The translations under genes were made by a program, and so were the position numbers. Under the pieces are notes generated by a model. It saw nothing but the letters and a program-made list of their open reading frames with translations, did not search any database and was not told the DNA's origin. A stretch of 64,000 nt of DNA from Halomonas sp. HAL1 (GTDB lineage: Bacteria > Pseudomonadota > Gammaproteobacteria > Pseudomonadales > Halomonadaceae): positions 3,844,001 through 3,908,000 of the forward strand of contig NZ_CP130610.1 in assembly GCF_030544485.1 (NCBI RefSeq). The letters run 5' to 3'. This document shows, in pieces, positions 1 through 64,000 of the stretch; position 1 is the stretch's first letter, and each line of letters begins with the position of its first letter.

Positions 1-1043
1 TTGGCTCGATCGAGAAACAAATGGGGAAATGGTCGTTCACCGTGCTGACTGGGAATTAGTGATACTGGCGCCCAGAATCCGGCATGTTTATTAGTCTTGA
101 CGAAGTGAGCTCCAATGGCTTCAGCGGCTTCAATTGCAGTCCCTATCGCCGGCTTGGGTGACATTGAGTAATGCTTAGAGCCAGCCTGGACATGTGGCAT
201 AACACTCTTACTTAAATCACCATTTCCAGGAAATCCTCCAGTGGCAAGCACTACGCCATGCTTGGCGAGAATCTCTCGTCCATCATTGGTATGAAAGCCC
301 ACAACTTTATCGGCTTCGACCTTGAGAGAAGCCAGCGCCACTTCGGTGAATATCGGGATTTCTTTTTCTATCGCTGAATAGGCCAGTCGCCCTGCAATCG
401 CCTGACCCAACGTAAGCCGGGTGCCACGTGAATAGAGTAATCGGTCCCGAGCATGTCTAAGGAGAAGGCGGAACGCATGCCACGCCGATGCTGGCTTCCT
501 CGTAATGTTCATGAAGTGACCAATGTCAAACCGGTTAAGCATCATGCCACCGAAAATAGTAAAATCTTCAATTGGAGGCTTAAGGCGATTGAATTGCTTC
601 TTTAAGAGGCGCCCATCAAAAGTCTGCGCATCTAATACTCTACCGCCAAGCGAAGCTCCAGGTTGGTCTGAATGATAATCAGGAGAAAAAGTCCTGTGTT
701 CGAATTTTAGGTAAGTATTCTCCTCCATGAAACCCACCATTTCAGGGCCCGCCTCCAGAAAGGCCCTTACCAAACTAGGATTCAGCAGTTCGCCGGTCTC
801 ATTAGCAATATAGTTATAGGCCTCGTCTCGATTATCAGTCATTCCAGCTGCACGCATTTTGGGGTTATCCGGTATCCATATCGCCCCTCCAGATACAGCC
901 GTCGAACCACCAAAGTAAGAATCCTTCTCGAAAACAGCAACTTTCATACCTCCGAAGTGAGCGACTAGAGCTGCAGTCATACCAGCTGCTCCAGAACCGA
1001 TCACTACTAAATCATATTCGCTGTCTGGAAAGTCATTGCACAT
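1..1043 (-). CDS. FAD-dependent oxidoreductase, fumarate reductase / 3-ketosteroid dehydrogenase-like (partial)
   Basis: Reading the reverse strand from an ATG at 1043 gives about 347 residues without a stop, running off the window edge, so the C-terminus is missing. The N-terminus carries a Rossmann FAD-binding motif (VVIGSGAAG, residues 13-21), an acidic residue after the next strand (VFEK) and then GGSTAVSGGAIWIP. This pattern is typical of the FAD_binding_2 family, which includes fumarate reductase flavoproteins and 3-ketosteroid delta1-dehydrogenases. The gene starts 2 nt after the stop of the SDR gene upstream, so it is translated from the same operon. The IWIP segment favours a ketosteroid-dehydrogenase-like desaturase over a respiratory fumarate reductase, but the substrate cannot be told from this fragment. 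Confidence 0.8.
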   Translation of the reverse strand, partial: MCNDFPDSEYDLVVIGSGAAGMTAALVAHFGGMKVAVFEKDSYFGGSTAVSGGAIWIPDNPKMRAAGMTDNRDEAYNYIANETGELLNPSLVRAFLEAGPEMVGFMEENTYLKFEHRTFSPDYHSDQPGASLGGRVLDAQTFDGRLLKKQFNRLKPPIEDFTIFGGMMLNRFDIGHFMNITRKPASAWHAFRLLLRHARDRLLYSRGTRLTLGQAIAGRLAYSAIEKEIPIFTEVALASLKVEADKVVGFHTNDGREILAKHGVVLATGGFPGNGDLSKSVMPHVQAGSKHYSMSPKPAIGTAIEAAEAIGAHFVKTNKHAGFWAPVSLIPSQHGERPFPHLFLDRA

Positions 1044-1045
1044 GC

Positions 1046-1816
1046 TCACAGCTCCTCCTCCGGCCTTGGGTATCGACCCATCCCCCAGCCTCCATCAACC
1101 CGTAAAATCTCACCATTTATGAAACTGGCATCTTCGCTGGCCAAGAATACTATGGCACGCGCAACCTCATCGGATTGACCGACACGACGAAGAGGCGACT
1201 GCTCAACAAAAATTTGCTTGCGCCAGCGTTCCGTACGAATACGCTCCGCTGTCAGAGGAGTCTCGATGAGGCCGGGAGCGACAGCATTGACACGAATGCC
1301 ACTGGGTCCATAATCGGTTGCCATCTGCCTAGTCAATGACGCAACGGCCCCCTTGGAGGAAGAGTAGGCAGAACTAGAAGTTGCGCCTACTTCCGCATAG
1401 ATGGAAGCCACATTGACGATGGCACCATGTGACTGTTTTTTCATTTCGGTGATAGCTAAACGACTCAATCTGAAAAGCGATACAATATTAATTTCAAGAA
1501 AATTTCTGAGCGATTCATCCGATGTACTGAGAACACTATCCCCGCCTCCCATCCCTGCATTATTGACGAGGATCGACAGCTCACCACCAATGACATGCAG
1601 GGCCTCAGCAACCTTGATTTCTAAGTCAGTATCCGTCAAATCGGACTCTAGGGTGTAGATCTTGTCAGCGGAGGAATTTCTCAAAAGCATCAATCCATTT
1701 TCGTCACGATCAATTGCAATAACGCTCATTCCTTTATCCGCTAAGAATGATGCTGTCGATTTTCCAATGCCAGATGCTGCTCCGGTGACGATGGCAACTT
1801 TATTTTTACTGCTCAT
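1046..1816 (-). CDS. SDR-family oxidoreductase (first of three)
   Basis: This 256-residue protein has the classical short-chain dehydrogenase length and motifs. The cofactor motif TGAASGIG lies at residues 11-18, NNAG at 85-88, and the catalytic Ser138, Tyr151 and Lys155 fall in the SSAYSSSKGA context. The C-terminus has the usual VDGGWG turn. It would oxidise an alcohol or reduce a carbonyl using NAD(P). It sits 10 nt downstream of a second SDR and 2 nt upstream of the FAD dehydrogenase, so it belongs to the GntR-linked TRAP operon. The substrate is unknown; the pairing with a flavin desaturase suggests stepwise oxidation of a cyclic alcohol or ketone, which is inference. Confidence 0.88.
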   Translation of the reverse strand: MSSKNKVAIVTGAASGIGKSTASFLADKGMSVIAIDRDENGLMLLRNSSADKIYTLESDLTDTDLEIKVAEALHVIGGELSILVNNAGMGGGDSVLSTSDESLRNFLEINIVSLFRLSRLAITEMKKQSHGAIVNVASIYAEVGATSSSAYSSSKGAVASLTRQMATDYGPSGIRVNAVAPGLIETPLTAERIRTERWRKQIFVEQSPLRRVGQSDEVARAIVFLASEDASFINGEILRVDGGWGMGRYPRPEEEL

Positions 1817-1826
1817 TTAAGGTTCC

Positions 1827-2561
1827 TCATATATTCGTAACGCCGCCAAGAGAACGACCACCATCTACTAACATTACTTGTCCAGTTATGAATCTGGCTT
1901 CGTGTGAGGATAGGAAATTCACTGCTCCCGCAATGTCATCCGCAGATCCCAGCTGTCCCATTGGCTGCATGCTCCTCAAGGCATCAAGATCAGTATCCGA
2001 TCTAGATTTGAGCATATCGGTCTCTATTACTCCTGGGGCTACGGCATTTACTGTTATACTTTTGTTCGCCAATTCAAGAGCCAAAGACCGAGTAAATCCT
2101 ACGACAGCCGCCTTCGATGATGAATAATGTATATATTCTTTAGCGCCCAACATTGCGCGAGAGGCAATATTAATTATTGATCCACCCTCAGGCATTCTAA
2201 ATGAAGCCTTTTGAGCCATATCAAACATGGCGACTAGATTAACCTCATACATGGACCTGAAGTCGTTAACCGTCAGTTCAGCAAACTTTTTTACATTAAA
2301 AGTCCCCGCATTATTGATAAGGCAGTCCACTTGCGGGATAGAGTTAAAAAATTTCTCTACTGCAATACCATCTGTTATGTCAAGAGCATAGGATTTGCCT
2401 TCTCCGCCTGCCTCTTTAATAAGCTGAGCTGTTTCATTTGCTTGATCTTCGTTTAGATCTACAGCGATGACATTGTAGCCTGACCGTGATAGCCGCAATG
2501 AAATAGCTCGCCCAATACCGGCGCCACCACCTGTAACCACAGCTGTACCTGGCTTAGACAT
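1827..2561 (-). CDS. SDR-family oxidoreductase (second of three)
   Basis: A classical SDR of 244 residues when started at the ATG at 2561. A longer reading from TTG at 2573 exists, but the strong GGAGGAG ribosome-binding site lies between the two, which fixes the ATG as the start. TGGGAGIG is at residues 10-17, NNAG at 83-86, and Ser134, Tyr146 and Lys150 form the active site. It lies between the TRAP binding-protein gene and the first SDR in one head-to-tail run. It is clearly related to its neighbour but not a recent copy. The substrate is not identifiable. Confidence 0.88.
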   Translation of the reverse strand: MSKPGTAVVTGGGAGIGRAISLRLSRSGYNVIAVDLNEDQANETAQLIKEAGGEGKSYALDITDGIAVEKFFNSIPQVDCLINNAGTFNVKKFAELTVNDFRSMYEVNLVAMFDMAQKASFRMPEGGSIINIASRAMLGAKEYIHYSSSKAAVVGFTRSLALELANKSITVNAVAPGVIETDMLKSRSDTDLDALRSMQPMGQLGSADDIAGAVNFLSSHEARFITGQVMLVDGGRSLGGVTNI

Positions 2562-2612
2562 GCACTCCTCCAATAGTTAAACAGAGGGCCGGCTGATGCC
2601 GGCCCTACTTAA

Positions 2613-3731
2613 TCAATAACCGAAACTAGCCAGATCAACCTCATCATAGATCTCAGCACGGATGAGCTGGGCGATAGCATCCGGATCTGTACGGTCGACA
2701 GTATCTAGACGCACACTCCATTCTTCCTGCTTGGCGATGAATTCGTCTATGAGAGAAGATGGATCCTCTATTCCTCTTCCTTCCATAGCCATTTGTGGGA
2801 GCGTTTCAATAAACGATTTCTGGAACTCAGCAAGTGCCTCAGTGAGGTCTTCATTAGGCGAAAGAATTTCAAGGCCTCGCTCGCGAGAGCCGTCGAGTGC
2901 CGCGTCCACATCGGCAGCATAGGTAACCTGGGTGCGAGCAACCCCAGATGCTAAATGATCAAGAAGGATATTTTTTTGTTCTTCATTTAACCCCTGCCAG
3001 AATGAAGGATTCATGACATAAGTTGCCCCCATTACCACACCCATAGGTAACGTGGTGACACTTTCAGCAACTTCCCAGAGTTTGTTTCCCTTATCCAGAT
3101 TAGTAGGATCTGAAAGAGTACAGTCGATAGACCCGCGACTTAAGCCTGAATAGACATCCCCAATCGGAACAGATACCGGTACGCCCCCGAGGCTATTCAC
3201 CCAATCAGTCTGTGCTCCACCGGCTGTGCGGATTTTCTTTCCCTGTGCATCATTCAGACTGCGGATCGGATCCATACAGATGAAATTATAGACCGGTGTA
3301 GAATAGCCCCCTACGAAAATCCCCCCGTTCTCATGCCACTCCTCCCTAACCAACTCATTGTTTATCCCTATGTCCGTATAGGCAATAGCGGCAGCCAAGG
3401 CATCACTGGATGTAAAAACCAAATCATTCAGTACATTATTGATAGGTAGCTCGGATGGCGTATAGCCGGGATAAACAACACCTAGCTGCGCCACTCCATC
3501 CCTAATACCTTGCATGGTTGTCTTGGCAGGGACCAGAGAGCTACTGGAATATACTTCGAAGGACATTTCACCATTAGTGCTCTCCGATATCTCTTCAGCA
3601 AGCTTTTGATATGGCTGTTCATTAAGGATATGAACGGGAGACATCCAATTAGTAGCTATATATGAATTCGCCATTGCTGGAAAGGCTACTACACCAGCCA
3701 GTGCGACAGCAGAACAAGTGAGTTTTTTCAT
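2613..3731 (-). CDS. TRAP transporter periplasmic substrate-binding protein (DctP family)
   Basis: A 372-residue protein with a Sec signal peptide (MKKLTCSAVALAGVVAFPAMA, cleavage after AMA). A DctP-type fold follows, with features such as KKIRTAGGAQTDW and VMNPSFWQGLNEEQKNILLDHL. Binding proteins of this family capture carboxylates and hand them to the DctQM membrane pair, which is encoded immediately upstream in the same operon. It is not close to the two DctP proteins elsewhere in the window, which start their mature part with STWAGPNHG, so it serves a different ligand. The ligand itself cannot be read from sequence. Confidence 0.9.
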   Translation of the reverse strand: MKKLTCSAVALAGVVAFPAMANSYIATNWMSPVHILNEQPYQKLAEEISESTNGEMSFEVYSSSSLVPAKTTMQGIRDGVAQLGVVYPGYTPSELPINNVLNDLVFTSSDALAAAIAYTDIGINNELVREEWHENGGIFVGGYSTPVYNFICMDPIRSLNDAQGKKIRTAGGAQTDWVNSLGGVPVSVPIGDVYSGLSRGSIDCTLSDPTNLDKGNKLWEVAESVTTLPMGVVMGATYVMNPSFWQGLNEEQKNILLDHLASGVARTQVTYAADVDAALDGSRERGLEILSPNEDLTEALAEFQKSFIETLPQMAMEGRGIEDPSSLIDEFIAKQEEWSVRLDTVDRTDPDAIAQLIRAEIYDEVDLASFGY

Positions 3732-3799
3732 TATTATCTCCTGAGTTTACCTGATTAAAACTGCGTTGAATTATACTTATTGTTGCATTACCACATCAC

Positions 3800-5101
3800 T
3801 CAACCTGCGATTCCTGGCAACCAAAGCGTTAACACAGGAAAAGCAACCAGTAGAGTTATAGTAAAGGCGTCTGCCAGAATGAACCATGAGACGCCAGAAA
3901 AGATAGTTCCCAAAGGTATAGTGTTGCCGAGACTCGATCTAATAACATATACATTCATCCCCACAGGGGGTGTAATAAGCCCAGTTTCCAGTAGCTTGAT
4001 TGCTAACACACCGAACCAAATCAGATTAATATCCATCCCCGTCAAGAGAGGGGCAAGAACAGGCACTGTCAAAAGAATGATGGATATGCTTTCTAAAAAG
4101 CATCCAAGAACTATATAGAGGAGGCAAATTAATATTATCACCCATATAGTATCAAACTCAGCAAGTTGTAATGTTACCCAACTTGGTAAAGTTGACAGCG
4201 CAATAAAGCTGGAGAAAAGTGCTGCCGACATGACTATGATAAATATAGTCGCGGTTCCAACTGCCGTATCGATTAAAGCAATCTTCAGAGTATTAGCAGT
4301 AAGCGTACGTCGGAATAGCGCTATCACACAGGCCAAGAAAGCACCTATGGCTCCAGCTTCAGTCGCTGTGAAAATCCCGGTAAAAATTCCGCCAAGCACA
4401 CCTAAAATCAGTACCGGCAGTGGCCAAATATCCCTCACCAACTCCAGTTTCTGCCCCAAAGTGGTTTTCTCATCAACCTTTGGCGCTAAGCTGGGATTCA
4501 GAATGCATCGTATAGTGATCATAGCGACGAAAACGAGCGCTGAAAGTATGCCTGGGACAACCGCCGCCAAAAATAGCGTGCTAATGGAAACATCCATCGT
4601 CAGCCCATAAACAATTAACAGCACACTGGGAGGAATCAAGGAACCCAGCGTCCCTGCCGCTGCGACTGATCCTGCAGCCAAGGAAGGAGCATAACCAGCT
4701 TTCAACATCTCAGGAATAGCGATTCGCGAGAAAGCCGCTGCCGTTGCTACGCTCGAACCACTGGCAGATGCAAACATCGCACTTGAGGCAACACTAGCCG
4801 TGGCAAGCCCCCCAGGGATACGATTCAAAAAGACCCTTGCGGCGCTAAACAGGCCACTGCTCAATCCAGCAGAAGATGCGATGTAGCCCATAAGTAGAAA
4901 CATGGGCACAGCTGAAAGATTCCAATTACCTATGAGGTCATAAGGAATGGCCTTACTGATGCCTATGGCTGGCATGATTCCCATCATGAAATAGATGCCA
5001 GCGAATGACGCTACTCCCATTGCAACACTAACCGGGACTCGAATGCCGATCATGATCAACGTTGCTACTATTCCCAAAATACCTATTTCGAGGCGATCCA
5101 T
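3800..5101 (-). CDS. TRAP transporter large permease (DctM family)
   Basis: A 433-residue, very hydrophobic protein with the dozen or so membrane segments expected of the large TRAP permease. Recognisable conserved patches include GSLIPPSVLLIVYGL, FTATEAGAIGAF and ITPPVGMNVYVI. It catalyses sodium-driven uptake of the ligand delivered by the neighbouring DctP. The gene begins 4 nt after the end of the small permease gene and is followed by dctP about 70 nt downstream, so the order is Q-M-P. Confidence 0.92.
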   Translation of the reverse strand: MDRLEIGILGIVATLIMIGIRVPVSVAMGVASFAGIYFMMGIMPAIGISKAIPYDLIGNWNLSAVPMFLLMGYIASSAGLSSGLFSAARVFLNRIPGGLATASVASSAMFASASGSSVATAAAFSRIAIPEMLKAGYAPSLAAGSVAAAGTLGSLIPPSVLLIVYGLTMDVSISTLFLAAVVPGILSALVFVAMITIRCILNPSLAPKVDEKTTLGQKLELVRDIWPLPVLILGVLGGIFTGIFTATEAGAIGAFLACVIALFRRTLTANTLKIALIDTAVGTATIFIIVMSAALFSSFIALSTLPSWVTLQLAEFDTIWVIILICLLYIVLGCFLESISIILLTVPVLAPLLTGMDINLIWFGVLAIKLLETGLITPPVGMNVYVIRSSLGNTIPLGTIFSGVSWFILADAFTITLLVAFPVLTLWLPGIAG

Positions 5102-5105
5102 TTTA

Positions 5106-5615
5106 TTATCCTTTAGTTTCGGAGTCTTCGACAGGTTGGTAGTTACCTCGAGAAATTTCTATTAAACGAATAAGCATTATTAAGCAAGCAAGCGCCAAAC
5201 CTAGCGGCAATATAAACTTGGTAGGCCAGATAACAACGCGCCACGTCCCTTCTACAACTTCACCAATCTTCCAAGCATGGATAGCGGGTCCTAAGGAGAG
5301 CCACGCCAAGCCGCCATAAAATAATGAAGAAAGAGTGGTTGAGACAATAAAAAGTAGCTTCTTAGTCATAGACGGAAATAGGTCATATAAAATTTCTACG
5401 ACAATAGAGCCTTCGTTAATCTCGACCCAGGCTAAAGGAAGAAATACTGCCGCTACCATGTAATAGCTGGCGACCACTTCAGCAGTGCCTGGTATAGGAC
5501 TATTAAACAAATACTTGCCTATAACATCTGCCGTGACATGGAGCATCATCAGGCCAAGCGCGAGCGCTGCTACCACAGCAAGTGCATAACTGATATGCTT
5601 CGTCAGCTTAATCAT
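5106..5615 (-). CDS. TRAP transporter small permease (DctQ family)
   Basis: A 169-residue membrane protein with about four hydrophobic segments, the usual size and layout of DctQ. The stretch ADVIGKYLFNSPIPGTAEVV matches the family pattern. Its start codon overlaps the stop of the SDR upstream (TAATG), which indicates translational coupling. It stabilises the large permease and is required for uptake. Confidence 0.88.
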   Translation of the reverse strand: MIKLTKHISYALAVVAALALGLMMLHVTADVIGKYLFNSPIPGTAEVVASYYMVAAVFLPLAWVEINEGSIVVEILYDLFPSMTKKLLFIVSTTLSSLFYGGLAWLSLGPAIHAWKIGEVVEGTWRVVIWPTKFILPLGLALACLIMLIRLIEISRGNYQPVEDSETKG

Positions 5616-6388
5616 TACTGCATCCTATAGCCGCCGTTGACATCTATGACACTGCCCGTTGTATAAGCACTGTCGTTACCTGCAAGAAAAGATACAGCCC
5701 CTGCTACGTCTCCGGGTGTGCCGATACGCCCTTGCGGAATGGTTTTTTCCACTTTGCTATCTGCGGAAGGATCAAGAGAAAGACGTAACATCGGAGCGTC
5801 AATCAGACCGGGGGCTACCGCATTCACTAACACACCAAGCTCAGCTCCCTCTCGAGCCCCTGCCTTGACCAATCCAAGCACGGCACTCTTGCTAGCAATA
5901 TAGGCTGCACTTGAACGGTACCCCCCCAACTGCGCAGCCACAGAAGAGAAGGCGATGAATCTAGCACCATCTATTCGCTGGTTAACCCTTAAACGCAAGT
6001 AGGCTCGCAACAAGAAGAAAGTCCCACTGCTATTTACCTCCTGCGTCATTTGCCATTCTTCATTCGAAATTTGTGTAATAGGCCGTCTCTGTCCTTCATC
6101 GTCGAGTATCAGAATCCCAGCCGCTGCTACTAGGACCCGGATCGGACCATGCTGCTCTTCAATATTTTTCAGAATTGATGCGATACCACTATCATCCCTG
6201 ACATCCAGTCTATATCCCGCGTGCCCCATGCCAGGCAGCCGAGTTGCCAATTCTAAGGCCGCAACTTCAGACAGGTCGGTTACCACTACCCGGTACCCGT
6301 CCCTTGCCAGCCGCTCACATACTGCTTTGCCAATACCACCACTGGCGCCTGTAACGAGAGCTAAATCAGTCACTAGCTTTTCCTTCAT
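5615..6388 (-). CDS. SDR-family oxidoreductase (third of three, first gene of operon)
   Basis: A short-chain dehydrogenase of 257 residues from the ATG at 6388. An ATG at 6427 would add 13 residues, but it has no visible ribosome-binding site and the longer N-terminus does not resemble an SDR; the 6388 start has a weak GAAAG element. TGASGGIG is at residues 13-20, and Ser149, Tyr163 and Lys167 are in place. The usual NNAG is replaced by AAAG, a real departure from the classical motif. It is the promoter-proximal gene of the operon and is divergent from the GntR gene. Confidence 0.85.
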   Translation of the reverse strand: MKEKLVTDLALVTGASGGIGKAVCERLARDGYRVVVTDLSEVAALELATRLPGMGHAGYRLDVRDDSGIASILKNIEEQHGPIRVLVAAAGILILDDEGQRRPITQISNEEWQMTQEVNSSGTFFLLRAYLRLRVNQRIDGARFIAFSSVAAQLGGYRSSAAYIASKSAVLGLVKAGAREGAELGVLVNAVAPGLIDAPMLRLSLDPSADSKVEKTIPQGRIGTPGDVAGAVSFLAGNDSAYTTGSVIDVNGGYRMQ

Positions 6389-6406
6389 CAGATGTCTTTC
6401 GTATAG

Positions 6407-6480
6407 ATTGGATAAATTTGTCACCATACGTCAAGATAATTCCGCTAGATTTGACCAAAAGTAGTATCATTGGATAAATT
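6407..6480. promoter_or_regulatory. Divergent control region with 12-bp direct repeat
   Basis: Between the divergent SDR/TRAP operon and the gntR gene the 12-mer ATTGGATAAATT occurs twice in the same orientation, at 6407-6418 and 6469-6480. The rest of the interval is AT-rich. GntR/FCD regulators usually control the operon they face and themselves, so these copies are candidate binding sites. Direct repeats 62 bp apart are not the textbook palindromic GntR site, so the assignment is tentative. Confidence 0.45.
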
Positions 6481-6562
6481 ATTTTTTATTGGGGTTGAAA
6501 GCGCAGTCGGCTTAGACCATGATTCGCTCTGATAACATCAGAAGTTAATGGAGGCATCGGTG

Positions 6563-7264
6563 ATGCGGGAGAATGGAGCGACTGTCGCCGATGTGGCCAA
6601 GTTTGCGCTTAGAGAAATGATTCTGACAGGCGATCTTTGCCCAGGCGATCGGGTACATCAAGATCATCTCTCGAGCCTACTTGGCCTATCAAGAACGCCC
6701 GTGCGATCGGCATTGGCAAGTCTTGCTCAAGATGGCCTACTCGACTACGAGTCCAATCGAGGGTATCGAGTCAAGCAGATTTCTATAGGTAATATCAGAG
6801 GAGTATTCGAAATACGCTCGACCCTAGAGGCGCTGGCATGCCGTCTCGCTGCCAGGACCGGTATAGCTGCTAGCGTTCTGGATAGGCTTGATGATCTAGT
6901 AGAAACTGGTGATAGGCTACTAGCCTCAGGTGAACTCTTGCCCGATGCTCTTCCCGAATATAGAAAGATGAATGTCGAGTTTCATGAAACGATTATGGAA
7001 TCTGCTCGCAATCCACTTTTAAAAGACTTTGTGGATAGGTCTCATAATGTACCTTTAGTTTCTGACAGAGTGATTCTGTGGGACGATTTCGAAATAATCT
7101 ATCGCTCCCACAACGACCACCGCCGTATAGCCAAAGCACTCCGACTTGGTGATGGTGATCGGGCCGCCGCTTTAATGCATGAACATGTCTACTTCGCAGG
7201 AGAGCTACTTGTCGGACGCTTACAAGAGGACCCTAACCTGCTACAAGACCAAAATCATAACTAG
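6563..7264 (+). CDS. GntR-family transcriptional regulator, FadR/FCD subfamily
   Basis: A 233-residue regulator from ATG 6563. An upstream ATG at 6548 is unlikely because the GGAGG ribosome-binding site (6550-6554) lies between them. The N-terminal winged helix shows SRTPVRSALASLAQDGLLDYESNRGYRV, and the C-terminal all-helical FCD ligand domain keeps its metal-binding histidine pattern (FHETIMESARNPLL, HNDHRRI). It is transcribed away from the SDR/TRAP operon and is the likely repressor of that operon. Its effector is probably the transported substrate or a pathway intermediate. Confidence 0.88.
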   Translation: MRENGATVADVAKFALREMILTGDLCPGDRVHQDHLSSLLGLSRTPVRSALASLAQDGLLDYESNRGYRVKQISIGNIRGVFEIRSTLEALACRLAARTGIAASVLDRLDDLVETGDRLLASGELLPDALPEYRKMNVEFHETIMESARNPLLKDFVDRSHNVPLVSDRVILWDDFEIIYRSHNDHRRIAKALRLGDGDRAAALMHEHVYFAGELLVGRLQEDPNLLQDQNHN

Positions 7265-7295
7265 CCCATAGCGAAAAGGATAAAAGGAAATAAAT

Positions 7296-7913
7296 ATGAA
7301 ATTAAAAATTTTTTACTCCTCCGCCTCCCCTTTTGTTAGAAAAGTACTTGTCTCTGCTCATGAAAAAAATGTTTTTGATCAGATCGAAAAACTTCCATCC
7401 AAAGCCTGGCCAGTCAAACGGGATCCCAATATTGTTAAAGAAAATCCTTCTGGCAAGGTGCCGACAGCTTTGCTAGATGATGATACTCCACTTTTTGATA
7501 GTCGAGTGATATGTGCTTACATAGATACTCTATCGAATTCCTGGTCATTATATCCCGAAAATCTCAAGGACAGATTCTCTGTTATGACATTAGAAGCCTT
7601 GGCAGACTCGATTCTCGATGCAGCTCTGCTGTGTCGTTATGAATCTGTGCTAAGACCTCAGGAATATTACTGGGCTCTATGGCACGATAGCCAGATGGAG
7701 AAGATCGACAGCGGCCTGGATGATCTTGAAAACCGTTGGCTCAAGTTACTGAAGGGGCCGGCCTCTGTCGGCAGTATTGCGACAGCATGTACTCTTGCCT
7801 ATCTCGATTTCCGCTTTCCTCAAAAGGATTGGCGAAGTGACCACGACCTACTCGCCAGCTGGTTTGCTGATTTCTCGAAGCGGCCCTCCATGCAAGCTAC
7901 TCAACCGGAATGA
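7296..7913 (+). CDS. Glutathione S-transferase family protein (YibF-like)
   Basis: A 205-residue protein with a thioredoxin-like GST N-domain. The SSASPFVRK start gives the active-site serine region, and NPSGKVPTALLDDDTPLFDS carries the cis-proline and the glutathione gamma-Glu contact (DS). A helical C-domain follows. A good AAGGA ribosome-binding site precedes ATG 7296. It follows gntR by about 30 nt and may be co-transcribed with it. The combination of GST and several SDRs also occurs in lignin beta-ether cleavage, but this protein looks closer to the housekeeping YibF type, so that link is only speculation. Confidence 0.8.
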   Translation: MKLKIFYSSASPFVRKVLVSAHEKNVFDQIEKLPSKAWPVKRDPNIVKENPSGKVPTALLDDDTPLFDSRVICAYIDTLSNSWSLYPENLKDRFSVMTLEALADSILDAALLCRYESVLRPQEYYWALWHDSQMEKIDSGLDDLENRWLKLLKGPASVGSIATACTLAYLDFRFPQKDWRSDHDLLASWFADFSKRPSMQATQPE

Positions 7914-8163
7914 GGTTCGTGACCTGTGTCAGGCCTAACCATGATCATTAAAAACAAAGGCCAAGAGTTAGAAGCCCCCCCTGATCACTAATAGGTTTGT
8001 TTAATGCTGGTGTGTAAACCATACCAGCATTCGCCGAAGCTCCAAGGCTGAAAGGATGGTGGAGTGACCCTAGCTATGGACGCCCCTGGTTTCGTAATGT
8101 CATTATCGTCGGCTTTGTTCGTATCGATGGACGCCCGGTTCTGTTTACGGTAGCCACTGCGAC
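7914..8163. other. Non-coding stretch before the pseudogene scar
   Basis: I see no credible gene here. Short open frames exist, but none carries a recognisable motif or ribosome-binding site. The stretch joins the GST gene to a run of decayed mobile and accessory DNA and may itself be residue of earlier insertions. Confidence 0.4.
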
Positions 8164-8475
8164 ATGCTAGTTGATGTGACTGCAAACCAGCTCCATCATG
8201 GTTTGCTTCGCCAAGTGCACTCCATAGCCAACCAGCGGGGGCTGACCTACAATTACGACAAGCTAATTTTGGATAACTTGTTCAACCCAGAGCTTGCCCG
8301 AGAACTCCGAGAGGGATTGAAGAACTTATACAGCGTGTTCAAAGACGTTGACTCGCATCTTCATTTCGTCCTGCTCACTGGTATTTCCAAGTTTAGTAAG
8401 GTCAGTTTATTTTCGGGATTGCACAATCTGAACAACATCACACTGGACGCGCCCTTTTCCGCTATTTGTGACTAA
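8164..8475 (+). pseudogene. Fragment of AAA-ATPase-like / PD-(D/E)XK nuclease family gene
   Basis: The 103-residue frame contains YDKLILDN, then ELREGLKNLYSVFKD and FVLLTGISKFSKVSLFSGL. These blocks match the Walker-B and following region of the AAA-ATPase_like family (partnered with DUF1703), whose proteins are normally about 500 residues. The Walker A end, part of the segment just before YDK and the whole nuclease half are missing, and a stop follows AICD. It is a remnant, not an expressed gene. These genes are multicopy accessory genes in many bacteria, which fits the adjoining dead insertion sequence. Confidence 0.7.
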
Positions 8476-8625
8476 TCCAGCATCAGCGAGGTACGTATTA
8501 ACTACTCAGGCTTGATCAAATCGCCAAAGTAGTCACCCCCTTTCGCACCATTGTAGTGATATTAGCCTTGGAATTTTAGAGGTAACTTAGCCAATTCAAA
8601 TGCCTCTCAGGCCAAATTGGTTTGT

Positions 8626-9709
8626 TAAGTGGTTATGCAAAAGTTATTGAGTAATCAGTGCCGTAACCATTGCATACTTTTTTGACCGCTTCACAAAGCT
8701 TATCGAACGAACTGTAGGCTGTTAATGGTAGCTACCGGTATTTGATTTCGCGCCAAAGGATTTCGATCAGGTTCAGCTCCGGCGAATACGGCGACAAATA
8801 GACTAGGTGAATGCGATGTGCCATCCAATCAATAAGTTTGCGCTGGAATGCCTGGGAACGGTGCATTCTGGCATTATCCAGTATCACGACGGCGAATGCG
8901 TCAGGGTCTTTATGTGCCGCAAACTGATCAAAGGCTTCTATAACGGTCTCAGTGCTGAGTCGGTGGTCATGTGGTGAAAAAATTCACCTTTTCTGATGAG
9001 AAAGCCCAGTACATTCAGCCGTTGGCTGTGTGGGTAGGCAGTTACTTCCCAGGGCTTGGCTATCGGACTCCATGCATAAGGAAGTGACGATGATTGCGAG
9101 AAACCGGCTTCATCAAAGAAATAGAGATCGCACTCACCACCATCTTCCCACTCCTTCAACACATTGATCATCTCTTGCGTATGGTGGAAATCTGTTTCGT
9201 CACGCTGTGCCCTCAATGAGCGGCGTATCCGCTTACAGCTATAGCCTTTTTTTTAACGCGCGCCGCAACGTGTCCTGGCTGACGACGTTACCTGTCTGCT
9301 CCTGAAACTTGGCATGGAGGACAGGCAATTGATGGGGATACTCTTCAACCAGTTGTTCTAACACAGCAAGATCAGCTCTCGCTGAGAAGGTACGGGCGTC
9401 CTTCGCGAGGCTTGTCTTGAAGACCTTCAATACCGTCTGCTTCCCATTGGGATAACCAAGTCGATACCGTATCGCGCCTAACCCCAATAATATCGCGAAT
9501 CTGGTTAATCGTATGGCCCTTGTGATTGAGCAGAATGGCGTGAGCCCGACGACGTAGTGCTCTCTTTTCGCCGTACTGGTAGGCTTCATTTAAGATACGT
9601 TGCTGGTCAGGTGTTAAAGAAACGAAACGTAAGCGCCGAGACATGGTTCTGTATTTTACTCTGATTGATCTTTGTTATTTATACGCGATAATTTATGCAG
9701 AATCACTTA
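8626..9709 (-). mobile_element. IS630-family insertion sequence (decayed), with terminal inverted repeats and TA target
   Basis: The element is bounded by imperfect inverted repeats. The left end at 8628 begins AGTGGTTATGCAAAAGTTAT; the right end, read inward from 9707, begins AGTGATTCTGCATAAATTAT. They differ at only a few positions. Both ends are flanked by TA (8626-8627 and 9708-9709), the target dinucleotide duplicated by the IS630/Tc1 superfamily, giving an element of about 1.08 kb. The transposase inside is broken, so the copy cannot move by itself. Confidence 0.8.
8633..9644 (-). pseudogene. IS630-family transposase, three frameshifts and one amber codon
   Basis: The reverse strand encodes a Tc1/mariner-like transposase in pieces. 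A helix-turn-helix part runs from 9644 (TPDQQRILNEAYQYGEKRALRRRAH). It changes frame near 9385, changes again at a run of eight A (about 9248-9255), and again near 8950 after HHMTTDS. The catalytic DDE blocks are all visible: YFFDEAGFSQ, VVILDNARMHRSQ and SPELNLIEILWREIK. A TAG interrupts KYR-LPLTAYSSF where a tryptophan codon is expected (TGG to TAG). Several independent lesions mark it as long dead rather than programmed frameshifting. Confidence 0.85.
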
Positions 9710-9992
9710 ATAAGGGCCAAAGAAAATGGCGTACTGGTAATAGCCCACAGGGTAATGGGCCGCAGTAGCTTTACTCTCGGCTATAAAAAAGACTTAGGAC
9801 TTCAAAGCTTCGCGGCACGTTAAACTTAAACGCTGGCCCAACCAAATAATGTTAAGCTAAGGTAGTGAATGCTCGGTTATTTCTATATAGGCACTTAAAG
9901 CTTAGTTCATTTATCTTGTTCGCGGCGTTTTTATTCTTGCAATATTTTCACCCTGTGTTTTCAACACAGAGTGAAAATAGAGTCGCTTAAAC
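9710..9992. terminator. Gap behind paaZ with a long hairpin at 9944-9978
   Basis: No gene is visible in this gap. At 9944-9978 an inverted repeat pairs ATTTTCAC-C-CTGTGTT with AACACAG-A-GTGAAAAT around a three-base loop, 15 pairs with one mismatch. It lies just past the paaZ stop and is the likely terminator for paaZ, working on the minus strand. The flanks are AT-rich but lack a long T run. Confidence 0.55.
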
Positions 9993-12038
9993 TTAATCAG
10001 GCTTTTTAGCAACAAGTGTTAAAATGTCGTAACTCGCAACCAGTTCGTCGTGCTGGTTCTGAACCTGGACATCCCAGACCACTACTCCCTGAGGGTGTCC
10101 GTCCGGTGATGTACGCCCTTGATCAATCTTGCGCTTGCAGCTCAAGCGGGCTCGAATGGTGTCACCTGGTGCAACTGGCTCAATAAAGCGCAGAGTATCC
10201 AGGCCGTAGTTCGCCAGTACCGGCCCTTCACCTGGATAAACGAATAGGCCAGCTGCAGCAGAAAGCACAAAATAGCCATGGGCAATGCGCTTACCGAATT
10301 GAGATTCCCGCGCTGCAATTTCGTCAAAGTGCATATAGAAGTGATCGCCGGACAGGCAGCCGAAATTGACGATGTCTGCCTCTGTGACTGTGCGACGGTG
10401 AGTCAGCAAAGACTCGTTGATCTGTAAATCTTCAAAGTGGCGACGGAACGGATGCACTTCGGTTTCGATCAAGTCGGCTCCACGTACATACTCCCGAGTC
10501 ACCGCTGCAAGCATGGATGGGGTTCCCTGGATAGCGGTTCTCTGAAGATAGTGATGAACCGCACGGATACCGCCTAGCTCTTCACCGCCACCAGCGCGAC
10601 CGGGGCCACCATGCTTGAGCATGGGCAGGGGCGACCCGTGGCCGGTGGATTCTTTTGCAGCTTCTGCGTTAAGTAGGTGCAAGCGTCCGTGGAAGGCAGC
10701 CAACAGGGGCACAATTTTCCCAGCAATAGCTGTATCACGGGTAGTTAAAGTGGTAACCAGTGAGCCGCGGCCCTTGGCACACAGCGAGACCGCGTCTTCG
10801 ATAGTGTCATAGGGAATAACCGTTGCCACTGGACCGAAGGCTTCGATGTCGTGGGCGCCACAACCATTTTCCGGGTTCCGACACAGTAGCAAATGCGGCT
10901 CAATGAAGGCGCCTTTATCGGTGCCTTCGCCGGTCGGTTTGAAGCTGCTGTCACCGCCGATAACCAGTTCGCTAGTTTTCAGCAGCTCCTGAATATTGGC
11001 TTTGACGTCCTCAAGCTGGTCAGTGGAGGCTAAAGCTCCCATGCGAATGCCTTCAACGGAAGGATCACCCACTGTGACTTTAGAGAGCCTTTCTTTAAGT
11101 TTATCGCAGACAGCTTGCACCTGGCTCTTTGGCACCAGCACACGGCGGATCGCGGTACATTTCTGGCCAGCCTTGGCAGTCATCTCACGGCTCACTTCCT
11201 TCACGAAGATATCGAATTCCTCGTGCTCAGGGGTCACGTCTGGCGCCAGAATGGCACTGTTCAGCGAGTCGGCTTCGGCGTTGAAAGGAATCGAACGATT
11301 AATAATGTTCGGATGGTTGCGCAACTTGCGTGCCGTCGCAGCGGAACCTGTGAAGGTCACCACATCCTGCTCTTCAAGGTGATCAAACAAGTCGCCTGTG
11401 CTGCCGATAATCAGTTGCAGACTACCTTCAGGCAATGCGCCAGATTCCTGCATCAAGCGAACGGCAAGTTCGGTGACGTAACAGGTTGAGGTAGCTGGCT
11501 TCACAATGGAGGGCATGCCCGCCAAAAAGGTGGGAGCGAATTTCTCTAGCATTCCCCACACTGGAAAATTATAGGCGTCGATGTGAACGGCCACACCACC
11601 GCGGGGAACGAGGATATGGGTGCCGGCAAAGTGATTGTTCTTGCCTAGAGGTGTTACTGGGCCTTCGTGCACTACGTTACCGGAAGGCAGTTCGCGCCGT
11701 CCCATGCTCGCGTAGGAAAACATGGTGCCAAAACCGCCATCAATATCAATGCCATTATCGGCCTTACTTGAACCGGTATGCATCGACAGAGCATACAGTT
11801 CCTTCTTATGTTCCTGCAGGTACATGGCCATAGCTTTCAGAGCCAGAGCGCGCTCTTGGAAATCCATGGCCATCAAATTCTTGCCGCCGACCTTACGGCC
11901 ATACTCAATGGTATTCTTAAAATCGAGAATGTCGTCGTGAGTATGTGCCACGATTTCGCCATTTATGGCGCTGGGTAGGGCCTTTGCGGGTACTTCTCCG
12001 ACCCACTGGTCGGCAATGAAACTTTTCAGGACTGGCAT
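9993..12038 (-). CDS. paaZ: PaaZ: oxepin-CoA hydrolase / 3-oxo-5,6-dehydrosuberyl-CoA semialdehyde dehydrogenase
   Basis: A bifunctional 681-residue protein of the ring-opening step of aerobic phenylacetate degradation. The N-terminal aldehyde dehydrogenase domain starts LKSFIADQWVG and contains the catalytic cysteine in AKAGQKCTAIRR. The C-terminal MaoC-type hydratase (hot-dog) domain contains GDHFYMHFDEIAA and AHGYFVLSAAAGL. It hydrolyses oxepin-CoA and then oxidises the resulting aldehyde. An open frame extends upstream to 12197, but the family N-terminus and the GGAG ribosome-binding site place the start at ATG 12038. It is transcribed alone, away from paaY-paaX, from a promoter carrying a candidate PaaX operator. 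Confidence 0.96.
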   Translation of the reverse strand: MPVLKSFIADQWVGEVPAKALPSAINGEIVAHTHDDILDFKNTIEYGRKVGGKNLMAMDFQERALALKAMAMYLQEHKKELYALSMHTGSSKADNGIDIDGGFGTMFSYASMGRRELPSGNVVHEGPVTPLGKNNHFAGTHILVPRGGVAVHIDAYNFPVWGMLEKFAPTFLAGMPSIVKPATSTCYVTELAVRLMQESGALPEGSLQLIIGSTGDLFDHLEEQDVVTFTGSAATARKLRNHPNIINRSIPFNAEADSLNSAILAPDVTPEHEEFDIFVKEVSREMTAKAGQKCTAIRRVLVPKSQVQAVCDKLKERLSKVTVGDPSVEGIRMGALASTDQLEDVKANIQELLKTSELVIGGDSSFKPTGEGTDKGAFIEPHLLLCRNPENGCGAHDIEAFGPVATVIPYDTIEDAVSLCAKGRGSLVTTLTTRDTAIAGKIVPLLAAFHGRLHLLNAEAAKESTGHGSPLPMLKHGGPGRAGGGEELGGIRAVHHYLQRTAIQGTPSMLAAVTREYVRGADLIETEVHPFRRHFEDLQINESLLTHRRTVTEADIVNFGCLSGDHFYMHFDEIAARESQFGKRIAHGYFVLSAAAGLFVYPGEGPVLANYGLDTLRFIEPVAPGDTIRARLSCKRKIDQGRTSPDGHPQGVVVWDVQVQNQHDELVASYDILTLVAKKPD

Positions 12039-12114
12039 AGGAAACTCCATTCGTTCATCTGTGGCCTCCAGTGGCGGCCCTGAAGGTTGAATAGGCTCAT
12101 CTAATCTAAGCCCT

Positions 12115-12161
12115 AGCTTAGTGATACAAAAGAATAAATCAATAAATAAAAAACGTATCTC
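12115..12161 (-). promoter_or_regulatory. paaZ promoter with candidate PaaX operator
   Basis: Read on the reverse strand, TTGATT (12137-12142) and TAAGCT (12115-12120) are separated by 16 nt. An inverted repeat surrounds them. The arm GTGATACAAAA (12121-12131) fills the end of the spacer, and the partner arm is at 12151-12161 (GAGATACGTTT on the other strand). The paaA promoter has the same arm sequence, the same 30-bp offset and the same placement between -35 and -10. This conserved geometry supports binding by PaaX, the repressor encoded nearby. Confidence 0.6.
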
Positions 12162-12316
12162 TTTATACTTTAGAATAATTTCTAGACACGCCGCCAATTG
12201 TTCTGATCAAGCAGTGATGGTGGACTAGACCCCGCTCCGCCTATACGTAGGCATTATTCGATGAGTAGCACAACCTTGCTGGTGGAGAGATAAATTTCTA
12301 TCGAGACATTTTACTA

Positions 12317-12360
12317 ATCAAGCTGTGCGAAAAAAGAATTGACATAGGGGGCAGCTTGAT
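12317..12360. promoter_or_regulatory. 9-bp perfect inverted repeat in the paaZ-paaY gap
   Basis: ATCAAGCTG at 12317-12325 is repeated in inverted form as CAGCTTGAT at 12352-12360, with 26 bp between. A TTGACA hexamer sits in the spacer (12339-12344) but no good -10 follows. The 530-bp gap 12039-12568 otherwise holds only the paaZ promoter and AT-rich sequence. The site may control paaY-paaX; its sequence differs from the GTGAYACAAAA arms seen at paaZ and paaA. Confidence 0.4.
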
Positions 12361-12568
12361 ATTACGTAACACCTTGCTACTCAATATATAAAATTATAGA
12401 CAAAACTGTATCGTATTTTCTGACTTAATATCTGCCCACAGCATTATCGTGACTAGGTGTGGTATTGAGATTTTTAATGGCCATATGAACCAGGTCAGCA
12501 CGGCTGGGGACATTTCGCCGCCAGCCTATAAACTATGACACGCTGAAACTTACCAAAGGAGATTTATC

Positions 12569-13183
12569 GTGCCCTGTTATCGTCTTGAGGGGGTAACCCC
12601 AGTCGTTCATCCTAGTGCTTATGTGCACCCCACCGCCGTACTGATTGGCGATGTCATCGTAGGCCCTAATTGTTATGTAGGACCTGGAGCAGTAATGCGC
12701 GGCGACTTTGGTCAACTCGTATTGGAAGATGGAGCAAATCTCCAGGATACCTGTGTGATGCACGGCTTCCCTGGATTCGTTACACGAGTCGCACGCGACG
12801 GCCATATCGGACACGGCGCTGTACTGCACGGTTGCGTGGTGGAGCGTGATGCCATGGTAGGCATGAATGCGGTGGTAATGGATGGCGCCGTTATCAGCGA
12901 ACGCTCTATCGTCGCGGCTGCGGCTTTTGTCAAGACGGGCTTCGAATGCCCGCCTCAATCTTTGATATTAGGATCACCGGCCAAAGTCAAGCGAGCGCTC
13001 ACGGATGAAGAAGTAGCTTGGAAGCAGCAAGCCACCCGGGAGTATCAGCGCCTGACAAACCGCTGCCGTGAACGAATGGAACCTTGCGAGCCACTTAGTG
13101 AACTGGACGCTAACCGCCCGCACCTTGATGCTGGCAACACAGCCCCCAAGGGAACGGTAAAAAGCAGCGAAGAAAGCCCATAA
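12569..13183 (+). CDS. paaY: PaaY: hexapeptide-repeat thioesterase / gamma-carbonic anhydrase-like protein
   Basis: A 204-residue left-handed beta-helix protein with repeated hexapeptides (VHPTAVLIGDVIVGPNCYVG, DGHIGHGAVLHGCVVE) and the histidines expected for a trimeric metal site. PaaY proteins act as thioesterases that relieve CoA trapping by dead-end products in phenylacetate catabolism. It precedes paaX in the same direction, the usual paaX/paaY association. A good AGGAG ribosome-binding site precedes ATG 12569. Confidence 0.92.
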   Translation: MPCYRLEGVTPVVHPSAYVHPTAVLIGDVIVGPNCYVGPGAVMRGDFGQLVLEDGANLQDTCVMHGFPGFVTRVARDGHIGHGAVLHGCVVERDAMVGMNAVVMDGAVISERSIVAAAAFVKTGFECPPQSLILGSPAKVKRALTDEEVAWKQQATREYQRLTNRCRERMEPCEPLSELDANRPHLDAGNTAPKGTVKSSEESP

Positions 13184-13424
13184 TCCTGCAGTACATTGAT
13201 AAGATTAAGAGAGACTCGCTGATAGGCGATGTGGCCAACTATTTTAATAGCTCCCGTCTACTGTGTTGAGCCGCCAAGATTATACTCGCATTGTGCTGCT
13301 TTCTCTCACGGAGGAGCAGTGCGATACTAATGTCAGCCTGATATATCTACTTTTGGTAGCATATCTACATAAATCATTAAATACTTTAATGATAGAGAAT
13401 TGCCGCACGGGAACTCAATACCAC

Positions 13425-14354
13425 ATGTCGTTTTCTTCTGATTGCGTTACGAAACTTGTTAATGACTTCCAGGCGCGCCGTCCTATACGCGCAGGCTCAC
13501 TTATTATTACCGTATACGGGGACGCAATTGTTCCGCGTGGGGGGGCAGTCTGGCTAGGTAGTCTGTATCAATTGCTAGCCCCCATTGGTATCAATGAACG
13601 CTTGGTGAGAACGTCAGTTTATCGTCTAACACAAGATACGTGGCTGCAAGGTGAGAAGGTAGGACGGCGGAGTTACTATAGCCTTAGTAATGCAGGCCAG
13701 CGTCGGTTTGAGCAAGCATTCAAGCGTGTTTATCATGGCCAACAAGCTCAGTGGACAGGTAAATGGACGTTAGCCATGCTGACGCAGCTGGAACCTGAAC
13801 TACGTCAAAAAGTACGTGACGAGTTAGAATGGCTTGGCTTTGGCAGTTTTGCTACAGGTATTCTTGCGCACCCTACGCTTAGCTGCAATGACACTACGGC
13901 AGTATTACAAGATATGGGAGCTTCTGAAGATACCATTATTATGCAAACAGAATCTTCAAACCCTATGGTGATAAAGCCACTAAGGCTACAAGTAAAAGAG
14001 AGCTGGAATCTTGATGAGCTGGCGAAGAGCTACAAATTATTTTTAGAGAAATTTCGACCCTTATGGCAAGCTCTGGCAAACGATGGCGATTTACTAAGTG
14101 AAGAAGAGTGCTTTATAGCGCGAGTACTTTTAATTCATGAGTATCGAAAAGTACAACTTCGAGACCCTCAACTTCCAGACGAGCTTTTACCTGCTGCTTG
14201 GGAAGGCCGAAATGCCTATCAGTTATCGCGAAATATCTATCGTGCAATTCATCAACGCGCCGAGCGTTGGCTTGATAAGCACCTAGAAACCGCAGAGGGC
14301 CCTCTTCCAGCACCCAACACTCGGTTTTATCAGCGCTTCGGCGGGTTAGCGTAA
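13425..14354 (+). CDS. paaX: PaaX: phenylacetyl-CoA-responsive repressor
   Basis: A 309-residue protein from ATG 13425. A longer open frame to 13263 adds residues that do not resemble the family. The PaaX winged-helix N-domain is visible (FQARRPIRAGSLIITVYGD, then LVRTSVYRLTQDTWLQGEKVGRRSYYSLS), followed by the PaaX central and C-terminal domains (WTGKWTLAMLTQLEPE). PaaX represses paa promoters until phenylacetyl-CoA binds. Candidate operators are seen at paaZ, paaF and paaA. The ribosome-binding site is weak, consistent with a low-level repressor. Confidence 0.93.
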   Translation: MSFSSDCVTKLVNDFQARRPIRAGSLIITVYGDAIVPRGGAVWLGSLYQLLAPIGINERLVRTSVYRLTQDTWLQGEKVGRRSYYSLSNAGQRRFEQAFKRVYHGQQAQWTGKWTLAMLTQLEPELRQKVRDELEWLGFGSFATGILAHPTLSCNDTTAVLQDMGASEDTIIMQTESSNPMVIKPLRLQVKESWNLDELAKSYKLFLEKFRPLWQALANDGDLLSEEECFIARVLLIHEYRKVQLRDPQLPDELLPAAWEGRNAYQLSRNIYRAIHQRAERWLDKHLETAEGPLPAPNTRFYQRFGGLA

Positions 14355-14395
14355 AAAAGCGCATGGCAGCCCATTTATCGGTAACGTGTAGAATT

Positions 14396-14437
14396 CTGTG
14401 TCACTTCGCCTCCTCTTGGAAAGACAAGGTGACACAG
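14396..14437. terminator. Inverted repeat between convergent paaX and paaN
   Basis: CTGTGTCAC (14396-14404) pairs perfectly with GTGACACAG (14429-14437). An inner CTTG/CAAG pair extends the right side, leaving a bulge. It lies between the converging ends of paaX and paaN, so a two-way terminator is the simplest reading. There is no T run. The arm sequence GTGACACA is also that of the proposed PaaX operator but in the opposite arrangement. Confidence 0.4.
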
Positions 14438-14470
14438 GACATTGAACACCTTTATTAAGACCGGTTATTC

Positions 14471-16147
14471 TCAGTCGGGTTGGGCATGGCGACGGCTTTG
14501 CACTACTAAGAAGCGACTGGAGGCAAAGGCTTGGTTGCATAATGAGGCATTGGCCGCAGGGTTACCGCCTGTTGCGTGAAAGTCACTAAAAGCAGCCGAC
14601 TGATTAACGAATATCCCCCCATCCAAATTCAGCGAGAGCGGGGTTGCCACCTCGATAGCAAGTTGCTCGAACTGATCGACCACTGCTTCATCGGTCGCGT
14701 AGGCTCCGAGCGTTATCGCGCCTTTTTCCCGGATCACATCACTTGCCAGCTCAATACTGTGCGCGGTGTTTTCTGTCGCGATAATAAAACTTATCGGGCC
14801 GAAACGCTCTTCACTATAGGCAGCCTTCTGTGCTGCATCCACCTTAAGAATAAGTGGCGTGTGTATGCGGGCCTGTGGGAACTGAGTGTGCTCTCGTGGC
14901 TCGCTATCTAGCACTATTTCGCCCAAGCCACGGCATTCATCTATTCGTGCTTGCGTCTCCATCGAGTGGAGGGCTCCCAGCACCGTGCAGGCTCGGTCGT
15001 TGTCACTCAGAAACGCTTGGACGGCTTTCGCAAGCGCTGCCGCCACGTCGTCAAAGCCCAAATGGCCATCCGATGTTTCAATACCGCTCTTAGGTACGTA
15101 AATGGCCTGAGGGGTCGTGCACATCTGCCCGGAATAAAGACTCAACGAGAAAGCAAGATTCGCCGTGACCGATTTAAGACTATCCACGCTGTCGATAATG
15201 ATCGTGTTGATCCCAGCTTTCTCGGCGAACACCTGAGCCTGTTTAGCATTCTGTATTAGCCAGTCACCAAAGACATTGGAGCCGGTGAAATCGATCAGTT
15301 TAACCGCAGGATCAAGCGCCAACTCCTTGGTAAGTGGCGCATCGGCCGTGTCGGGTACTAAACTCACCAAGCTGGGGTCAAAGCCTGCCTCCTCTATCAC
15401 TTCCTGGGCAACCCGGGTGGTCATCGCTACGGGCAGAATAGCACCTGGGTGCGGCTTAAGAATGACGGGGTTGCCAGTGACCAAACTGGCAAACAACCCA
15501 GGATAAGTGTTCCAAGTGGGAAAAGTGGAGCAAGCTACTACCAATGAGATACCCCGTGGCACAATGTGAAAACGCTTATCCATTACTAATGGGTCATGCT
15601 TACCCTGGGGCTTGACCCATTGCGCGCTAGCAGGAATCTGCGTCATTGCCTGCCAGGCATATGCCACGGCTTCAAGACCTCGATCCTGGGCATGAGGACC
15701 ACCCGCCTGAAACGCCATCATCGGGCCCTGGCCGCTGGTATGCATCACTGCCTGAGCAATCTCCGGACTCATGGCGTTAAGACGCGCCAAGATTTCCAGG
15801 CATACTCCCACTCGCGCTTCTACTCCGGCATCCCGCCAATCTCGCATTGCCACTTGCATGGCCGCTATCGTCGCTTTGGTGTCTGGCTGATCATAAGTAA
15901 TGCCGAGCTCAAAACCATAAGGTGACACCTCACCTCCTACTTGCTGGGAGTTACCAACCCCATTAAGCGTAAATGGCTGATTGAGCAGTGAATCGAATTT
16001 GGTCGGCGCCGCTTTAACTTCATCCTCGGGATATTTCCGCATGCTTTCTGGATAGGGCGTCCAAAAACTACGGCTAGAGATGGCATCGACAGCTTGGTCA
16101 AGGATCTCACGATGTAGGTCAAACATTTGCTGCGCTGATTGCGTCAT
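14471..16147 (-). CDS. paaN: PaaN: aldehyde dehydrogenase-like phenylacetate degradation protein
   Basis: A 558-residue aldehyde dehydrogenase-superfamily protein of the PaaN type. It has the extended N-terminus (MFDLHREILDQAVDAI, RSFWTPYPES), the FPTWNTYPGLFASLVTGNPVILKPHP cofactor segment (quoted in part) and the cysteine in SLYSGQMCTTPQAIYVP. PaaN proteins are linked to phenylacetate catabolism; here PaaZ is also complete, so PaaN is not needed to supply a missing dehydrogenase domain and its exact role is unclear. An AGGAG precedes ATG 16147. It is divergent from paaF. Confidence 0.9.
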   Translation of the reverse strand: MTQSAQQMFDLHREILDQAVDAISSRSFWTPYPESMRKYPEDEVKAAPTKFDSLLNQPFTLNGVGNSQQVGGEVSPYGFELGITYDQPDTKATIAAMQVAMRDWRDAGVEARVGVCLEILARLNAMSPEIAQAVMHTSGQGPMMAFQAGGPHAQDRGLEAVAYAWQAMTQIPASAQWVKPQGKHDPLVMDKRFHIVPRGISLVVACSTFPTWNTYPGLFASLVTGNPVILKPHPGAILPVAMTTRVAQEVIEEAGFDPSLVSLVPDTADAPLTKELALDPAVKLIDFTGSNVFGDWLIQNAKQAQVFAEKAGINTIIIDSVDSLKSVTANLAFSLSLYSGQMCTTPQAIYVPKSGIETSDGHLGFDDVAAALAKAVQAFLSDNDRACTVLGALHSMETQARIDECRGLGEIVLDSEPREHTQFPQARIHTPLILKVDAAQKAAYSEERFGPISFIIATENTAHSIELASDVIREKGAITLGAYATDEAVVDQFEQLAIEVATPLSLNLDGGIFVNQSAAFSDFHATGGNPAANASLCNQAFASSRFLVVQSRRHAQPD

Positions 16148-16172
16148 GGGGCGCTCCTGAACTCACTTATTT

Positions 16173-16194
16173 TTTGATACGCTATATCATCAAA
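16173..16194. promoter_or_regulatory. 22-bp near-palindrome upstream of paaN
   Basis: The segment begins TTTGAT and ends ATCAAA, with a near-symmetrical GATAC-TATATC-type centre. It lies 26 bp upstream of the paaN start. It could be an operator for paaN or part of its promoter. It does not match the GTGAYACAAAA arms of the paaA and paaZ operators. Confidence 0.35.
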
Positions 16195-16412
16195 GATTAT
16201 CTTTCCCGTAACAAAACATCAAACCCTTTCCCTGGCATCGTTTGCTTAAGAATCAATGAACCAACACTAATTTCCTTACATAAGCTGGCTAAAAATCACT
16301 TTATTAGCCACATACTCACTTTTCATACCATGGTCTAATGCTTATCATCTACTTGCCAAAAACTCACATAACATGTTGTTAACAAATAAAAAATAACAAA
16401 AACCACCACTAA

Positions 16413-16468
16413 GCGACACATTAACGTCAATAAAACAATATTGATGTGTATCAAAATAAATCTATACT
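16413..16468 (+). promoter_or_regulatory. paaF operon promoter with variant PaaX-type inverted repeat
   Basis: TTGATG (16441-16446) and TATACT (16463-16468) are spaced 16 nt apart, as at paaA. GCGACACATTAA (16413-16424) and the inverted TTGATGTGTATC (16441-16452) form an imperfect repeat resembling the paaA operator arms, but shifted upstream so that it covers the -35 hexamer. The remainder of the 366-bp paaN-paaF gap is AT-rich with no gene. Confidence 0.5.
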
Positions 16469-16513
16469 CGACAGATATTCATCCTGTGCGCCACAGGCCG
16501 AACTGAGGTAAAG

Positions 16514-17287
16514 ATGCCCACTACTCTAAAAATAACCCCTCCCCAGGAAGGCGTTTTATGCATCACGCTGAATCGCCCAGAAGCACTGAATGCGCTTAAT
16601 ACGAAGCTTCTCGGCGAGCTTGCCGATACCTTGAGCGCTGCTGATAGTGACGACAAGGTTCGCGCTGTGGTGATTACTGGCAGTACGAAAGCGTTCGCTG
16701 CCGGTGCCGATATTAACGAAATGGCTGAACGCGATTTGGTCGGTATGTTGGAAGATCCTCGGCAGCATCACTGGGCCACTATCACGCAATTTCGCAAACC
16801 GATTATTGCTGCTGTCAACGGCTATGCCTTAGGCGGTGGCTGCGAACTGGCCATGCATGCCGATATCATTATTGCGGGAGAAAACGCCCTGTTTGGCCAG
16901 CCGGAAATCAACCTAGGCATCATGCCTGGCGCTGGCGGCACCCAACGCCTGCTGCGGGCGGTGGGTAAATCACTCGCCACTCAGATGGTGCTTACCGGCG
17001 AGCCGATTTCCGCTCGCCGCGCGCTCGAAGCTGGCCTGATTAGCGAGATTACCCAGCCCGAATTAACGCTAGAGCGCGCAATGGCTATTGCAACACGCAT
17101 TGCCTCCAAGGCTCCGCTGGCAGTGCGCTTGGCACGGGAATCGTTACACAAGGCGATGGATACCGACCTGGCCACCGGCCTGCGCTTTGAACGACATGCG
17201 TTCACCTTGCTGGCGGGCACCGCCGACCGCGAAGAGGGCATTCGCGCCTTCCAAGAAAAACGACCTGCCACTTTTCAAGGGCATTGA
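16514..17287 (+). CDS. paaF: PaaF: 2,3-dehydroadipyl-CoA hydratase
   Basis: A 257-residue crotonase-family enoyl-CoA hydratase. The substrate-binding start ITLNRPEALNALN, the oxyanion-hole segment AAGADINEM and VNGYALGGGCELAMH, and both catalytic glutamates' contexts (GGGCELA and GQPEINLGIMPGAGG) are present. It hydrates 2,3-dehydroadipyl-CoA to 3-hydroxyadipyl-CoA in lower phenylacetate degradation. It is the first gene of the paaFGHIJK operon, with paaG following closely. Confidence 0.92.
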   Translation: MPTTLKITPPQEGVLCITLNRPEALNALNTKLLGELADTLSAADSDDKVRAVVITGSTKAFAAGADINEMAERDLVGMLEDPRQHHWATITQFRKPIIAAVNGYALGGGCELAMHADIIIAGENALFGQPEINLGIMPGAGGTQRLLRAVGKSLATQMVLTGEPISARRALEAGLISEITQPELTLERAMAIATRIASKAPLAVRLARESLHKAMDTDLATGLRFERHAFTLLAGTADREEGIRAFQEKRPATFQGH

Positions 17288-17303
17288 CACAAGGATATTA
17301 CCC

Positions 17304-18095
17304 ATGAGCCAAGCGCCCCTGCTTTACAGCGTAGAAGACGGCGTCGCCTGTATTACACTGAATCGCCCCGACAGCCTGAACAGCTTCAATACCGAGATGC
17401 ACTCCGAGATGCGCAAGGCGCTTAAAGCCGTGCGCCAGGACTCTAGCGTTCGCGCTCTGCTGCTGACTGGCAGCGGCAGAGGATTCTGCGCCGGACAGGA
17501 TCTTTCCGATCGTAGCGTGGTGCCCGGCGAACAAGCCCCCGACCTAGGCGAGTCATTGGAGAAACGCTACAACCCCATGCTGCGCGCCCTCAAAGACATG
17601 CCGTTTCCAACCATTTGCGCAGTCAATGGCGTGGCCGCAGGCGCCGGTGCCAACATCGCCCTGGCCTGTGACATCGTTTTGGCGGCGCGTTCGGCTAGCT
17701 TCATTCAAGCCTTCTGTAAGATCGGCTTGATCCCAGACTCCGGTGGCACCTGGACATTGCCTAACTTAGTTGGCATGGCGCGTGCCAAGGGCTTGGCGAT
17801 GCTCGGCGACAAGCTTCCCGCTGAAACCGCCGAACAGTGGGGCATGATCTGGCGCTGCGTCGACGATGAGTCGCTTCAAGAAGAAGCCATGTCCATGGCT
17901 CGCCACTTGGCAACTCAACCGACGCGTGGTTTGGCACTCATCAAACGCGCTCTGCATGCCAGCAGCGATAACAGCTTCAATGAGCAGCTCGACCTGGAAC
18001 GCGACCTGCAGCGCCTTGCTGGGCGCTCCGAGGACTACCGCGAAGGCGTAAGCGCTTTCATGGAGAAACGTCGCCCCACCTTCAAGGGAGAATGA
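17304..18095 (+). CDS. paaG: PaaG: 1,2-epoxyphenylacetyl-CoA isomerase
   Basis: A 263-residue crotonase-fold isomerase from ATG 17304, preceded by AAGGA. It shows GRGFCAGQDLSDRSV, VNGVAAGAGANIALACD and KIGLIPDSGGTWTLPNLVG. The GAGA-N segment replaces the GGGCE glutamate of hydratases and the SGGTW context keeps the remaining acid, as expected for PaaG. It converts the ring epoxide to oxepin-CoA. An in-frame open region back to 17088 overlaps paaF and is not part of the protein. Confidence 0.94.
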   Translation: MSQAPLLYSVEDGVACITLNRPDSLNSFNTEMHSEMRKALKAVRQDSSVRALLLTGSGRGFCAGQDLSDRSVVPGEQAPDLGESLEKRYNPMLRALKDMPFPTICAVNGVAAGAGANIALACDIVLAARSASFIQAFCKIGLIPDSGGTWTLPNLVGMARAKGLAMLGDKLPAETAEQWGMIWRCVDDESLQEEAMSMARHLATQPTRGLALIKRALHASSDNSFNEQLDLERDLQRLAGRSEDYREGVSAFMEKRRPTFKGE

Positions 18096-18096
18096 G

Positions 18097-19644
18097 ATGT
18101 CAGCTCTTCCCACGAGCGCCGTCATTGGCGTGATCGGCGCTGGCGCCATGGGTGCCGGTATCGCTCAGGTAGCCGCCCAGGCTGGCCACTCGGTGATTCT
18201 GCATGACAATCAACCGGGCGCGGCAATTGCTGGTATTGACAATATTCGCCGCCAGCTGGAACGGCGCGTAGCCAAGGGCAAGATGACCCAGGACGATGTG
18301 GATAGCATCATCGATCGCCTGCAGCCAGCCGACGCTATCAATGCCTTGGCCGACAGCCGCCTGATTATTGAGGCTATCGTCGAGAACCTCGACATCAAGC
18401 GCCAAGTATTCGCCCAGCTAGAAGCACTGTGCTCGACTGATACTTTATTCGCCAGTAACACCTCGTCCCTGTCGATTACTTCTATTGCCGCGAACCTAGA
18501 ACACCCCGAGCGCATGGCGGGGCTGCATTTCTTTAACCCCGCGCCGGTAATGAAGCTGGTGGAAGTGGTGTCTGGCCTAGCGACTACCGCTGAGGTTGGC
18601 GAAACTCTTTACGCCACCGCCAACGCTTGGGGCAAGGTCGTGGTCCATGCCAGCTCCACTCCTGGGTTCATCGTCAACCGCGTGGCACGGCCTTTCTATG
18701 CTGAAGGGTTACGCCTGTTGCAAGAAGGTGCCAGCGATGCCGCCACCCTGGATGCGCTGCTACGTGAGGCAGGTGGGTTTCGCATGGGGCCTTTCGAACT
18801 GATGGATCTGATCGGTCACGACGTTAACTATGCGGTGACCCGCTCGGTGTTCGACGCCTACTACGGTGACACCCGTTTCGAACCTTCTCTGGTGCAGCAC
18901 GCTCTGGTCGAAGCCGGACACCTCGGGCGCAAGTCTGGTCAAGGCTTCTTCGATTATCGCGAAGAACAGCGCGAAGGCGCCATCAAGCCTCGGCCCAACA
19001 TCGCGCCACCAGCGCAAGTTGAATTACCGCCGTTGGTGGTACAGGGCGACCCTGGGGTGATCGCTCCGCTACTGGAACGTGCCCAGGAAACCGGACTTGA
19101 TGTCGTTCGCCGAGAGTCACTGCAGCAGGACGGCACGACCCGCCTGCGCCTAGGTGACTTGGTTCTCGCCCTCAGCGACGGGCGTTGCGCTGCCGAACGC
19201 GCGGTCAACGAAGGGCTCGAAGCGCTAGTGCTGTTCGACTTGTGCTTTGACTACCGCAGCGCCAGTATCATCGCGCTCTCTGCCAGCCACGCCACCTCGT
19301 CCGAGGCCCGCCAAATGGCCACCGCCTTCTTCCAGCGTCTGGGAATGGACGCCGTCTGGCTGACCGATACGCCGGGGCTGGTGGTATTGCGCACCGTGGC
19401 CATGCTCGCCAACGAAGCCGCCGATGCCGTATTACAGGGTGTCTGCAGTGCCCAGGATGGCGACCTGGCCATGCAGGCCGGAGTTAACTACCCCCGCGGC
19501 CCCTTGGCCTGGGCGGACTCGCTGGGCCTGCCCTTCGTACACCGTACCCTCACGCACCTGCAGCAAAGCTACGGCGAGGAGCGCTATCGTGCTTCCTTTC
19601 TGCTGCGTCGCAAAGCCCTGAGCGAGGAAAGCTTTCATGAGTGA
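18097..19644 (+). CDS. paaH: PaaH: 3-hydroxyadipyl-CoA dehydrogenase
   Basis: A 515-residue NAD-dependent 3-hydroxyacyl-CoA dehydrogenase. The Rossmann motif GVIGAGAMGAGIAQ lies near residue 12, and the catalytic NTSSL and LHFFNPAPVMKLVEVV blocks follow. Then come the first C-terminal 3HCDH domain (RKSGQGFFDY) and a second, degenerate C-domain (NYPRGPLAWADSLG), which accounts for the length. It oxidises 3-hydroxyadipyl-CoA to 3-oxoadipyl-CoA. It starts 1 nt after the paaG stop and overlaps paaI by 8 nt. Confidence 0.94.
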   Translation: MSALPTSAVIGVIGAGAMGAGIAQVAAQAGHSVILHDNQPGAAIAGIDNIRRQLERRVAKGKMTQDDVDSIIDRLQPADAINALADSRLIIEAIVENLDIKRQVFAQLEALCSTDTLFASNTSSLSITSIAANLEHPERMAGLHFFNPAPVMKLVEVVSGLATTAEVGETLYATANAWGKVVVHASSTPGFIVNRVARPFYAEGLRLLQEGASDAATLDALLREAGGFRMGPFELMDLIGHDVNYAVTRSVFDAYYGDTRFEPSLVQHALVEAGHLGRKSGQGFFDYREEQREGAIKPRPNIAPPAQVELPPLVVQGDPGVIAPLLERAQETGLDVVRRESLQQDGTTRLRLGDLVLALSDGRCAAERAVNEGLEALVLFDLCFDYRSASIIALSASHATSSEARQMATAFFQRLGMDAVWLTDTPGLVVLRTVAMLANEAADAVLQGVCSAQDGDLAMQAGVNYPRGPLAWADSLGLPFVHRTLTHLQQSYGEERYRASFLLRRKALSEESFHE

Positions 19645-20104
19645 TTCCCCACTGTCCCCGCAACAACTGGCGGAAGCCTGTGCCGAGGCGATGTTTTCCC
19701 GCGACCATGCCAGCCAAGGGTTGGGCATGCGTATTACTCGCATGGCACCCGGCTTCGCTGAACTGAGCATGACCGTGCGTCAGGATATGGTGCAGGGGCA
19801 CGGCAACTGCCATGGTGGTTTTCTTTTTACCTTTGCTGACTCCGCCTTTGCATTTGCCTGCAACAGTTATGACGAAGCCACGGTGGCCGCCGGATGCAGT
19901 ATCGACTATCTCGGCCCCGGCCAACTGGGCGACGAACTCACCGCTACTGCCGAAGAGCGCAGCCGCCGCGGGCGTACCGGCATTTACGACATCACAATAC
20001 GCAACCAGCATGGCGATACCATCGCCTTGTTCCGTGGACGTTCCTACAAAATTCGCGGCAGCGTACGCCGCCTAGAAGAGACTGCTGCTGGAGATAACGC
20101 ATGA
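19637..20104 (+). CDS. paaI: PaaI: hydroxyphenylacetyl-CoA thioesterase
   Basis: A 155-residue hot-dog thioesterase with the family signature [21 protein letters not shown] and the glycine-rich [16 protein letters not shown]. PaaI releases CoA from dead-end hydroxylated or epoxide-derived thioesters and so protects the pathway. It overlaps paaH upstream and paaJ downstream by a few bases, showing tight translational coupling. Confidence 0.93.
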
Positions 20105-21306
20105 AAGACGCCTTGATAATTGATGCCATTCGAACCCCAGTCGGTCGCTACGGCGGCGCGCTGTCGAGCATACGCGCCGACGATCTGGGCGCCGTTCCCA
20201 TGCGTACCCTGATGGAGCGCAACCCTAGCGTCGACTGGTCAATGATTGACGATATCTTTTACGGCTGTGCCAATCAGGCCGGGGAAGACAACCGTAACGT
20301 GGCACGCATGTCCGCCTTGCTCGCTGGGCTTCCAGTCGACGTACCCGGTAGCACCATCAACCGCCTCTGCGGCTCTGGCATGGATGCGATAGGCAATGCC
20401 GCCCGCGCCCTCAAAACTGGCGAAGCAGGGCTGATGATCGCTGGCGGCGTGGAGTCAATGTCTCGCGCCCCCTTCGTCATGGGCAAGGCCGAGCAAGCCT
20501 TTTCACGTCAGGCCGATATCTTCGACACAACTATTGGTTGGCGCTTCATTAATCGTGCCATGAAGGCCCAGTTCGGCGTCGACTCTATGCCCGAAACCGC
20601 TGAGAACGTAGCCGAACAGTTTAGTATTTCCCGAGAAGACCAAGACGCCTTCGCACTACGCAGCCAGCAACGCACCGCCGCCGCCATGGAAGCCGGTCGC
20701 CTGGCCGAGGAAATCATTCCGATCGAAATCCCCCGGCGCAAGCAGGATCCGCTAGTAGTGGACAGCGATGAACACCCGCGCGCCTCCACCACCGCTGAGC
20801 AACTCGCCAAGCTGCCCACCCCCTTCCGTGAGGGCGGCAGTGTCACGGCAGGTAATGCTTCGGGCGTCAACGATGGGGCCTGTGCACTGCTGATGGCTTC
20901 CCCCGAGCAAACCGAACGCTTTGGCCTCAAGGCCCGTGCTCGCGTAGTAGGCATGGCCACTGCCGGGGTTGAACCCCGCATCATGGGATTTGGGCCGTCA
21001 CCGGCCACCCGTAAGGTACTTGCTCAAACCGGGCTTACGCTCGGCCAGATGGATGTTATTGAACTCAATGAAGCCTTTGCCGCTCAGGCCTTGGCGGTAA
21101 TGCGCGACCTGGGCCTTGACGATGATGCCGAACACGTCAACCCCAACGGGGGTGCCATCGCCTTGGGCCATCCACTGGGCATGAGTGGCGCTCGACTGGT
21201 CACCACTGCCTTGCATGAACTTGAACGTCGGCAAGGGCGCTTTGCGCTATGCACCATGTGCATCGGCGTCGGCCAGGGCATTGCCCTGATCATCGAGCGC
21301 TTGTAA
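20101..21306 (+). CDS. paaJ: PaaJ: 3-oxoadipyl-CoA / 3-oxo-5,6-dehydrosuberyl-CoA thiolase
   Basis: A 401-residue thiolase. The acyl-accepting Cys90 lies in [34 protein letters not shown] and the second cysteine in [12 protein letters not shown] complete the active site. It acts twice in the pathway, removing acetyl units and finally yielding succinyl-CoA and acetyl-CoA. Its ATG overlaps the paaI stop (ATGA). A gap of about 120 nt separates it from paaK, with no terminator seen. Confidence 0.95.
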
Positions 21307-21428
21307 GCCTGTTACTCGTGCCATTTTACTCAAGCCATGGTTCATATTTCCTAACTGTTCCAGGAGCCATGGCCACCCTAGCTCAATCATGCTAGCCCAA
21401 TAACAAGTTGCTTGACCGGAGACTCCTG

Positions 21429-22742
21429 ATGAATCAGCCCGCCACACCTATCGACACTACAACTCTCGATCCTCTGGAAACAGCCAGCATTGACGAGCTG
21501 CGAGCCACTCAGGTCAAGCGCTTGAAGTGGAGCCTGAAGCACGCCTACGAAAACGTGCCTTTCTACCGCCAGTCTTTCGACAAGGCAGGGGTGCACCCCG
21601 ATGATATCCAGTCCCTGAAAGATCTCGCCAAGCTGCCTTTCACCACTAAGGCCGACCTGCGCGACAACTACCCTTACGGTATGTTCGCCACGCCGATGAG
21701 CGAAATCGTGCGGATACACGCTTCAAGTGGCACTACCGGACAGCCCACCGTAGTGGGATACACACAGAACGACATTAATGTATGGTCGGATGTCGTAGCG
21801 CGCTCGATCCGCGCCGCTGGCGGCAGCCGTAATGACAAGGTGCATGTGGCATATGGCTACGGCCTGTTCACTGGTGGGCTGGGCGCTCATTACGGTGCCG
21901 AGCGCCTGGGGTGCGCGGTGATTCCCATGTCGGGTGGTCAAACTGAGAAGCAGGTTCAGTTGATCCGTGACTTTGAGCCGGACATCATTATGGTCACCCC
22001 CTCTTATATGCTTAACATTGCTGACGAAATGGAGCGTCAAGGCATCGACCCGCACACCCTACCCCTGCGTACCGGCATCTTCGGTGCCGAGCCCTGGACC
22101 GACAGTATGCGTACCGCCCTGGAGAAGCGCCTGGGTATCGATGCATTGGATATCTATGGCTTGTCGGAAGTCATGGGGCCCGGTGTGGGTATGGAATGCC
22201 TGGAAACGAAAGACGGTCCAACCATCTGGGAAGATCACTTCTATCCCGAAATTATTGACCCAATAAGTGGCGACGTTTTACCCGACGGCGAATACGGCGA
22301 GCTGGTGTTCACTACCCTGACCAAAGAGGGCCTACCGATTATCCGCTACCGTACCCGCGACCTTACTCGCTTATTACCAGGCACTGCGCGACCTATGCGG
22401 CGTATTGACAAGATTACTGGTCGTAGCGACGACATGCTGATCATTCGCGGCGTCAATGTATTCCCCACACAGATCGAAGAGCAACTGCTTAAGATCGAGT
22501 CACTCTCTCCACATTACGAGATCGAAGTCAGCCGTCAAGGCAACATGGATATGGTACTGGTGCGTGTCGAGGCAAGTCACCATGACATCGCCCGCGACCC
22601 CGTGGCCTGCGATCAAGCCGCGAAACAGCTCCAGCATGCCATCAAGACCTATATCGGCATCAGCACTCGTATCGAAGTTTGTGAAGTGGAAGGTGTCATG
22701 CGCTCGATGGGCAAGGCCCGACGTGTCAAAGATATGCGCTGA
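21429..22742 (+). CDS. paaK: PaaK: phenylacetate-CoA ligase
   Basis: A 437-residue AMP-forming ligase that activates phenylacetate, the entry step of the pathway. The P-loop-like SSGTTGQPTVVGYT, the adenylation segment DIYGLSEVMGPGVGMEC, YRTRDL and the C-terminal MGKARRVKD (quoted in part) with the catalytic lysine are all present. The start at ATG 21429 follows a GGAG element. It ends the paaF-K operon, with a strong terminator directly behind. Confidence 0.96.
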   Translation: MNQPATPIDTTTLDPLETASIDELRATQVKRLKWSLKHAYENVPFYRQSFDKAGVHPDDIQSLKDLAKLPFTTKADLRDNYPYGMFATPMSEIVRIHASSGTTGQPTVVGYTQNDINVWSDVVARSIRAAGGSRNDKVHVAYGYGLFTGGLGAHYGAERLGCAVIPMSGGQTEKQVQLIRDFEPDIIMVTPSYMLNIADEMERQGIDPHTLPLRTGIFGAEPWTDSMRTALEKRLGIDALDIYGLSEVMGPGVGMECLETKDGPTIWEDHFYPEIIDPISGDVLPDGEYGELVFTTLTKEGLPIIRYRTRDLTRLLPGTARPMRRIDKITGRSDDMLIIRGVNVFPTQIEEQLLKIESLSPHYEIEVSRQGNMDMVLVRVEASHHDIARDPVACDQAAKQLQHAIKTYIGISTRIEVCEVEGVMRSMGKARRVKDMR

Positions 22743-22781
22743 CTCTATCCTTCAGACGCTTGATGAAACGCCTTCAACGTT

Positions 22782-22805
22782 AAAGCTCCTTCGGGGGCTT
22801 TTTTT
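22782..22805 (+). terminator. Rho-independent terminator after paaK
   Basis: AAAGCTCC pairs with GGGGCTTT around a TTCG tetraloop closed by C-G, followed by a run of T. It is a textbook intrinsic terminator about 40 nt after the paaK stop and separates the paaF-K operon from paaABCDE. Confidence 0.9.
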
Positions 22806-22920
22806 ACCTGAATAGCCAATAGTTCCTGAATAATGGAAATATTCAGAATCACTTCTCTTTTCAATACCTTCCTTTATAAACGGCTTATCTAAGCCTCTAC
22901 TCTTATCACAAAGTATAAAA

Positions 22921-22967
22921 GTGACACAAAAAATACTTCTTGATAAAACATTTTGTGTCGCTATACT
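22921..22967 (+). promoter_or_regulatory. paaA promoter with candidate PaaX operator
   Basis: TTGATA (22940-22945) and TATACT (22962-22967) are spaced 16 nt apart and lie about 50 nt upstream of the paaA start. The inverted repeat GTGACACAAAA (22921-22931) and TTTTGTGTCGC (22951-22961) brackets the -35 hexamer and fills the spacer. Ten of eleven positions are symmetrical. Binding here would block polymerase, fitting repression by PaaX and release by phenylacetyl-CoA. The paaZ promoter shares the arrangement. Confidence 0.7.
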
Positions 22968-23018
22968 CTAGGTAAGATAAAGTCACATTCCTGACATACC
23001 GACGCCGCGGAGGTCTCT

Positions 23019-24005
23019 ATGTACGCGCAGCTCGTTGAAACTGGCACCAGCAAACTTAAGACACTTGATGAAATGAGCCCCGATGAACGCGAGTTCCAGG
23101 AGCGCATTAACGACGAAATCAAGATAGAACCCAAGAACTGGATGCCGGATGCCTATCGCAAGACATTGATTCGTCAGATCTCCCAGCACGCTCACTCCGA
23201 GATTGTCGGCATGCTACCAGAAGGCAACTGGCTAACGCGTGCACCGACACTCAAACGCAAGTTACAGCTGATGGCCAAGATCCAGGATGAAGCAGGCCAT
23301 GGCTTATATCTCTATAGCGCGATGGAAACCCTCGGCGCCGATCGCGATGAAGAGATCGACAAACTTCATGATGGGCGTGCTAAGTATTCCAGTATTTTTA
23401 ACTACCCCACACTTAACTGGGCTGATATGGGCACAGTTGGCTGGCTTGTGGATGGCGCAGCTATCGTCAACCAAGTGCCGCTCCAGCGCACTTCTTACGG
23501 CCCCTATTCCCGCGCCATGATTCGCGTATGCAAGGAAGAGAGCTTTCATCAGCGCCAGGGTTACGAAATTTTGCTGACCTTGATGCAAGAAGGTACCGAC
23601 GAGCAGAAAGCCATGGTGCAAGACTCTATCAATCGTTTCTGGTGGCCCGCGCTAATGATGTTCGGCCCATCCGACGAAAACTCTCCCAACAGTGCCCAGT
23701 CCATGGCCTGGAAGATTAAGCGTCACAGTAATGATGAGCTGCGCCAGCGCTTCCTCGACCAAACCGTACCTCAGCTAGAGTTGCTGGGCTGCACCGCACC
23801 GGATCCCGACCTCAAATATAACCAAGAAACTGGCCACTACGAATTCGGTGAGATCGATTGGCAGGAATTCTTCGACGTGGTTAAAGGTAATGGCCCCTGC
23901 AACCGCGAACGCGTCGAAGCACGTCGCAACGCTATTGATAACGGTGCCTGGGTACGTGAAGCCGCCGTGGCTCACGCAGCTAAGCGACAACGTCGGGCAG
24001 CCTAA
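23019..24005 (+). CDS. paaA: PaaA: ring 1,2-phenylacetyl-CoA epoxidase, catalytic subunit
   Basis: A 328-residue diiron oxygenase subunit. The helix motifs [12 protein letters not shown] and [16 protein letters not shown] supply E-x2-H ligands of the ferritin-like diiron centre. The start MYAQLVETG and the [22 protein letters not shown] context match PaaA. With PaaB, PaaC and the reductase PaaE it epoxidises the ring of phenylacetyl-CoA. A GGAGG site precedes the ATG. First gene of paaABCDE. Confidence 0.97.
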
Positions 24006-24086
24006 ATCGGTCGGCAACTCAGTTTAATTATGGTTGGTTAAAAGCACGATCCAGCTTTTTAAAACCCGACTTTTGAAAACAACATG

Positions 24087-24107
24087 GAGCTCCTCAGCGC
24101 GGGGCTC
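24087..24107 (+). other. Hairpin in the paaA-paaB gap
   Basis: GAGCTCC pairs with GGGGCTC over a seven-base loop in the 125-nt gap between paaA and paaB. There is no T run, so it is more likely an mRNA-stability or processing element, or a partial attenuator, than a terminator. Confidence 0.35.
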
Positions 24108-24130
24108 TACTGACTACTGAGGTTTTCCCC

Positions 24131-24412
24131 ATGGCTGATTGGCCCCTCTTTGAAGTTTTCGTGCGCAGCAAGCACGGCTTAAATCACAAGCATGTCGGCA
24201 GCGTGCATGCTGCCGACCGCCGCATGGCAATAGAGAATGCCCGCGAGCTTTACACCCGCCGTAATGAAGGGGTGAGCATCTGGATCGTCCCAGCCAGCGA
24301 AATTACCGCCTCTTCTCCCGACGAGAAGGAGCCGCTGTTCGATCCATCCAATGACAAAGTCTATCGCCACGCCTCTTTCTACAAACTGCCGAAAGAAGTC
24401 GGCCACATGTAA
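24131..24412 (+). CDS. paaB: PaaB: phenylacetyl-CoA epoxidase subunit
   Basis: A 93-residue protein beginning with WPLFEVFVRSKHGLNHKHVG and AADRRMAIENARELYTRR, the PaaB signature. It is a small non-catalytic subunit that bridges PaaAC heterodimers in the oxygenase complex. A GAGG element lies eight bases before the ATG. Its stop overlaps the earliest possible paaC start. Confidence 0.96.
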   Translation: MADWPLFEVFVRSKHGLNHKHVGSVHAADRRMAIENARELYTRRNEGVSIWIVPASEITASSPDEKEPLFDPSNDKVYRHASFYKLPKEVGHM

Positions 24413-24423
24413 TGGAGATGGTG

Positions 24424-25203
24424 ATGCATAACGTAGCTCAACAAACACAGACACCATTAACCACCTACCTGCTTCGCCTGGGCGACAGCGCGTTGGTGCT
24501 CGGCCAACGCAGCGCTCAACTATGCGGCAAGGCCCCAGCGCTGGAAGAAGAGCTAGCGTTGATGAATGTGGGTCTCGACCTCTTCGGTCAAGCGCGCAAC
24601 TGGCTGACCTATGCCGCCGAACTCGAAGGCGAAGGCCATGATGCCGACCATTTGGCATTTCGACGTGATGCACAGGATTTTCGTAACCTTTTGATCGTCG
24701 AGCAGCCCAATGGTGACTTCGCAGATATCATTGGCCGTCAGTTCCTGTTCGATGCGTGGCATGTTCACTTACTTGATGGCCTGACCCAGTCCAGCGATCC
24801 CCGCATCGCCGAAGTGGCCGCCAAATCACTTAAAGAGGCGACGTATCATCTGCGACGCTCTTCTGCATGGGTCATTCGCCTGGGTGACGGCACCGAGGAA
24901 AGCCATGCCCGTATGCAGCGTGCCCTAGATAATCTATGGCGCTTTACCGGCGAACTGGTGCAGTTCGACGATGTTGACCAGACTCTGCTTGAGGCCGGTA
25001 TCGCGCCTGACCCTGACATCCTCGTCACCCGCTGGAAAGCGACAGTGGAAGAAACCCTTGAGGAAGCCACCTTGGTACGGCCCTCCTACGACGCTTGGAT
25101 GTATACCGGCGGTAAAGTCGGTCATCACACCGAGCACTTGGGTTTTCTATTGGCGGAGATGCAATATCTGCCAAGGACGTATCCTGATGCTACCGTCTGG
25201 TAA
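24424..25203 (+). CDS. paaC: PaaC: phenylacetyl-CoA epoxidase structural subunit
   Basis: A 259-residue ferritin-like protein (LLRLGDSALVLGQRSAQLCG, EEELALMNVGLDLFGQARNW), paired with PaaA. It lacks a full diiron ligand set and serves as the structural partner. ATG 24412 overlaps the paaB stop and is in frame, but the GGAG element just after it places translation more likely at ATG 24424. It overlaps paaD by 17 nt. Confidence 0.95.
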   Translation: MHNVAQQTQTPLTTYLLRLGDSALVLGQRSAQLCGKAPALEEELALMNVGLDLFGQARNWLTYAAELEGEGHDADHLAFRRDAQDFRNLLIVEQPNGDFADIIGRQFLFDAWHVHLLDGLTQSSDPRIAEVAAKSLKEATYHLRRSSAWVIRLGDGTEESHARMQRALDNLWRFTGELVQFDDVDQTLLEAGIAPDPDILVTRWKATVEETLEEATLVRPSYDAWMYTGGKVGHHTEHLGFLLAEMQYLPRTYPDATVW

Positions 25204-25771
25204 CCCCCCAATGAAACCGCTTGATGAATGGCCTTCCAGTGACCTGATCGGCAGCGACCGCAGCGGCCTGCCTCGAGCAGGTGAGGAAGGCGATATCGAA
25301 GCAGTCCTGGCCGTATTACAGGAAGTGCTGGACCCTGAGGTTCCGGTCGTTAGCGTGGTGGAACTGGGTATCGTTCGCGATATCGACTGGGTCAATGGGC
25401 AATTAAAGGTGAGCGTCACTCCAACCTATTCTGGCTGCCCTGCAACCGAAGTTATAGAGAAGCATATCCATGAAGCTCTGGTGGCAGCTGGCTACCCTGC
25501 CCCATTAATCCAACGTCGCCTCTCACCCGCCTGGACAACCGATTGGTTGACCGCGGATGGACGCGAAAAATTGCGTGCCTATGGCATAGCCCCACCAGTA
25601 GGTAGTGCGAACAAACGCAGCTTGATTGGACAATCTGATCCAATAGTTCCCTGTCCCTTATGTGGCAGCGAAGCAACCGAACGCGTCAGTGAATTTGGTT
25701 CCACAGCTTGCAAAGCGCTCTATCGCTGTCGCGACTGCTTAGAACCCTTCGACTACTTCAAGTGCCTGTGA
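25187..25771 (+). CDS. paaD: PaaD: Fe-S maturation factor for the phenylacetyl-CoA epoxidase
   Basis: A protein of 194 residues from ATG 25187 (AAGGA eight bases upstream); an ATG at 25211 is an alternative. The N-terminal MIP18/DUF59-type domain contains LDPEVPVVSVVELGIVRDI and TPTYSGCPATEVI with its conserved cysteine. The C-terminus has a zinc-ribbon-like arrangement of four cysteines (CPLCGSE and CRDCLEPFDYFKC). PaaD assists assembly of the iron-sulfur cluster of the system. The extra N-terminal residues make it longer than the enterobacterial protein. Confidence 0.93.
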   Translation: MLPSGNPPMKPLDEWPSSDLIGSDRSGLPRAGEEGDIEAVLAVLQEVLDPEVPVVSVVELGIVRDIDWVNGQLKVSVTPTYSGCPATEVIEKHIHEALVAAGYPAPLIQRRLSPAWTTDWLTADGREKLRAYGIAPPVGSANKRSLIGQSDPIVPCPLCGSEATERVSEFGSTACKALYRCRDCLEPFDYFKCL

Positions 25772-25801
25772 AGCACATAACGATTGACGAGACCATTTCC
25801 C

Positions 25802-26881
25802 ATGAGCCGATTTCACGCCTTGACCGTCAAAGATGTTCGCCAGGAAACCCATGATGCAGTTTCCATTGCATTCAAAATACCTGACAACTTACTGGACGCC
25901 TTTCGCTTCACCCAAGGCCAATACCTGACGATTCGTCGCGATATAGAAGGCGAGGATACTCGTCGCTCTTACTCGATCTGCACTGGCATTCACGAACATG
26001 AGTTAAGAGTTGCCGTCAAGCTGGTGCCTGGCGGTAGCTTTTCTACCTTTGCCAACCAAGAATTGAAACCTGGCGACTCTCTGGAAGTAATGCCGCCTCA
26101 GGGCAAGTTCTTTGTACCTCTCGACCCCAGTCGCGAAGGGCATTACCTAGCGGTGACTGCAGGCAGTGGCGTTACCCCTATCATGTCGATTGTTTCTACG
26201 ACTTTAGAAACCGAACCGAAAAGCCGTTTCACCATCATCTATGGAAACCGCTCTACCACCGGCACGTTGTTTCGAGAACGCTTACAGGACCTCAAGGATC
26301 GCTATTTAGAGCGTCTTAATATCATTTACGTATTTAGCCGCGAACAGCAGGAAATTGATCTTTATAACGGACGCATTGATGCTGATAAATGCAACGCTCT
26401 ATTTGATCGCTGGGTAGAGGTACCCAAATTAGATGCCGCTTTCCTCTGCGGCCCTCAGGAAATGACGGAGACAGTTCGAGATGTCCTTACCAAGCATGGA
26501 TTGCCAAAGGACAAGGTGCATTTTGAGCTTTTCACTACTGGGTTGCCGACGGCAGGCAACAAGCGTCGCCAGGAAAAAAGTGTCGGGCACGTTGAAGCGG
26601 AAACCTCGCATATTAAAGTGATCATTGATGGCCGTACCATTGAGTATGATTTGCCCCGTAATACCAAGAGCATTTTAGATGCGGGCAATGAACACGGTGC
26701 CGATATTCCTTTCTCGTGTAAGGCTGGCGTTTGTTCCACTTGCCTAGCCAAGGTCGAAGAAGGTGAAGTAGAAATGGATGCCAATTTTGCTCTTGAGGAC
26801 TACGAGATCGAAGCTGGTATGGTATTAAGCTGTCAGTGTTTCCCCCTGACCAAAAAAGTCACTCTCAATTACGACCACTGA
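25802..26881 (+). CDS. paaE: PaaE: phenylacetyl-CoA epoxidase reductase
   Basis: A 359-residue flavin/iron-sulfur reductase. The FAD domain has RRSYSICTG, and the NAD(P) domain has VTAGSGVTPIMSI and FLCGPQEMTETV. The C-terminal plant-type ferredoxin domain has CKAGVCSTCLAKV plus a late cysteine (LSCQCFP). It passes electrons from NADPH to the PaaA diiron centre. The ATG at 25802 is preferred over an upstream TTG at 25784. Last gene of paaABCDE. Confidence 0.96.
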   Translation: MSRFHALTVKDVRQETHDAVSIAFKIPDNLLDAFRFTQGQYLTIRRDIEGEDTRRSYSICTGIHEHELRVAVKLVPGGSFSTFANQELKPGDSLEVMPPQGKFFVPLDPSREGHYLAVTAGSGVTPIMSIVSTTLETEPKSRFTIIYGNRSTTGTLFRERLQDLKDRYLERLNIIYVFSREQQEIDLYNGRIDADKCNALFDRWVEVPKLDAAFLCGPQEMTETVRDVLTKHGLPKDKVHFELFTTGLPTAGNKRRQEKSVGHVEAETSHIKVIIDGRTIEYDLPRNTKSILDAGNEHGADIPFSCKAGVCSTCLAKVEEGEVEMDANFALEDYEIEAGMVLSCQCFPLTKKVTLNYDH

Positions 26882-27208
26882 ACCCACACAAACCAGAGTA
26901 TGGCGGCCTGTAACGTGAGATTAAACGGCAAACAGGCTGCTAATGCTTTTTTTGCGCTGGGTGCCGCGAAAGGAGGATGGACGGGTAAGACAATATCGAG
27001 CTGATTAACGACTTGCCCATCATCGGGATGTGCCGAAACAATGCCATGCTGACAATCGATCAAACCACCATTTCAAGCGGTAAACGGCATTTACGCAAGG
27101 TGGCTACACCGCGTGTTCTAGGCATTCGTCAATCAAACCGGGAGAGGGAACATCCGCGAGGCTGGAGAAGTGTTCTAGTGAAACGCGAGCGATGGCCTGA
27201 CTAAAATG
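26882..27208. other. Non-coding stretch between paaE and the intron
   Basis: There are small open frames on both strands, but none has a recognisable domain or ribosome-binding site. This sequence is the 3' flank of the group II intron on the minus strand. I see no clear terminator for paaABCDE here. Confidence 0.4.
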
Positions 27209-27842
27209 ATCGAGTAGGAAGGAGAGTTACCTCCCCCGTCCTCTCACACCACCGGGCAAACGGATCCGTACCACGGCAGCTCCTGCCCCCACTGTCGGGC
27301 TAATTTTCGTTCCGCTGAGCTCGCCCGCCTATGTGCTGTGTGAACGCCTCGACAGTCTTTGGGCTTCCGGCCCGCCACACAGTTATCGAGAACTCTCCGG
27401 GGAGACTTCTGCTCGTACACATCAGAGAGCGGTCAACTATCCTTTCGTGACAGGTTCAGCCCTTCAGCTCTTGTATAGAGAGCCTACTATGGCCTCTGCT
27501 GACTTCGGCTCGCCCATCCCAACACCTCACGGTGTCGGTAGCCATCGGCAAGCGAACAGGCCTCCCAGGGTAAGACGCGCGACATTCCACCCACCTACCC
27601 GCCGGATCTACTATTACATCTTCTTAGCTATTGGGCTTCAAGTTTCATGGCCTTCTCGCCTAAATGTGGCTGCCTCATATGCGGTTCTTGTTTGTCAGGC
27701 CAGGAGTTTGCCTCCAGCTTCCTTCAGATTCCGCCTCGCGACGGACACTTCCCGCTATCAGGAGCCGTAAGAGACTCTCACCCCCAGCCACCACGACTGA
27801 CCGGATAGCGCCTAAACGGCGCTGCGCGCATGCTTGGCGCAC
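27209..27842 (-). mobile_element. ORF-less group II intron (class C-like by insertion site)
   Basis: On the reverse strand the element opens with GTGCG at 27842, the group II 5' consensus. It contains the conserved blocks GCTGGAGGCAAACTCCTGG, CAGAAGTCAGCAGAGGCCAT and GAAGGGCTGAACC that normally precede the reverse-transcriptase gene. It closes with a domain VI-like GAGGTAACTCTCC followed by CTACTCGAT, ending in the usual purine-pyrimidine pair. Total length is about 634 nt, whereas introns with a maturase run near 2 kb, so the maturase is absent. A canonical 34-nt domain V is not obvious, so splicing may be lost. Confidence 0.75.
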
Positions 27843-27878
27843 CATAAAAATCCGGCACCAGAAAGACACTGATACCGG
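27843..27878 (-). terminator. Terminator of the TRAP operon, used as intron target
   Basis: On the minus strand CCGGTATCAG pairs with CTGGTGCCGG (ten pairs including two G-T) around a seven-base loop, followed by ATTTTTATG. It lies about 90 nt past the dctM stop and terminates the dctPQM operon. The intron begins at the end of its T run. Confidence 0.85.
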
Positions 27879-27969
27879 AATATCGTATTGTCAGCTATTT
27901 GATGAAACCCTTAACTGAGTTGCATTACCCTTGAGAGGGGGCATCTATTCACAACCTAATTGTTAAAGA

Positions 27970-29265
27970 CTAATAAAGCAGTTGTGGCAAAAACAGCACG
28001 ATGCCTGGGAATATCAGCACGAGCACAGCGCGCAGTGTGCCTGCCACCCAGAAAGGCGTTACGCCCCGGAAAATTGTGCCGGTACTGACATCCGGCAGTA
28101 CCGCCCTCAGCACAAATACATTCATCCCCACTGGCGGTGTAATCAAACTAATCTCAATTACGATTACTACCAGTATGCCAAACCACACCAAATCATAGCC
28201 AAGCCCTGCCACGACCGGAAAGAACACAGGCACGGTAAGCAACATCATCGACATGCTTTCGAACACACACCCTAGCAGGACGTAAATTGCCAGGATGACG
28301 AGAATAACCACGAAGGGTGCCACGTTTAGCCCATTGACCAACGCTAGAAGATCATTGGGAAGCCCCGCTCGATTGATAAAGTTAGCAAAGATTAACGCCG
28401 TTAACACCACCGCAAACAGCATTGCAGTAGTACGCACTGTGTCCATAAGGACATTCATGAGTATGGACGGAGTTAAGGCACGCTTGAGCAGCGCAATTAC
28501 GAAAGCACCCATTGCGCCAATACCTGCCGCTTCAGTTGGGGTGAAGATACCCAAATAGATGCCGCCGATAACCAATACGAACAGTGCTAGGGTACTACCC
28601 ACATTTTTTAGGGCAGAAAAGCGCTCGCTCCAGGGTACTTTTTCGGCCGCTGGGCCAGCGCTGGGGTCACGCCATAGAACCCACTTAACCGCACCGAGGT
28701 ACATCACGATACCCAGCATGCCGGGAATGAAGCCGGCTGCAAATAGTTCACGGATGCTGGTTTCGGTGATAATACCGTAGATCACCAGCATCACGCTGGG
28801 AGGAATAAGTATCCCCAGGGTACCGCCCGCAGCAATAGATGCCGCAGCCAGTGAATCTTTATAACCATACTTGCGCATCTGTGGCATAGCCACACGCCCC
28901 ATCGTGGCACAAGTAGCCAAACTCGACCCACAAATAGCACTAAAGCCGCCACAAGCAACAATGGTCGCCATAGCCTGACCACCTTTACGATGTCCAAGAA
29001 AGCCATTGGACGCTCGGAATAGTGCATCCGATAGCCCAGCATGCGAAACCAAATTACCCATCAGAATAAACAGCGGGATCACCGATAATCCGTAATCCAT
29101 CGCGGTGTCTACCACTCGGCGTGACGCCATAGCTTCGGCTGCGTTCCAGTTACCAGTCAGGTAATAAAAACCGACAAACCCCACAATCCCCATAGCAAAT
29201 GCTAACGGCACACGCATGAAGACTAATATCAATAGGGCGGCAAACCCATACAGTGCTTCAATCAT
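27970..29265 (-). CDS. TRAP transporter large permease (DctM family)
   Basis: A 431-residue polytopic membrane protein with DctM landmarks: GTLGILIPPSVMLVIYGI, IFTPTEAAGIGAMGAF and ISLITPPVGMNVFVLRAV. It overlaps the dctQ gene by 8 nt and is the last gene of the operon, ahead of a strong terminator. The operon shares a motif with the marR/MBL promoter, which links it to the homogentisate cluster next door; an aryl acetate such as 3-hydroxyphenylacetate is a reasonable guess for the cargo. Confidence 0.92.
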   Translation of the reverse strand: MIEALYGFAALLILVFMRVPLAFAMGIVGFVGFYYLTGNWNAAEAMASRRVVDTAMDYGLSVIPLFILMGNLVSHAGLSDALFRASNGFLGHRKGGQAMATIVACGGFSAICGSSLATCATMGRVAMPQMRKYGYKDSLAAASIAAGGTLGILIPPSVMLVIYGIITETSIRELFAAGFIPGMLGIVMYLGAVKWVLWRDPSAGPAAEKVPWSERFSALKNVGSTLALFVLVIGGIYLGIFTPTEAAGIGAMGAFVIALLKRALTPSILMNVLMDTVRTTAMLFAVVLTALIFANFINRAGLPNDLLALVNGLNVAPFVVILVILAIYVLLGCVFESMSMMLLTVPVFFPVVAGLGYDLVWFGILVVIVIEISLITPPVGMNVFVLRAVLPDVSTGTIFRGVTPFWVAGTLRAVLVLIFPGIVLFLPQLLY

Positions 29266-29800
29266 TCTTTTCTCCCTGACTCACTGGACCACCACACTTG
29301 ATTACACCCACGCCCTCCAGCAGATAACTCAGTGCACGACCCAATGTGAGTAGAGCTGAGAGGAAAAGCATAATGGAGATTAAATAGATCAGGTAACCAT
29401 TCGGTATCCGCAGGAACTCAGTGACATCCCCCCATTCGAAAGCACGAACACCTAAAGCCCATACCCGACCAGCGATCACCCATAAAGTTATAGTGATGAC
29501 CAGATTGACGATCATCTGACGCAGCCATATCCAGCGCGCAGGGTAAATTGCATCAAGGAGATCAACACTAACGTGCTCTTCACGCCAGCAAGCTACTGGC
29601 AGCGAAAGGAACACAACGGCGGCCAGCATCTGTTGAGTCAACTCGACAGTTCCCAGGATAGGAAGATTAAAAAAATAGCGGCCTGCTACATCAGCAGTAG
29701 TCAGCAGCATCAAAGCAAAGAGGGTAGCACCCGCCACCCCCTCTAACCCAAGCTGCATGACCCTACCGACATTTGACCAGCGAATCGTCAGGGTCTGCAT
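29258..29800 (-). CDS. TRAP transporter small permease (DctQ family)
   Basis: A 180-residue membrane protein with about four hydrophobic segments and the DctQ pattern TADVAGRYFFNLPILGTVELTQQ (quoted in part). It sits between dctP and dctM in a P-Q-M order, unlike the Q-M-P order of the first TRAP operon in this window. It overlaps dctM by 8 nt. Confidence 0.88.
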   Translation of the reverse strand: MQTLTIRWSNVGRVMQLGLEGVAGATLFALMLLTTADVAGRYFFNLPILGTVELTQQMLAAVVFLSLPVACWREEHVSVDLLDAIYPARWIWLRQMIVNLVITITLWVIAGRVWALGVRAFEWGDVTEFLRIPNGYLIYLISIMLFLSALLTLGRALSYLLEGVGVIKCGGPVSQGEKND

Positions 29801-29833
29801 TGTTGCCCTCCACTTGGCGAAGACTAATTATGA

Positions 29834-30889
29834 TTATGGAACCAGAGATGCCACACTTTCTTGTGCGGCAGCTTCTTCGAGCTGTTGGTGGAAGTATTCT
29901 AGGGCTGTTTCAGCGTCTACACCGCGCTCACTGACTTGCTCGGACCACGTTTCCACTAAGTTACTGCTAATGCCGCGCAACGTCTCAAGGTCGTCATCGC
30001 CAAGTGAAGTAAAGGTATGTCCCTGCTCTTCAGCGAACTCGACCCCCCGCTCATCAGAAACGTCCATCATGTAACCGAACAAGCGTGACAAGCGCTCACC
30101 GGAAACTTCTTCCACAGCGGCACGATCTTCTGCGGACATTTCATCCCAGATCATCGGATTGACCACGATAGTGAAGCTCCCACGATAGAATCCCCCATCA
30201 ACCGTTAAAGTATGAGGAAATATCTCGGCTACCCGAAAGCTTCTCAGGCCTTCTGGCACCAGCATAGCGCCGTCGATTACGCCTTGAGAACCAGCTTCAT
30301 AGACGCCGGTAGGGGGTAGAGCGACGCCCGTCAGATTTAGTGCGTTGGAAAGATCGCCCATCACCCCACCACCCACACGAATGCGTTCACTTTCGAGGTC
30401 AGCAAGAGTCTCATAATGCTCGCTACTAAAAATCCAACCTGGCCCATGCACACCTGCAGCTACGACATCAACGCCGCGGTGCTCATTAGCTTGCGCTAAA
30501 TACTCCTGATGGGTGTTCCAGTAGGCGGCAGACGCATTCTCTGAGGAGAAGTCTTCAAAGGTAGGGAATTCGGGTAACTGGGTGGCCAAAAAACGGCCAG
30601 CATTATAACCATGAAACACCCATGTGGCATCAGCGATGCCATCGGCGACCATCGCCATTTGCGAGGCGGGTGGCCCAAGATCATGCACAACTTCAACGGT
30701 CACGCGACCGTCAGTGGCTTCTTCAATCCAGCTTTTCCAGGTCGGCCACACCATCGTGTTAATACCATGGTTGGGGCCTGCCCATGTACTAACAGTAATC
30801 GTGGTTTGAGCCATGGCGGTCGTACTAATAGTGGCAGCCGCCACAGCACCTAACAAAAGAGTTTGCTTGGTTTTATTCATTATGCTCAT
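29834..30889 (-). CDS. TRAP transporter substrate-binding protein (DctP family)
   Basis: A 351-residue periplasmic binding protein with a Sec signal ending in TAMAQ. Its mature part starts ITVSTWAGPNHGINTMVWPTW. GGEGG-type RBS spacing (GGAGGTAAGAAA) precedes ATG 30889. It is strikingly similar, block by block, to the orphan DctP at 52619-53677 (shared PTFEDFSSE, EVSGERLSRLFGYMMDV), so the two are paralogues with related ligands. It is unrelated in detail to the DctP at 2613-3731. Confidence 0.92.
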   Translation of the reverse strand: MSIMNKTKQTLLLGAVAAATISTTAMAQTTITVSTWAGPNHGINTMVWPTWKSWIEEATDGRVTVEVVHDLGPPASQMAMVADGIADATWVFHGYNAGRFLATQLPEFPTFEDFSSENASAAYWNTHQEYLAQANEHRGVDVVAAGVHGPGWIFSSEHYETLADLESERIRVGGGVMGDLSNALNLTGVALPPTGVYEAGSQGVIDGAMLVPEGLRSFRVAEIFPHTLTVDGGFYRGSFTIVVNPMIWDEMSAEDRAAVEEVSGERLSRLFGYMMDVSDERGVEFAEEQGHTFTSLGDDDLETLRGISSNLVETWSEQVSERGVDAETALEYFHQQLEEAAAQESVASLVP

Positions 30890-31292
30890 TTTCTTACCTC
30901 CGGCGTCACGGTGAGTGACGAACTGGTTGCTGTTGTTATACAGAGAAGGAGATTCCCGTTTGGGGTTGCTAGTCGTACTTATTTTTGGGGCCTAACATGG
31001 CACATGAATCGCTTTATGATTCGATACAAAAAATACATAAAAAACAAAATAAAAGGAACGCATTCGATGACACAATGCCTGCAATGCAGCTCTACAAGCA
31101 ATAACTAAACACCTATTTTTATCTACAACTTAAGTATTAATAGCCGTATGTTATTGTATTGTAAGTATTTTTTTAAAAATAAAATGTTTCCTCAACACCT
31201 TCAGAAAAGGGCACGAAAATAAAAAATATTTCGTTACGAAGAAAGATCAAAATACACCTATAAACTGCTTTAAATATTAACTTTTCCATATT
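30890..31292. promoter_or_regulatory. AT-rich control region upstream of the TRAP operon with ACTTAAGT motif
   Basis: This 400-bp gap lies between the dctP start and the end of the marR gene and is very AT-rich, with no gene. At 31125-31140 it holds ACAACTTAAGTATTAA, whose centre ACTTAAGT is palindromic. A near-identical copy occurs at 31902-31917 in front of the marR/MBL genes, so a shared regulator, probably the MarR protein encoded between them, is likely. Confidence 0.5.
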
Positions 31293-31805
31293 TTAAGCCA
31301 GTCTCTCAAGCTGACGCTCCAGCTTACGCATAATATGTAATAGATCACGGTACTCAGCGGCTGTCAGGGATGACACCAAACCGGCTTCCCAGGCCTGAGC
31401 CAAGGGAACCAGCTCCCCTAGCAGTGCCTCTCCACTCTCTGTTAGGCGCAAATCATGTAGTCGTTGATCTTGTTGTGACTGCGTACGACCCACCAGGTTA
31501 CGGTCGACTAATGCCTGAACCGCCCTAGACACACGCGCTTTATCCATGCGAGTGGTTTCGCAAATCTCTTTTGCATTGAGTACATCCTTATGGCTAAGCC
31601 AAACCAGGACACGCCACTGGGCGACATTGAGTGAAAAGCGCTGCTGATAGAGCTGCGATAGCTCCTCGCTGATGCGATCTGAAAGGCTACTCAATTGATA
31701 AGGTAAGAACTGATCCAGATCGAGTTCAGCCCTAGCTCCTCTATCGTCCTTAGCACGAGTCCCTCTCTCATCTTCAGGCATCACTGACTCCAGCTGGCTT
31801 CTCAT
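31293..31805 (-). CDS. MarR-family transcriptional regulator
   Basis: A 170-residue protein from ATG 31805 (AAGAAGAG eight bases upstream); the frame continues to a GTG at 31862 without a good site. The winged-helix core is clear: LNAKEICETTRMDKARVSRAVQ, then the wing QSQQDQRLHDLRLTESG. It is encoded between the TRAP operon and the aromatic cluster and faces the MBL gene divergently. It most likely senses an aryl acetate and controls both flanks. It resembles regulators of homoprotocatechuate or homogentisate genes. Confidence 0.85.
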   Translation of the reverse strand: MRSQLESVMPEDERGTRAKDDRGARAELDLDQFLPYQLSSLSDRISEELSQLYQQRFSLNVAQWRVLVWLSHKDVLNAKEICETTRMDKARVSRAVQALVDRNLVGRTQSQQDQRLHDLRLTESGEALLGELVPLAQAWEAGLVSSLTAAEYRDLLHIMRKLERQLERLA

Positions 31806-31901
31806 TAAGCACTCTTCTTTTAAAGTCTCTCTTTGCTTTCTTGGCATATAGCCTGCACCCACATTAATTTCTAATGCAACTAATTTAATACTAAAAGGCT
31901 T

Positions 31902-31917
31902 ACTACTTAAGTATAAA
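31902..31917. promoter_or_regulatory. Candidate MarR operator between marR and the MBL gene
   Basis: ACTACTTAAGTATAAA contains the perfect palindrome TACTTAAGTA at 31904-31913. It matches the motif at 31125-31140 upstream of the TRAP operon at 14 of 16 positions. The site is about 100 nt upstream of the marR start, in the divergent promoter region 31806-32098, which holds no gene. Confidence 0.55.
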
Positions 31918-32098
31918 ATGGATTATTTTACTGAATTTTAAGCTACTTAGAGCGGAAATCACACCAGCATTGCTTAATAACACCATCTCTTCCTGGACAT
32001 ATAGTTTCAATAGAAACTATTATCAAGAATCTTTCATGAGTTGGCAGACTATAGAAACGCTGCCTGATTATGAGAGCCATGACGTCATTGGAGGAACC

Positions 32099-33067
32099 AT
32101 GAGCAAAAAATTTGCATCTCACGCAGACACAGAAGAGAAGAACATCAGCTTTACCAAACTGGCAGAAGGAGTTTACGCCTACACAGCGGAAGGCGACCCC
32201 AACAGTGGCATCATCATTGGCGATGACAGTGTGATGGTCATCGACACCCAGGCCACCCCTATCATGGCGCAAGACGTGATTCGTCGTATCCGCGAGATAA
32301 CCGACCTACCGATTAAGCATGTCCTGATGACTCACTACCATGCGGTACGCGTGCTAGGTGCTTCAGCCTATGAGGCGGAAAATATCTACGCTAGCCAAAA
32401 TACTTATGACTTGATCGTCGAACGTGGACAGCAAGATTATGAATCTGAAGTCGGACGCTTCCCGCGTTTATTTCAGGGTGTGGAATCTGTCCCCGGCCTC
32501 ACTTGGCCCAACATCGTTTTCCAGGAAGAACTGACCGTTTTCATGGGTAATCGAGAAGTACGCATTATCCACTTAGGCCGTGGCCACACAAAGGGCGATA
32601 CCGTCGTTTGGCTGCCTAAAGAAAAGATCATGTTTGCTGGTGACTTGGTCGAGTACGGTGCCACCCCTTATACCGGTGACGCCTACCACGAAGATTGGCC
32701 CGCCACGCTGGATCGTTTACAGGCCATGCAGCCAGAGAAACTGGTGCCAGGCCGCGGTGATGCATTGGAGTCCCAGGATAAATGTTACGAAGCTATCCAA
32801 GGCACCCGCGATTTCCTAGCGGATATGTATGGAAGTGTTAAGGCTGGCAAAACCGCTGGCAAGACGCTTTCAGAGTGCTATGCCGAGACCTATGCAAAGC
32901 TCAAGCCCAAATATGGTCACTGGGTCATCTTCGACCACTGCCTGCCTTTTGATATTACCCGCTGCTATGACGAGGCAGGCGGTGAGTATCCCGACCCACG
33001 TATCTGGACGGCGGAACGTGACACTGAAATGTGGCACTCGCTACAAGAGGTTTTGGATAAACAATAA
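32099..33067 (+). CDS. MBL-fold hydrolase-like protein with altered metal motif
   Basis: A 322-residue metallo-beta-lactamase-fold protein from ATG 32099, preceded by GGAGGA. The open frame back to 31970 is not used. The expected THxHxDH metal motif reads THYHAVR, so the aspartate and last histidine are missing. The later GRGHTKGDTVVWLP and AGDLVEYG segments keep a histidine and an aspartate. The protein may have one metal or a changed activity. It leads the 3-hydroxyphenylacetate/homogentisate operon; a thioester, lactone or maleyl-type ester substrate is possible but unproven. Confidence 0.82.
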   Translation: MSKKFASHADTEEKNISFTKLAEGVYAYTAEGDPNSGIIIGDDSVMVIDTQATPIMAQDVIRRIREITDLPIKHVLMTHYHAVRVLGASAYEAENIYASQNTYDLIVERGQQDYESEVGRFPRLFQGVESVPGLTWPNIVFQEELTVFMGNREVRIIHLGRGHTKGDTVVWLPKEKIMFAGDLVEYGATPYTGDAYHEDWPATLDRLQAMQPEKLVPGRGDALESQDKCYEAIQGTRDFLADMYGSVKAGKTAGKTLSECYAETYAKLKPKYGHWVIFDHCLPFDITRCYDEAGGEYPDPRIWTAERDTEMWHSLQEVLDKQ

Positions 33068-33146
33068 CTATTAGCTTTCCAGGTTTTCCTGGAACATGAA
33101 ACGTTGCCGAAGCAGCGTTCTTCGGCAACGCAGTGGGAGCATCAAG

Positions 33147-34868
33147 ATGACAACTTACAAGAACCCCATCTATCCCTACCGTCGCCCAGCGGAGCTAGAT
33201 GTCGATATAACCCATCACTGTCCGGTCATTATCGTCGGCGCTGGGCCTAGTGGACTTGCAGCCGCGATTGACCTAGCGCTACAAGGTATCAAGAGCATTG
33301 TACTTGATGATAATAACACTGTAAGCGTTGGTTCCAGAGCAATCTGCTTTTCCAAGCGCACGCTAGAAATCCTTGACCGTTTAGGCACTGCCCAAAAGAT
33401 GCTCGACAAGGGAGTCACTTGGCAGCAAGGCCGCGTTTTTTTCCAAGACAGAGAGGTTTATAGCTTCAATTTATTGCCTGAAGAAGGCCATCGGATTCCG
33501 GCTTTTATTAATCTTCAGCAATACTACTTGGAAGAATATTTGGTCGATCGAGCCATGGAGCTTAGCGATTATATTGACCTACGATGGCAGAACAAAGTTA
33601 GCCATGTGGATAGCCTCCCCAGGCAAAGCTTGGTGGATGTAGGCACCAAAGACGGTTTTTACCAGCTGAGCTGCGATTACCTATTAGTTGCCGATGGCGC
33701 CAACAGTAAAATTCGGGGCATGCTGGGTCTGGAGTGCAAGGGACAAGTTTTTCAAGATCATTTCTTAATTGCTGACGTGGTTATGAAAGCAGAGTTTCCC
33801 ACTGAAAGATGGTTTTGGTTCGATCCTCCTTTCCATCCCAACCAGTCAGTATTACTACACAAGCAACCAGATAATGTCTGGCGAATCGATTTCCAGCTAG
33901 GCTGGGATGCTGATCCCGAAGAGGAGAAGAAGGAAGAGAATATTCGCCCCCGGGTGCAAGCAATGTTGGGTGAAGATGTGGAGTTCGAGCTGGAATGGGC
34001 GAGTGTCTATACCTTCCGTTGCCGAATGATGGATAACTTTATCCATCACCGTGTGTTCTTTGTTGGGGATGCCGCTCACCAGGTATCGCCCTTCGGTGCT
34101 CGCGGTGCCAATGGAGCCTTGCAAAGCGTTGATAACCTGGGGTGGAAACTGGCACGAGTGCTTAAGGGTGAAGCATCCTCACTCCTGCTTGAGACCTATA
34201 ACACTGAACGTCTACATGGGGCTAAAGAAAACCTCCTTAACTCTACCCGCGCCACTGATTTTATTACTCCCAAGAGCCGTATCAGCCGACTATTCCGCGA
34301 TACTGCTCTAGAACTGGCTGAACAACATCCCTTCGCTCGGACTCTGGTGAATAGCGGTCGGTTATCTCAGCCTTGTCACTATTACGAGTCTCCACTTAAT
34401 GGTGCTGACGATATGGGCTTTCCCGATGATCTTTGTCCTGGCAGCCCAGCCAAAGACGCTCCAGTCAAGCGCGATGGTATGGAGGCCTGGCTGCTCAATC
34501 AGATCGGCAACCGTTTTGTGCTGATGATTGATGGCCGTGTCGACAGTGCTCGTTACCAATCACTTTTAGCAGAGCTCAGTGAGTTGCTTACACGCCACAT
34601 CGAACTAGACCTCGTGATTATTGGGCCATCACCTCATTTCTTCAGCCAGTTACCGCGATGCACTCTGCTTGAGGATAGTGACGGACTAGTTAGCGAACGT
34701 TATGGGCTTACTGGCGATGGTGGATACCTGCTGCGCCCCGACCAACATGTTGCCGCCCGTTGGAAGAAGTTCACTGCACAAAGTGCTAATGATGCTTTAG
34801 ATCGTGCCCTAGGCAAACACCTTACTGCAAACGCCAATGTTAAGGAGAATTGCCATGTCACGACTTGA
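33147..34868 (+). CDS. mhaA: FAD-dependent aromatic hydroxylase, MhaA-like (3-hydroxyphenylacetate 6-hydroxylase large subunit)
   Basis: A 573-residue class A flavoprotein monooxygenase from ATG 33147. FAD motifs are VIIVGAGPSGLAAAIDLALQ (residues 27-46), the DG motif YLLVADGANSKIRGML and the GD motif FFVGDAAHQVSPFGARGANG. A thioredoxin-like C-domain ends the protein. In Pseudomonas, MhaA with the small protein MhaB converts 3-hydroxyphenylacetate to homogentisate. Here the next gene encodes a 71-residue partner and then hmgA follows, the same logic. Size and order support the call; a 3-(3-hydroxyphenyl)propionate hydroxylase (MhpA) is the main alternative but no meta-cleavage genes are near. 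Confidence 0.78.
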   Translation: MTTYKNPIYPYRRPAELDVDITHHCPVIIVGAGPSGLAAAIDLALQGIKSIVLDDNNTVSVGSRAICFSKRTLEILDRLGTAQKMLDKGVTWQQGRVFFQDREVYSFNLLPEEGHRIPAFINLQQYYLEEYLVDRAMELSDYIDLRWQNKVSHVDSLPRQSLVDVGTKDGFYQLSCDYLLVADGANSKIRGMLGLECKGQVFQDHFLIADVVMKAEFPTERWFWFDPPFHPNQSVLLHKQPDNVWRIDFQLGWDADPEEEKKEENIRPRVQAMLGEDVEFELEWASVYTFRCRMMDNFIHHRVFFVGDAAHQVSPFGARGANGALQSVDNLGWKLARVLKGEASSLLLETYNTERLHGAKENLLNSTRATDFITPKSRISRLFRDTALELAEQHPFARTLVNSGRLSQPCHYYESPLNGADDMGFPDDLCPGSPAKDAPVKRDGMEAWLLNQIGNRFVLMIDGRVDSARYQSLLAELSELLTRHIELDLVIIGPSPHFFSQLPRCTLLEDSDGLVSERYGLTGDGGYLLRPDQHVAARWKKFTAQSANDALDRALGKHLTANANVKENCHVTT

Positions 34869-35070
34869 ACTTAAACCCAACTTTACTCAACCAGATGCCT
34901 TCTATGCTGCATTGACCGCCGCTCACCGCGAGCGCAGCGAATCCGAAAGCGAACGTATCAATGCCAGATTGATCTTGTTGCTGGCCAATCACATTGGCGA
35001 CCAACAAGTCCTTGAAGAAGCGCTAGAGATAGCGAGTCAAGTCGTATCAGCACCTAACCAGTCACAATAA
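34855..35070 (+). CDS. mhaB: Small coupling protein, MhaB-like (DUF2783 family)
   Basis: A 71-residue protein (MSRLELKPNFTQPDAFYAALTA start; SESERINARLILLLANHIGD helix) that overlaps the hydroxylase gene by 14 nt, with AAGGAG before the ATG. It is rich in helix and has no signal or membrane segment. DUF2783 proteins accompany flavoprotein hydroxylases, and MhaB in Pseudomonas is a partner of similar size needed for productive hydroxylation. A second member follows the second hydroxylase at 43812-44048. Confidence 0.72.
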   Translation: MSRLELKPNFTQPDAFYAALTAAHRERSESESERINARLILLLANHIGDQQVLEEALEIASQVVSAPNQSQ

Positions 35071-35089
35071 TATGTAAGAGGAAACGCTC

Positions 35090-36400
35090 ATGTTAAATGA
35101 AACACTTCACTATCAGAGTGGTTTTCGTAATCACTTCGCGACCGAAGCACTGCCCGGCGCTCTGCCGCAAGGACAGAACTCTCCACAACGCTGCGCTTAT
35201 GGACTATATGCCGAGCAGTACACCGGCTCGGCATTCACCGCACCTCGCCACCAGAACCTGCGTAGCTGGCTCTACCGTATTCGCCCATCGGTAGCGCAAA
35301 GCGCTTACCAACCGCTGCCGGATAAAGCAGTAGCGACTGCACCATTAGCCAAGCCCGCCGCTGACCCTAACCAGATGCGCTGGGACCCATTACCGCTACC
35401 GACTGAACCAACCGACTTCGTAGATGGCTTGCTGACCATTGCCGTTAATGGTGATGCGGGAAGTCAAACGGGTGTCGGAGTACATGTCTATGCATTTAAC
35501 CGCGACATGACCGAGCGATTTTTCTACAACGCCGACGGTGAACTGTTATTCGTACCGCAGCAGGGAACACTATTGTTACGTACCGAACTGGGCGAATTAG
35601 AAGTCGAGAACGGGGAAATAGCGGTGATCCCACGCGGCATTAAGTTTCAGGTCCACTTAAGCGATGGAGCAGAAGCTGCCCGTGGCTATATCTGCGAAAA
35701 CTACGGCAGCCCACTGGAACTCCCTGGGCTTGGCCCGATCGGTGCCAATGGTTTGGCTAATCCGCGCGATTTTTTGAGTCCCGTGGCTCGTTACGAGGAT
35801 CTTGAAGGCGACTACTCGCTTATCGCTAAATTCTCGGGACGCTTCTGGGAAACCAAGCTTGACCATTCACCTTTGGACGTTGTGGCATGGCACGGCAACT
35901 ATGCACCCTATAAATACAACTTAGCCCACTTCAATACTATCAACACAGTGAGCTTTGACCACCCGGATCCATCAATTTTTACTGTCCTAACCTCGGCGTC
36001 CGATACACCGGGAACGGCTAATCTTGATTTCGTTGTTTTCCCACCACGCTGGATGGTCGCCAACGACACGTTCCGCCCCCCCTACTTTCACCGCAATCTC
36101 ATGAGTGAATTTATGGGGCTGATACATGGCGAGTACGATGCCAAGGCAGAGGGCTTTCTACCCGGCGGCGCCAGCCTTCATAACAGCATGTCGCCCCACG
36201 GCCCAGATGCAGATACCTTCGACAAAGCCACTAATGCCGAACTATCTCCCCAGTATCTGGGCGCGACCATGGCGTTCATGTTTGAAAGTCGCTATGTCTA
36301 CCATCCGACAGAAGCGGCACTGAACGCCGATATTCGTCAACGCGACTACGTCGATGTGTGGTCAACCCTACGCTCCCACTTTGACCCAACCAAGCCGTGA
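35090..36400 (+). CDS. hmgA: Homogentisate 1,2-dioxygenase
   Basis: A 436-residue cupin-fold dioxygenase with the family start [19 protein letters not shown]. The iron-binding region is [20 protein letters not shown] followed by [19 protein letters not shown], which supplies the His, Glu and His ligands. It opens the ring of homogentisate to maleylacetoacetate. It lies 20 nt after mhaB and upstream of the fumarylacetoacetase and isomerase genes, completing the pathway to fumarate and acetoacetate. Confidence 0.96.
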
Positions 36401-36476
36401 ACTATAGTCGCGACATTATTTAGGGTGTGATCCCCTGTAGCGATTGTTTGCCCCTGACAAAAAGGATGGAACACAG

Positions 36477-37496
36477 ATGAAACTCGCCACTCTCAAGAAC
36501 GGCCGCGACGGAGAATTAATCGTCGTCTCGAAAGATTTGACCCGTGCCGTGCGTGCTTCTGGCATTGCAGCCACCTTACAGCAAGCCATCGAGAACTGGG
36601 ATGACTTCGCCCCTCAGCTAGAAACGATCTATAGCCAGCTCAATGATGGCAAGGCGGAAAAAGCCTTTGACCTGGATCAGAGCGCCCTCCACTCACCGTT
36701 GCCCCGCAGCTACCATTGGGCGGATGGATCTGCTTACCTCAACCACGTCAAGCTGGTGCGTCAGGCGCGTAATGCCGAAATGCCGGATACTTTCTGGACT
36801 GACCCCTTAATGTACCAGGGCGGCGGCGATCACTTCCTCGCGCCAACCGAAGACATTGAAGCAGTCAGTGAAGAACACGGCATCGATTTCGAAGGTGAAA
36901 TCGCCGTGATCACCGACGATGTACCCATGAATATCACTCCTGAACAGGCCGCGGGTCATATTAAGCTGGTCATGTTGGTCAACGACGTCAGCTTGCGAGG
37001 ATTGATCCCAGGAGAACTCGCTAAAGGCTTCGGTTTCTTCCAGGCTAAACCGGCCTCAAGCTTCTCGCCAATCTGCGTCACCCCTGATGAACTCGGCGAT
37101 GCTTGGCAGGAAGGCAAGGTGCATTTGCCACTCACCGTGCACCTGAACGGCGAAAAATTCGGCGAGCCGCAAGCTGGCCCTGACATGATCTTCAGCTTTC
37201 CACAACTGGTCGCTCACGCCGCTAAGACACGCTACTTAGGTGCTGGCGCTATCGTCGGCTCGGGCACAGTTTCCAACCCCGATCTGGACGGTGGCCCCGG
37301 AAAGCCGGTGGCTGAAGGCGGCGTGGGTTACAGCTGTCTCGCAGAAGTCAGGATGGTAGAAAAGATCTTGCACGATGAAATCAAGACTCCCTTTATGCGA
37401 TTTGGAGACCGAGTGCGCATCGAGATGTTCGACCGCGATGGCAACAACATATTTGGTACCATCGATCAGCAAGTCGTGAAGTACCAGCCCAAATAA
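36477..37496 (+). CDS. hmgB: Fumarylacetoacetate hydrolase
   Basis: A 339-residue FAH-family protein from ATG 36477 with AAAGGA upstream. Metal and catalytic motifs include DPLMYQGGGDHFLAP, the acidic EHGIDFEGEIAVIT and VMLVNDVSLRG, ending with GDRVRIEMFDRDG. It cleaves fumarylacetoacetate to fumarate and acetoacetate, the last step of homogentisate degradation. The gap from hmgA is about 75 nt with no terminator, so they are probably co-transcribed. Confidence 0.94.
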   Translation: MKLATLKNGRDGELIVVSKDLTRAVRASGIAATLQQAIENWDDFAPQLETIYSQLNDGKAEKAFDLDQSALHSPLPRSYHWADGSAYLNHVKLVRQARNAEMPDTFWTDPLMYQGGGDHFLAPTEDIEAVSEEHGIDFEGEIAVITDDVPMNITPEQAAGHIKLVMLVNDVSLRGLIPGELAKGFGFFQAKPASSFSPICVTPDELGDAWQEGKVHLPLTVHLNGEKFGEPQAGPDMIFSFPQLVAHAAKTRYLGAGAIVGSGTVSNPDLDGGPGKPVAEGGVGYSCLAEVRMVEKILHDEIKTPFMRFGDRVRIEMFDRDGNNIFGTIDQQVVKYQPK

Positions 37497-37517
37497 AGCC
37501 AACACAAGGAAGGCAAC

Positions 37518-38162
37518 ATGACGACGCTATACGGCTATTTCCGCTCGTCGGCTGCTTACCGAGTGCGGATCGCCTTAAACCTGAAAGGCCTGGACTACGA
37601 TCAGGTTCCGGTCAACCTGGTGAAAGGCGAGCAGCGTGGTGGCGAGCATCTGGCGCGCAACCCTCAGGGGATGGTGCCCAGCCTGGTACTGGATGACAAC
37701 TCAGTGGTTAACCAGTCGCTGGCGATCTGTGAGTATCTCGATGAGGTGCATCCCGAGCCCGCGCTGCTACCGGTTAACGCGTTAGCGCGCGCAAGAGTTC
37801 GTGCGCTTGCGCAGTCGGTAGCTTGCGAGATTCATCCACTCAATAACCTGCGGGTACTCAAGTATCTGGTCAGGGAGCTGGGGGTGGATGAGGCGGCGAA
37901 GTTAGCGTGGTATCGCCACTGGATTACCGAGGGCTTCGCAGCCCTGGAAGAAACGCTTGCTACTGACCCCAACAGCGGCGACTTTTGCCATGGCGACACC
38001 CCAACACTTGCGGATATCTGCCTGATTCCGCAGGTGTATAACGCAGAGCGCTTCGAGTGCGATTTGTCGGCCTACCCGACGATCCAGCGTATCGCTGCCC
38101 ACTGTCGGTCGCTGCCAGCCTTTGCAAAGGCCGCACCTGAGGCGCAGCCTGACGCCAGCTAA
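37518..38162 (+). CDS. maiA: Maleylacetoacetate isomerase (zeta-class GST)
   Basis: A 214-residue zeta-class glutathione transferase with the diagnostic SSAAYRVRIALNLKG (catalytic serines) and NPQGMVPSLVLDD near the glutathione site, then VNQSLAICEYLDE. It isomerises maleylacetoacetate to fumarylacetoacetate with glutathione. Position 21 nt after the hydrolase gene completes hmgA-hmgB-maiA (hmgC in Pseudomonas naming). Confidence 0.95.
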   Translation: MTTLYGYFRSSAAYRVRIALNLKGLDYDQVPVNLVKGEQRGGEHLARNPQGMVPSLVLDDNSVVNQSLAICEYLDEVHPEPALLPVNALARARVRALAQSVACEIHPLNNLRVLKYLVRELGVDEAAKLAWYRHWITEGFAALEETLATDPNSGDFCHGDTPTLADICLIPQVYNAERFECDLSAYPTIQRIAAHCRSLPAFAKAAPEAQPDAS

Positions 38163-38199
38163 GCTGAAGCCAAGCCATACTAAGCAGGCTAACATAAGC

Positions 38200-38227
38200 G
38201 GGCGTCTTTCCACTCGGGAAGGCGCCC
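38200..38227 (+). terminator. GC-rich hairpin after maiA
   Basis: GGGCGTCTTTCC pairs, with one G-T and a mismatch, with GGGAAGGCGCCC over a short loop. It lies 40 nt after maiA and before the MFS gene. No T run follows, so termination may be partial. Confidence 0.55.
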
Positions 38228-38274
38228 GTCTCGTGTCCGAAGGGGCATCACGTCCAACCATAAGGAGTTAAGGG

Positions 38275-39465
38275 GTGCTAAAGCTGCCCTCTACCGCCAC
38301 CGTCGTGGCCCTAGCCGCGGTGACTGCACTCGGCCCGCTGGCGACGGATATGTACTTGCCAGCCATGCCCGCCATGGCAGAAGCGCTGAATACTGGCCCA
38401 GACCGAATACAGCTGACCCTTAGCCTCTATATGGCTGGATTCGCTCTGGCCCAACTATTGTGCGGGCCAATCTCTGATCGCTTTGGCCGCCGACCGGTGA
38501 TGATCGCGGGTTTATCGCTGTTTCTCGCTGCGAGCATACTCTGCGCCTGGGCGCCGAGCGTTGAGTGGTTGCTGGCAGGCCGCTTTCTGCAGGCCTTCGG
38601 CGGTGCTGCTGGCCCTGTGCTAGCCAGGGCAGCGGTGCGTGATATCCATGGCCCCATCGAGGCCGGGCGCATTCTCGCCTATATGGCAAGCACTATGGCC
38701 CTCGCCCCTGCTCTGGCCCCTGTGGTGGGCGCGGGGTTACTGCTGTTTTTTGGCTGGGAATCAGTGTTCGTGGTACTGGCGCTCTACGCGGCGGTGATGC
38801 TGGCAGTGCTGATCTTTATGCTACCCGAGCCGTTGGCGAAGGAGCGACGGCAATCGATTCACCCGAAAACAGTACTGGCTAACTTCCGCTTACTACTGAC
38901 TCAGCGTGCCTTTATCGGCTACACCTTGGTGAATGCTGCCGCGTTCTCCGGGCTGTTCGCGTACCTTTCGGGCTCATCCTTTGTACTCATCGAGTACATG
39001 GGCGTCGCCCCTACCCTTTATGGCGTGCTGTTCACGCTGATTGTCGCGGGCTTCTTCGTCGGGACGCTGGTCAGCGGCCGCTATAGCCACCGTCTGGGTC
39101 GTGATCGCCTCATTACCCTGGGCTCCGTAGTCTGCGCGATAGGGGGCGTGATCATGGCCGGTTTGGCTGCCGTTGGTATCCATCTACCGTGGGCGGTGGT
39201 GGGGCCCCACATGGTATTTATGCTGGGGGTAGGTATTCTGATGCCGCAAACAATGGCCGGTGCACTGGCCCCCAACCCTCAATGTGCAGGCGCGGCGTCT
39301 TCCTTGTTTGGTTTCCTGCAAATGACGATTGCCGCTGTTGTAGGTGGTTTAGTCGGGCAATTCCACGACGGCAGCTCACGCACCATGGCATTGACGATCG
39401 GCCTGATGGGACTACTCGCCCTGATAAGCCACTGGCTGCTGGTACGCCGCCGAAAAGAGGCTTAG
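38275..39465 (+). CDS. MFS transporter, Bcr/CflA drug-efflux family
   Basis: A 396-residue, 12-segment major facilitator. The N-terminus has LGPLATDMYLPAMPAMAEAL, and the loop 2-3 signature is CGPISDRFGRRPVMIAG, as in the Bcr/CflA multidrug group. It starts at GTG 38275 with AAGGAG upstream. It may export toxic aromatics or be unrelated to the pathway. It converges on the oxidoreductase gene, with a shared two-way terminator between them. Confidence 0.88.
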   Translation: MLKLPSTATVVALAAVTALGPLATDMYLPAMPAMAEALNTGPDRIQLTLSLYMAGFALAQLLCGPISDRFGRRPVMIAGLSLFLAASILCAWAPSVEWLLAGRFLQAFGGAAGPVLARAAVRDIHGPIEAGRILAYMASTMALAPALAPVVGAGLLLFFGWESVFVVLALYAAVMLAVLIFMLPEPLAKERRQSIHPKTVLANFRLLLTQRAFIGYTLVNAAAFSGLFAYLSGSSFVLIEYMGVAPTLYGVLFTLIVAGFFVGTLVSGRYSHRLGRDRLITLGSVVCAIGGVIMAGLAAVGIHLPWAVVGPHMVFMLGVGILMPQTMAGALAPNPQCAGAASSLFGFLQMTIAAVVGGLVGQFHDGSSRTMALTIGLMGLLALISHWLLVRRRKEA

Positions 39466-39489
39466 TGAGTCGTTGTATAGATGCATAAC

Positions 39490-39518
39490 AAAAGGCCACG
39501 CATTGCGTGGCCTTTTTT
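39490..39518. terminator. Bidirectional terminator
   Basis: AAAAGGCCACGC and GCGTGGCCTTTT pair perfectly around ATT, with extra T on the plus strand. On the minus strand the A run also reads as a T run. It serves the convergent MFS and IOR genes. Confidence 0.92.
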
Positions 39519-39534
39519 ACCTATATGGATCGCC

Positions 39535-42500
39535 TCAAGCAGCTTCGACAGCGATGGTCTTCGAGCGACCTTCACGTAGCTCCTTCAGCAACGTCTCACG
39601 GCGCTCGTTGGCTTTCTCGGCAGCTGCTTCGCGGACTGGCCCGAAGCCACGAATCTCTTCCGGCAGTTTAGCCAGCGCCAAGGCAGTAGCGTGATTAGTG
39701 CCATCAAGACGAGCCACTAACTCATCGATAAGCTGCTCGTAATCAGCCAATAAGGCGCGATCAAGTTTGCGGTCGGCGCTGAAGCGGAAAGGATCGAGAG
39801 TCGTGTTGCGCAAACCGCGCATCTTTGCCAACGCACCCATTGCCTTCAGCATCCAGGGGCCGAAGCGGCGCTTCACTGGACGCCCCTGAGCATCCTTACG
39901 ACCACCTATAAGCGGCGGCGCCAAGTGGAAGGTTAACTGGTAATCGCCCGAGAACGTTGCTTTGATCTCATCCAGAAAATCGCTCTGGGTGTAAAGACGC
40001 GCCACTTCATACTCATCTTTATACGCCATCAAGCGATAGAGCTGATGGGCGACGGCTTCACTCAATGATTGACCACCGTTTAGCGCTGTTTCTGCTTCAC
40101 GCACTTTCGTTACCTGAGTAACGTAACGCTCAGCCCAGGCACGGTTCTGATAGCGCTCCAGGTGGCGACGATTACGCACTACCACGTCGTCCAGTGTGGC
40201 ATTCGCGGACAGTGGCATCGTATCCAGGTGCTGCTGAAGGTAGTCGGGTTCCACCGCTGCCAAGCGCCCCCAGGCAAGTGCTTGACGGTTCTTTTCCACT
40301 GCAACGCCGTTGAGCTCCAGAGCCCGCTGCAGTGCCGGTTCAGACAGCGGCACCAGCCCTTGCTGCCAGGCAAAGCCTAGCATCATCATATTGGAGAATA
40401 CGGTATCCCCTAGCAGCTGTTCAGCCAGGCGATTGGCATCCAGAGAAGCAAAGCGTTCATCTCCCACCGCTTCGCGCAACATGTTAAGGCGCTTGCTGGG
40501 CTGCATATCCGCATCGCGATAAAGCACATAATCCGCCGTGGCTAGTTCGGCCAGATTCGCCACGATACGGGTGGTCGGCTGCAGCACATTCAGCGCTTTC
40601 TGCGAACTGGCCACGACCATGTCACAGGCAATGACGGCATCGGCCTGCCCCGCTTCGATGCGTACCTGATTCAGCTCGTTGGGCTGCGCTGCCAAGCGAA
40701 CATAGCTAAGTACCGCCCCGCCTTTTTGAGCAAACCCCATAAAGTCGAGCACGCTGCTGCCCTTGCCTTCCAGGTGGGCTGCCATGGTGATCAGTTGCCC
40801 GACGGTCACCACCCCCGTGCCACCGACGCCCCCTACCAGCAGGTCATAAGGAGCATTCAAAGGGGCAATGGCAGGGCTAGGCAAATGCGCTATACGTTTC
40901 CAAAAGGCGTTATCTGCCGCGACGCCTTGCCCCTTACGCAGCCCGCCACCTTCCACAGTGACAAAGCTGGGGCAAAAACCACTAACGCAGGACATATCCT
41001 TGTTGCAGGAGGACTGGTCGATTTTGCGCTTGCGACCTAGCTCGGTCTCGCGAGGCACCACCGATAAACAGTTGGACTGTACGGAACAATCACCACAGCC
41101 TTCGCAAACATGATGGTTGATAAACACCCGGCGGGCTGGATCTTCCAACAGACCGCGCTTGCGCCGACGGCGTTTCTCAGCCGCGCATGCCTGGTCATAA
41201 ATCAATACGGTGCAGCCTGGGATTTCGCGCAGTTCACGCTGCAGCGTATCCATCTCTTCACGGCCGTGGAAGGTAACCCCCTTAGGAAATTCCTTTTCAT
41301 GCCCCCGGTACTTATCCGGTTCGTCACTGACCACCATGACCCTGCGAACACCTTCATCCAGCGATTGCCGGGCAATCATGGGCACGTTGATTTGCCCATC
41401 CACAGGTTGACCGCCCGTCATGGCGACAGCGTCGTTGAACAGAATTTTATAGGTAATATTAACGTTGGCAGCCACTGCCTGACGCACGGCCATTGAGCCA
41501 GAGTGAAACCAGGTGCCTTCGCCTAAGTTTTGGAAAATATGGCCATTGCCGGTGAAGCGGCTCTTGCCCACCCAGTTAACGCCTTCGCCACCCATCTGAA
41601 TTAACGATTCGGTGCTGCGATCCATCCACGAAGCCATAAAATGACAGCCGATCCCCGCCAGGGCTTTGCTGCCTTCAGGCACCTTGGTCGAGCTATTGTG
41701 TGGGCAACCGGAGCAGAAATACGGCATGCGGCGTACACCGCCGAGCTCCTTAACGCCGGCTTGGCAAGCATCAACGGTTGCCAGCTTGTCGCTAAAATCA
41801 ATCTTGAAAAAGCGCTCTAAACGCTCTGCCACGAAGCCTGCCAAGAGGCGCGGGCCCAGCTCTCCAACAAAGGGAATCAGCGGCTTGCCAGTTTCATCCT
41901 GCTTGCCGGTAACAATTACCTCACCAGGGTGGTCGGGCTCCGACATGTACTCCTTCAGCTGGCTTTCGATGATGCCGCGTTTCTCTTCAATGACCAGCAC
42001 CTCACGCTTGCCATGAATAAACTCAAGGATGCCGGGGCGATGGAGCGGCCACACCATCCCGACCTTGTATATTTCTACTCCCAATTCACGCAGCTTCGCT
42101 TCATCCAGCCCCAATAAACGCAGCGATTCAAGTAAATCCAGGTGTCCCTTGCCTGTGGTCACCAGCCCAAACGTCGCCTGTTCTTGGCGAAATAAATACT
42201 GATCAATCGGGTTGGCCGTGGCAAACGCCTGAACGGCGGCCAGCTTGTGCTCAAGGCGGGTCTCAAGCTGCGGCCCCGGCAGGTCAGGCCAGCGATAGTG
42301 CAGCCCGCCTTCCGGCATTTCGAAATCCGGCGTTACATATTCCGGCAAAGGTGGCACGTCCACCGATGCGCCACTCTCTACGGTTTCAGACACGGCTTTA
42401 AAACCCACCCAGCAACCCGAGAAGCGTGAAAGGGCATAGCCCCATAGCCCAAAGCGTTCATATTCCGCCAATGAAGCAGGACTCACCACCGGCATAAACC

Positions 42501-43050
42501 ATGCCATGAAGGCGACATCAGACTGGTGTGGCATGGAGGACGACACGCAGCCATGGTCATCACCCGCGACCACCAGCACACCGCCAGTCGGCGAGCTACC
42601 GTAGGCATTACCGTGCTTTAACGCATCGCCCGCGCGATCAACGCCTGGCCCCTTGCCGTACCACATGCCAAACACGCCATCTACTTGCTTATCGGGGTCT
42701 GTCTCGACTTGCTGGCAACCCAGCATCATGGTGGCGGCCAGGTCTTCGTTTATCGCAGGGACAAAATCGATGTGATGCTCTTCCATGGCGGCTTTCGCAC
42801 GCCAAATTTCTTGGTCTACACCGCCCAATGGAGAGCCTCGATAGCCGCTGATGAGTCCTGCCGTGTGGCGGTCATCGCGGCGATCAAGCTCGGCTTGGCG
42901 TAAGGCAATGCGCACCAATGCCTGGGTGCCGGTTAGAAAGACACGGCCTTCTCCGCGGGTATAGCGATCAGCCAGCTCATAATCATCAAGTGCAATATCG
43001 AGAGTCTGGGTAAGAGAACCAGCCTGCTCAGCGATCGAGGGGGTTGTCAT
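39535..43050 (-). CDS. Indolepyruvate (arylpyruvate) ferredoxin oxidoreductase, fused alpha-beta subunits
   Basis: A single 1171-residue polypeptide. The N-terminal part has GLISGYRGSPLGGVDQEIW and GVFGMWYGKGPGVDRAGDA. The thiamine-diphosphate region is MPYFCSGCPHNSSTKVPEGS and GIGCHFMASWMD. A ferredoxin-like block follows (CEGCGDCSVQSNC, SCNKDMSCVSGFCPSF), and then the gamma domain (DLLVGGVGGTGVVTVGQLI). The family decarboxylates aryl pyruvates to aryl-acetyl-CoA. With PaaABCDE in the same region, phenylpyruvate could enter the Paa pathway without PaaK. It is divergent from an Lrp-type regulator. Confidence 0.92.
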   Translation of the reverse strand: MTTPSIAEQAGSLTQTLDIALDDYELADRYTRGEGRVFLTGTQALVRIALRQAELDRRDDRHTAGLISGYRGSPLGGVDQEIWRAKAAMEEHHIDFVPAINEDLAATMMLGCQQVETDPDKQVDGVFGMWYGKGPGVDRAGDALKHGNAYGSSPTGGVLVVAGDDHGCVSSSMPHQSDVAFMAWFMPVVSPASLAEYERFGLWGYALSRFSGCWVGFKAVSETVESGASVDVPPLPEYVTPDFEMPEGGLHYRWPDLPGPQLETRLEHKLAAVQAFATANPIDQYLFRQEQATFGLVTTGKGHLDLLESLRLLGLDEAKLRELGVEIYKVGMVWPLHRPGILEFIHGKREVLVIEEKRGIIESQLKEYMSEPDHPGEVIVTGKQDETGKPLIPFVGELGPRLLAGFVAERLERFFKIDFSDKLATVDACQAGVKELGGVRRMPYFCSGCPHNSSTKVPEGSKALAGIGCHFMASWMDRSTESLIQMGGEGVNWVGKSRFTGNGHIFQNLGEGTWFHSGSMAVRQAVAANVNITYKILFNDAVAMTGGQPVDGQINVPMIARQSLDEGVRRVMVVSDEPDKYRGHEKEFPKGVTFHGREEMDTLQRELREIPGCTVLIYDQACAAEKRRRRKRGLLEDPARRVFINHHVCEGCGDCSVQSNCLSVVPRETELGRKRKIDQSSCNKDMSCVSGFCPSFVTVEGGGLRKGQGVAADNAFWKRIAHLPSPAIAPLNAPYDLLVGGVGGTGVVTVGQLITMAAHLEGKGSSVLDFMGFAQKGGAVLSYVRLAAQPNELNQVRIEAGQADAVIACDMVVASSQKALNVLQPTTRIVANLAELATADYVLYRDADMQPSKRLNMLREAVGDERFASLDANRLAEQLLGDTVFSNMMMLGFAWQQGLVPLSEPALQRALELNGVAVEKNRQALAWGRLAAVEPDYLQQHLDTMPLSANATLDDVVVRNRRHLERYQNRAWAERYVTQVTKVREAETALNGGQSLSEAVAHQLYRLMAYKDEYEVARLYTQSDFLDEIKATFSGDYQLTFHLAPPLIGGRKDAQGRPVKRRFGPWMLKAMGALAKMRGLRNTTLDPFRFSADRKLDRALLADYEQLIDELVARLDGTNHATALALAKLPEEIRGFGPVREAAAEKANERRETLLKELREGRSKTIAVEAA

Positions 43051-43227
43051 GAGAGTTCACCAGTACGGTTGAAGAGTTATGGTTGTAATACGCTTGAGTC
43101 TAGCCAAGAGCGCACTAAAGGTGCTTGCTAATTCACTCTTCAAAAGCCTGGTTATTAATCATTTCTTTCATTTTTTTAGCTTTGACGCAATGATATTCAA
43201 CAAACCACAAACAAATGAAATAGCGCT

Positions 43228-43710
43228 ATGAAAGAAGTGACGAAAGAAATCACCTTAGACAGGCATGATCAGCGTATTCTTACCCTGCTTCAGCAGCAGG
43301 GTCGCATTACCAACAATGAGCTCGCCGAGCAGATCGGGCTATCCCCCGCCGCCTGCTGGCGACGCGTAAAGGCCTTGGAAGAGAGTGGCGTTATCCGCCG
43401 TTTTGCTGCATTGGTGGAACCCAGCCTCGTTGGCCAGCCACTATCGGCATTGGTGATGGTGACGCTGGTTCGCCACCACATCGACAACACCGTCGAGTTT
43501 GAAAATCGCATCCTGCAATACCCAGAAGTGCTGCAGTGCTATGCCACTACCGGCAACGCGGATTTCGTGCTGCGAGTGGTGATTGAAGACATGGCGGCTT
43601 ACGACCGTTTTCTGAATGAGAAACTCTTCACCCTGGATGGTATTTCTCAGGTCAGCTCTAATTTCGTGCTACGTAATATCAAAGAAGAGACCGCTATCCC
43701 GATTCGTTGA
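43228..43710 (+). CDS. Lrp/AsnC-family regulator
   Basis: A 160-residue regulator with an N-terminal helix-turn-helix (DQRILTLLQQQGRITNNELAE, then LSPAACWRRVKALEESGVI) and a C-terminal RAM/ligand domain (VLQCYATTGNADFVLRVV). It faces the arylpyruvate oxidoreductase across 177 bp and is its most likely regulator, with an aromatic amino acid as effector. The intergenic stretch is AT-rich and holds no other gene. Confidence 0.92.
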   Translation: MKEVTKEITLDRHDQRILTLLQQQGRITNNELAEQIGLSPAACWRRVKALEESGVIRRFAALVEPSLVGQPLSALVMVTLVRHHIDNTVEFENRILQYPEVLQCYATTGNADFVLRVVIEDMAAYDRFLNEKLFTLDGISQVSSNFVLRNIKEETAIPIR

Positions 43711-43765
43711 AGCCAGACGAGTAACGTAGCGCTGAAGTAGTGGTGATAGCTAAGCTATTGCAGAT

Positions 43766-43789
43766 TAAAAAGGGGAAGCACTTTCCCCT
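43766..43789 (-). terminator. Terminator between lrp and the second mhaB-like gene
   Basis: AGGGGAA (43771-43777) pairs with TTCCCCT (43783-43789) over a short loop. On the minus strand it is followed by TTTTTAAT, giving a classical intrinsic terminator for the 44-45.7 kb hydroxylase operon. Confidence 0.8.
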
Positions 43790-43811
43790 CTTCACTTGCC
43801 TACGCTTCCCT

Positions 43812-44048
43812 TTAACTGCCCTGCTCATCAAACCGTGTACCCTCGCGTGCCTCATTAATCGCCGCTAATACCTGATCAATATCGGGTATCCGATGGGCAA
43901 GTGCCAGCGCCAGTTGGGCAAGGAAGAGCGTTTGCCGCTTCTCAGGCATCGAATCAAGCGTTACGGCTAGCTGTTCATAAACCTGTTCAAGATCGGCAAA
44001 TGGCAAAGCGGTTTGTGACGGGTCAGTTTGTTTCGATATCACTGTCAT
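43812..44048 (-). CDS. Small coupling protein, MhaB-like paralogue (DUF2783-type)
   Basis: A 78-residue protein from ATG 44048; a GTG at 44054 overlapping the hydroxylase stop (TAGTG) is also possible. A GGGAG element serves either start. It is helical, with DLEQVYEQLAVTLDSMPEKR and FLAQLALALAHRIPDIDQVL. Position directly behind a flavoprotein hydroxylase and the shared helical layout match the 34855-35070 protein. The family call rests on that layout and context more than on strong identity. Confidence 0.65.
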   Translation of the reverse strand: MTVISKQTDPSQTALPFADLEQVYEQLAVTLDSMPEKRQTLFLAQLALALAHRIPDIDQVLAAINEAREGTRFDEQGS

Positions 44049-44053
44049 TAGCA

Positions 44054-45733
44054 CTATTCTCCCAGAGCTGTCTTGAAGGCGGCACTGATAGAAGCAGCTT
44101 CAAGTGCTTTCCACCGAGCCGTGATATGACGGTCAGGTCGCACTAAGTAGGCACTTCCAGGGCTGGCGTCATAGCCATCGAAGCAGGCGCCCTGTTGATC
44201 AATCAAGGTGGTAAAAAACGCCGTACTGGCATGGCGAGCAATCACCAGCACATCCAGGCCGTAGTAGTGCTCCTGAAGAACAGCCAAGGCGGCCTGTAAC
44301 TCAGGCGATACGCTGCCATCCTCACTAAACACCAGCAGGTTAAACCCCGTTCCCAAGTGGTCGAGCAAGAAGTTGTTTTCGCCTAATCGGCGATTGATTA
44401 ACGGTGCGCCTGGCATCGGGCCAGCGCTAAAATCGGCGTCATCACCTACTGTCACCGGGCTTTCAGCATAGGTATAGGGTGTAACCTGCCTAGGGTCGGC
44501 AAAACGGCTTGCGTAGTCGTTACGTAGAGCCAACGATAACGCGGCATCTCGCATCAATCGATACCCCTGACTCGGTGGGGTCATAAAGCGGGTGCTCTTA
44601 CCAGCATTCGCGAAGACCTCCAATGTGGCACCACGCCGTTCTGGACTATAGCTATCCAACAGTTTCTCGGAAGCCTCGCCTTTGAGCACCCAGGCTAGCT
44701 TCCAGGCGGCGTTAACCGCATCGGCCAGCCCGTTGTTAAGCCCACGCACACCAAAAATGGGGACTAAATGGGCACTGTCGCCAATAAACAGTACGCGGCC
44801 ATGGCGATAATCGTCGAGGGCCAGCGTGTAGGCTTTGTAAAGGCTCCACCACTCAAGCTCCCACTCTCCCTCTTCGCCTAGCATCTCGATGATCATACCA
44901 ACGCGTTCGCGAATAGCGCTCTCGGTAACGGCCTGTTCGGGGCTTTCATTCGGCAACAGTTGATAGTCGATACGCCAGATATCATCAGGCTGTTTATGCA
45001 CTAACAGGGTAGATTCGGGCATCACCGAAGGACTAAAAAAAGCCCTGCGCTCGGTCGGAAAGTCAGACGTCATGCGTACATCAGCAATCACATAGCGCCC
45101 TTCATAGGACTCACCGTGCAAGGGCAGATTAAACGACTTGCGCACAACACTGCGTCCACCATCCGCCGCCAGCAGAAAGTCAGCCTCCAGTTGATACTCC
45201 CCCTCTGGGGTGGAAACACGCAGTGTCACGCCGGTGTCATGCTGCGTGACATCGTTAACTGCCTGCTGCCAGCGCATTTCGATTAAGGGGCTTTCCAGCG
45301 CCTTATCGACCAGAAACTGCTCAATATACTGCTGCTGTAGGTTGTACATCGGCAGAAAGCGCTCGTGTTCTGAATGTGGCATCTCAAAACGGTATACCTC
45401 CTGATCATGAAAATAAGAGCGCCCTCGCGTCCAGCCAAGCGCTTTGTCGATAAACCGCTGCTCAACTCCTAATTGTTGGAGTATTTCCAAGCTATGACGG
45501 GAAAGGCAGATCGCCCTGGAACCATCGTTGAGCGTCGACTTATCATCAAGCAGTACTGACTGAACGCCTTGACGCGCCAGCTCCAGCGCGGCGGCGACGC
45601 CAACGGGGCCAGCCCCAACAATGGCGACCCGGTGCTGCTTTCTTTCACCTTTCAATTCAGCGGGACATACAAAGGGGAAATGCGGATAATCGAAATACAA
45701 CGAATCAAGCTCACCCTTGCCTTCTGGTCGCAT
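44054..45733 (-). CDS. FAD-dependent aromatic hydroxylase, second MhaA-like enzyme
   Basis: A 559-residue class A flavoprotein. FAD motifs: VAIVGAGPVGVAAALELARQ (residues 37-56), FLLAADGGRSVVRKS and VLFIGDSAHLVPIFGVRGLN. An AGGAG precedes ATG 45733. It is clearly a paralogue of the 33147-34868 enzyme (shared QPDD/NxWRIDxQL and LVRPDxHxxARWK) but diverged, with different residues after the GD motif (HLVPIFGVRGLNN against HQVSPFGARGANG). This suggests another substrate. It forms an operon with the small protein behind it and is divergent from a LuxR-type regulator. Confidence 0.82.
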   Translation of the reverse strand: MRPEGKGELDSLYFDYPHFPFVCPAELKGERKQHRVAIVGAGPVGVAAALELARQGVQSVLLDDKSTLNDGSRAICLSRHSLEILQQLGVEQRFIDKALGWTRGRSYFHDQEVYRFEMPHSEHERFLPMYNLQQQYIEQFLVDKALESPLIEMRWQQAVNDVTQHDTGVTLRVSTPEGEYQLEADFLLAADGGRSVVRKSFNLPLHGESYEGRYVIADVRMTSDFPTERRAFFSPSVMPESTLLVHKQPDDIWRIDYQLLPNESPEQAVTESAIRERVGMIIEMLGEEGEWELEWWSLYKAYTLALDDYRHGRVLFIGDSAHLVPIFGVRGLNNGLADAVNAAWKLAWVLKGEASEKLLDSYSPERRGATLEVFANAGKSTRFMTPPSQGYRLMRDAALSLALRNDYASRFADPRQVTPYTYAESPVTVGDDADFSAGPMPGAPLINRRLGENNFLLDHLGTGFNLLVFSEDGSVSPELQAALAVLQEHYYGLDVLVIARHASTAFFTTLIDQQGACFDGYDASPGSAYLVRPDRHITARWKALEAASISAAFKTALGE

Positions 45734-45830
45734 GCCTTTCTCCTGCTACTGTTATTTTTAAAATGGGTGTTTTACGGAAGGTACATGGGCCGTATATAGA
45801 GCTAGCCTACACTGAAGGTTTCGAGGGGAT

Positions 45831-45851
45831 TGTCCCGTGAAAAACGGGACA
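45831..45851. promoter_or_regulatory. 21-bp perfect dyad between the hydroxylase and luxR genes
   Basis: TGTCCCGT (45831-45838) and ACGGGACA (45844-45851) are perfect inverted arms around GAAAA. Size and symmetry fit the dyad sites of LuxR-type dimers, and it sits in the divergent promoter region, 54 bp upstream of the luxR start. It also argues that luxR does not begin at the upstream GTG (45830) but at 45905. Confidence 0.6.
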
Positions 45852-45904
45852 TGATTGCCTTTAGCATCATCAGCTTTAACTTATCTCGTTCTGGCGGGGG
45901 ACAC

Positions 45905-46690
45905 ATGAACGAAACAGCTAACACCCAGCTAATCGAATGGGGAAACCTTCTGCCAAGCGTAGCGACATGCATAGAGGCTGTGGAAAGAGACAACTTCGAA
46001 AGCCAACTGCTCGCGTTACTGCATCAAGCCGTTGGTATCGAGCAATGTATGATCTTTGGCTACTCGATTAGCGGTGACATCGATTGTTTATTGGCCGCCA
46101 ATTATCAACTCCCACGTGTTGCCGACCGTCTGGCTCAGATCTACGTTAGTGGCCTGTTTCGGCAGGATCCGAATTATCTGCATCTAAGCCAACTGGCAAG
46201 CCAGCCGGAAAGTACATCTACCGACGCATTGACCACCATGCAAGTAGAAGCCATGTCACCGGCGTATCGTAGTCACTTGTTTGCGTTTCCAGACCTGGTC
46301 GACAAAGTGTCACTCAACATTGCTGCAAAAGAGGGTGCTTATTATCTTAATCTCTACCGAGGCACCCAGAGAGGCCCCTTCACCTCAGCCAATCTGAATT
46401 GCTTAAATGGCTTAGCGCCACTGTTATCCAGTTTAATTCGCCGCCATTACAGCAACTCCCCCGCCCAGCCCGAGCAACTTAACTCTCGAGAAGCTGCTGT
46501 GCTGGCCTCGCTCTCCGAACGCGAGCGTCAGCTGTGCCTATATCTACTACGGGGCCACACGCTCAAAACGGCGGCGACTAAGCTCGATATCGCTTTTTCA
46601 ACCACTGAAACCTACCGCAAGCGTGCCTACGCCAAGCTAGGCGTAACGTCTAAGTCAGGCTTAGTCGCGCTTTGCAAAGCCGAAGTTTAG
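45905..46690 (+). CDS. LuxR-family transcriptional regulator
   Basis: A 261-residue regulator from ATG 45905 (GGGGGAC upstream). The C-terminal LuxR helix-turn-helix is LSERERQLCLYLLRGHTLKTAATKLDIAFSTTETYRKRAYAKLGV (quoted motif split: LSERERQL, TLKTAATKL, STTETYRKRAYAKLG). The N-terminal 190 residues do not look like an acyl-homoserine-lactone domain; they may bind an aromatic ligand. It is divergent from the second MhaA-like hydroxylase and is the likely controller of that operon. Confidence 0.85.
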   Translation: MNETANTQLIEWGNLLPSVATCIEAVERDNFESQLLALLHQAVGIEQCMIFGYSISGDIDCLLAANYQLPRVADRLAQIYVSGLFRQDPNYLHLSQLASQPESTSTDALTTMQVEAMSPAYRSHLFAFPDLVDKVSLNIAAKEGAYYLNLYRGTQRGPFTSANLNCLNGLAPLLSSLIRRHYSNSPAQPEQLNSREAAVLASLSERERQLCLYLLRGHTLKTAATKLDIAFSTTETYRKRAYAKLGVTSKSGLVALCKAEV

Positions 46691-46726
46691 AGGGTTATTA
46701 ACGGCAATTTATGCTCCCTTTAACGC

Positions 46727-46761
46727 AAAGCGCTCCCATCCACAGTGGATGGGAGCGCTTT
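46727..46761. terminator. 17-bp perfect hairpin after luxR
   Basis: AAAGCGCTCCCATCCAC and its exact inverse flank a single A at 46744. The stem sits between the convergent ends of luxR and the NSS transporter pseudogene. It is a probable two-way terminator with the AAA/TTT ends inside the stem. Confidence 0.7.
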
Positions 46762-46824
46762 AACACTCTATTCAGATCTACTCTAATTCAGAACTTTAGC
46801 TTAGAACTTGTTCCTGAAATTGCG

Positions 46825-48285
46825 TCAGGAAGCTTGGTGGCGCAGTCGCGGGCTAGCGAACTCTCCCACCACGGTGATAAGCACCAGCAGTGCCAGTAAC
46901 CACGGCCACTGAGTACCTACCTGGAGCGTCGCTAGGCCCAGTGCATCGATGAAAATTAACACGATGCCTAACGGACTGACGTAACGCACCATAAACAGCC
47001 ACAGCATATGCTGGGTACGCGTGAGTCCAAGCTCTTCGCTGAATATTTCATGACGAAGTAGGAAACCTGCCATCAGCGCCATCCCCAGGCCGCCTAACGG
47101 CATCATCCAGCGAGAAGTCAGGTAATCCAACCAATCGAAGAAAGTGCGCCCTGCAAACGTCCACTCTGCCCCCATATTGAATGACAGCATGGCCAAGGTG
47201 CTCACCAACCACAGTACGATACCCACACCCCAAGAGGCCCGCTTACGCGTCATCCCTTTGCTTGCAACAAGCCAGGCGACTGTCGCCTCAATCATCGAAA
47301 TCGATGATGTAAGCGCGGCCATCGACAGCATCACAAAGAACAAAACGCCAAACAACGTACCAAATGGCATCGCTTGGAAGGCCAATGGCAGGCTCATGAA
47401 GATCAACCCTGGCCCCTGACCGGGGTTCATTCCATTAGCAAAAATAATCGGGAAGATAGCCAAGCCAGCCATCAGTGCGACCACGGTGTCGGCAATGGCC
47501 ACGCTGAACGTTGTGTGTGCAATAGAGTGCCCTGCAGGCAGGTAAGAGCCATAGGTAAGAATCGCACCGGACGCGAGCGACAAGGTAAAGAAAGCATGCC
47601 CAAGCGCTGCTAATAGCCCTTCACTGCTTAACCCTTCGGTATTGAAAGAGAACAGGAAAGACTATGCTTCCGCAAAGCCACCGGAAAAAGCACCGTAGCC
47701 GATCAATATACCCAGCATGATCACCATGCCTGGCATCATCCAGCTGACACTCTTTTCAATGCCAGCCTGTACGCCTTTGCCGACGATGAACATGGTCAGC
47801 ACCGTCACTAGCGTACTCCAAGCACCTAGCGTAAAAGGGTTGGCATTATTAGCGGCGAAAATTGCCGCCATGTCATCGACGCTATTGCCTGCCAGTCCGC
47901 CGCTCAGCATTTTCCACAGATAGGAAAATGACCAGCCAGCGACCACGACGTAGAACGACAGAATCATAAAACCACAGAGCATGGCCATCCAGCCAAAGAT
48001 CGACCAAAAGCTACCATGACCCGACTCATGCACCACCCGACGGATAGCGTCGATCGGGCTGCCTCGTCCGCGGCGGCCAAAGCTGATTTCAGCCATCATG
48101 ATGGGGACGCCTACCGCCAATATGCAGGCCAGGTAGACCAGCACGAAAGCGCCACCCCCGAACTCACCAGTGATGTAAGGAAACTTCCAGATATTACCGA
48201 GCCCCACTGCAGAACCAGTGGCTGCCAGTACAAATCCCCAGCGGCCCAGCCACAGCGTATTGGGAGGCGTATTTGTCTTTGTCAT
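46825..48285 (-). pseudogene. Sodium-dependent NSS/SNF-family transporter interrupted by one amber codon
   Basis: The reverse strand encodes 486 residues in one frame except for a TAG at 47662-47664 (codon 208). The N-part has the NSS start WGFVLAATGSAVGLGNIWKFPYI (quoted in part) and the C-part continues in the same frame with SFLFSFNTEGLSSEG. Family members carry a tryptophan there, so TGG to TAG is the likely change. The family imports amino acids, and placement beside phhR and hpd suggests tyrosine, phenylalanine or tryptophan. The rest of the frame is intact, so the loss is recent, or the base is a sequencing error, or the codon is suppressed. Confidence 0.85.
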
Positions 48286-48612
48286 TGGGAAACCTTATAA
48301 ATTTATATTGTTTTTTAGGCTATTTCTGCGCAGCTAGAACAGCTACTTAAGAACGATTAGCGGTCTATAAAAGCCAACCAATTGAGGTCAACCAGTCATA
48401 AAGAGCAATCTATGAAGAGTCTACGGGGATAGCTATAGGGCAGGAATGGGATTACATCGCATTGGGAGCGACGCTACCCTCATAAGCGAGCCTCAACTGT
48501 AAACTAAACGTTACACCTAAGAGGATATGCAGAGGAGCGGGGTCTTGCCGTTGCTTTTTTCTGACACCCCGTAAACAAATCGTGACAGTTATTTCACCTG
48601 CCATGGGTCTTT
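48286..48612. promoter_or_regulatory. Upstream region of the NSS transporter with a TyrR-type box
   Basis: TGTAAACTAAACGTTACA at 48498-48515 matches the TyrR/PhhR box (TGTAAA-N6-TTTACA) at all but one base. It lies about 210 bp upstream of the transporter start and just past the end of the phhR gene. No gene is seen in this 327-bp gap. Confidence 0.6.
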
Positions 48613-50175
48613 TTAAGCATCTTCTTGAGTACCAATGCCGTAACGCTTGAGCTTATTGGCAATAGTGGTGTGCGAAACGCCCAACCGCTTTCCTAACTGG
48701 CGGCTGGAAGGATACTGCTCATACAGCGTACTTAAGATGTTTCTTTCTACCTCCCCTAGCATGTCACTCAAGTTTCCCTCTAACGGAATGCCAGCAAGCC
48801 CAGAGGCAACCTCACTATGAGGAAGGCGCAAATGCAACGGCTGAATGGTCTTCTCTTCACACAGCGACACCGCCTGGAAGAGAATATTTTCCAGTTGACG
48901 CACATTGCCAGGCCAGTCGTAGCGCGTGATTTTTTCCAATGCAGCGGGCGAAAGTTCGGGCAAAGGGCAACCAATCTGACGCGATGCACGATCCAGAACA
49001 TAGGCCGCCAAGTCTTCGATACCGTCCAGGCATTCTCGCAAAGGTGGCACTTGCAGTGAGAGCACGTTGAGTCTGTGATAAAGATCCAGCCGAAACAGCC
49101 CTTCGCTACAGAGCTGAGGCAGGTTCTGTTGTGTGGCACAGACCACCCGCACATCAAGGAAGGTTTCCTCGTCGCTACCCACACGGCGGAAGCCGCCATC
49201 TTGAAGAAAACGTAACAGTTTCGTCTGCAGCCGCGAGCTCATTTCGCCGACTTCATCAAGAAACACCGTGCCGCCTTCGTTAAGCTCCAGAAGGCCAAGC
49301 TTTCCTTCCGGCCGAGCGCCTTCAAAGGCACCGGGTGCGTAACCGAAAAGTTCTGTCTCGGCCATTGACTCGGGAAGCCCGGCGCAATTAAGTACCACAA
49401 ATGGCGCTTGCCCGCGTGGGCTTGCCAAATGGCAGGCTCTGGCCACCAGCTCTTTCCCAGTACCCGTTTCACCCACAATCAGCAACGGAGCATCCAATGG
49501 CGCCATGCGACGCGCTTCGTGAATCACTGCTTCCAACCGCGAACTCGACTGAAAGATGGCCTCAAATCCACGCAACTCCTGGCGCTGCACTTGGTAAATA
49601 CGTGCCCCGATACGGTCAGCACGGTGTAATGTCACAACCGCCCCCGCTAGTGAATCCACCTTAGTGTCTTCGGTATGCAGTGGCGCGATATCAGCCAGAT
49701 AGGTATTCCCTTTCAGCTTGATCCGCAGCCCATTGATGCGTGAGTTGTTGCGGCGAATCAAATCGGGCAGATCTACCTCTGCAAGGTATCGATCCAGCGA
49801 GAGCCCTGGTACTTCTTGAATACGCACACCCAATACCTGAACAGCGATACGGTTGGCCGCCACAATTCGTCCCTGCATATCTATCGACATCACTGGGTCA
49901 GAAAGCGAGGATAGCAGCGCACCCAATTCCAAATGACGCCGTTCGCTGGGCATCAAGCTAGCGCGCTTAACACCAAACACACCGGGGATGGCTTCCAATA
50001 CCGGCTTTAGCGTCAGTAACTGTGCATTGAGTAATTTTGGAACATGTAAATAGATGGTATTGCCCTGATCACCCCCGACTTCTCCCCGCGCAACATTAAT
50101 TCGGTAGTCAGCGAACTGGGCCACTATATCGCGAAGAATGCCGACTCGATTCTGACAGTAAAATTTAAGACGCAT
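48613..50175 (-). CDS. phhR: PhhR/TyrR-type aromatic amino acid regulator
   Basis: A 520-residue protein from ATG 50175 (GAGGG upstream). Layout: N-terminal ACT domain (MRLKFYCQNRVGILRDIVA), PAS domain (SDPVMSIDMQGRIVAANR), AAA+ domain with Walker A GETGTGKE and Walker B GTVFLDEVGEM, and a C-terminal TyrR helix-turn-helix (SSRQLGKRLGVSHTTIANKL). The sigma-54 contact loop reads GAFEGA instead of GAFTGA, as in regulators of this group that work with sigma-70. It responds to phenylalanine and tyrosine. It lies 33 nt behind an lrp-type gene. Confidence 0.92.
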   Translation of the reverse strand: MRLKFYCQNRVGILRDIVAQFADYRINVARGEVGGDQGNTIYLHVPKLLNAQLLTLKPVLEAIPGVFGVKRASLMPSERRHLELGALLSSLSDPVMSIDMQGRIVAANRIAVQVLGVRIQEVPGLSLDRYLAEVDLPDLIRRNNSRINGLRIKLKGNTYLADIAPLHTEDTKVDSLAGAVVTLHRADRIGARIYQVQRQELRGFEAIFQSSSRLEAVIHEARRMAPLDAPLLIVGETGTGKELVARACHLASPRGQAPFVVLNCAGLPESMAETELFGYAPGAFEGARPEGKLGLLELNEGGTVFLDEVGEMSSRLQTKLLRFLQDGGFRRVGSDEETFLDVRVVCATQQNLPQLCSEGLFRLDLYHRLNVLSLQVPPLRECLDGIEDLAAYVLDRASRQIGCPLPELSPAALEKITRYDWPGNVRQLENILFQAVSLCEEKTIQPLHLRLPHSEVASGLAGIPLEGNLSDMLGEVERNILSTLYEQYPSSRQLGKRLGVSHTTIANKLKRYGIGTQEDA

Positions 50176-50208
50176 AGAACCCTCACGGCACAAAGCAAAC
50201 GCAATTAC

Positions 50209-50685
50209 TTAGCCACCTTTCACCGGCAGCCCCCGCTCCTCTTTCATACTGCGCAGTATAATTTCAGAGCGAACCTGGGTGACATTAGGATGAGGCAATA
50301 AATGATGATGAATAAAGTCCGAAAACTCAGTTAGATCCTTGGCGATAACGTGCAATACATAGTCTGCGTCCCCTGAGACTGAATATGCCTCACGCACCAT
50401 GGCGTGCTTCGTCAGTAACGTCACAAAATCATCATCCATGCTTTCACCATGAGCTTTCAGATTAACTCTGGTGATGGCACGTAACCCAAAGCCCAGGCTA
50501 GCGGCATCAAGCCGAGCCGAATACCCCTTAATCACACCTTCGGTTTCTAACCGCGCTTTGCGTCGGGAGCACTGAGAGGGAGACAGGCTGACACGCTCCC
50601 CCAATTCTGAATTAGTGAGGGCTGAGTTCTTTTGCAACTCTGATAAAATTGCAAGATCGTAACGATCCAAGGAGATCCCGTGCAT
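50209..50685 (-). CDS. Lrp/AsnC-family regulator, divergent from hpd
   Basis: A 158-residue regulator from ATG 50685 (GGAG seven bases upstream). The helix-turn-helix is LAILSELQKNSALTNSELGE and LSPSQCSRRKARLETEGVI. The RAM domain has REAYSVSGDADYVLHVIAKD. It faces hpd across 128 bp containing a perfect inverted repeat and precedes phhR in the same direction. It probably activates hpd in response to tyrosine or an aryl pyruvate. Confidence 0.92.
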   Translation of the reverse strand: MHGISLDRYDLAILSELQKNSALTNSELGERVSLSPSQCSRRKARLETEGVIKGYSARLDAASLGFGLRAITRVNLKAHGESMDDDFVTLLTKHAMVREAYSVSGDADYVLHVIAKDLTEFSDFIHHHLLPHPNVTQVRSEIILRSMKEERGLPVKGG

Positions 50686-50730
50686 ATAACGCTCCATTTG
50701 CACACAAGCTGTGTACCATTTGGCTGCATC

Positions 50731-50751
50731 TTAGGTTAGTTTGCAACCTAA
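50731..50751. promoter_or_regulatory. Inverted repeat in the lrp-hpd divergent promoter
   Basis: TTAGGTT (50731-50737) and AACCTAA (50745-50751) are perfect arms around a seven-base spacer. The 21-bp dyad lies about 60 bp upstream of hpd and 46 bp upstream of the lrp start, a natural position for control of both. Confidence 0.5.
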
Positions 50752-50813
50752 TTGCACCGTCTCTTCCCTATACTGAGTTGGTCGACCAACAAGACAATAA
50801 AGGAGAGACAGCG

Positions 50814-51920
50814 ATGGGACCTTTTCCTCATGACGCACCTAAAGAAACCATAAGCGATACAAACCCAGCAGGTACAGATGGCTTTGAATTTGTTGAATTT
50901 GCGCACCCTGAACCTGAAAAACTAGATAGCCTATTTAGGCAAATGGGTTTCGTCCCCGTTGCAAAACATCGTGACAAATCAATCACCGTTTATCGTCAAG
51001 GCGACATCAACTACCTTCTTAACAGTGAACCTAACTCCCATGCGTCAGCGTTTATCGAGGAACACGGCCCCTGTGCACCGGCAATGGCTTGGCGAGTCGT
51101 TGATGCTCAGCATGCCCTAAAACGCGCCGTCGACTTGGGGGCTGAAGAGTTCACAGGAAATAAATCAATCGATGCGCCTGCTGTTGTTGGCATTGGTGGC
51201 TCGCTGCTTTACTTTATTGATACTTACGGTGAAAAAGGCAGCTGTTACTCAAACGAATTTGAGTGGTTCGATGAGGTAGATCCTAATCCTAAGGGGTTTG
51301 GTTTTTACTATCTTGATCACCTGACTCATAACGTTATTCGCGGCAATATGGATACATGGTATAAGTTTTACCACGACACCTTTAACTTCTGCGAAATACG
51401 CTACTTTGATATCACCGGTAAAATGACAGGCCTTACCAGCCGTGCATTGACTTCTCCCGATGGTAAAATTCGCATACCCATTAACGAAAGTGCCGACGAT
51501 CACAGTCAGATTGAAGAGTACTTGCGCGAATATAACGGCGAAGGCATTCAGCATATCGCCATTGCCACAAACGACATCTACTCCGGCACTGACTTAATTG
51601 CTGATGCAGGGCTCGAATTTATGCCTGGCCCGCCGAGCATTTATTATGAAAAGTCGTTGGAGCGCGTAAAAGATCACCAGGAGCCTCTCGAGAAACTGCA
51701 AAACCGTGGCATTTTGATTGATGGCGAAGGTGTCGTGGGCGGTGGTGAGACCAGAATTTTGCTACAAATATTCTCAAAAACGGTAATAGGCCCCATCTTC
51801 TTCGAGTTTATTCAGCGTAAAGGCGATGATGGTTTTGGAGAAGGCAATTTTAAAGCACTTTTCGAGTCCATCGAAGAGGATCAAATAAACCGTGGCGTAT
51901 TGCAAAGCACCACTGAATAG
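50814..51920 (+). CDS. hpd: 4-hydroxyphenylpyruvate dioxygenase
   Basis: A 368-residue vicinal-oxygen-chelate dioxygenase from ATG 50814 with AAGGAG upstream; the open frame to 50649 is not used. The iron ligands are visible as His in DHLTHNVIRGN, His in EGIQHIAIAT and Glu in IFFEFIQRKGD, with the conserved GFGEGNFKALFESIE tail. It converts 4-hydroxyphenylpyruvate to homogentisate, feeding HmgA at 35 kb. A Rieske protein follows 48 nt downstream. Confidence 0.96.
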   Translation: MGPFPHDAPKETISDTNPAGTDGFEFVEFAHPEPEKLDSLFRQMGFVPVAKHRDKSITVYRQGDINYLLNSEPNSHASAFIEEHGPCAPAMAWRVVDAQHALKRAVDLGAEEFTGNKSIDAPAVVGIGGSLLYFIDTYGEKGSCYSNEFEWFDEVDPNPKGFGFYYLDHLTHNVIRGNMDTWYKFYHDTFNFCEIRYFDITGKMTGLTSRALTSPDGKIRIPINESADDHSQIEEYLREYNGEGIQHIAIATNDIYSGTDLIADAGLEFMPGPPSIYYEKSLERVKDHQEPLEKLQNRGILIDGEGVVGGGETRILLQIFSKTVIGPIFFEFIQRKGDDGFGEGNFKALFESIEEDQINRGVLQSTTE

Positions 51921-51968
51921 TATAAGGCCGCCGAATAACAATATTAGCGATGTTGAAAAGGAAACACT

Positions 51969-52346
51969 GTGTACGACGCTTGGCGTAACTATGTAAATGC
52001 CCCCCAAGAGGGGGCTATTGTTTGTCCTTCTAACGTTATACAAGAAGGCAACGCACACTGCATGGAAGTTATTAGTAACGGTGGTACTTTCCCTATCGTT
52101 GCAACGCGCATAAATGGTACTATTTATTGCTACGTTAATGCCTGCCCCCACCAATATTTACCTTTAAATTACCGGTCAAATGTTATCATTTCATCAGATG
52201 GGCATCATTTGCTATGCAGTGCGCATGGGGCAGCGTTTGACATTAAAACAGGCAACTGTTTAACAGCTGCCTTTGAAAAACTTGACGCAATACCAGTGCT
52301 TGAAGACCAAGAAGGAAGCGTATGCATCGGTTATAGTAAATCTTGA
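51969..52346 (+). CDS. Rieske-type 2Fe-2S ferredoxin
   Basis: A 125-residue protein starting at GTG 51969 (AAAAGGA upstream). The Rieske ligands are CPHQYLP and CSAHGAAFD (C-x-H and C-x2-H, with the first site reading C-P-H). It is a soluble electron-transfer protein with no signal peptide. It is co-transcribed with hpd and ends at a strong terminator. Hpd itself needs no ferredoxin, so the partner is uncertain. Confidence 0.88.
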   Translation: MYDAWRNYVNAPQEGAIVCPSNVIQEGNAHCMEVISNGGTFPIVATRINGTIYCYVNACPHQYLPLNYRSNVIISSDGHHLLCSAHGAAFDIKTGNCLTAAFEKLDAIPVLEDQEGSVCIGYSKS

Positions 52347-52377
52347 ACGTATTGATGAATACGTTCTATTTTTTATT
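52345..52377 (+). terminator. Terminator after the Rieske gene
   Basis: GAACGTATT and AATACGTTC pair perfectly around a GATG loop, followed by TATTTTTTATT. The stem begins in the stop region of the Rieske gene and is a textbook intrinsic terminator. Confidence 0.92.
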
Positions 52378-52444
52378 ATAGTTAGCTATAAATCTGATAA
52401 CCGTGACGGTCCTAACAAAAAATAATCACAACTATACGCTTACA

Positions 52445-52475
52445 TCATAAGCGAACTCATCGAGTTCGCTTATGA
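52445..52475. terminator. 14-bp perfect hairpin behind the orphan dctP
   Basis: TCATAAGCGAACTC pairs exactly with GAGTTCGCTTATGA around ATC. There is no T run. It lies between two convergent operons, about 145 bp beyond the orphan dctP stop, and probably acts as a shared terminator or mRNA end. The rest of the 52347-52618 gap holds no gene. Confidence 0.5.
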
Positions 52476-52618
52476 GCAAAATAGCGACTCAGAAAAGATA
52501 AGCCCACCAAGAGACTATTGCTGCCTAGCCCCTACTCCGATACTTTTTAACAGTATCATTTCCTTTAAACTAGGCAGCGTGGATGTAATTCGAACTCGTA
52601 CCTTTAAAAACAAGTTGT

Positions 52619-53677
52619 TCAGGCGTCAGGATCAAGCACCTCGTCGGCGCTCAGCCCCTCCTCGTCGCCCACTTCTTCAAGTTGTTCGAGGAAAAAGGCA
52701 CGGGCGGACTCGCCATCAATACCCTGCTCGCTGGCCACGGTCTCCCACTGCCCAGGCAAGTCCGCTGCCATCTGCTGGAAGCGCTCCATTTCCTCTTCGG
52801 GCAGATCGATGAAGGTGTTACCCTGCTGCTCAGCGAACTCAATGCCACGCTCATCTACCACATCCATCATATAGCCGAACAAGCGGGAAAGACGCTCACC
52901 CGAGACTTCCTCGATTGCCGCACGATCCTCTTCGGATAACGAGGCCCAGGTATCAGGGTTGATCACCAAGGAGAAACTGCCACGGTAGAAGCCGCCGGGC
53001 ATTTGGACGGTGTAAGGCAGTACCTCGGCTAGACGAAAGCTCTTAAGACCCTCAAGCGTCAGCATGGCACCGTCGATGACCCCCTGCGTGGCGGCTTCAT
53101 AAGTGCCGCCCGGGGGCAGTGCCACGCCGGTGAGCTCAAGCGAATTGGAGATGTCGGCCATGATCCCACCGCCGATGCGCACACGCTTGCCATCAAGGTC
53201 ATCAAGGCTATCAATTGATTCGTTCAGGTAGAGAGCTCCAGGACCATGCACCCCAACCCCAATCACCTCGACGCCGCGGTGCTCGCCGGCCTCGGCCAAG
53301 TACTCGTTATGGGTGCGCCAGTAGGCAACCGAGGCTGCCTCGGAAGAAAAGTCCTCGAAGGTGGGCAACTCCGGTAGCTTAGTCAGCTCGAAGCGCCCCG
53401 GCATTAGGCCATGAAATAGCCAAGTAACATCAGCCACCCCGTCGGCTACTAGTTCCATCTGGGCGTCGGGCGGGCCCATGTCATGGATTACATTAATAGT
53501 GACGCGGCCCTCGGTAGCCTCTTCCACCCAACTTCCCCAGGTCGGCCAAACGATGGTATTGACGCCATGGTTGGGACCTGCCCAAGTGCTAACCTGCAAT
53601 TCAGTGTCCGCCGCAACGCCTTGAAAAGCGCTAAAGGATAGCGCAGTGAGTGTCGTTAGTGTTGCCAGTTTCTTCAT
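52619..53677 (-). CDS. Orphan TRAP substrate-binding protein (DctP family) behind the P450 gene
   Basis: A 352-residue periplasmic protein with a Sec signal ending in QGVAAD. The mature part starts LQVSTWAGPNHGVNTIVWPTWG. It is a close paralogue of the DctP at 29834-30889, sharing PTFEDFSSE, PPGGTYEA-type ligand loops and EVSGERLSRLFGYMMDV. No DctQ or DctM gene is beside it. It lies about 90 nt downstream of the P450 gene in the same direction and probably hands its ligand to the DctQM pair at 28-29.8 kb (inference). Confidence 0.92.
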   Translation of the reverse strand: MKKLATLTTLTALSFSAFQGVAADTELQVSTWAGPNHGVNTIVWPTWGSWVEEATEGRVTINVIHDMGPPDAQMELVADGVADVTWLFHGLMPGRFELTKLPELPTFEDFSSEAASVAYWRTHNEYLAEAGEHRGVEVIGVGVHGPGALYLNESIDSLDDLDGKRVRIGGGIMADISNSLELTGVALPPGGTYEAATQGVIDGAMLTLEGLKSFRLAEVLPYTVQMPGGFYRGSFSLVINPDTWASLSEEDRAAIEEVSGERLSRLFGYMMDVVDERGIEFAEQQGNTFIDLPEEEMERFQQMAADLPGQWETVASEQGIDGESARAFFLEQLEEVGDEEGLSADEVLDPDA

Positions 53678-53765
53678 TGTTAGAATCCTCTATATTGTTG
53701 TTGACATCGTTGTTGTTCATATCAAGGTTGGTGTACGTTTTAAAGCGTCTTGTTTGTCATTGATA

Positions 53766-56105
53766 TTAGAGGGAGAGTACCAGGCGCTTACCCTTCGCAC
53801 GCGAGCAGCAAACCATCATACGATTATTAGCATCGCGCTCGACAAGACTGAGCACCAAGTCACGGTGATCAATGTGCCCCTCTGCCACCGCCACCTCGCA
53901 GGTACCGCATAGGCCTTCACAGCAATCACTAGGCACATCCACGCCAGCAGCCGTCAGCGCCTCAAGCAAAGTTTGATCATTGCCGACCTGTACTGTCAGG
54001 TCGGAATCCGCCAGTACTGCTTCAAAGCCATGCTCGTTCTCTGGATCAAGAATACTGGGGCGGGCGGAGAAATGCTCAATATGCAGCGTCCCCTCGGGCC
54101 AATTCACCGCTAACGCCTCAAGCACCTCAAGCATGCGTTCCGGGCCGCAGGAATAGACCTGCTCACCTGCGGATAGGCCGCTCAGGACGACCGGTAGATC
54201 AAGGCGACAGCCCTCGTCACCCGCATGGACGGTCAGTGCAGCTGCATGATCGCGCTCGACCCGCTCAAGAAAGCCCATAGTCCGCCGCCCGGCACCGCAA
54301 TAATGCAGCGCGTAAGGTTTCCCGAGCGCCTTGAGATGATCGGCCATGGCCAGGATCGGCGTAATACCGATACCGCCGGCAATTAGGGTATAGCGCGTTG
54401 CAGTTTCGTCTAAATGAAAATGGTTTTTGGGGCCAGCAATATGCAGGACATCACCGGGCTTGACCGTATCGTGGAAGTGTAACGAGCCACCGCGTCCCTC
54501 AGGCTCGCGCAGGATGGCGATGGATAGGCGGCTAGGATCATCGCGTGTACCGCACAGTGAGTAGCAACGGCGCCAATCGCCCGATACAAGCTCAATATGC
54601 GAGCCGGGAGACCAGTCGGGCAGCTCACGCCCATGAGGGTCGGCCAGGTCGATACGAATTACCGCCTCAGCTTCACGCTTCACCCCAGTGACCACCACCC
54701 GACGCAGGATGTCATCCTTAATAGGCGCTCCAATATGGAAATGCGTGGGATTTTCCAGCACCGAGCGGGTTCGCCGTTCAGGGTTCTGCGCAGGCTCCCA
54801 CTCTACCCATAGCGACGTGGGGCCACGGAAGGAGGTGTTGGGCAAATACTCGAATGCCTGTTCCTCGACTAGGTGTATATGCGGCAGACGACGAATAAAC
54901 TCATCGAGGATAACCCGCATTTCCAGCCGGGCGATGTTCTTGCCCATACATTGGTGGGCGCCATAGCCGAAAGTGAGATGCTCCGCCGCATTATGGCGGT
55001 AGATATCGAACTCATCAGGATTCTCGAAATGGCGCGGATCCCGATTAGCCGATGCTTGCACGATCAGTAGTTTACCGCCCTTGGGAATTTTCTCCCCGCC
55101 CACTTCGGTGTCAACAGTAGCCAGTCGACGCCAAGCAACGACCGAACCGGCGGCGCGCAAGCACTCTTCAATCGCACTGGGAATTAATGCGGGGTTCTCG
55201 CAAATATCGTTCCATGAGTCGCGATTCGATAGCAAGGTACGGAAAGCATTGGTAGTGGCGAAGGCAGTGGTCTCGTGTGCCGCCACCAGGATTGCCATCA
55301 TCATCGAGCGCAGATAACTCTCCGGTACGATGTCGGGACTCACTTCATGCATACGGATCGAATCGTACATCCAACCTTCACCAGTGGGATCGGCACGCAT
55401 ACGATCAAGGATACCTTGTGCCGTCTTCCAGAACTGGCCCACATCCTCGGCAATCTGCAACTGCTGTTCCGGGGATGGACGGCCCCAGGTGTTAAGGGTG
55501 TGAGCGACTGAGAACTTGCGAAGCTCCTGGGCATCTTCATTGGGTACGCCAAGGAAGCGCAGCGCAACAGTCATGGGAATTTCCCGAAACATTTCGCCTA
55601 CTAGATCGGCACGCCCCTTGTCGATGAATCGGTTCATATAGTCACGTACCAACTCACGTACCCAAACTTCGTGTTTTTCAAGATTCTCAGGTAAGAAGGC
55701 ATCCATCAGTAGACGGCGGCGCTCCATGTGATCCGGCTCATCCTCGTTAACCATGGTGCGGCGCATTGCGAAACCGTAGCTATCAAGGATTTTTGTCGCC
55801 GCTGGTGGGGCAGGAGTGAGCTTTTCCAACGCAATGGAGGGCGAGAAAGTATGGTTGTCGCGGAAGACCGCCTTCACGTCATCAAAACGACTCACGACCC
55901 AATAGCCAAGCTTGGGGCTGTAGAACACTGGCTCCTCTTCGCGGGACCAGCGCAGCGCCTCAGCAGGGTCAAGCTGATAAGGGGCATCGAAGGGATCGAA
56001 ATCGGCTGCGCCTGGGGAAACCGGACAACCGGTAGGTGAGACGGCTGCCTGATGAAAGGGACATCCACTTGCCCCAGGCGGGAGGTATTCCGTCGTTGAC
56101 GTCAT
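53766..56105 (-). CDS. Self-sufficient cytochrome P450 fused to an FMN/2Fe-2S reductase (CYP116B type)
   Basis: A 779-residue fusion from ATG 56105 (GGAG upstream). The P450 domain has the I-helix AAHETT (275-280), ExxR at 314-317 and heme-ligand Cys386 in FGYGAHQCMGKN. It is followed by a phthalate-dioxygenase-reductase-like part: RCYSL (513-517) for flavin, LIAGGIGITPI for NADPH and a C-terminal ferredoxin domain with CCEGLCGTCEV. Such enzymes hydroxylate or dealkylate aromatic compounds using NADPH alone; natural substrates are mostly unknown. Partnered here with an aryl-acid-type binding protein and a divergent IclR regulator, it may hydroxylate an aryl acetate on the way to homogentisate (inference). 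Confidence 0.93.
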   Translation of the reverse strand: MTSTTEYLPPGASGCPFHQAAVSPTGCPVSPGAADFDPFDAPYQLDPAEALRWSREEEPVFYSPKLGYWVVSRFDDVKAVFRDNHTFSPSIALEKLTPAPPAATKILDSYGFAMRRTMVNEDEPDHMERRRLLMDAFLPENLEKHEVWVRELVRDYMNRFIDKGRADLVGEMFREIPMTVALRFLGVPNEDAQELRKFSVAHTLNTWGRPSPEQQLQIAEDVGQFWKTAQGILDRMRADPTGEGWMYDSIRMHEVSPDIVPESYLRSMMMAILVAAHETTAFATTNAFRTLLSNRDSWNDICENPALIPSAIEECLRAAGSVVAWRRLATVDTEVGGEKIPKGGKLLIVQASANRDPRHFENPDEFDIYRHNAAEHLTFGYGAHQCMGKNIARLEMRVILDEFIRRLPHIHLVEEQAFEYLPNTSFRGPTSLWVEWEPAQNPERRTRSVLENPTHFHIGAPIKDDILRRVVVTGVKREAEAVIRIDLADPHGRELPDWSPGSHIELVSGDWRRCYSLCGTRDDPSRLSIAILREPEGRGGSLHFHDTVKPGDVLHIAGPKNHFHLDETATRYTLIAGGIGITPILAMADHLKALGKPYALHYCGAGRRTMGFLERVERDHAAALTVHAGDEGCRLDLPVVLSGLSAGEQVYSCGPERMLEVLEALAVNWPEGTLHIEHFSARPSILDPENEHGFEAVLADSDLTVQVGNDQTLLEALTAAGVDVPSDCCEGLCGTCEVAVAEGHIDHRDLVLSLVERDANNRMMVCCSRAKGKRLVLSL

Positions 56106-56249
56106 GTTGGGCTCCACGGAGTGCTTTTATTTACTTTTATCGCACACATTGCTTATAATAACGAACAAACGGAAAGGTAATCTGGTTTTACCAGCACGTC
56201 AAGGACTCCCCTTATCTACCTCCCTCGCAACCAGAAGGCCACACTACTG

Positions 56250-56927
56250 ATGTCCACGACCCTCCAGACTCTAGATCGCGGCCTTCGCGTCCTTGAGGTT
56301 GTTTCGGAGCATACCGACGGCATCACCATTGCCGAACTCTCTCTTCAGCTAGAAGTGCATCGCGCTATTGCCTATCGCATCGTCACCACCCTAGAGGCTC
56401 ATGGTCTGATAGCACGAACAACCGAAGGACTCATTCGTTTAGGCGCTGGGATGACATTACTCGCCTCTCGCTTCGAGCCTCAGTTACTCAGCGTAGCCCA
56501 GCCACTTCTTCGAGAGCTGGCTGGCGCGACAAGAGCGACGGCCTTCGTATCGGTCGCTCAGGCTGGAGAGTGTGTGGTGATCATGGTGGAAGAACCTAAC
56601 GAGGGGATGTTGCGGGTCGGCTATCGAGTAGGCAGCCGCCATCCACTAAACCTGGGGGCGGCGGGCATCGCTATCCTCTCTGGACGCCTTCCTAGTCAGA
56701 ATGATGATAAAGCCGTGCAGAAGGCAAGAGAGGACGGCTACAGCCTAACCCATGGCCAACTGCAGCGCGGTGCCGTTGGCGTGGCCAGCCCTATCTTATC
56801 CACCTCGTTTCGATCCTCTATCGAGGCTTGTGTGGGCGTAGTGGCCATGGAAGATCTAGATAAAGAGGCCGCGATCGCGGAAGTAAAAGCGTATGCCCAA
56901 CAAATCGCCGAGCTGATCAATCAATAA
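56250..56927 (+). CDS. IclR-family transcriptional regulator
   Basis: A 225-residue regulator. The N-terminal winged helix is QTLDRGLRVLEVVSEHTDGIT and LEVHRAIAYRIVTTLEAHGLI. The C-terminal IclR ligand domain contains GSRHPLNLGAAGIAIL and GAVGVASPIL. It faces the P450-dctP operon across about 145 bp and likely controls it in response to the P450 substrate or product. Confidence 0.9.
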   Translation: MSTTLQTLDRGLRVLEVVSEHTDGITIAELSLQLEVHRAIAYRIVTTLEAHGLIARTTEGLIRLGAGMTLLASRFEPQLLSVAQPLLRELAGATRATAFVSVAQAGECVVIMVEEPNEGMLRVGYRVGSRHPLNLGAAGIAILSGRLPSQNDDKAVQKAREDGYSLTHGQLQRGAVGVASPILSTSFRSSIEACVGVVAMEDLDKEAAIAEVKAYAQQIAELINQ

Positions 56928-57368
56928 GCCCTCGCTAAACCCACTGCTTACCAAATCTCAGACTATTTATGCGCGTATTGTATTTTTATGCCACATGCTA
57001 AGGGATGGGACTCAAAAAAGACGTCTATTATGAGTCCCGTCTCTATCAGATAGTGTTGTAAATGCCTCCCAGCTCATAGCCTTAAAACCTACTGCGTAGC
57101 TCTCAGACAGTCGCCGATGTAATGAACTCAGGAGCGGCAAAACCGAGTTCTTTTCTAATCCCCCACGCTCTCATCATGAATTCTGATAAACCTAGTAATT
57201 ATGGAGATAAAAATTCGACTCATTAAAACAAAAAAAGACTATTATTTATGTATCAAAAATGAGACAAGATCTTTCATTTGCGAGTTCAAAATGATCTTGA
57301 CATGCATCCGTAAGCTATCTAATTTCGCTGCTAAGCCATCTTAAAAACACAATTTCAATAGGCCAGCT
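56928..57368. other. Gap between iclR and feaR with two hairpins
   Basis: No gene is seen. At 57007-57038 GGGACTCA and TGAGTCCC flank a palindromic AGACGTCT. At 57124-57154 GAACTC...GAGTTC with an inner GG/CC pair is followed by TTTTC and looks like an intrinsic terminator. The sequence from 57180 to 57360 is AT-rich and should contain the feaR promoter. Confidence 0.5.
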
Positions 57369-58283
57369 ATGCATAGACATACTCGCTCATCGGGGGTATT
57401 TGATCGCTGGATCAGTGACGTTAACCAAATTTGCGGCCCTTTTTCAGCAAGACCTCTGGGAAAAGAGTTTTCTGGAAATATCCATAAAATGGGAGGCGGT
57501 GCCCTGGAAATGTCTCAGGTCACGATCTGTAGTGCTCAGCTTTATCGTGGTTTGGATGAGATACGCCGCTGTGTTACACCTGAGATTTTTTGTATTTTTC
57601 AGGTGCAAGGGAAATCCCGCGTTGAGCAGGCAGGAAACAGCTCTATACTCCTAGCAGGTGATATCGCTCTAGTGGACTCAGCACTTCCATTCTCCTTTAC
57701 CTATGATCGGGAATCCCAGCAAATATCGCTAATCCTGCCTCGCCCACTCGTCGAGCGCACTCTGAATCTTTCAGGCATTGAACTAGGTGTCCGCATTCCG
57801 TCCCACAGTCATATTGCCAGTTTTGCCAACCATTTGATCGCCGAGGCTGCCCATTATAACAACCTGGATACCGAAGAAAGCTCCGCTATTATTGATTCAC
57901 TGATTATGTTGTTAAAGCCTTCTGTCATCCGCAGCGTAGGTCAGCATAACCCTAATGAGAGAATTTTCTTGCAAGCAGCTTCTTTTATCAGGGAAAACAT
58001 TGGAGACCCAGCGTTAAGCCCTAAACTAGTAGCCAGTGCGACGGGAGCGTCAGTACGCAGCCTCTACCGGGCATTCGGCCTCCGTTCTATGACCGTTTCC
58101 GAGTACATTAAAACCCAACGACTGGAGATGTGTGCTGATTACCTCAAAACTTCGAGAAGCAAGCTGAACCTGACCGAGGCAGGATACCGTTTCGGTTTTG
58201 CCAGCCCCAGTGCGTTCTCAACGGCCTTCAAACAACACTTCGGCATTACCCCAACCAGTTATTGCCAGCACCACGTTTATTGA
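57369..58283 (+). CDS. feaR: FeaR-like AraC-family activator
   Basis: A 304-residue AraC-type regulator. The C-terminal helix-turn-helix pair is LSPKLVASATGASVRSLYRAF and LNLTEAGYRFGFASPSAFSTAF, with GITPTSY. The N-terminal half matches the cupin-like AraC ligand domain of FeaR. In enterobacteria FeaR activates tynA and feaB for aromatic amine use. Here the aldehyde dehydrogenase, a porin and tynA converge on it, which supports the name. The gene converges with the aldehyde dehydrogenase gene across a terminator. Confidence 0.78.
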   Translation: MHRHTRSSGVFDRWISDVNQICGPFSARPLGKEFSGNIHKMGGGALEMSQVTICSAQLYRGLDEIRRCVTPEIFCIFQVQGKSRVEQAGNSSILLAGDIALVDSALPFSFTYDRESQQISLILPRPLVERTLNLSGIELGVRIPSHSHIASFANHLIAEAAHYNNLDTEESSAIIDSLIMLLKPSVIRSVGQHNPNERIFLQAASFIRENIGDPALSPKLVASATGASVRSLYRAFGLRSMTVSEYIKTQRLEMCADYLKTSRSKLNLTEAGYRFGFASPSAFSTAFKQHFGITPTSYCQHHVY

Positions 58284-58287
58284 AACA

Positions 58288-58316
58288 GGTCTGCTAGGCA
58301 TTGCACCTGGCAGACC
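58288..58316. terminator. Bidirectional hairpin between feaR and the aldehyde dehydrogenase gene
   Basis: GGTCTGC-TAGG pairs with CCTG-GCAGACC over a short loop. It sits in the 58-bp gap between convergent genes and is a likely shared terminator without a long T run. Confidence 0.65.
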
Positions 58317-58341
58317 CTTGAGTGATTAGCTTACCGAGGCC

Positions 58342-59751
58342 TCATTTTTTAATGCTAATAACCCGAGGCTGAGTTACGGCCTTCAACCCTTCCATACCGA
58401 ACTCAACACCATATCCAGAAGCCTTGTTACCGCCGAATGGCACCATGGGATGAATCGCACCATGCTGGTTAACCCAGACAGTTCCAGCTTCCAGCTTCGA
58501 AGCAACCGACTCTGCCTGCTCTAGGCTGTCGGCCCAGACGGAGGCACCAAGGGCAGCCGGCAGATGGTTGGCAGAAGCGATGGCTTCGTCCAGACTTCCG
58601 TAACGAATGATGGGCAGGGCGGGACCGAATTGCTCCTCATCTACCAGCCTCTGGCCATCGCGGGCATTGCCCACCAGCGTCAGTGGTAGAAAGTAACCAG
58701 TCTCCGGAATATCGCCAAATTCCATGACATCGCAGCCATTGGCACGCGCGTCGGCTACTAATTCTTTCACTTTATTGTACTGCATCGTGTTCTGCAGAGG
58801 CCCGATCAAGTTGCTCTCGTCCATACCGTCGCCAATGGACACTTGGCTAGCAAAGTCGCTAAGCGCAGCAACCACTGAGTCATAGTCTTTCTCATGAACG
58901 TACAGGCGCTTGATACAGGCGCACGTTTGCCCTGCATTGAGGAAGGCACCCCAGAAAAGCCCTTCTGATATGGCACTGGCGTCCGTGCCTGGCATGATGA
59001 TCGCGGCATCATTGCCGCCGAGCTCAAGAGTAATAGGGGCGAGGTTTCTTGAGGACGCCTCAATAATACGCCGCCCTGTCGACTCGCTACCGGTGAACAT
59101 GATCTTATTAATATCAGGATGGCTCGTCAGTGCAGCACCAATACGACCATCTCCAGAAACGGTATTGAGTACGCCGGGAGGCAGTACTTGGTTAATCAGC
59201 CGAACCATCTCCAACGTTGCAATAGGTGTGTATTCAGAGGGTTTGAGCACCACTGTATTGCCCATACGAATGGCTGGAATAATCTGCCAGATAGCGATCA
59301 TCAGTGGCCAGTTCCAGGGCGCTATAGCGGCCACAACGCCCAGGGGACGGCGGTAAAGCACATCCTTACGCTCATCGTCCTCATATACCACTTCAGGCAG
59401 CAACTCCAGGGCAGTCGGGGCTTGAGTCCAGCCTACGCAGGCTTGCATTTCGAAGCGAGAACCGAGACCAGACAGAGGCTTACCCTGTTCCTGGGTAATC
59501 AGCCCCGACAAATATTCCGAGTTATCCTCCAGCACCTGGGCAACCCTCGCTACGACCTCCCGGCGCTCCTCGTCACTGACACTGGCCCAGGCATTCTGGG
59601 CCAGCCGAGCAGCGTCTACGGCGAGATTTACGTCGCGTTCACTATTAAGGGGCGCAAGCCCCAGGGAAACACCTGTGGCGGGGTTAAATATCTCCTGATG
59701 ATCGGCTGCTTCAGCCTGTTTACCGCTCACCGTGTTGTGATAGGTCTGCAT
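58342..59751 (-). CDS. Aldehyde dehydrogenase, probable (hydroxy)phenylacetaldehyde dehydrogenase
   Basis: A 469-residue NAD(P) aldehyde dehydrogenase from ATG 59751 (GAAGAG upstream). It shows the cofactor segment AIAPWNWPLMIAIWQIIPA, the catalytic glutamate in LELGGNDAAI and the catalytic cysteine in FLNAGQTCACIKR. The operon order amine oxidase, porin, aldehyde dehydrogenase makes it the probable second step, oxidising the aldehyde made by TynA to phenylacetate. It plays the role of FeaB/PadA, but the sequence alone does not prove orthology. Confidence 0.85.
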   Translation of the reverse strand: MQTYHNTVSGKQAEAADHQEIFNPATGVSLGLAPLNSERDVNLAVDAARLAQNAWASVSDEERREVVARVAQVLEDNSEYLSGLITQEQGKPLSGLGSRFEMQACVGWTQAPTALELLPEVVYEDDERKDVLYRRPLGVVAAIAPWNWPLMIAIWQIIPAIRMGNTVVLKPSEYTPIATLEMVRLINQVLPPGVLNTVSGDGRIGAALTSHPDINKIMFTGSESTGRRIIEASSRNLAPITLELGGNDAAIIMPGTDASAISEGLFWGAFLNAGQTCACIKRLYVHEKDYDSVVAALSDFASQVSIGDGMDESNLIGPLQNTMQYNKVKELVADARANGCDVMEFGDIPETGYFLPLTLVGNARDGQRLVDEEQFGPALPIIRYGSLDEAIASANHLPAALGASVWADSLEQAESVASKLEAGTVWVNQHGAIHPMVPFGGNKASGYGVEFGMEGLKAVTQPRVISIKK

Positions 59752-59856
59752 AATATTACTCTTCTGAAGATATGTTCGAGCTGTGAGCCAGATAACCGTC
59801 TGAGCACTCCACGACACAAGCCAGAGAGCTTAGGTCATGGGCTTAGCGGCGTTGAT

Positions 59857-61212
59857 TCAAAACGGCATAATCGCAATTATCTGAGCATAGGTACTGGTGT
59901 CATTACTGCCGATCTGGCTACCACCTTCAGCGGCACTTTTGTCCGGGTTATAAAACCCGACCACCGGGCTGATAATCAGATGTGGAGTTGCCACCCATTC
60001 GGCATAAAGATTTACTTCCTGAGCGTTCAGGCTTCCACTACCGCCCGCTGTGTCGCTGAAGTCGAAGAGGAGCGCGCCAACACTGAGGGTCTCCGATGGC
60101 GTTGCCTTAAGGCCAAGATGATGCACATCCGTACCGGAGTTGAAAGGCCCCGCATAGTTGGCCGCAACTTCACCCTGAAACCAGGTGCCATAGCCACGAT
60201 TGAAGCCAAAAAACAGTGGGTCGAAGCCTTGATCAAAGCTTGAGAACCTGTAGTTGATACTGGGTGACCAAGGAACGTCGCTGAAGGTCCACCCTGCTTC
60301 GGCGTACCATGCATTAGCGTCATTTCCGGAACTGTCCCCCGGTTTCTGGGTAACAAATTCCGCGGACAGGAAAAAGTCCTCCACACCAGCATTGCCCTGA
60401 TAGCGGAAGCTTGTCGTTTGCTGCCCATCCCGTGAGCTGTAACCGGTGAGGGGTGCAAAGGTATCGTCTACATCAAGACCCTCCATATACGTCAGACCAA
60501 AGGTGCCCTTCTGGCTAACGTACTCGGCATTGACCCCTGCCAGCTCCATCTCTGCCTGGGCCCGATTGTCGGACGACAGCCAGAACAGATCTGCACGCAG
60601 CCCATCGGAGCCGCCAATACGCGCAATGGCAGTTTGATCAAAGGCCTTGCGCGCTGCGAGCCAGTACGCACCACCCCGATCAAAGTCCAGGCCAGGAGCA
60701 CTAAGTGCATCGCCAAAATTTAGTGCATCGTCATTGATGAGGAAGCCATCACCGATGGTGAACGGTTGCCGCCCTATGGAAATATCGAGACCATCATCAC
60801 CAAGCACCGGAATCAGCCTGCCTGAACGCCAACCGACATAGGCATCTTCCAGTTCAGTTTCGCGCTCATTGCCTGAGGTGACCCCCCCCGCGTCGCCATC
60901 ACCCCAAGTTCCTGACGTCACCAGGTTGACGGCACCGTACAATCCGCTGCCCGCGCCCATAGCTTGGCTTCCAGAAAGCCCATACTTGATATAACCCTCT
61001 TGCCACTTGGCATCGCCAGCTTCGGACTTGGCACCCAGGCTGTAACTCTCCTCACTGTAAAAAACGCCTAAAACAGCCTCGATATCGACATTAAGTTCAG
61101 TGCTGTCTTTTTCATAAACGTTGAAAGCCAGAGAAGGCGTGGAGAATGCCGCTATCGCCGTAACGGCACTGACTAGCCCCGCCATACGCTGAATAAAGGA
61201 TTTTGTTCTCAT
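59857..61212 (-). CDS. Outer-membrane porin-like beta-barrel protein
   Basis: A 451-residue protein from ATG 61212 (AGGAAG upstream) with a signal peptide ending in PSLA. Alternating-residue strands fill the sequence, and it ends in phenylalanine (IIAIMPF), the outer-membrane barrel signal. It does not match OprD closely by eye; an alginate-export-like or DUF-type porin is possible. Placed between tynA and the aldehyde dehydrogenase, it likely admits aromatic amines into the periplasm, where TynA works. Confidence 0.75.
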   Translation of the reverse strand: MRTKSFIQRMAGLVSAVTAIAAFSTPSLAFNVYEKDSTELNVDIEAVLGVFYSEESYSLGAKSEAGDAKWQEGYIKYGLSGSQAMGAGSGLYGAVNLVTSGTWGDGDAGGVTSGNERETELEDAYVGWRSGRLIPVLGDDGLDISIGRQPFTIGDGFLINDDALNFGDALSAPGLDFDRGGAYWLAARKAFDQTAIARIGGSDGLRADLFWLSSDNRAQAEMELAGVNAEYVSQKGTFGLTYMEGLDVDDTFAPLTGYSSRDGQQTTSFRYQGNAGVEDFFLSAEFVTQKPGDSSGNDANAWYAEAGWTFSDVPWSPSINYRFSSFDQGFDPLFFGFNRGYGTWFQGEVAANYAGPFNSGTDVHHLGLKATPSETLSVGALLFDFSDTAGGSGSLNAQEVNLYAEWVATPHLIISPVVGFYNPDKSAAEGGSQIGSNDTSTYAQIIAIMPF

Positions 61213-61281
61213 TAGTATCACTTCCTAGAGATCCGATTGGTGACCAGGCATTTCTGCCTGGCCAGGCTTTACCTAGTTCGA

Positions 61282-63558
61282 TCAGTTCTCCGGGGTTTCC
61301 GGCTCGGGTAGGTTCAATGTGGGTGTCTGGTCGAAGAAGTTCCATGGCTTGAGCATGGAGTGAACGTACTCCGTCGGCATAATTGGCCACTCCTCGGCGC
61401 GGGCCACATGTGTAGCACCAGTTGTCATCCACAACACGGTATCGACGTTCTCAATGGTTTGATCATCTTCGACAAAGGCTTTTAGGCCAGTATCCGTTTC
61501 GGAGCGGTTTGGATACTTTCCTTCCGGGAAGCGCTCATCAGGGTCGTATTGGGTAACCCAGATCTGCTTATCCATGAAGTTGACGCGCTTGAAAAGCCAA
61601 TCATCTTCACTGAACAACGCCCCTTTGGCGATCGGGTGTGTTCCGCCAGCGAACGGTATTACCTGGTAGCCTACCGGATAGCCCATGCGATTCTCTTCAT
61701 TCGGGTTGGTCATCAGACGAATGGTAGAAGGATCGAATTTCTGCACAGACTCAAGTTCTGTGGGAACGACACGCTCTTTGGTAACCATGACACTTTTTCG
61801 GGGGCCGCCAGCGGTGTTCTCTTCGACGACCGGGTCAATTTCCGTGAGGCTGTTCTGCTCGCCATCAACGTCTAGATCCAGGCGGAAGTTATAAATATGC
61901 TGGTGTGTTGTGCCTACGATATTGTGGTCAATCAGTGTGCCGTAGCGGGTATCTTCTTCAGCAGTCTCGTCGTGCATAGTGCGTGTCCTCACAGCCTTGA
62001 CCGCTTCAATGCCAGAGGCTCCGACTGTCAGCTGTATATTGCCGTTGGCCATAAAAATCCAGTCGAACATATAATCGTAGTTGCCAATGGTGCTGACCCA
62101 ACGAACAACCAGTTCCCGGCGCTCACGGCTTTCGTTACCAGGGCTGCTGCCTAGCATTTCGGTGTGCTTGAATTCCGGACCTGCATAGCGCTCAAATACT
62201 GCGATGGCATTAGGAATAGTAAAGGGATCGCCATTGTTATCCGCCAGAGTAGCTGGCAGCAGTGTTGCGTTGGCGGGAACATCGGTACCGAGAACCAGCG
62301 GCGAGGTAAGATTACCCATCCCATATTCACCGGAGTCGAGATAGGCTTTGAAGTACCAGCCTACATCAGGATCACCGTAAGGCACGATCATGCCGCCCAA
62401 TGAACCTTCGTACATGACCTTTCGTTTTTCACCCTGGTCATTATAGGTAAGAGTCGAGATGACGGGGCCAACACGAGAATCCAGTTTGAGGTGGAAGTCC
62501 CAGTTCTGCCAGTGGATCATGTTGTCCGACATGGACACATTTTTGCCTTCCGGCTCCATCGTCACCAGCGGTTTGACGTCAGCCATATTATTCTGGTCGC
62601 GTCCGTCATAAGGGCGTGGAGTCATAGGTATGGGCACAACGCCTTCGTCCTCGATCTTCAAGATGCTGCTGTCTTCCAGGTCAACGACCGCGACGAGGTT
62701 TTCGATCGGGTGTGCCCAGTAATTGCCATCGCCGACATCAAGATAGGACACCACCTTCAACAGCCTAGATTCTTGTTCCAGACCATCTTCTCCATCAAAG
62801 TAACCAACCGTAAGCGGGGTACCAACTACCTTGTCAGTATCGTCGATTCCGCGTTTCCTCAACGCCTCTTTGTAGGCTTCGCTTTCGGCAATGATTTCCT
62901 GGACAGCCATAAAGTCATCGAAGGTGATCATGCCGTGAGCGCCCTCGATATGTTCCCATCGAAGTATGTCGCCGGAGGCAAGATCCAGGGTGCCTTCGAT
63001 CACTTTTCTGCCGTCCAGAACGGTGAATTCGGCATGGCGTTCAAAATCATGGGAGCCACCAAATGACCACTCCCAAACACTGCTCTTGTCTGGGTCCGCC
63101 AACCTAATTTCGGTAAAACGCATATTGTCCTTGTAATGCGTTGATGCCTTGACTGCATCTGCGGCCTGGCTAATCTCCTCGGCTGTTAGTGAGTCGAGGG
63201 GATGATTCCGACCTTCCGTACGTAGGGTCTGCGGCACATGGTCCTTGAAAAGATCGTGCACAAAGCTGCGCTCTACCATGACTTCACCGTCATGCAGTTT
63301 TGGTGGAGCAGAAAGTTCAACGGATTCTCCGTTGTAAAACGCCTGAGTTCCACCAAGGGGCACCCGTATTTCGGCCTCCCCAGAGATGATTAACAGTTCA
63401 CTGTTATCATCATTGAGTTCATAGGTTGCTCCTGAAGAACTGAGCGCCTGATCTATTGGCAGATAATCTGCTGAACCACCATGAGCCATGGTGGTAGGGC
63501 TCGCTAGTAGAAGGGATGATGCAAGCGATAGGGCGAGTAAAGTCTTCTTGTTGTCCAT
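61282..63558 (-). CDS. tynA: Copper/TPQ primary-amine oxidase (tyramine/phenylethylamine oxidase)
   Basis: A 758-residue periplasmic enzyme from ATG 63558 (AGGAG upstream) with a signal peptide ending in TTMAH. The topaquinone precursor is Tyr494 in IGNYDYMFDW. The catalytic base is Asp408 in YLDSGEYGMG. Copper ligands are His552 and His554 in THQHIYN plus a late histidine in TGATHVARAE. It oxidises phenylethylamine or tyramine to the aldehyde, ammonia and hydrogen peroxide. First gene of the operon tynA-porin-aldehyde dehydrogenase; the products feed the paa and hmg genes. Confidence 0.95.
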   Translation of the reverse strand: MDNKKTLLALSLASSLLLASPTTMAHGGSADYLPIDQALSSSGATYELNDDNSELLIISGEAEIRVPLGGTQAFYNGESVELSAPPKLHDGEVMVERSFVHDLFKDHVPQTLRTEGRNHPLDSLTAEEISQAADAVKASTHYKDNMRFTEIRLADPDKSSVWEWSFGGSHDFERHAEFTVLDGRKVIEGTLDLASGDILRWEHIEGAHGMITFDDFMAVQEIIAESEAYKEALRKRGIDDTDKVVGTPLTVGYFDGEDGLEQESRLLKVVSYLDVGDGNYWAHPIENLVAVVDLEDSSILKIEDEGVVPIPMTPRPYDGRDQNNMADVKPLVTMEPEGKNVSMSDNMIHWQNWDFHLKLDSRVGPVISTLTYNDQGEKRKVMYEGSLGGMIVPYGDPDVGWYFKAYLDSGEYGMGNLTSPLVLGTDVPANATLLPATLADNNGDPFTIPNAIAVFERYAGPEFKHTEMLGSSPGNESRERRELVVRWVSTIGNYDYMFDWIFMANGNIQLTVGASGIEAVKAVRTRTMHDETAEEDTRYGTLIDHNIVGTTHQHIYNFRLDLDVDGEQNSLTEIDPVVEENTAGGPRKSVMVTKERVVPTELESVQKFDPSTIRLMTNPNEENRMGYPVGYQVIPFAGGTHPIAKGALFSEDDWLFKRVNFMDKQIWVTQYDPDERFPEGKYPNRSETDTGLKAFVEDDQTIENVDTVLWMTTGATHVARAEEWPIMPTEYVHSMLKPWNFFDQTPTLNLPEPETPEN

Positions 63559-64000
63559 GATCACTCCTGACAATGGTTCCAATGTTAGATGAAGGTTCGG
63601 TACTGTTACGATACCGATAGCCGAGCGGCTGCCATGTTAGAGAGCGCCTCCAACCAAGTTTTGATAAGAATAGAAATATCAGTTTAGAAGCCCATGGACT
63701 TTTGATTTGGTGCCAGTCCTTTGTGGAAACGTGCCATGCAGAGGAAAAGCGATATATTTCGATTACAAATGGGAACTAAACCGGAAGATTAAGGAAAGCT
63801 TAAAAAGAAATTTATTGAATACTACGCTGTAAATTACGCCATCTCATGCCACTACGGACATAGCGTCAAGCTGCTACTAGTCGCCTAAAAAACTGCCGAT
63901 ATGTGCAGTCATATCTAAACGCTGCCCTGAATACAGTTCGTTAGAACACAATTGCACATTTGCCTTATGTCCAACGAGAGCGGTTTTAAGTTGGGAAAGG
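63559..64000. promoter_or_regulatory. tynA upstream region with candidate FeaR sites
   Basis: No gene is seen in these 442 bp. TGCCA occurs at 63711 and again at 63732, 21 bp apart in the same orientation, typical of AraC-family half-sites on one face of the helix. The second reads TGCCA, eight bases, AAA (63732-63747), which fits the FeaR motif TGNCA-N8-AAA as I remember it from E. coli work. The sites lie 150-190 bp upstream of tynA. Confidence 0.5.

What the first reader, a model, noticed from the sequence alone, without database searches (positions are those of the whole stretch)
52619..56927. P450-reductase fusion, orphan TRAP binding protein and IclR form an unexplained aryl-acid module
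Seen: a CYP116B-type fusion with all redox motifs is followed 90 nt later by a DctP without DctQM, and both face an IclR gene. The DctP closely resembles the one in the TRAP operon beside the homogentisate cluster. Known: natural substrates of CYP116B enzymes are largely unassigned. Inference: the binding protein delivers the P450 substrate through the DctQM at 28-29.8 kb, and the P450 hydroxylates an aryl acetate (for example at the ortho or 5 position) to give homogentisate or another ring-cleavage substrate.
Basis: partly seen in the sequence, partly recalled or inferred. Interest (0 to 1): 0.72.

Follow-up and report, generated by a model that had tools for sequence, protein, structure and literature searches.

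The report
2-hydroxyphenylacetate operon with borrowed uptake protein
This is a halophile version of a known gene set that turns 2-hydroxyphenylacetate into homogentisate; what is new is that its uptake protein comes from a different transporter family and probably works through a membrane pump encoded about 23 kb away.

Summary
In detail: a CYP116B-type P450-reductase fusion, a TRAP binding protein (DctP) 88 nt downstream and a divergent IclR gene. The module is not unexplained. It matches the ohp system of Cupriavidus pinatubonensis (ohpR IclR; ohpT binding protein; ohpA CYP116B), where OhpA was shown to 5-hydroxylate 2-hydroxyphenylacetate (2-HPA) to homogentisate (PMC8449657). Here homogentisate genes lie about 15 kb away, and the 11 P450 pocket positions I could map fit 2-HPA-hydroxylating relatives. 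New here: (1) the binding protein is a TRAP DctP, not the TctC/Bug OhpT, and the regulator is from a distant IclR subgroup; (2) the orphan DctP's only close paralogue in its genome (61%, next 28%) belongs to the DctPQM beside hmgA; that DctM was found in 33 of 36 Halomonadaceae whose ohp lacks its own permease (31 at the uniform limit; 3 undecided at contig ends), in 23 of 210 without ohp, and in 0 of 4 whose ohp carries its own DctPQM; (3) a conserved promoter followed by a duplicated operator-like site; (4) signs that the P450 was exchanged in place between two distant lineages. One permease serving several binding proteins is inferred, not shown.

The parts
53766..56105 (-). ohpA-like CYP116B P450-reductase fusion (779 aa from the ATG at 56105; the longest ORF runs to a GTG at 56117)
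52619..53677 (-). orphan TRAP solute-binding protein (DctP family), predicted aromatic-acid binder
56250..56927 (+). IclR-type regulator, divergent (functional counterpart of ohpR, different IclR subgroup)
56174..56202 (-). conserved promoter of the P450-DctP operon: TTGACG (56202-56197), 17 nt, TACCTT (56179-56174)
   Evidence: conserved in 28 of 29 Halomonadaceae loci; sequence; too far from consensus to be listed by the promoter scan
56131..56167 (-). two operator-like copies, 56167-56152 and 56146-56131, starts 21 nt apart, just downstream of the -10; inferred IclR site
27970..29265 (-). DctM, inferred large permease partner of the orphan DctP
   Evidence: NCBIfam dctM 320.9 bits; co-occurrence
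29258..29800 (-). DctQ position between DctP and DctM (assigned by position; no NCBIfam match)
29834..30889 (-). DctP2, closest paralogue (59-61%) of the orphan DctP
35090..38162 (+). hmgA (35090-36400), fumarylacetoacetate hydrolase family gene (36444-37496, weak family matches below cut-off), maiA (37518-38162): homogentisate ring cleavage
50649..51920 (+). 4-hydroxyphenylpyruvate dioxygenase, a second source of homogentisate (ORF includes an N-terminal extension)
   Evidence: NCBIfam 4HPPD 390 bits

Best explanation
The three genes are a 2-hydroxyphenylacetate module. (1) Outside the inner membrane the orphan DctP captures 2-HPA (inferred). (2) It hands it to the DctQM permease encoded beside hmgA at 28-29.8 kb, which it shares with DctP2 (inferred). 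(3) The CYP116B fusion, fed by NAD(P)H through its own FMN and 2Fe-2S domains, hydroxylates 2-HPA at C5 to homogentisate (shown in orthologues, inferred here). (4) HmgA, MaiA and FahA cleave it to fumarate and acetoacetate (established pathway; genes present). (5) The divergent IclR protein binds the twin sites just downstream of the -10 and represses until 2-HPA is present (site conserved; binding and sign inferred). The module is the ohp system with the binding protein and the regulator replaced by unrelated or distant counterparts.
Against: No biochemistry exists for this strain that I found. Of the 18 pocket residues only those named in the text I read were checked. Of the electron-shuttle residues named for CYP116B46, two differ here (Thr722 for Arg718, Cys733 for Glu729). 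Co-occurrence of ohp and DctQM is confounded by relatedness and by shared aromatic lifestyle; 23 genomes have DctQM without ohp, and the 210 ohp-negative genomes were not searched again for pieces at contig ends as the five missing ohp genomes were. In some genomes the two loci lie far apart (G213, G243). 17 of 80 loci show no recognised transporter beside the P450, and 12 of 80 no IclR within 1.5 kb (4 of them at a contig end). The promoter scan found no more promoter-like sites than shuffles (3 against 4.2) and not this one. The 4p56 ligand, the best match, is cut off in the title I saw.
Confidence: 0.76

Rival explanations
1. The P450 is a 2-HPA 5-hydroxylase, but the orphan DctP works with another permease of the genome, or without one (sensing or scavenging).
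For: The genome has 32 Pfam DctP matches and several other DctM-like genes. TRAP binding proteins are usually encoded with their own permease (passage in PMC12344293).
Against: DctP2 is the only close paralogue (61% against 28%) and the next DctM is 44%. Presence and absence across 250 genomes fit the shared-permease model.
Confidence: 0.2
2. The module acts on another ortho-hydroxylated aryl acid, for example 3-(2-hydroxyphenyl)propionate (HPPA), with 2-HPA secondary.
For: CYP116B305 binds HPPA as tightly as 2-HPA, CYP116B234 is said to bind it more tightly, and both hydroxylate it.
Against: CYP116B234 couples far better with 2-HPA (86% against 4%), JMP134 genetics show 2-HPA growth, and the HPPA product is not homogentisate, the substrate of HmgA.
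Confidence: 0.08
3. The P450 is a broad oxidase (alkanes, xenobiotics) and its neighbours are incidental.
For: CYP116B5 has been reported for alkanes (cited).
Against: IclR and transporter neighbours recur in distant bacteria, hmg genes lie in the same region, and the pocket agrees at the mapped positions with 2-HPA enzymes.
Confidence: 0.03

Closest known systems
ohpR-ohpT-ohpA of Cupriavidus pinatubonensis JMP134 (same layout found in C. metallidurans CH34, L163)
   Same: CYP116B fusion, a binding protein in the operon, a divergent IclR-family regulator, product entering the homogentisate pathway.
   Different: OhpT is TctC/Bug of the TTT family; here it is DctP of the TRAP family. Order is ohpT-ohpA there and P450-dctP here. 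The CH34 regulator falls in another IclR subgroup; the JMP134 sequence itself was not compared.
CYP116B234 (Rhodococcus globerulus) and CYP116B305
   Same: Self-sufficient P450s that turn 2-HPA into homogentisate; mapped pocket residues agree with CYP116B234.
   Different: CYP116B305 differs at some of these positions. The word 'transporter' does not occur in either text. Two electron-shuttle residues differ here.
TarP and EFI aromatic-acid TRAP binding proteins (7nra, 7nr2, 7nqg, 5i7i, 4p56)
   Same: DctP fold with the highest structural scores, several with aromatic acid ligands.
   Different: 19-32% identity. The title of one listed paper gives TarP as part of TarPQM; here the gene is an orphan.

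Membership tests
CYP116B (class VII self-sufficient P450) | P450 domain fused to a phthalate-dioxygenase-reductase-like domain with FMN, NAD(P) and 2Fe-2S sites in one chain | tested here: met
   Pfam P450 and Fer2; 6kbh and 6laa align over residues 16-783; 2pia reductase aligns over 465-783
CYP116B (class VII self-sufficient P450) | haem-thiolate signature FGYG(A/S)HQCMG | tested here: met
   residues 383-392 here; 8 of the 10 columns invariant in 17 aligned relatives; OhpA signature
2-HPA 5-hydroxylase (OhpA) | pocket residues as in OhpA/CYP116B234 | tested here: inconclusive
   agreement at the positions that could be mapped (5 tier residues named for CYP116B234, 6 docking residues named for CYP116B305); the full list of 18 was not available to me
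2-HPA 5-hydroxylase (OhpA) | turns 2-HPA into homogentisate | not testable with these tools
   needs enzyme assay
ohp module | IclR-family regulator beside the P450 | tested here: met
   68 of 80 loci
ohp module | binding protein is OhpT (TctC/Bug family) | tested here: not met
   Pfam DctP, no TctC match; the protein is therefore not filed as OhpT
ohp module | operon induced specifically by 2-HPA | not testable with these tools
   needs expression data
TRAP transporter (DctPQM) | DctP-family binding protein | tested here: met
TRAP transporter (DctPQM) | DctQ and DctM encoded with it | tested here: not met
   neighbours are P450 and, convergently, a Rieske gene; partner only inferred
aromatic-acid TRAP binding proteins | binds an aromatic carboxylate | tested here: inconclusive
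   best structural matches are mostly aromatic-acid binders; ligand not tested

The most novel reading that the evidence does not exclude
In Halomonadaceae a single TRAP permease (DctQM beside the homogentisate genes) is served by several interchangeable binding proteins, each encoded with its own peripheral enzyme: DctP2 beside the permease, the ohp DctP with the P450, and in some strains a third copy beside the Lrp/indolepyruvate oxidoreductase genes. A new aromatic acid is added to the diet by adding one binding protein and one hydroxylase, not a new transporter.
Probability: 0.55. Interest if true: 0.62.

Novelty: new variant of a known kind. Interest (0 to 1): 0.42.

Why it matters
It gives the likely natural substrate of the halophile CYP116B enzymes and a transport route for it. 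The same P450 sits beside uptake proteins of four unrelated families across bacteria (TRAP, TTT, MFS, NMT1-type), which suggests that 2-HPA uptake is worth having. If one TRAP permease really takes cargo from several binding proteins, the usual picture of one binding protein per TRAP permease needs changing; this genome offers a clean two-protein test.

Tried and rejected
Rejected: ortho-hydroxylation of phenylacetate (see verdict). Not supported: a wider regulon of the IclR protein. One search gave 3 matches in the genome with up to 1 mismatch to the degenerate pattern (control 1): the P450 site; one at 3966347, in a stretch with transposase-like ORFs; and one at 2972614 that I did not follow. 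In the window one search gave, besides the exact site, two matches with 3 mismatches (11095 and 12324; 0.46 expected in all), also not followed. Considered: ohp genomes without the shared DctM as counterexamples. G106 and G259 hold it cut at contig edges at 94% and 92%; in G172, G192 and G267 the paralogous dctP runs toward a contig end, and no DctM piece at 90% showed up at looser limits; these three remain undecided.

Exchange of the P450: the AU test rejects one clade for the IclR genes of lineage A (p 0.00017) but not for DctP (p 0.085), so the claim rests mainly on IclR and on the P450 distance. Greedy longest-ORF annotation was dropped because shadow ORFs hid genes in GC-rich loci. A tally of same-strand transporters within 1.5 kb missed divergent TctC genes and was replaced. 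The L091 DctP-like hit in the trees is a long-branch stray and is not counted. Literature: searches for ohp with TRAP, 2-HPA with Halomonas, and TRAP systems with orphan or several binding proteins listed nothing whose title or abstract start describes this; two searches found no paper; of the others I read passages only in PMC5812351, PMC12344293 and PMC11585616 besides the three CYP116B papers. The first two mention orphan TTT and TRAP binding proteins in general. The library is open-access only. One search, for the 4p56 ligand, found nothing relevant; that it is mandelate is recalled.

Full report
Observation. The fusion carries a P450 domain with the signature FGYGAHQCMG and a reductase of the phthalate-dioxygenase type with a ferredoxin domain. 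Its likely start is the ATG at 56105. The DctP gene starts 88 nt after the P450 stop. The IclR gene is divergent, 144 nt from the P450 ATG.

What it is. The library search for CYP116B with phenylacetic acid returned four papers. In PMC8449657 (outline with abstract, the first of eight parts of the text, and the whole Results and discussion seen) OhpA of C. pinatubonensis JMP134 is a CYP116B fusion that hydroxylates 2-HPA to homogentisate. It is encoded with ohpT (a TctC/Bug binding protein) and the divergent ohpR (IclR). The mutant does not grow on 2-HPA, the gene lets P. putida grow on it, and of the aromatics tested only 2-HPA raised the promoter. PMC11889516 and PMC12126322 (passages seen) show the same reaction in vitro for two more CYP116B enzymes. 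I therefore read the window's module as an ohp module. The genome supplies hmgA, a fumarylacetoacetate hydrolase family gene (weak matches) and maiA at 35-38 kb, and a second source of homogentisate, HPPD, at 50.6-51.9 kb.

Pocket. From the alignment to 6laa, whose numbering agrees with the residues that the papers name for CYP116B46, I mapped 11 positions by eye; CYP116B305 positions were carried over by the constant offset of 10 seen in the residues that paper equates. The four that separate CYP116B46 from CYP116B234 take the CYP116B234 letters here (A96, T210, W211, S325), V326 agrees with both, and the docking residues agree except M122, at a position the paper calls variable with methionine common. 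Two electron-shuttle residues differ (Thr722, Cys733).

Neighbourhood survey. A scan of the genome collection (84,980 species) found 569 stretches encoding a relative, of which the best 80 were kept, so the sample leans to near relatives. Around these 80 P450 genes, within 2.5 kb, lie an orphan DctP of this family in 25, a DctP-DctQ-DctM set of another DctP subfamily in 11, a TctC in 16, an MFS carrier in 3, an NMT1 binding protein in 1, nothing recognised in 17, and a contig end in 7. Families were assigned by BLAST to reference ORFs; representatives were checked with Pfam. An IclR-family gene lies within 1.5 kb in 68 of 80. The IclR genes split into two groups on a very long branch (the tool warns of long branches). 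C. metallidurans CH34 (L163) has the JMP134 layout, and the window's IclR gives no match there at 1e-6 while reference IclRs of the other group do. So the P450 is shared, while binding protein and regulator are not orthologous: the same functional set seems to have been assembled more than once.

The permease. Of 250 Halomonadaceae genomes 40 have a full-length OhpA. Four of these (G116, G150, G156, G171) carry DctPb-DctQ-DctM next to the P450; their best match to the window's DctM is that gene, at 46-48%. Of the other 36, 34 have an orphan DctP of 73-100% identity, G211 has a cut copy at a contig end, and in G267 the contig ends 167 nt after the P450. Of these 36, 31 have the window's DctM at 90% or more at the uniform limit and two more have it cut at contig edges; in the last three the dctP paralogue runs toward a contig end. 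Among 210 ohp-negative genomes 23 have it at the uniform limit. Fisher p at the uniform limit (31 of 36 against 23 of 210) is 1.1e-19, uncorrected for relatedness. In Aquisalimonas lutea (L059), outside the family, DctP2-DctQ-DctM stands directly beside IclR, DctP and P450. Binding proteins of this family outnumber the permease: of 54 genomes with this DctM 45 have more DctP paralogues than DctM copies, 8 equal, 1 fewer; among the 23 ohp-negative ones 14 have more (typed in at their E-value limits; contig ends can hide copies). A second orphan type lies beside Lrp and indolepyruvate oxidoreductase genes in L136, L138 and L143, and with other genes between in L137. The ohp-linked DctPs of Halomonadaceae form one clade (100/99) apart from the permease-linked ones.

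Control region. In 28 of 29 Halomonadaceae loci (three species are in twice, so 26 distinct; L032 not readable because its ORF call starts too early) TTGACN, about 17 nt, TAYNTT precedes the P450, followed by two similar 16-mers. Loci were picked with a pattern allowing 15-19 nt. In the window the starts are 21 nt apart, and the second, TGTGCGATAAAAGTAA, has one exact occurrence in the window and one in the genome. The consensus scan does not list this promoter, and its site counts do not exceed shuffles; the case rests on conservation. A site just downstream of the -10 is where a repressor would sit; that the IclR protein binds there is inference.

P450 exchange. Halomonadaceae P450s with an orphan DctP form two far clades (A 17 rows, B 12 rows, about 62% identical; a third lineage, Modicisalibacter, has its own TRAP), yet the IclR and DctP genes of A and B intermingle. 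Holding the A rows together is rejected for IclR (p 0.00017) and not for DctP (p 0.085). The P450 seems to have been swapped within a kept frame, which suggests that both enzymes do the same job.

Conclusion. Known chemistry, known module, new transport and regulatory parts, and a testable case for one TRAP permease serving several binding proteins.

Noticed in passing
46825-48285: A sodium-dependent (SNF-type) transporter gene is split into two ORFs here, while relatives have one long ORF (for example L136 1797-3257): a broken copy in this strain.
   Followed up: partly
57369-63582: FeaR-like regulator, aldehyde dehydrogenase, porin-like ORF and copper amine oxidase: an aryl-ethylamine to aryl-acetate set. 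Parts of it or relatives lie near ohp also in L042, L038 and L059, so 2-hydroxyphenylethylamine could feed the P450.
   Followed up: partly
31293-34868: MarR, metallo-hydrolase-like ORF and FAD monooxygenase (PRK08132 family) between the TRAP operon and hmgA; the monooxygenase is a candidate hydroxylase for another hydroxyphenylacetate.
   Followed up: no
L138 3441-4496, L136 4374-5429, L143 13241-14296: A further orphan DctP paralogue beside Lrp and indolepyruvate oxidoreductase genes in several relatives.
   Followed up: partly
12324-12339: A copy of the operator-like 16-mer with 3 mismatches in the gap between the ORFs 9993-12197 (-) and 12569-13183 (+), at the edge of the paa genes; may be chance.
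   Followed up: no
51969-52346: Small Rieske-type ferredoxin gene right after HPPD, convergent with the DctP; role unknown.
   Followed up: no
53766-56117: Electron-shuttle positions Arg718 and Glu729 of CYP116B46 are Thr722 and Cys733 here; the aligned relatives P0002, P0004 and P0016 also have Cys at the second.
   Followed up: partly
L053 13578-14075: A short ORF of about 165 aa follows DctP in many Billgrantia/Halomonas loci; unidentified.
   Followed up: no
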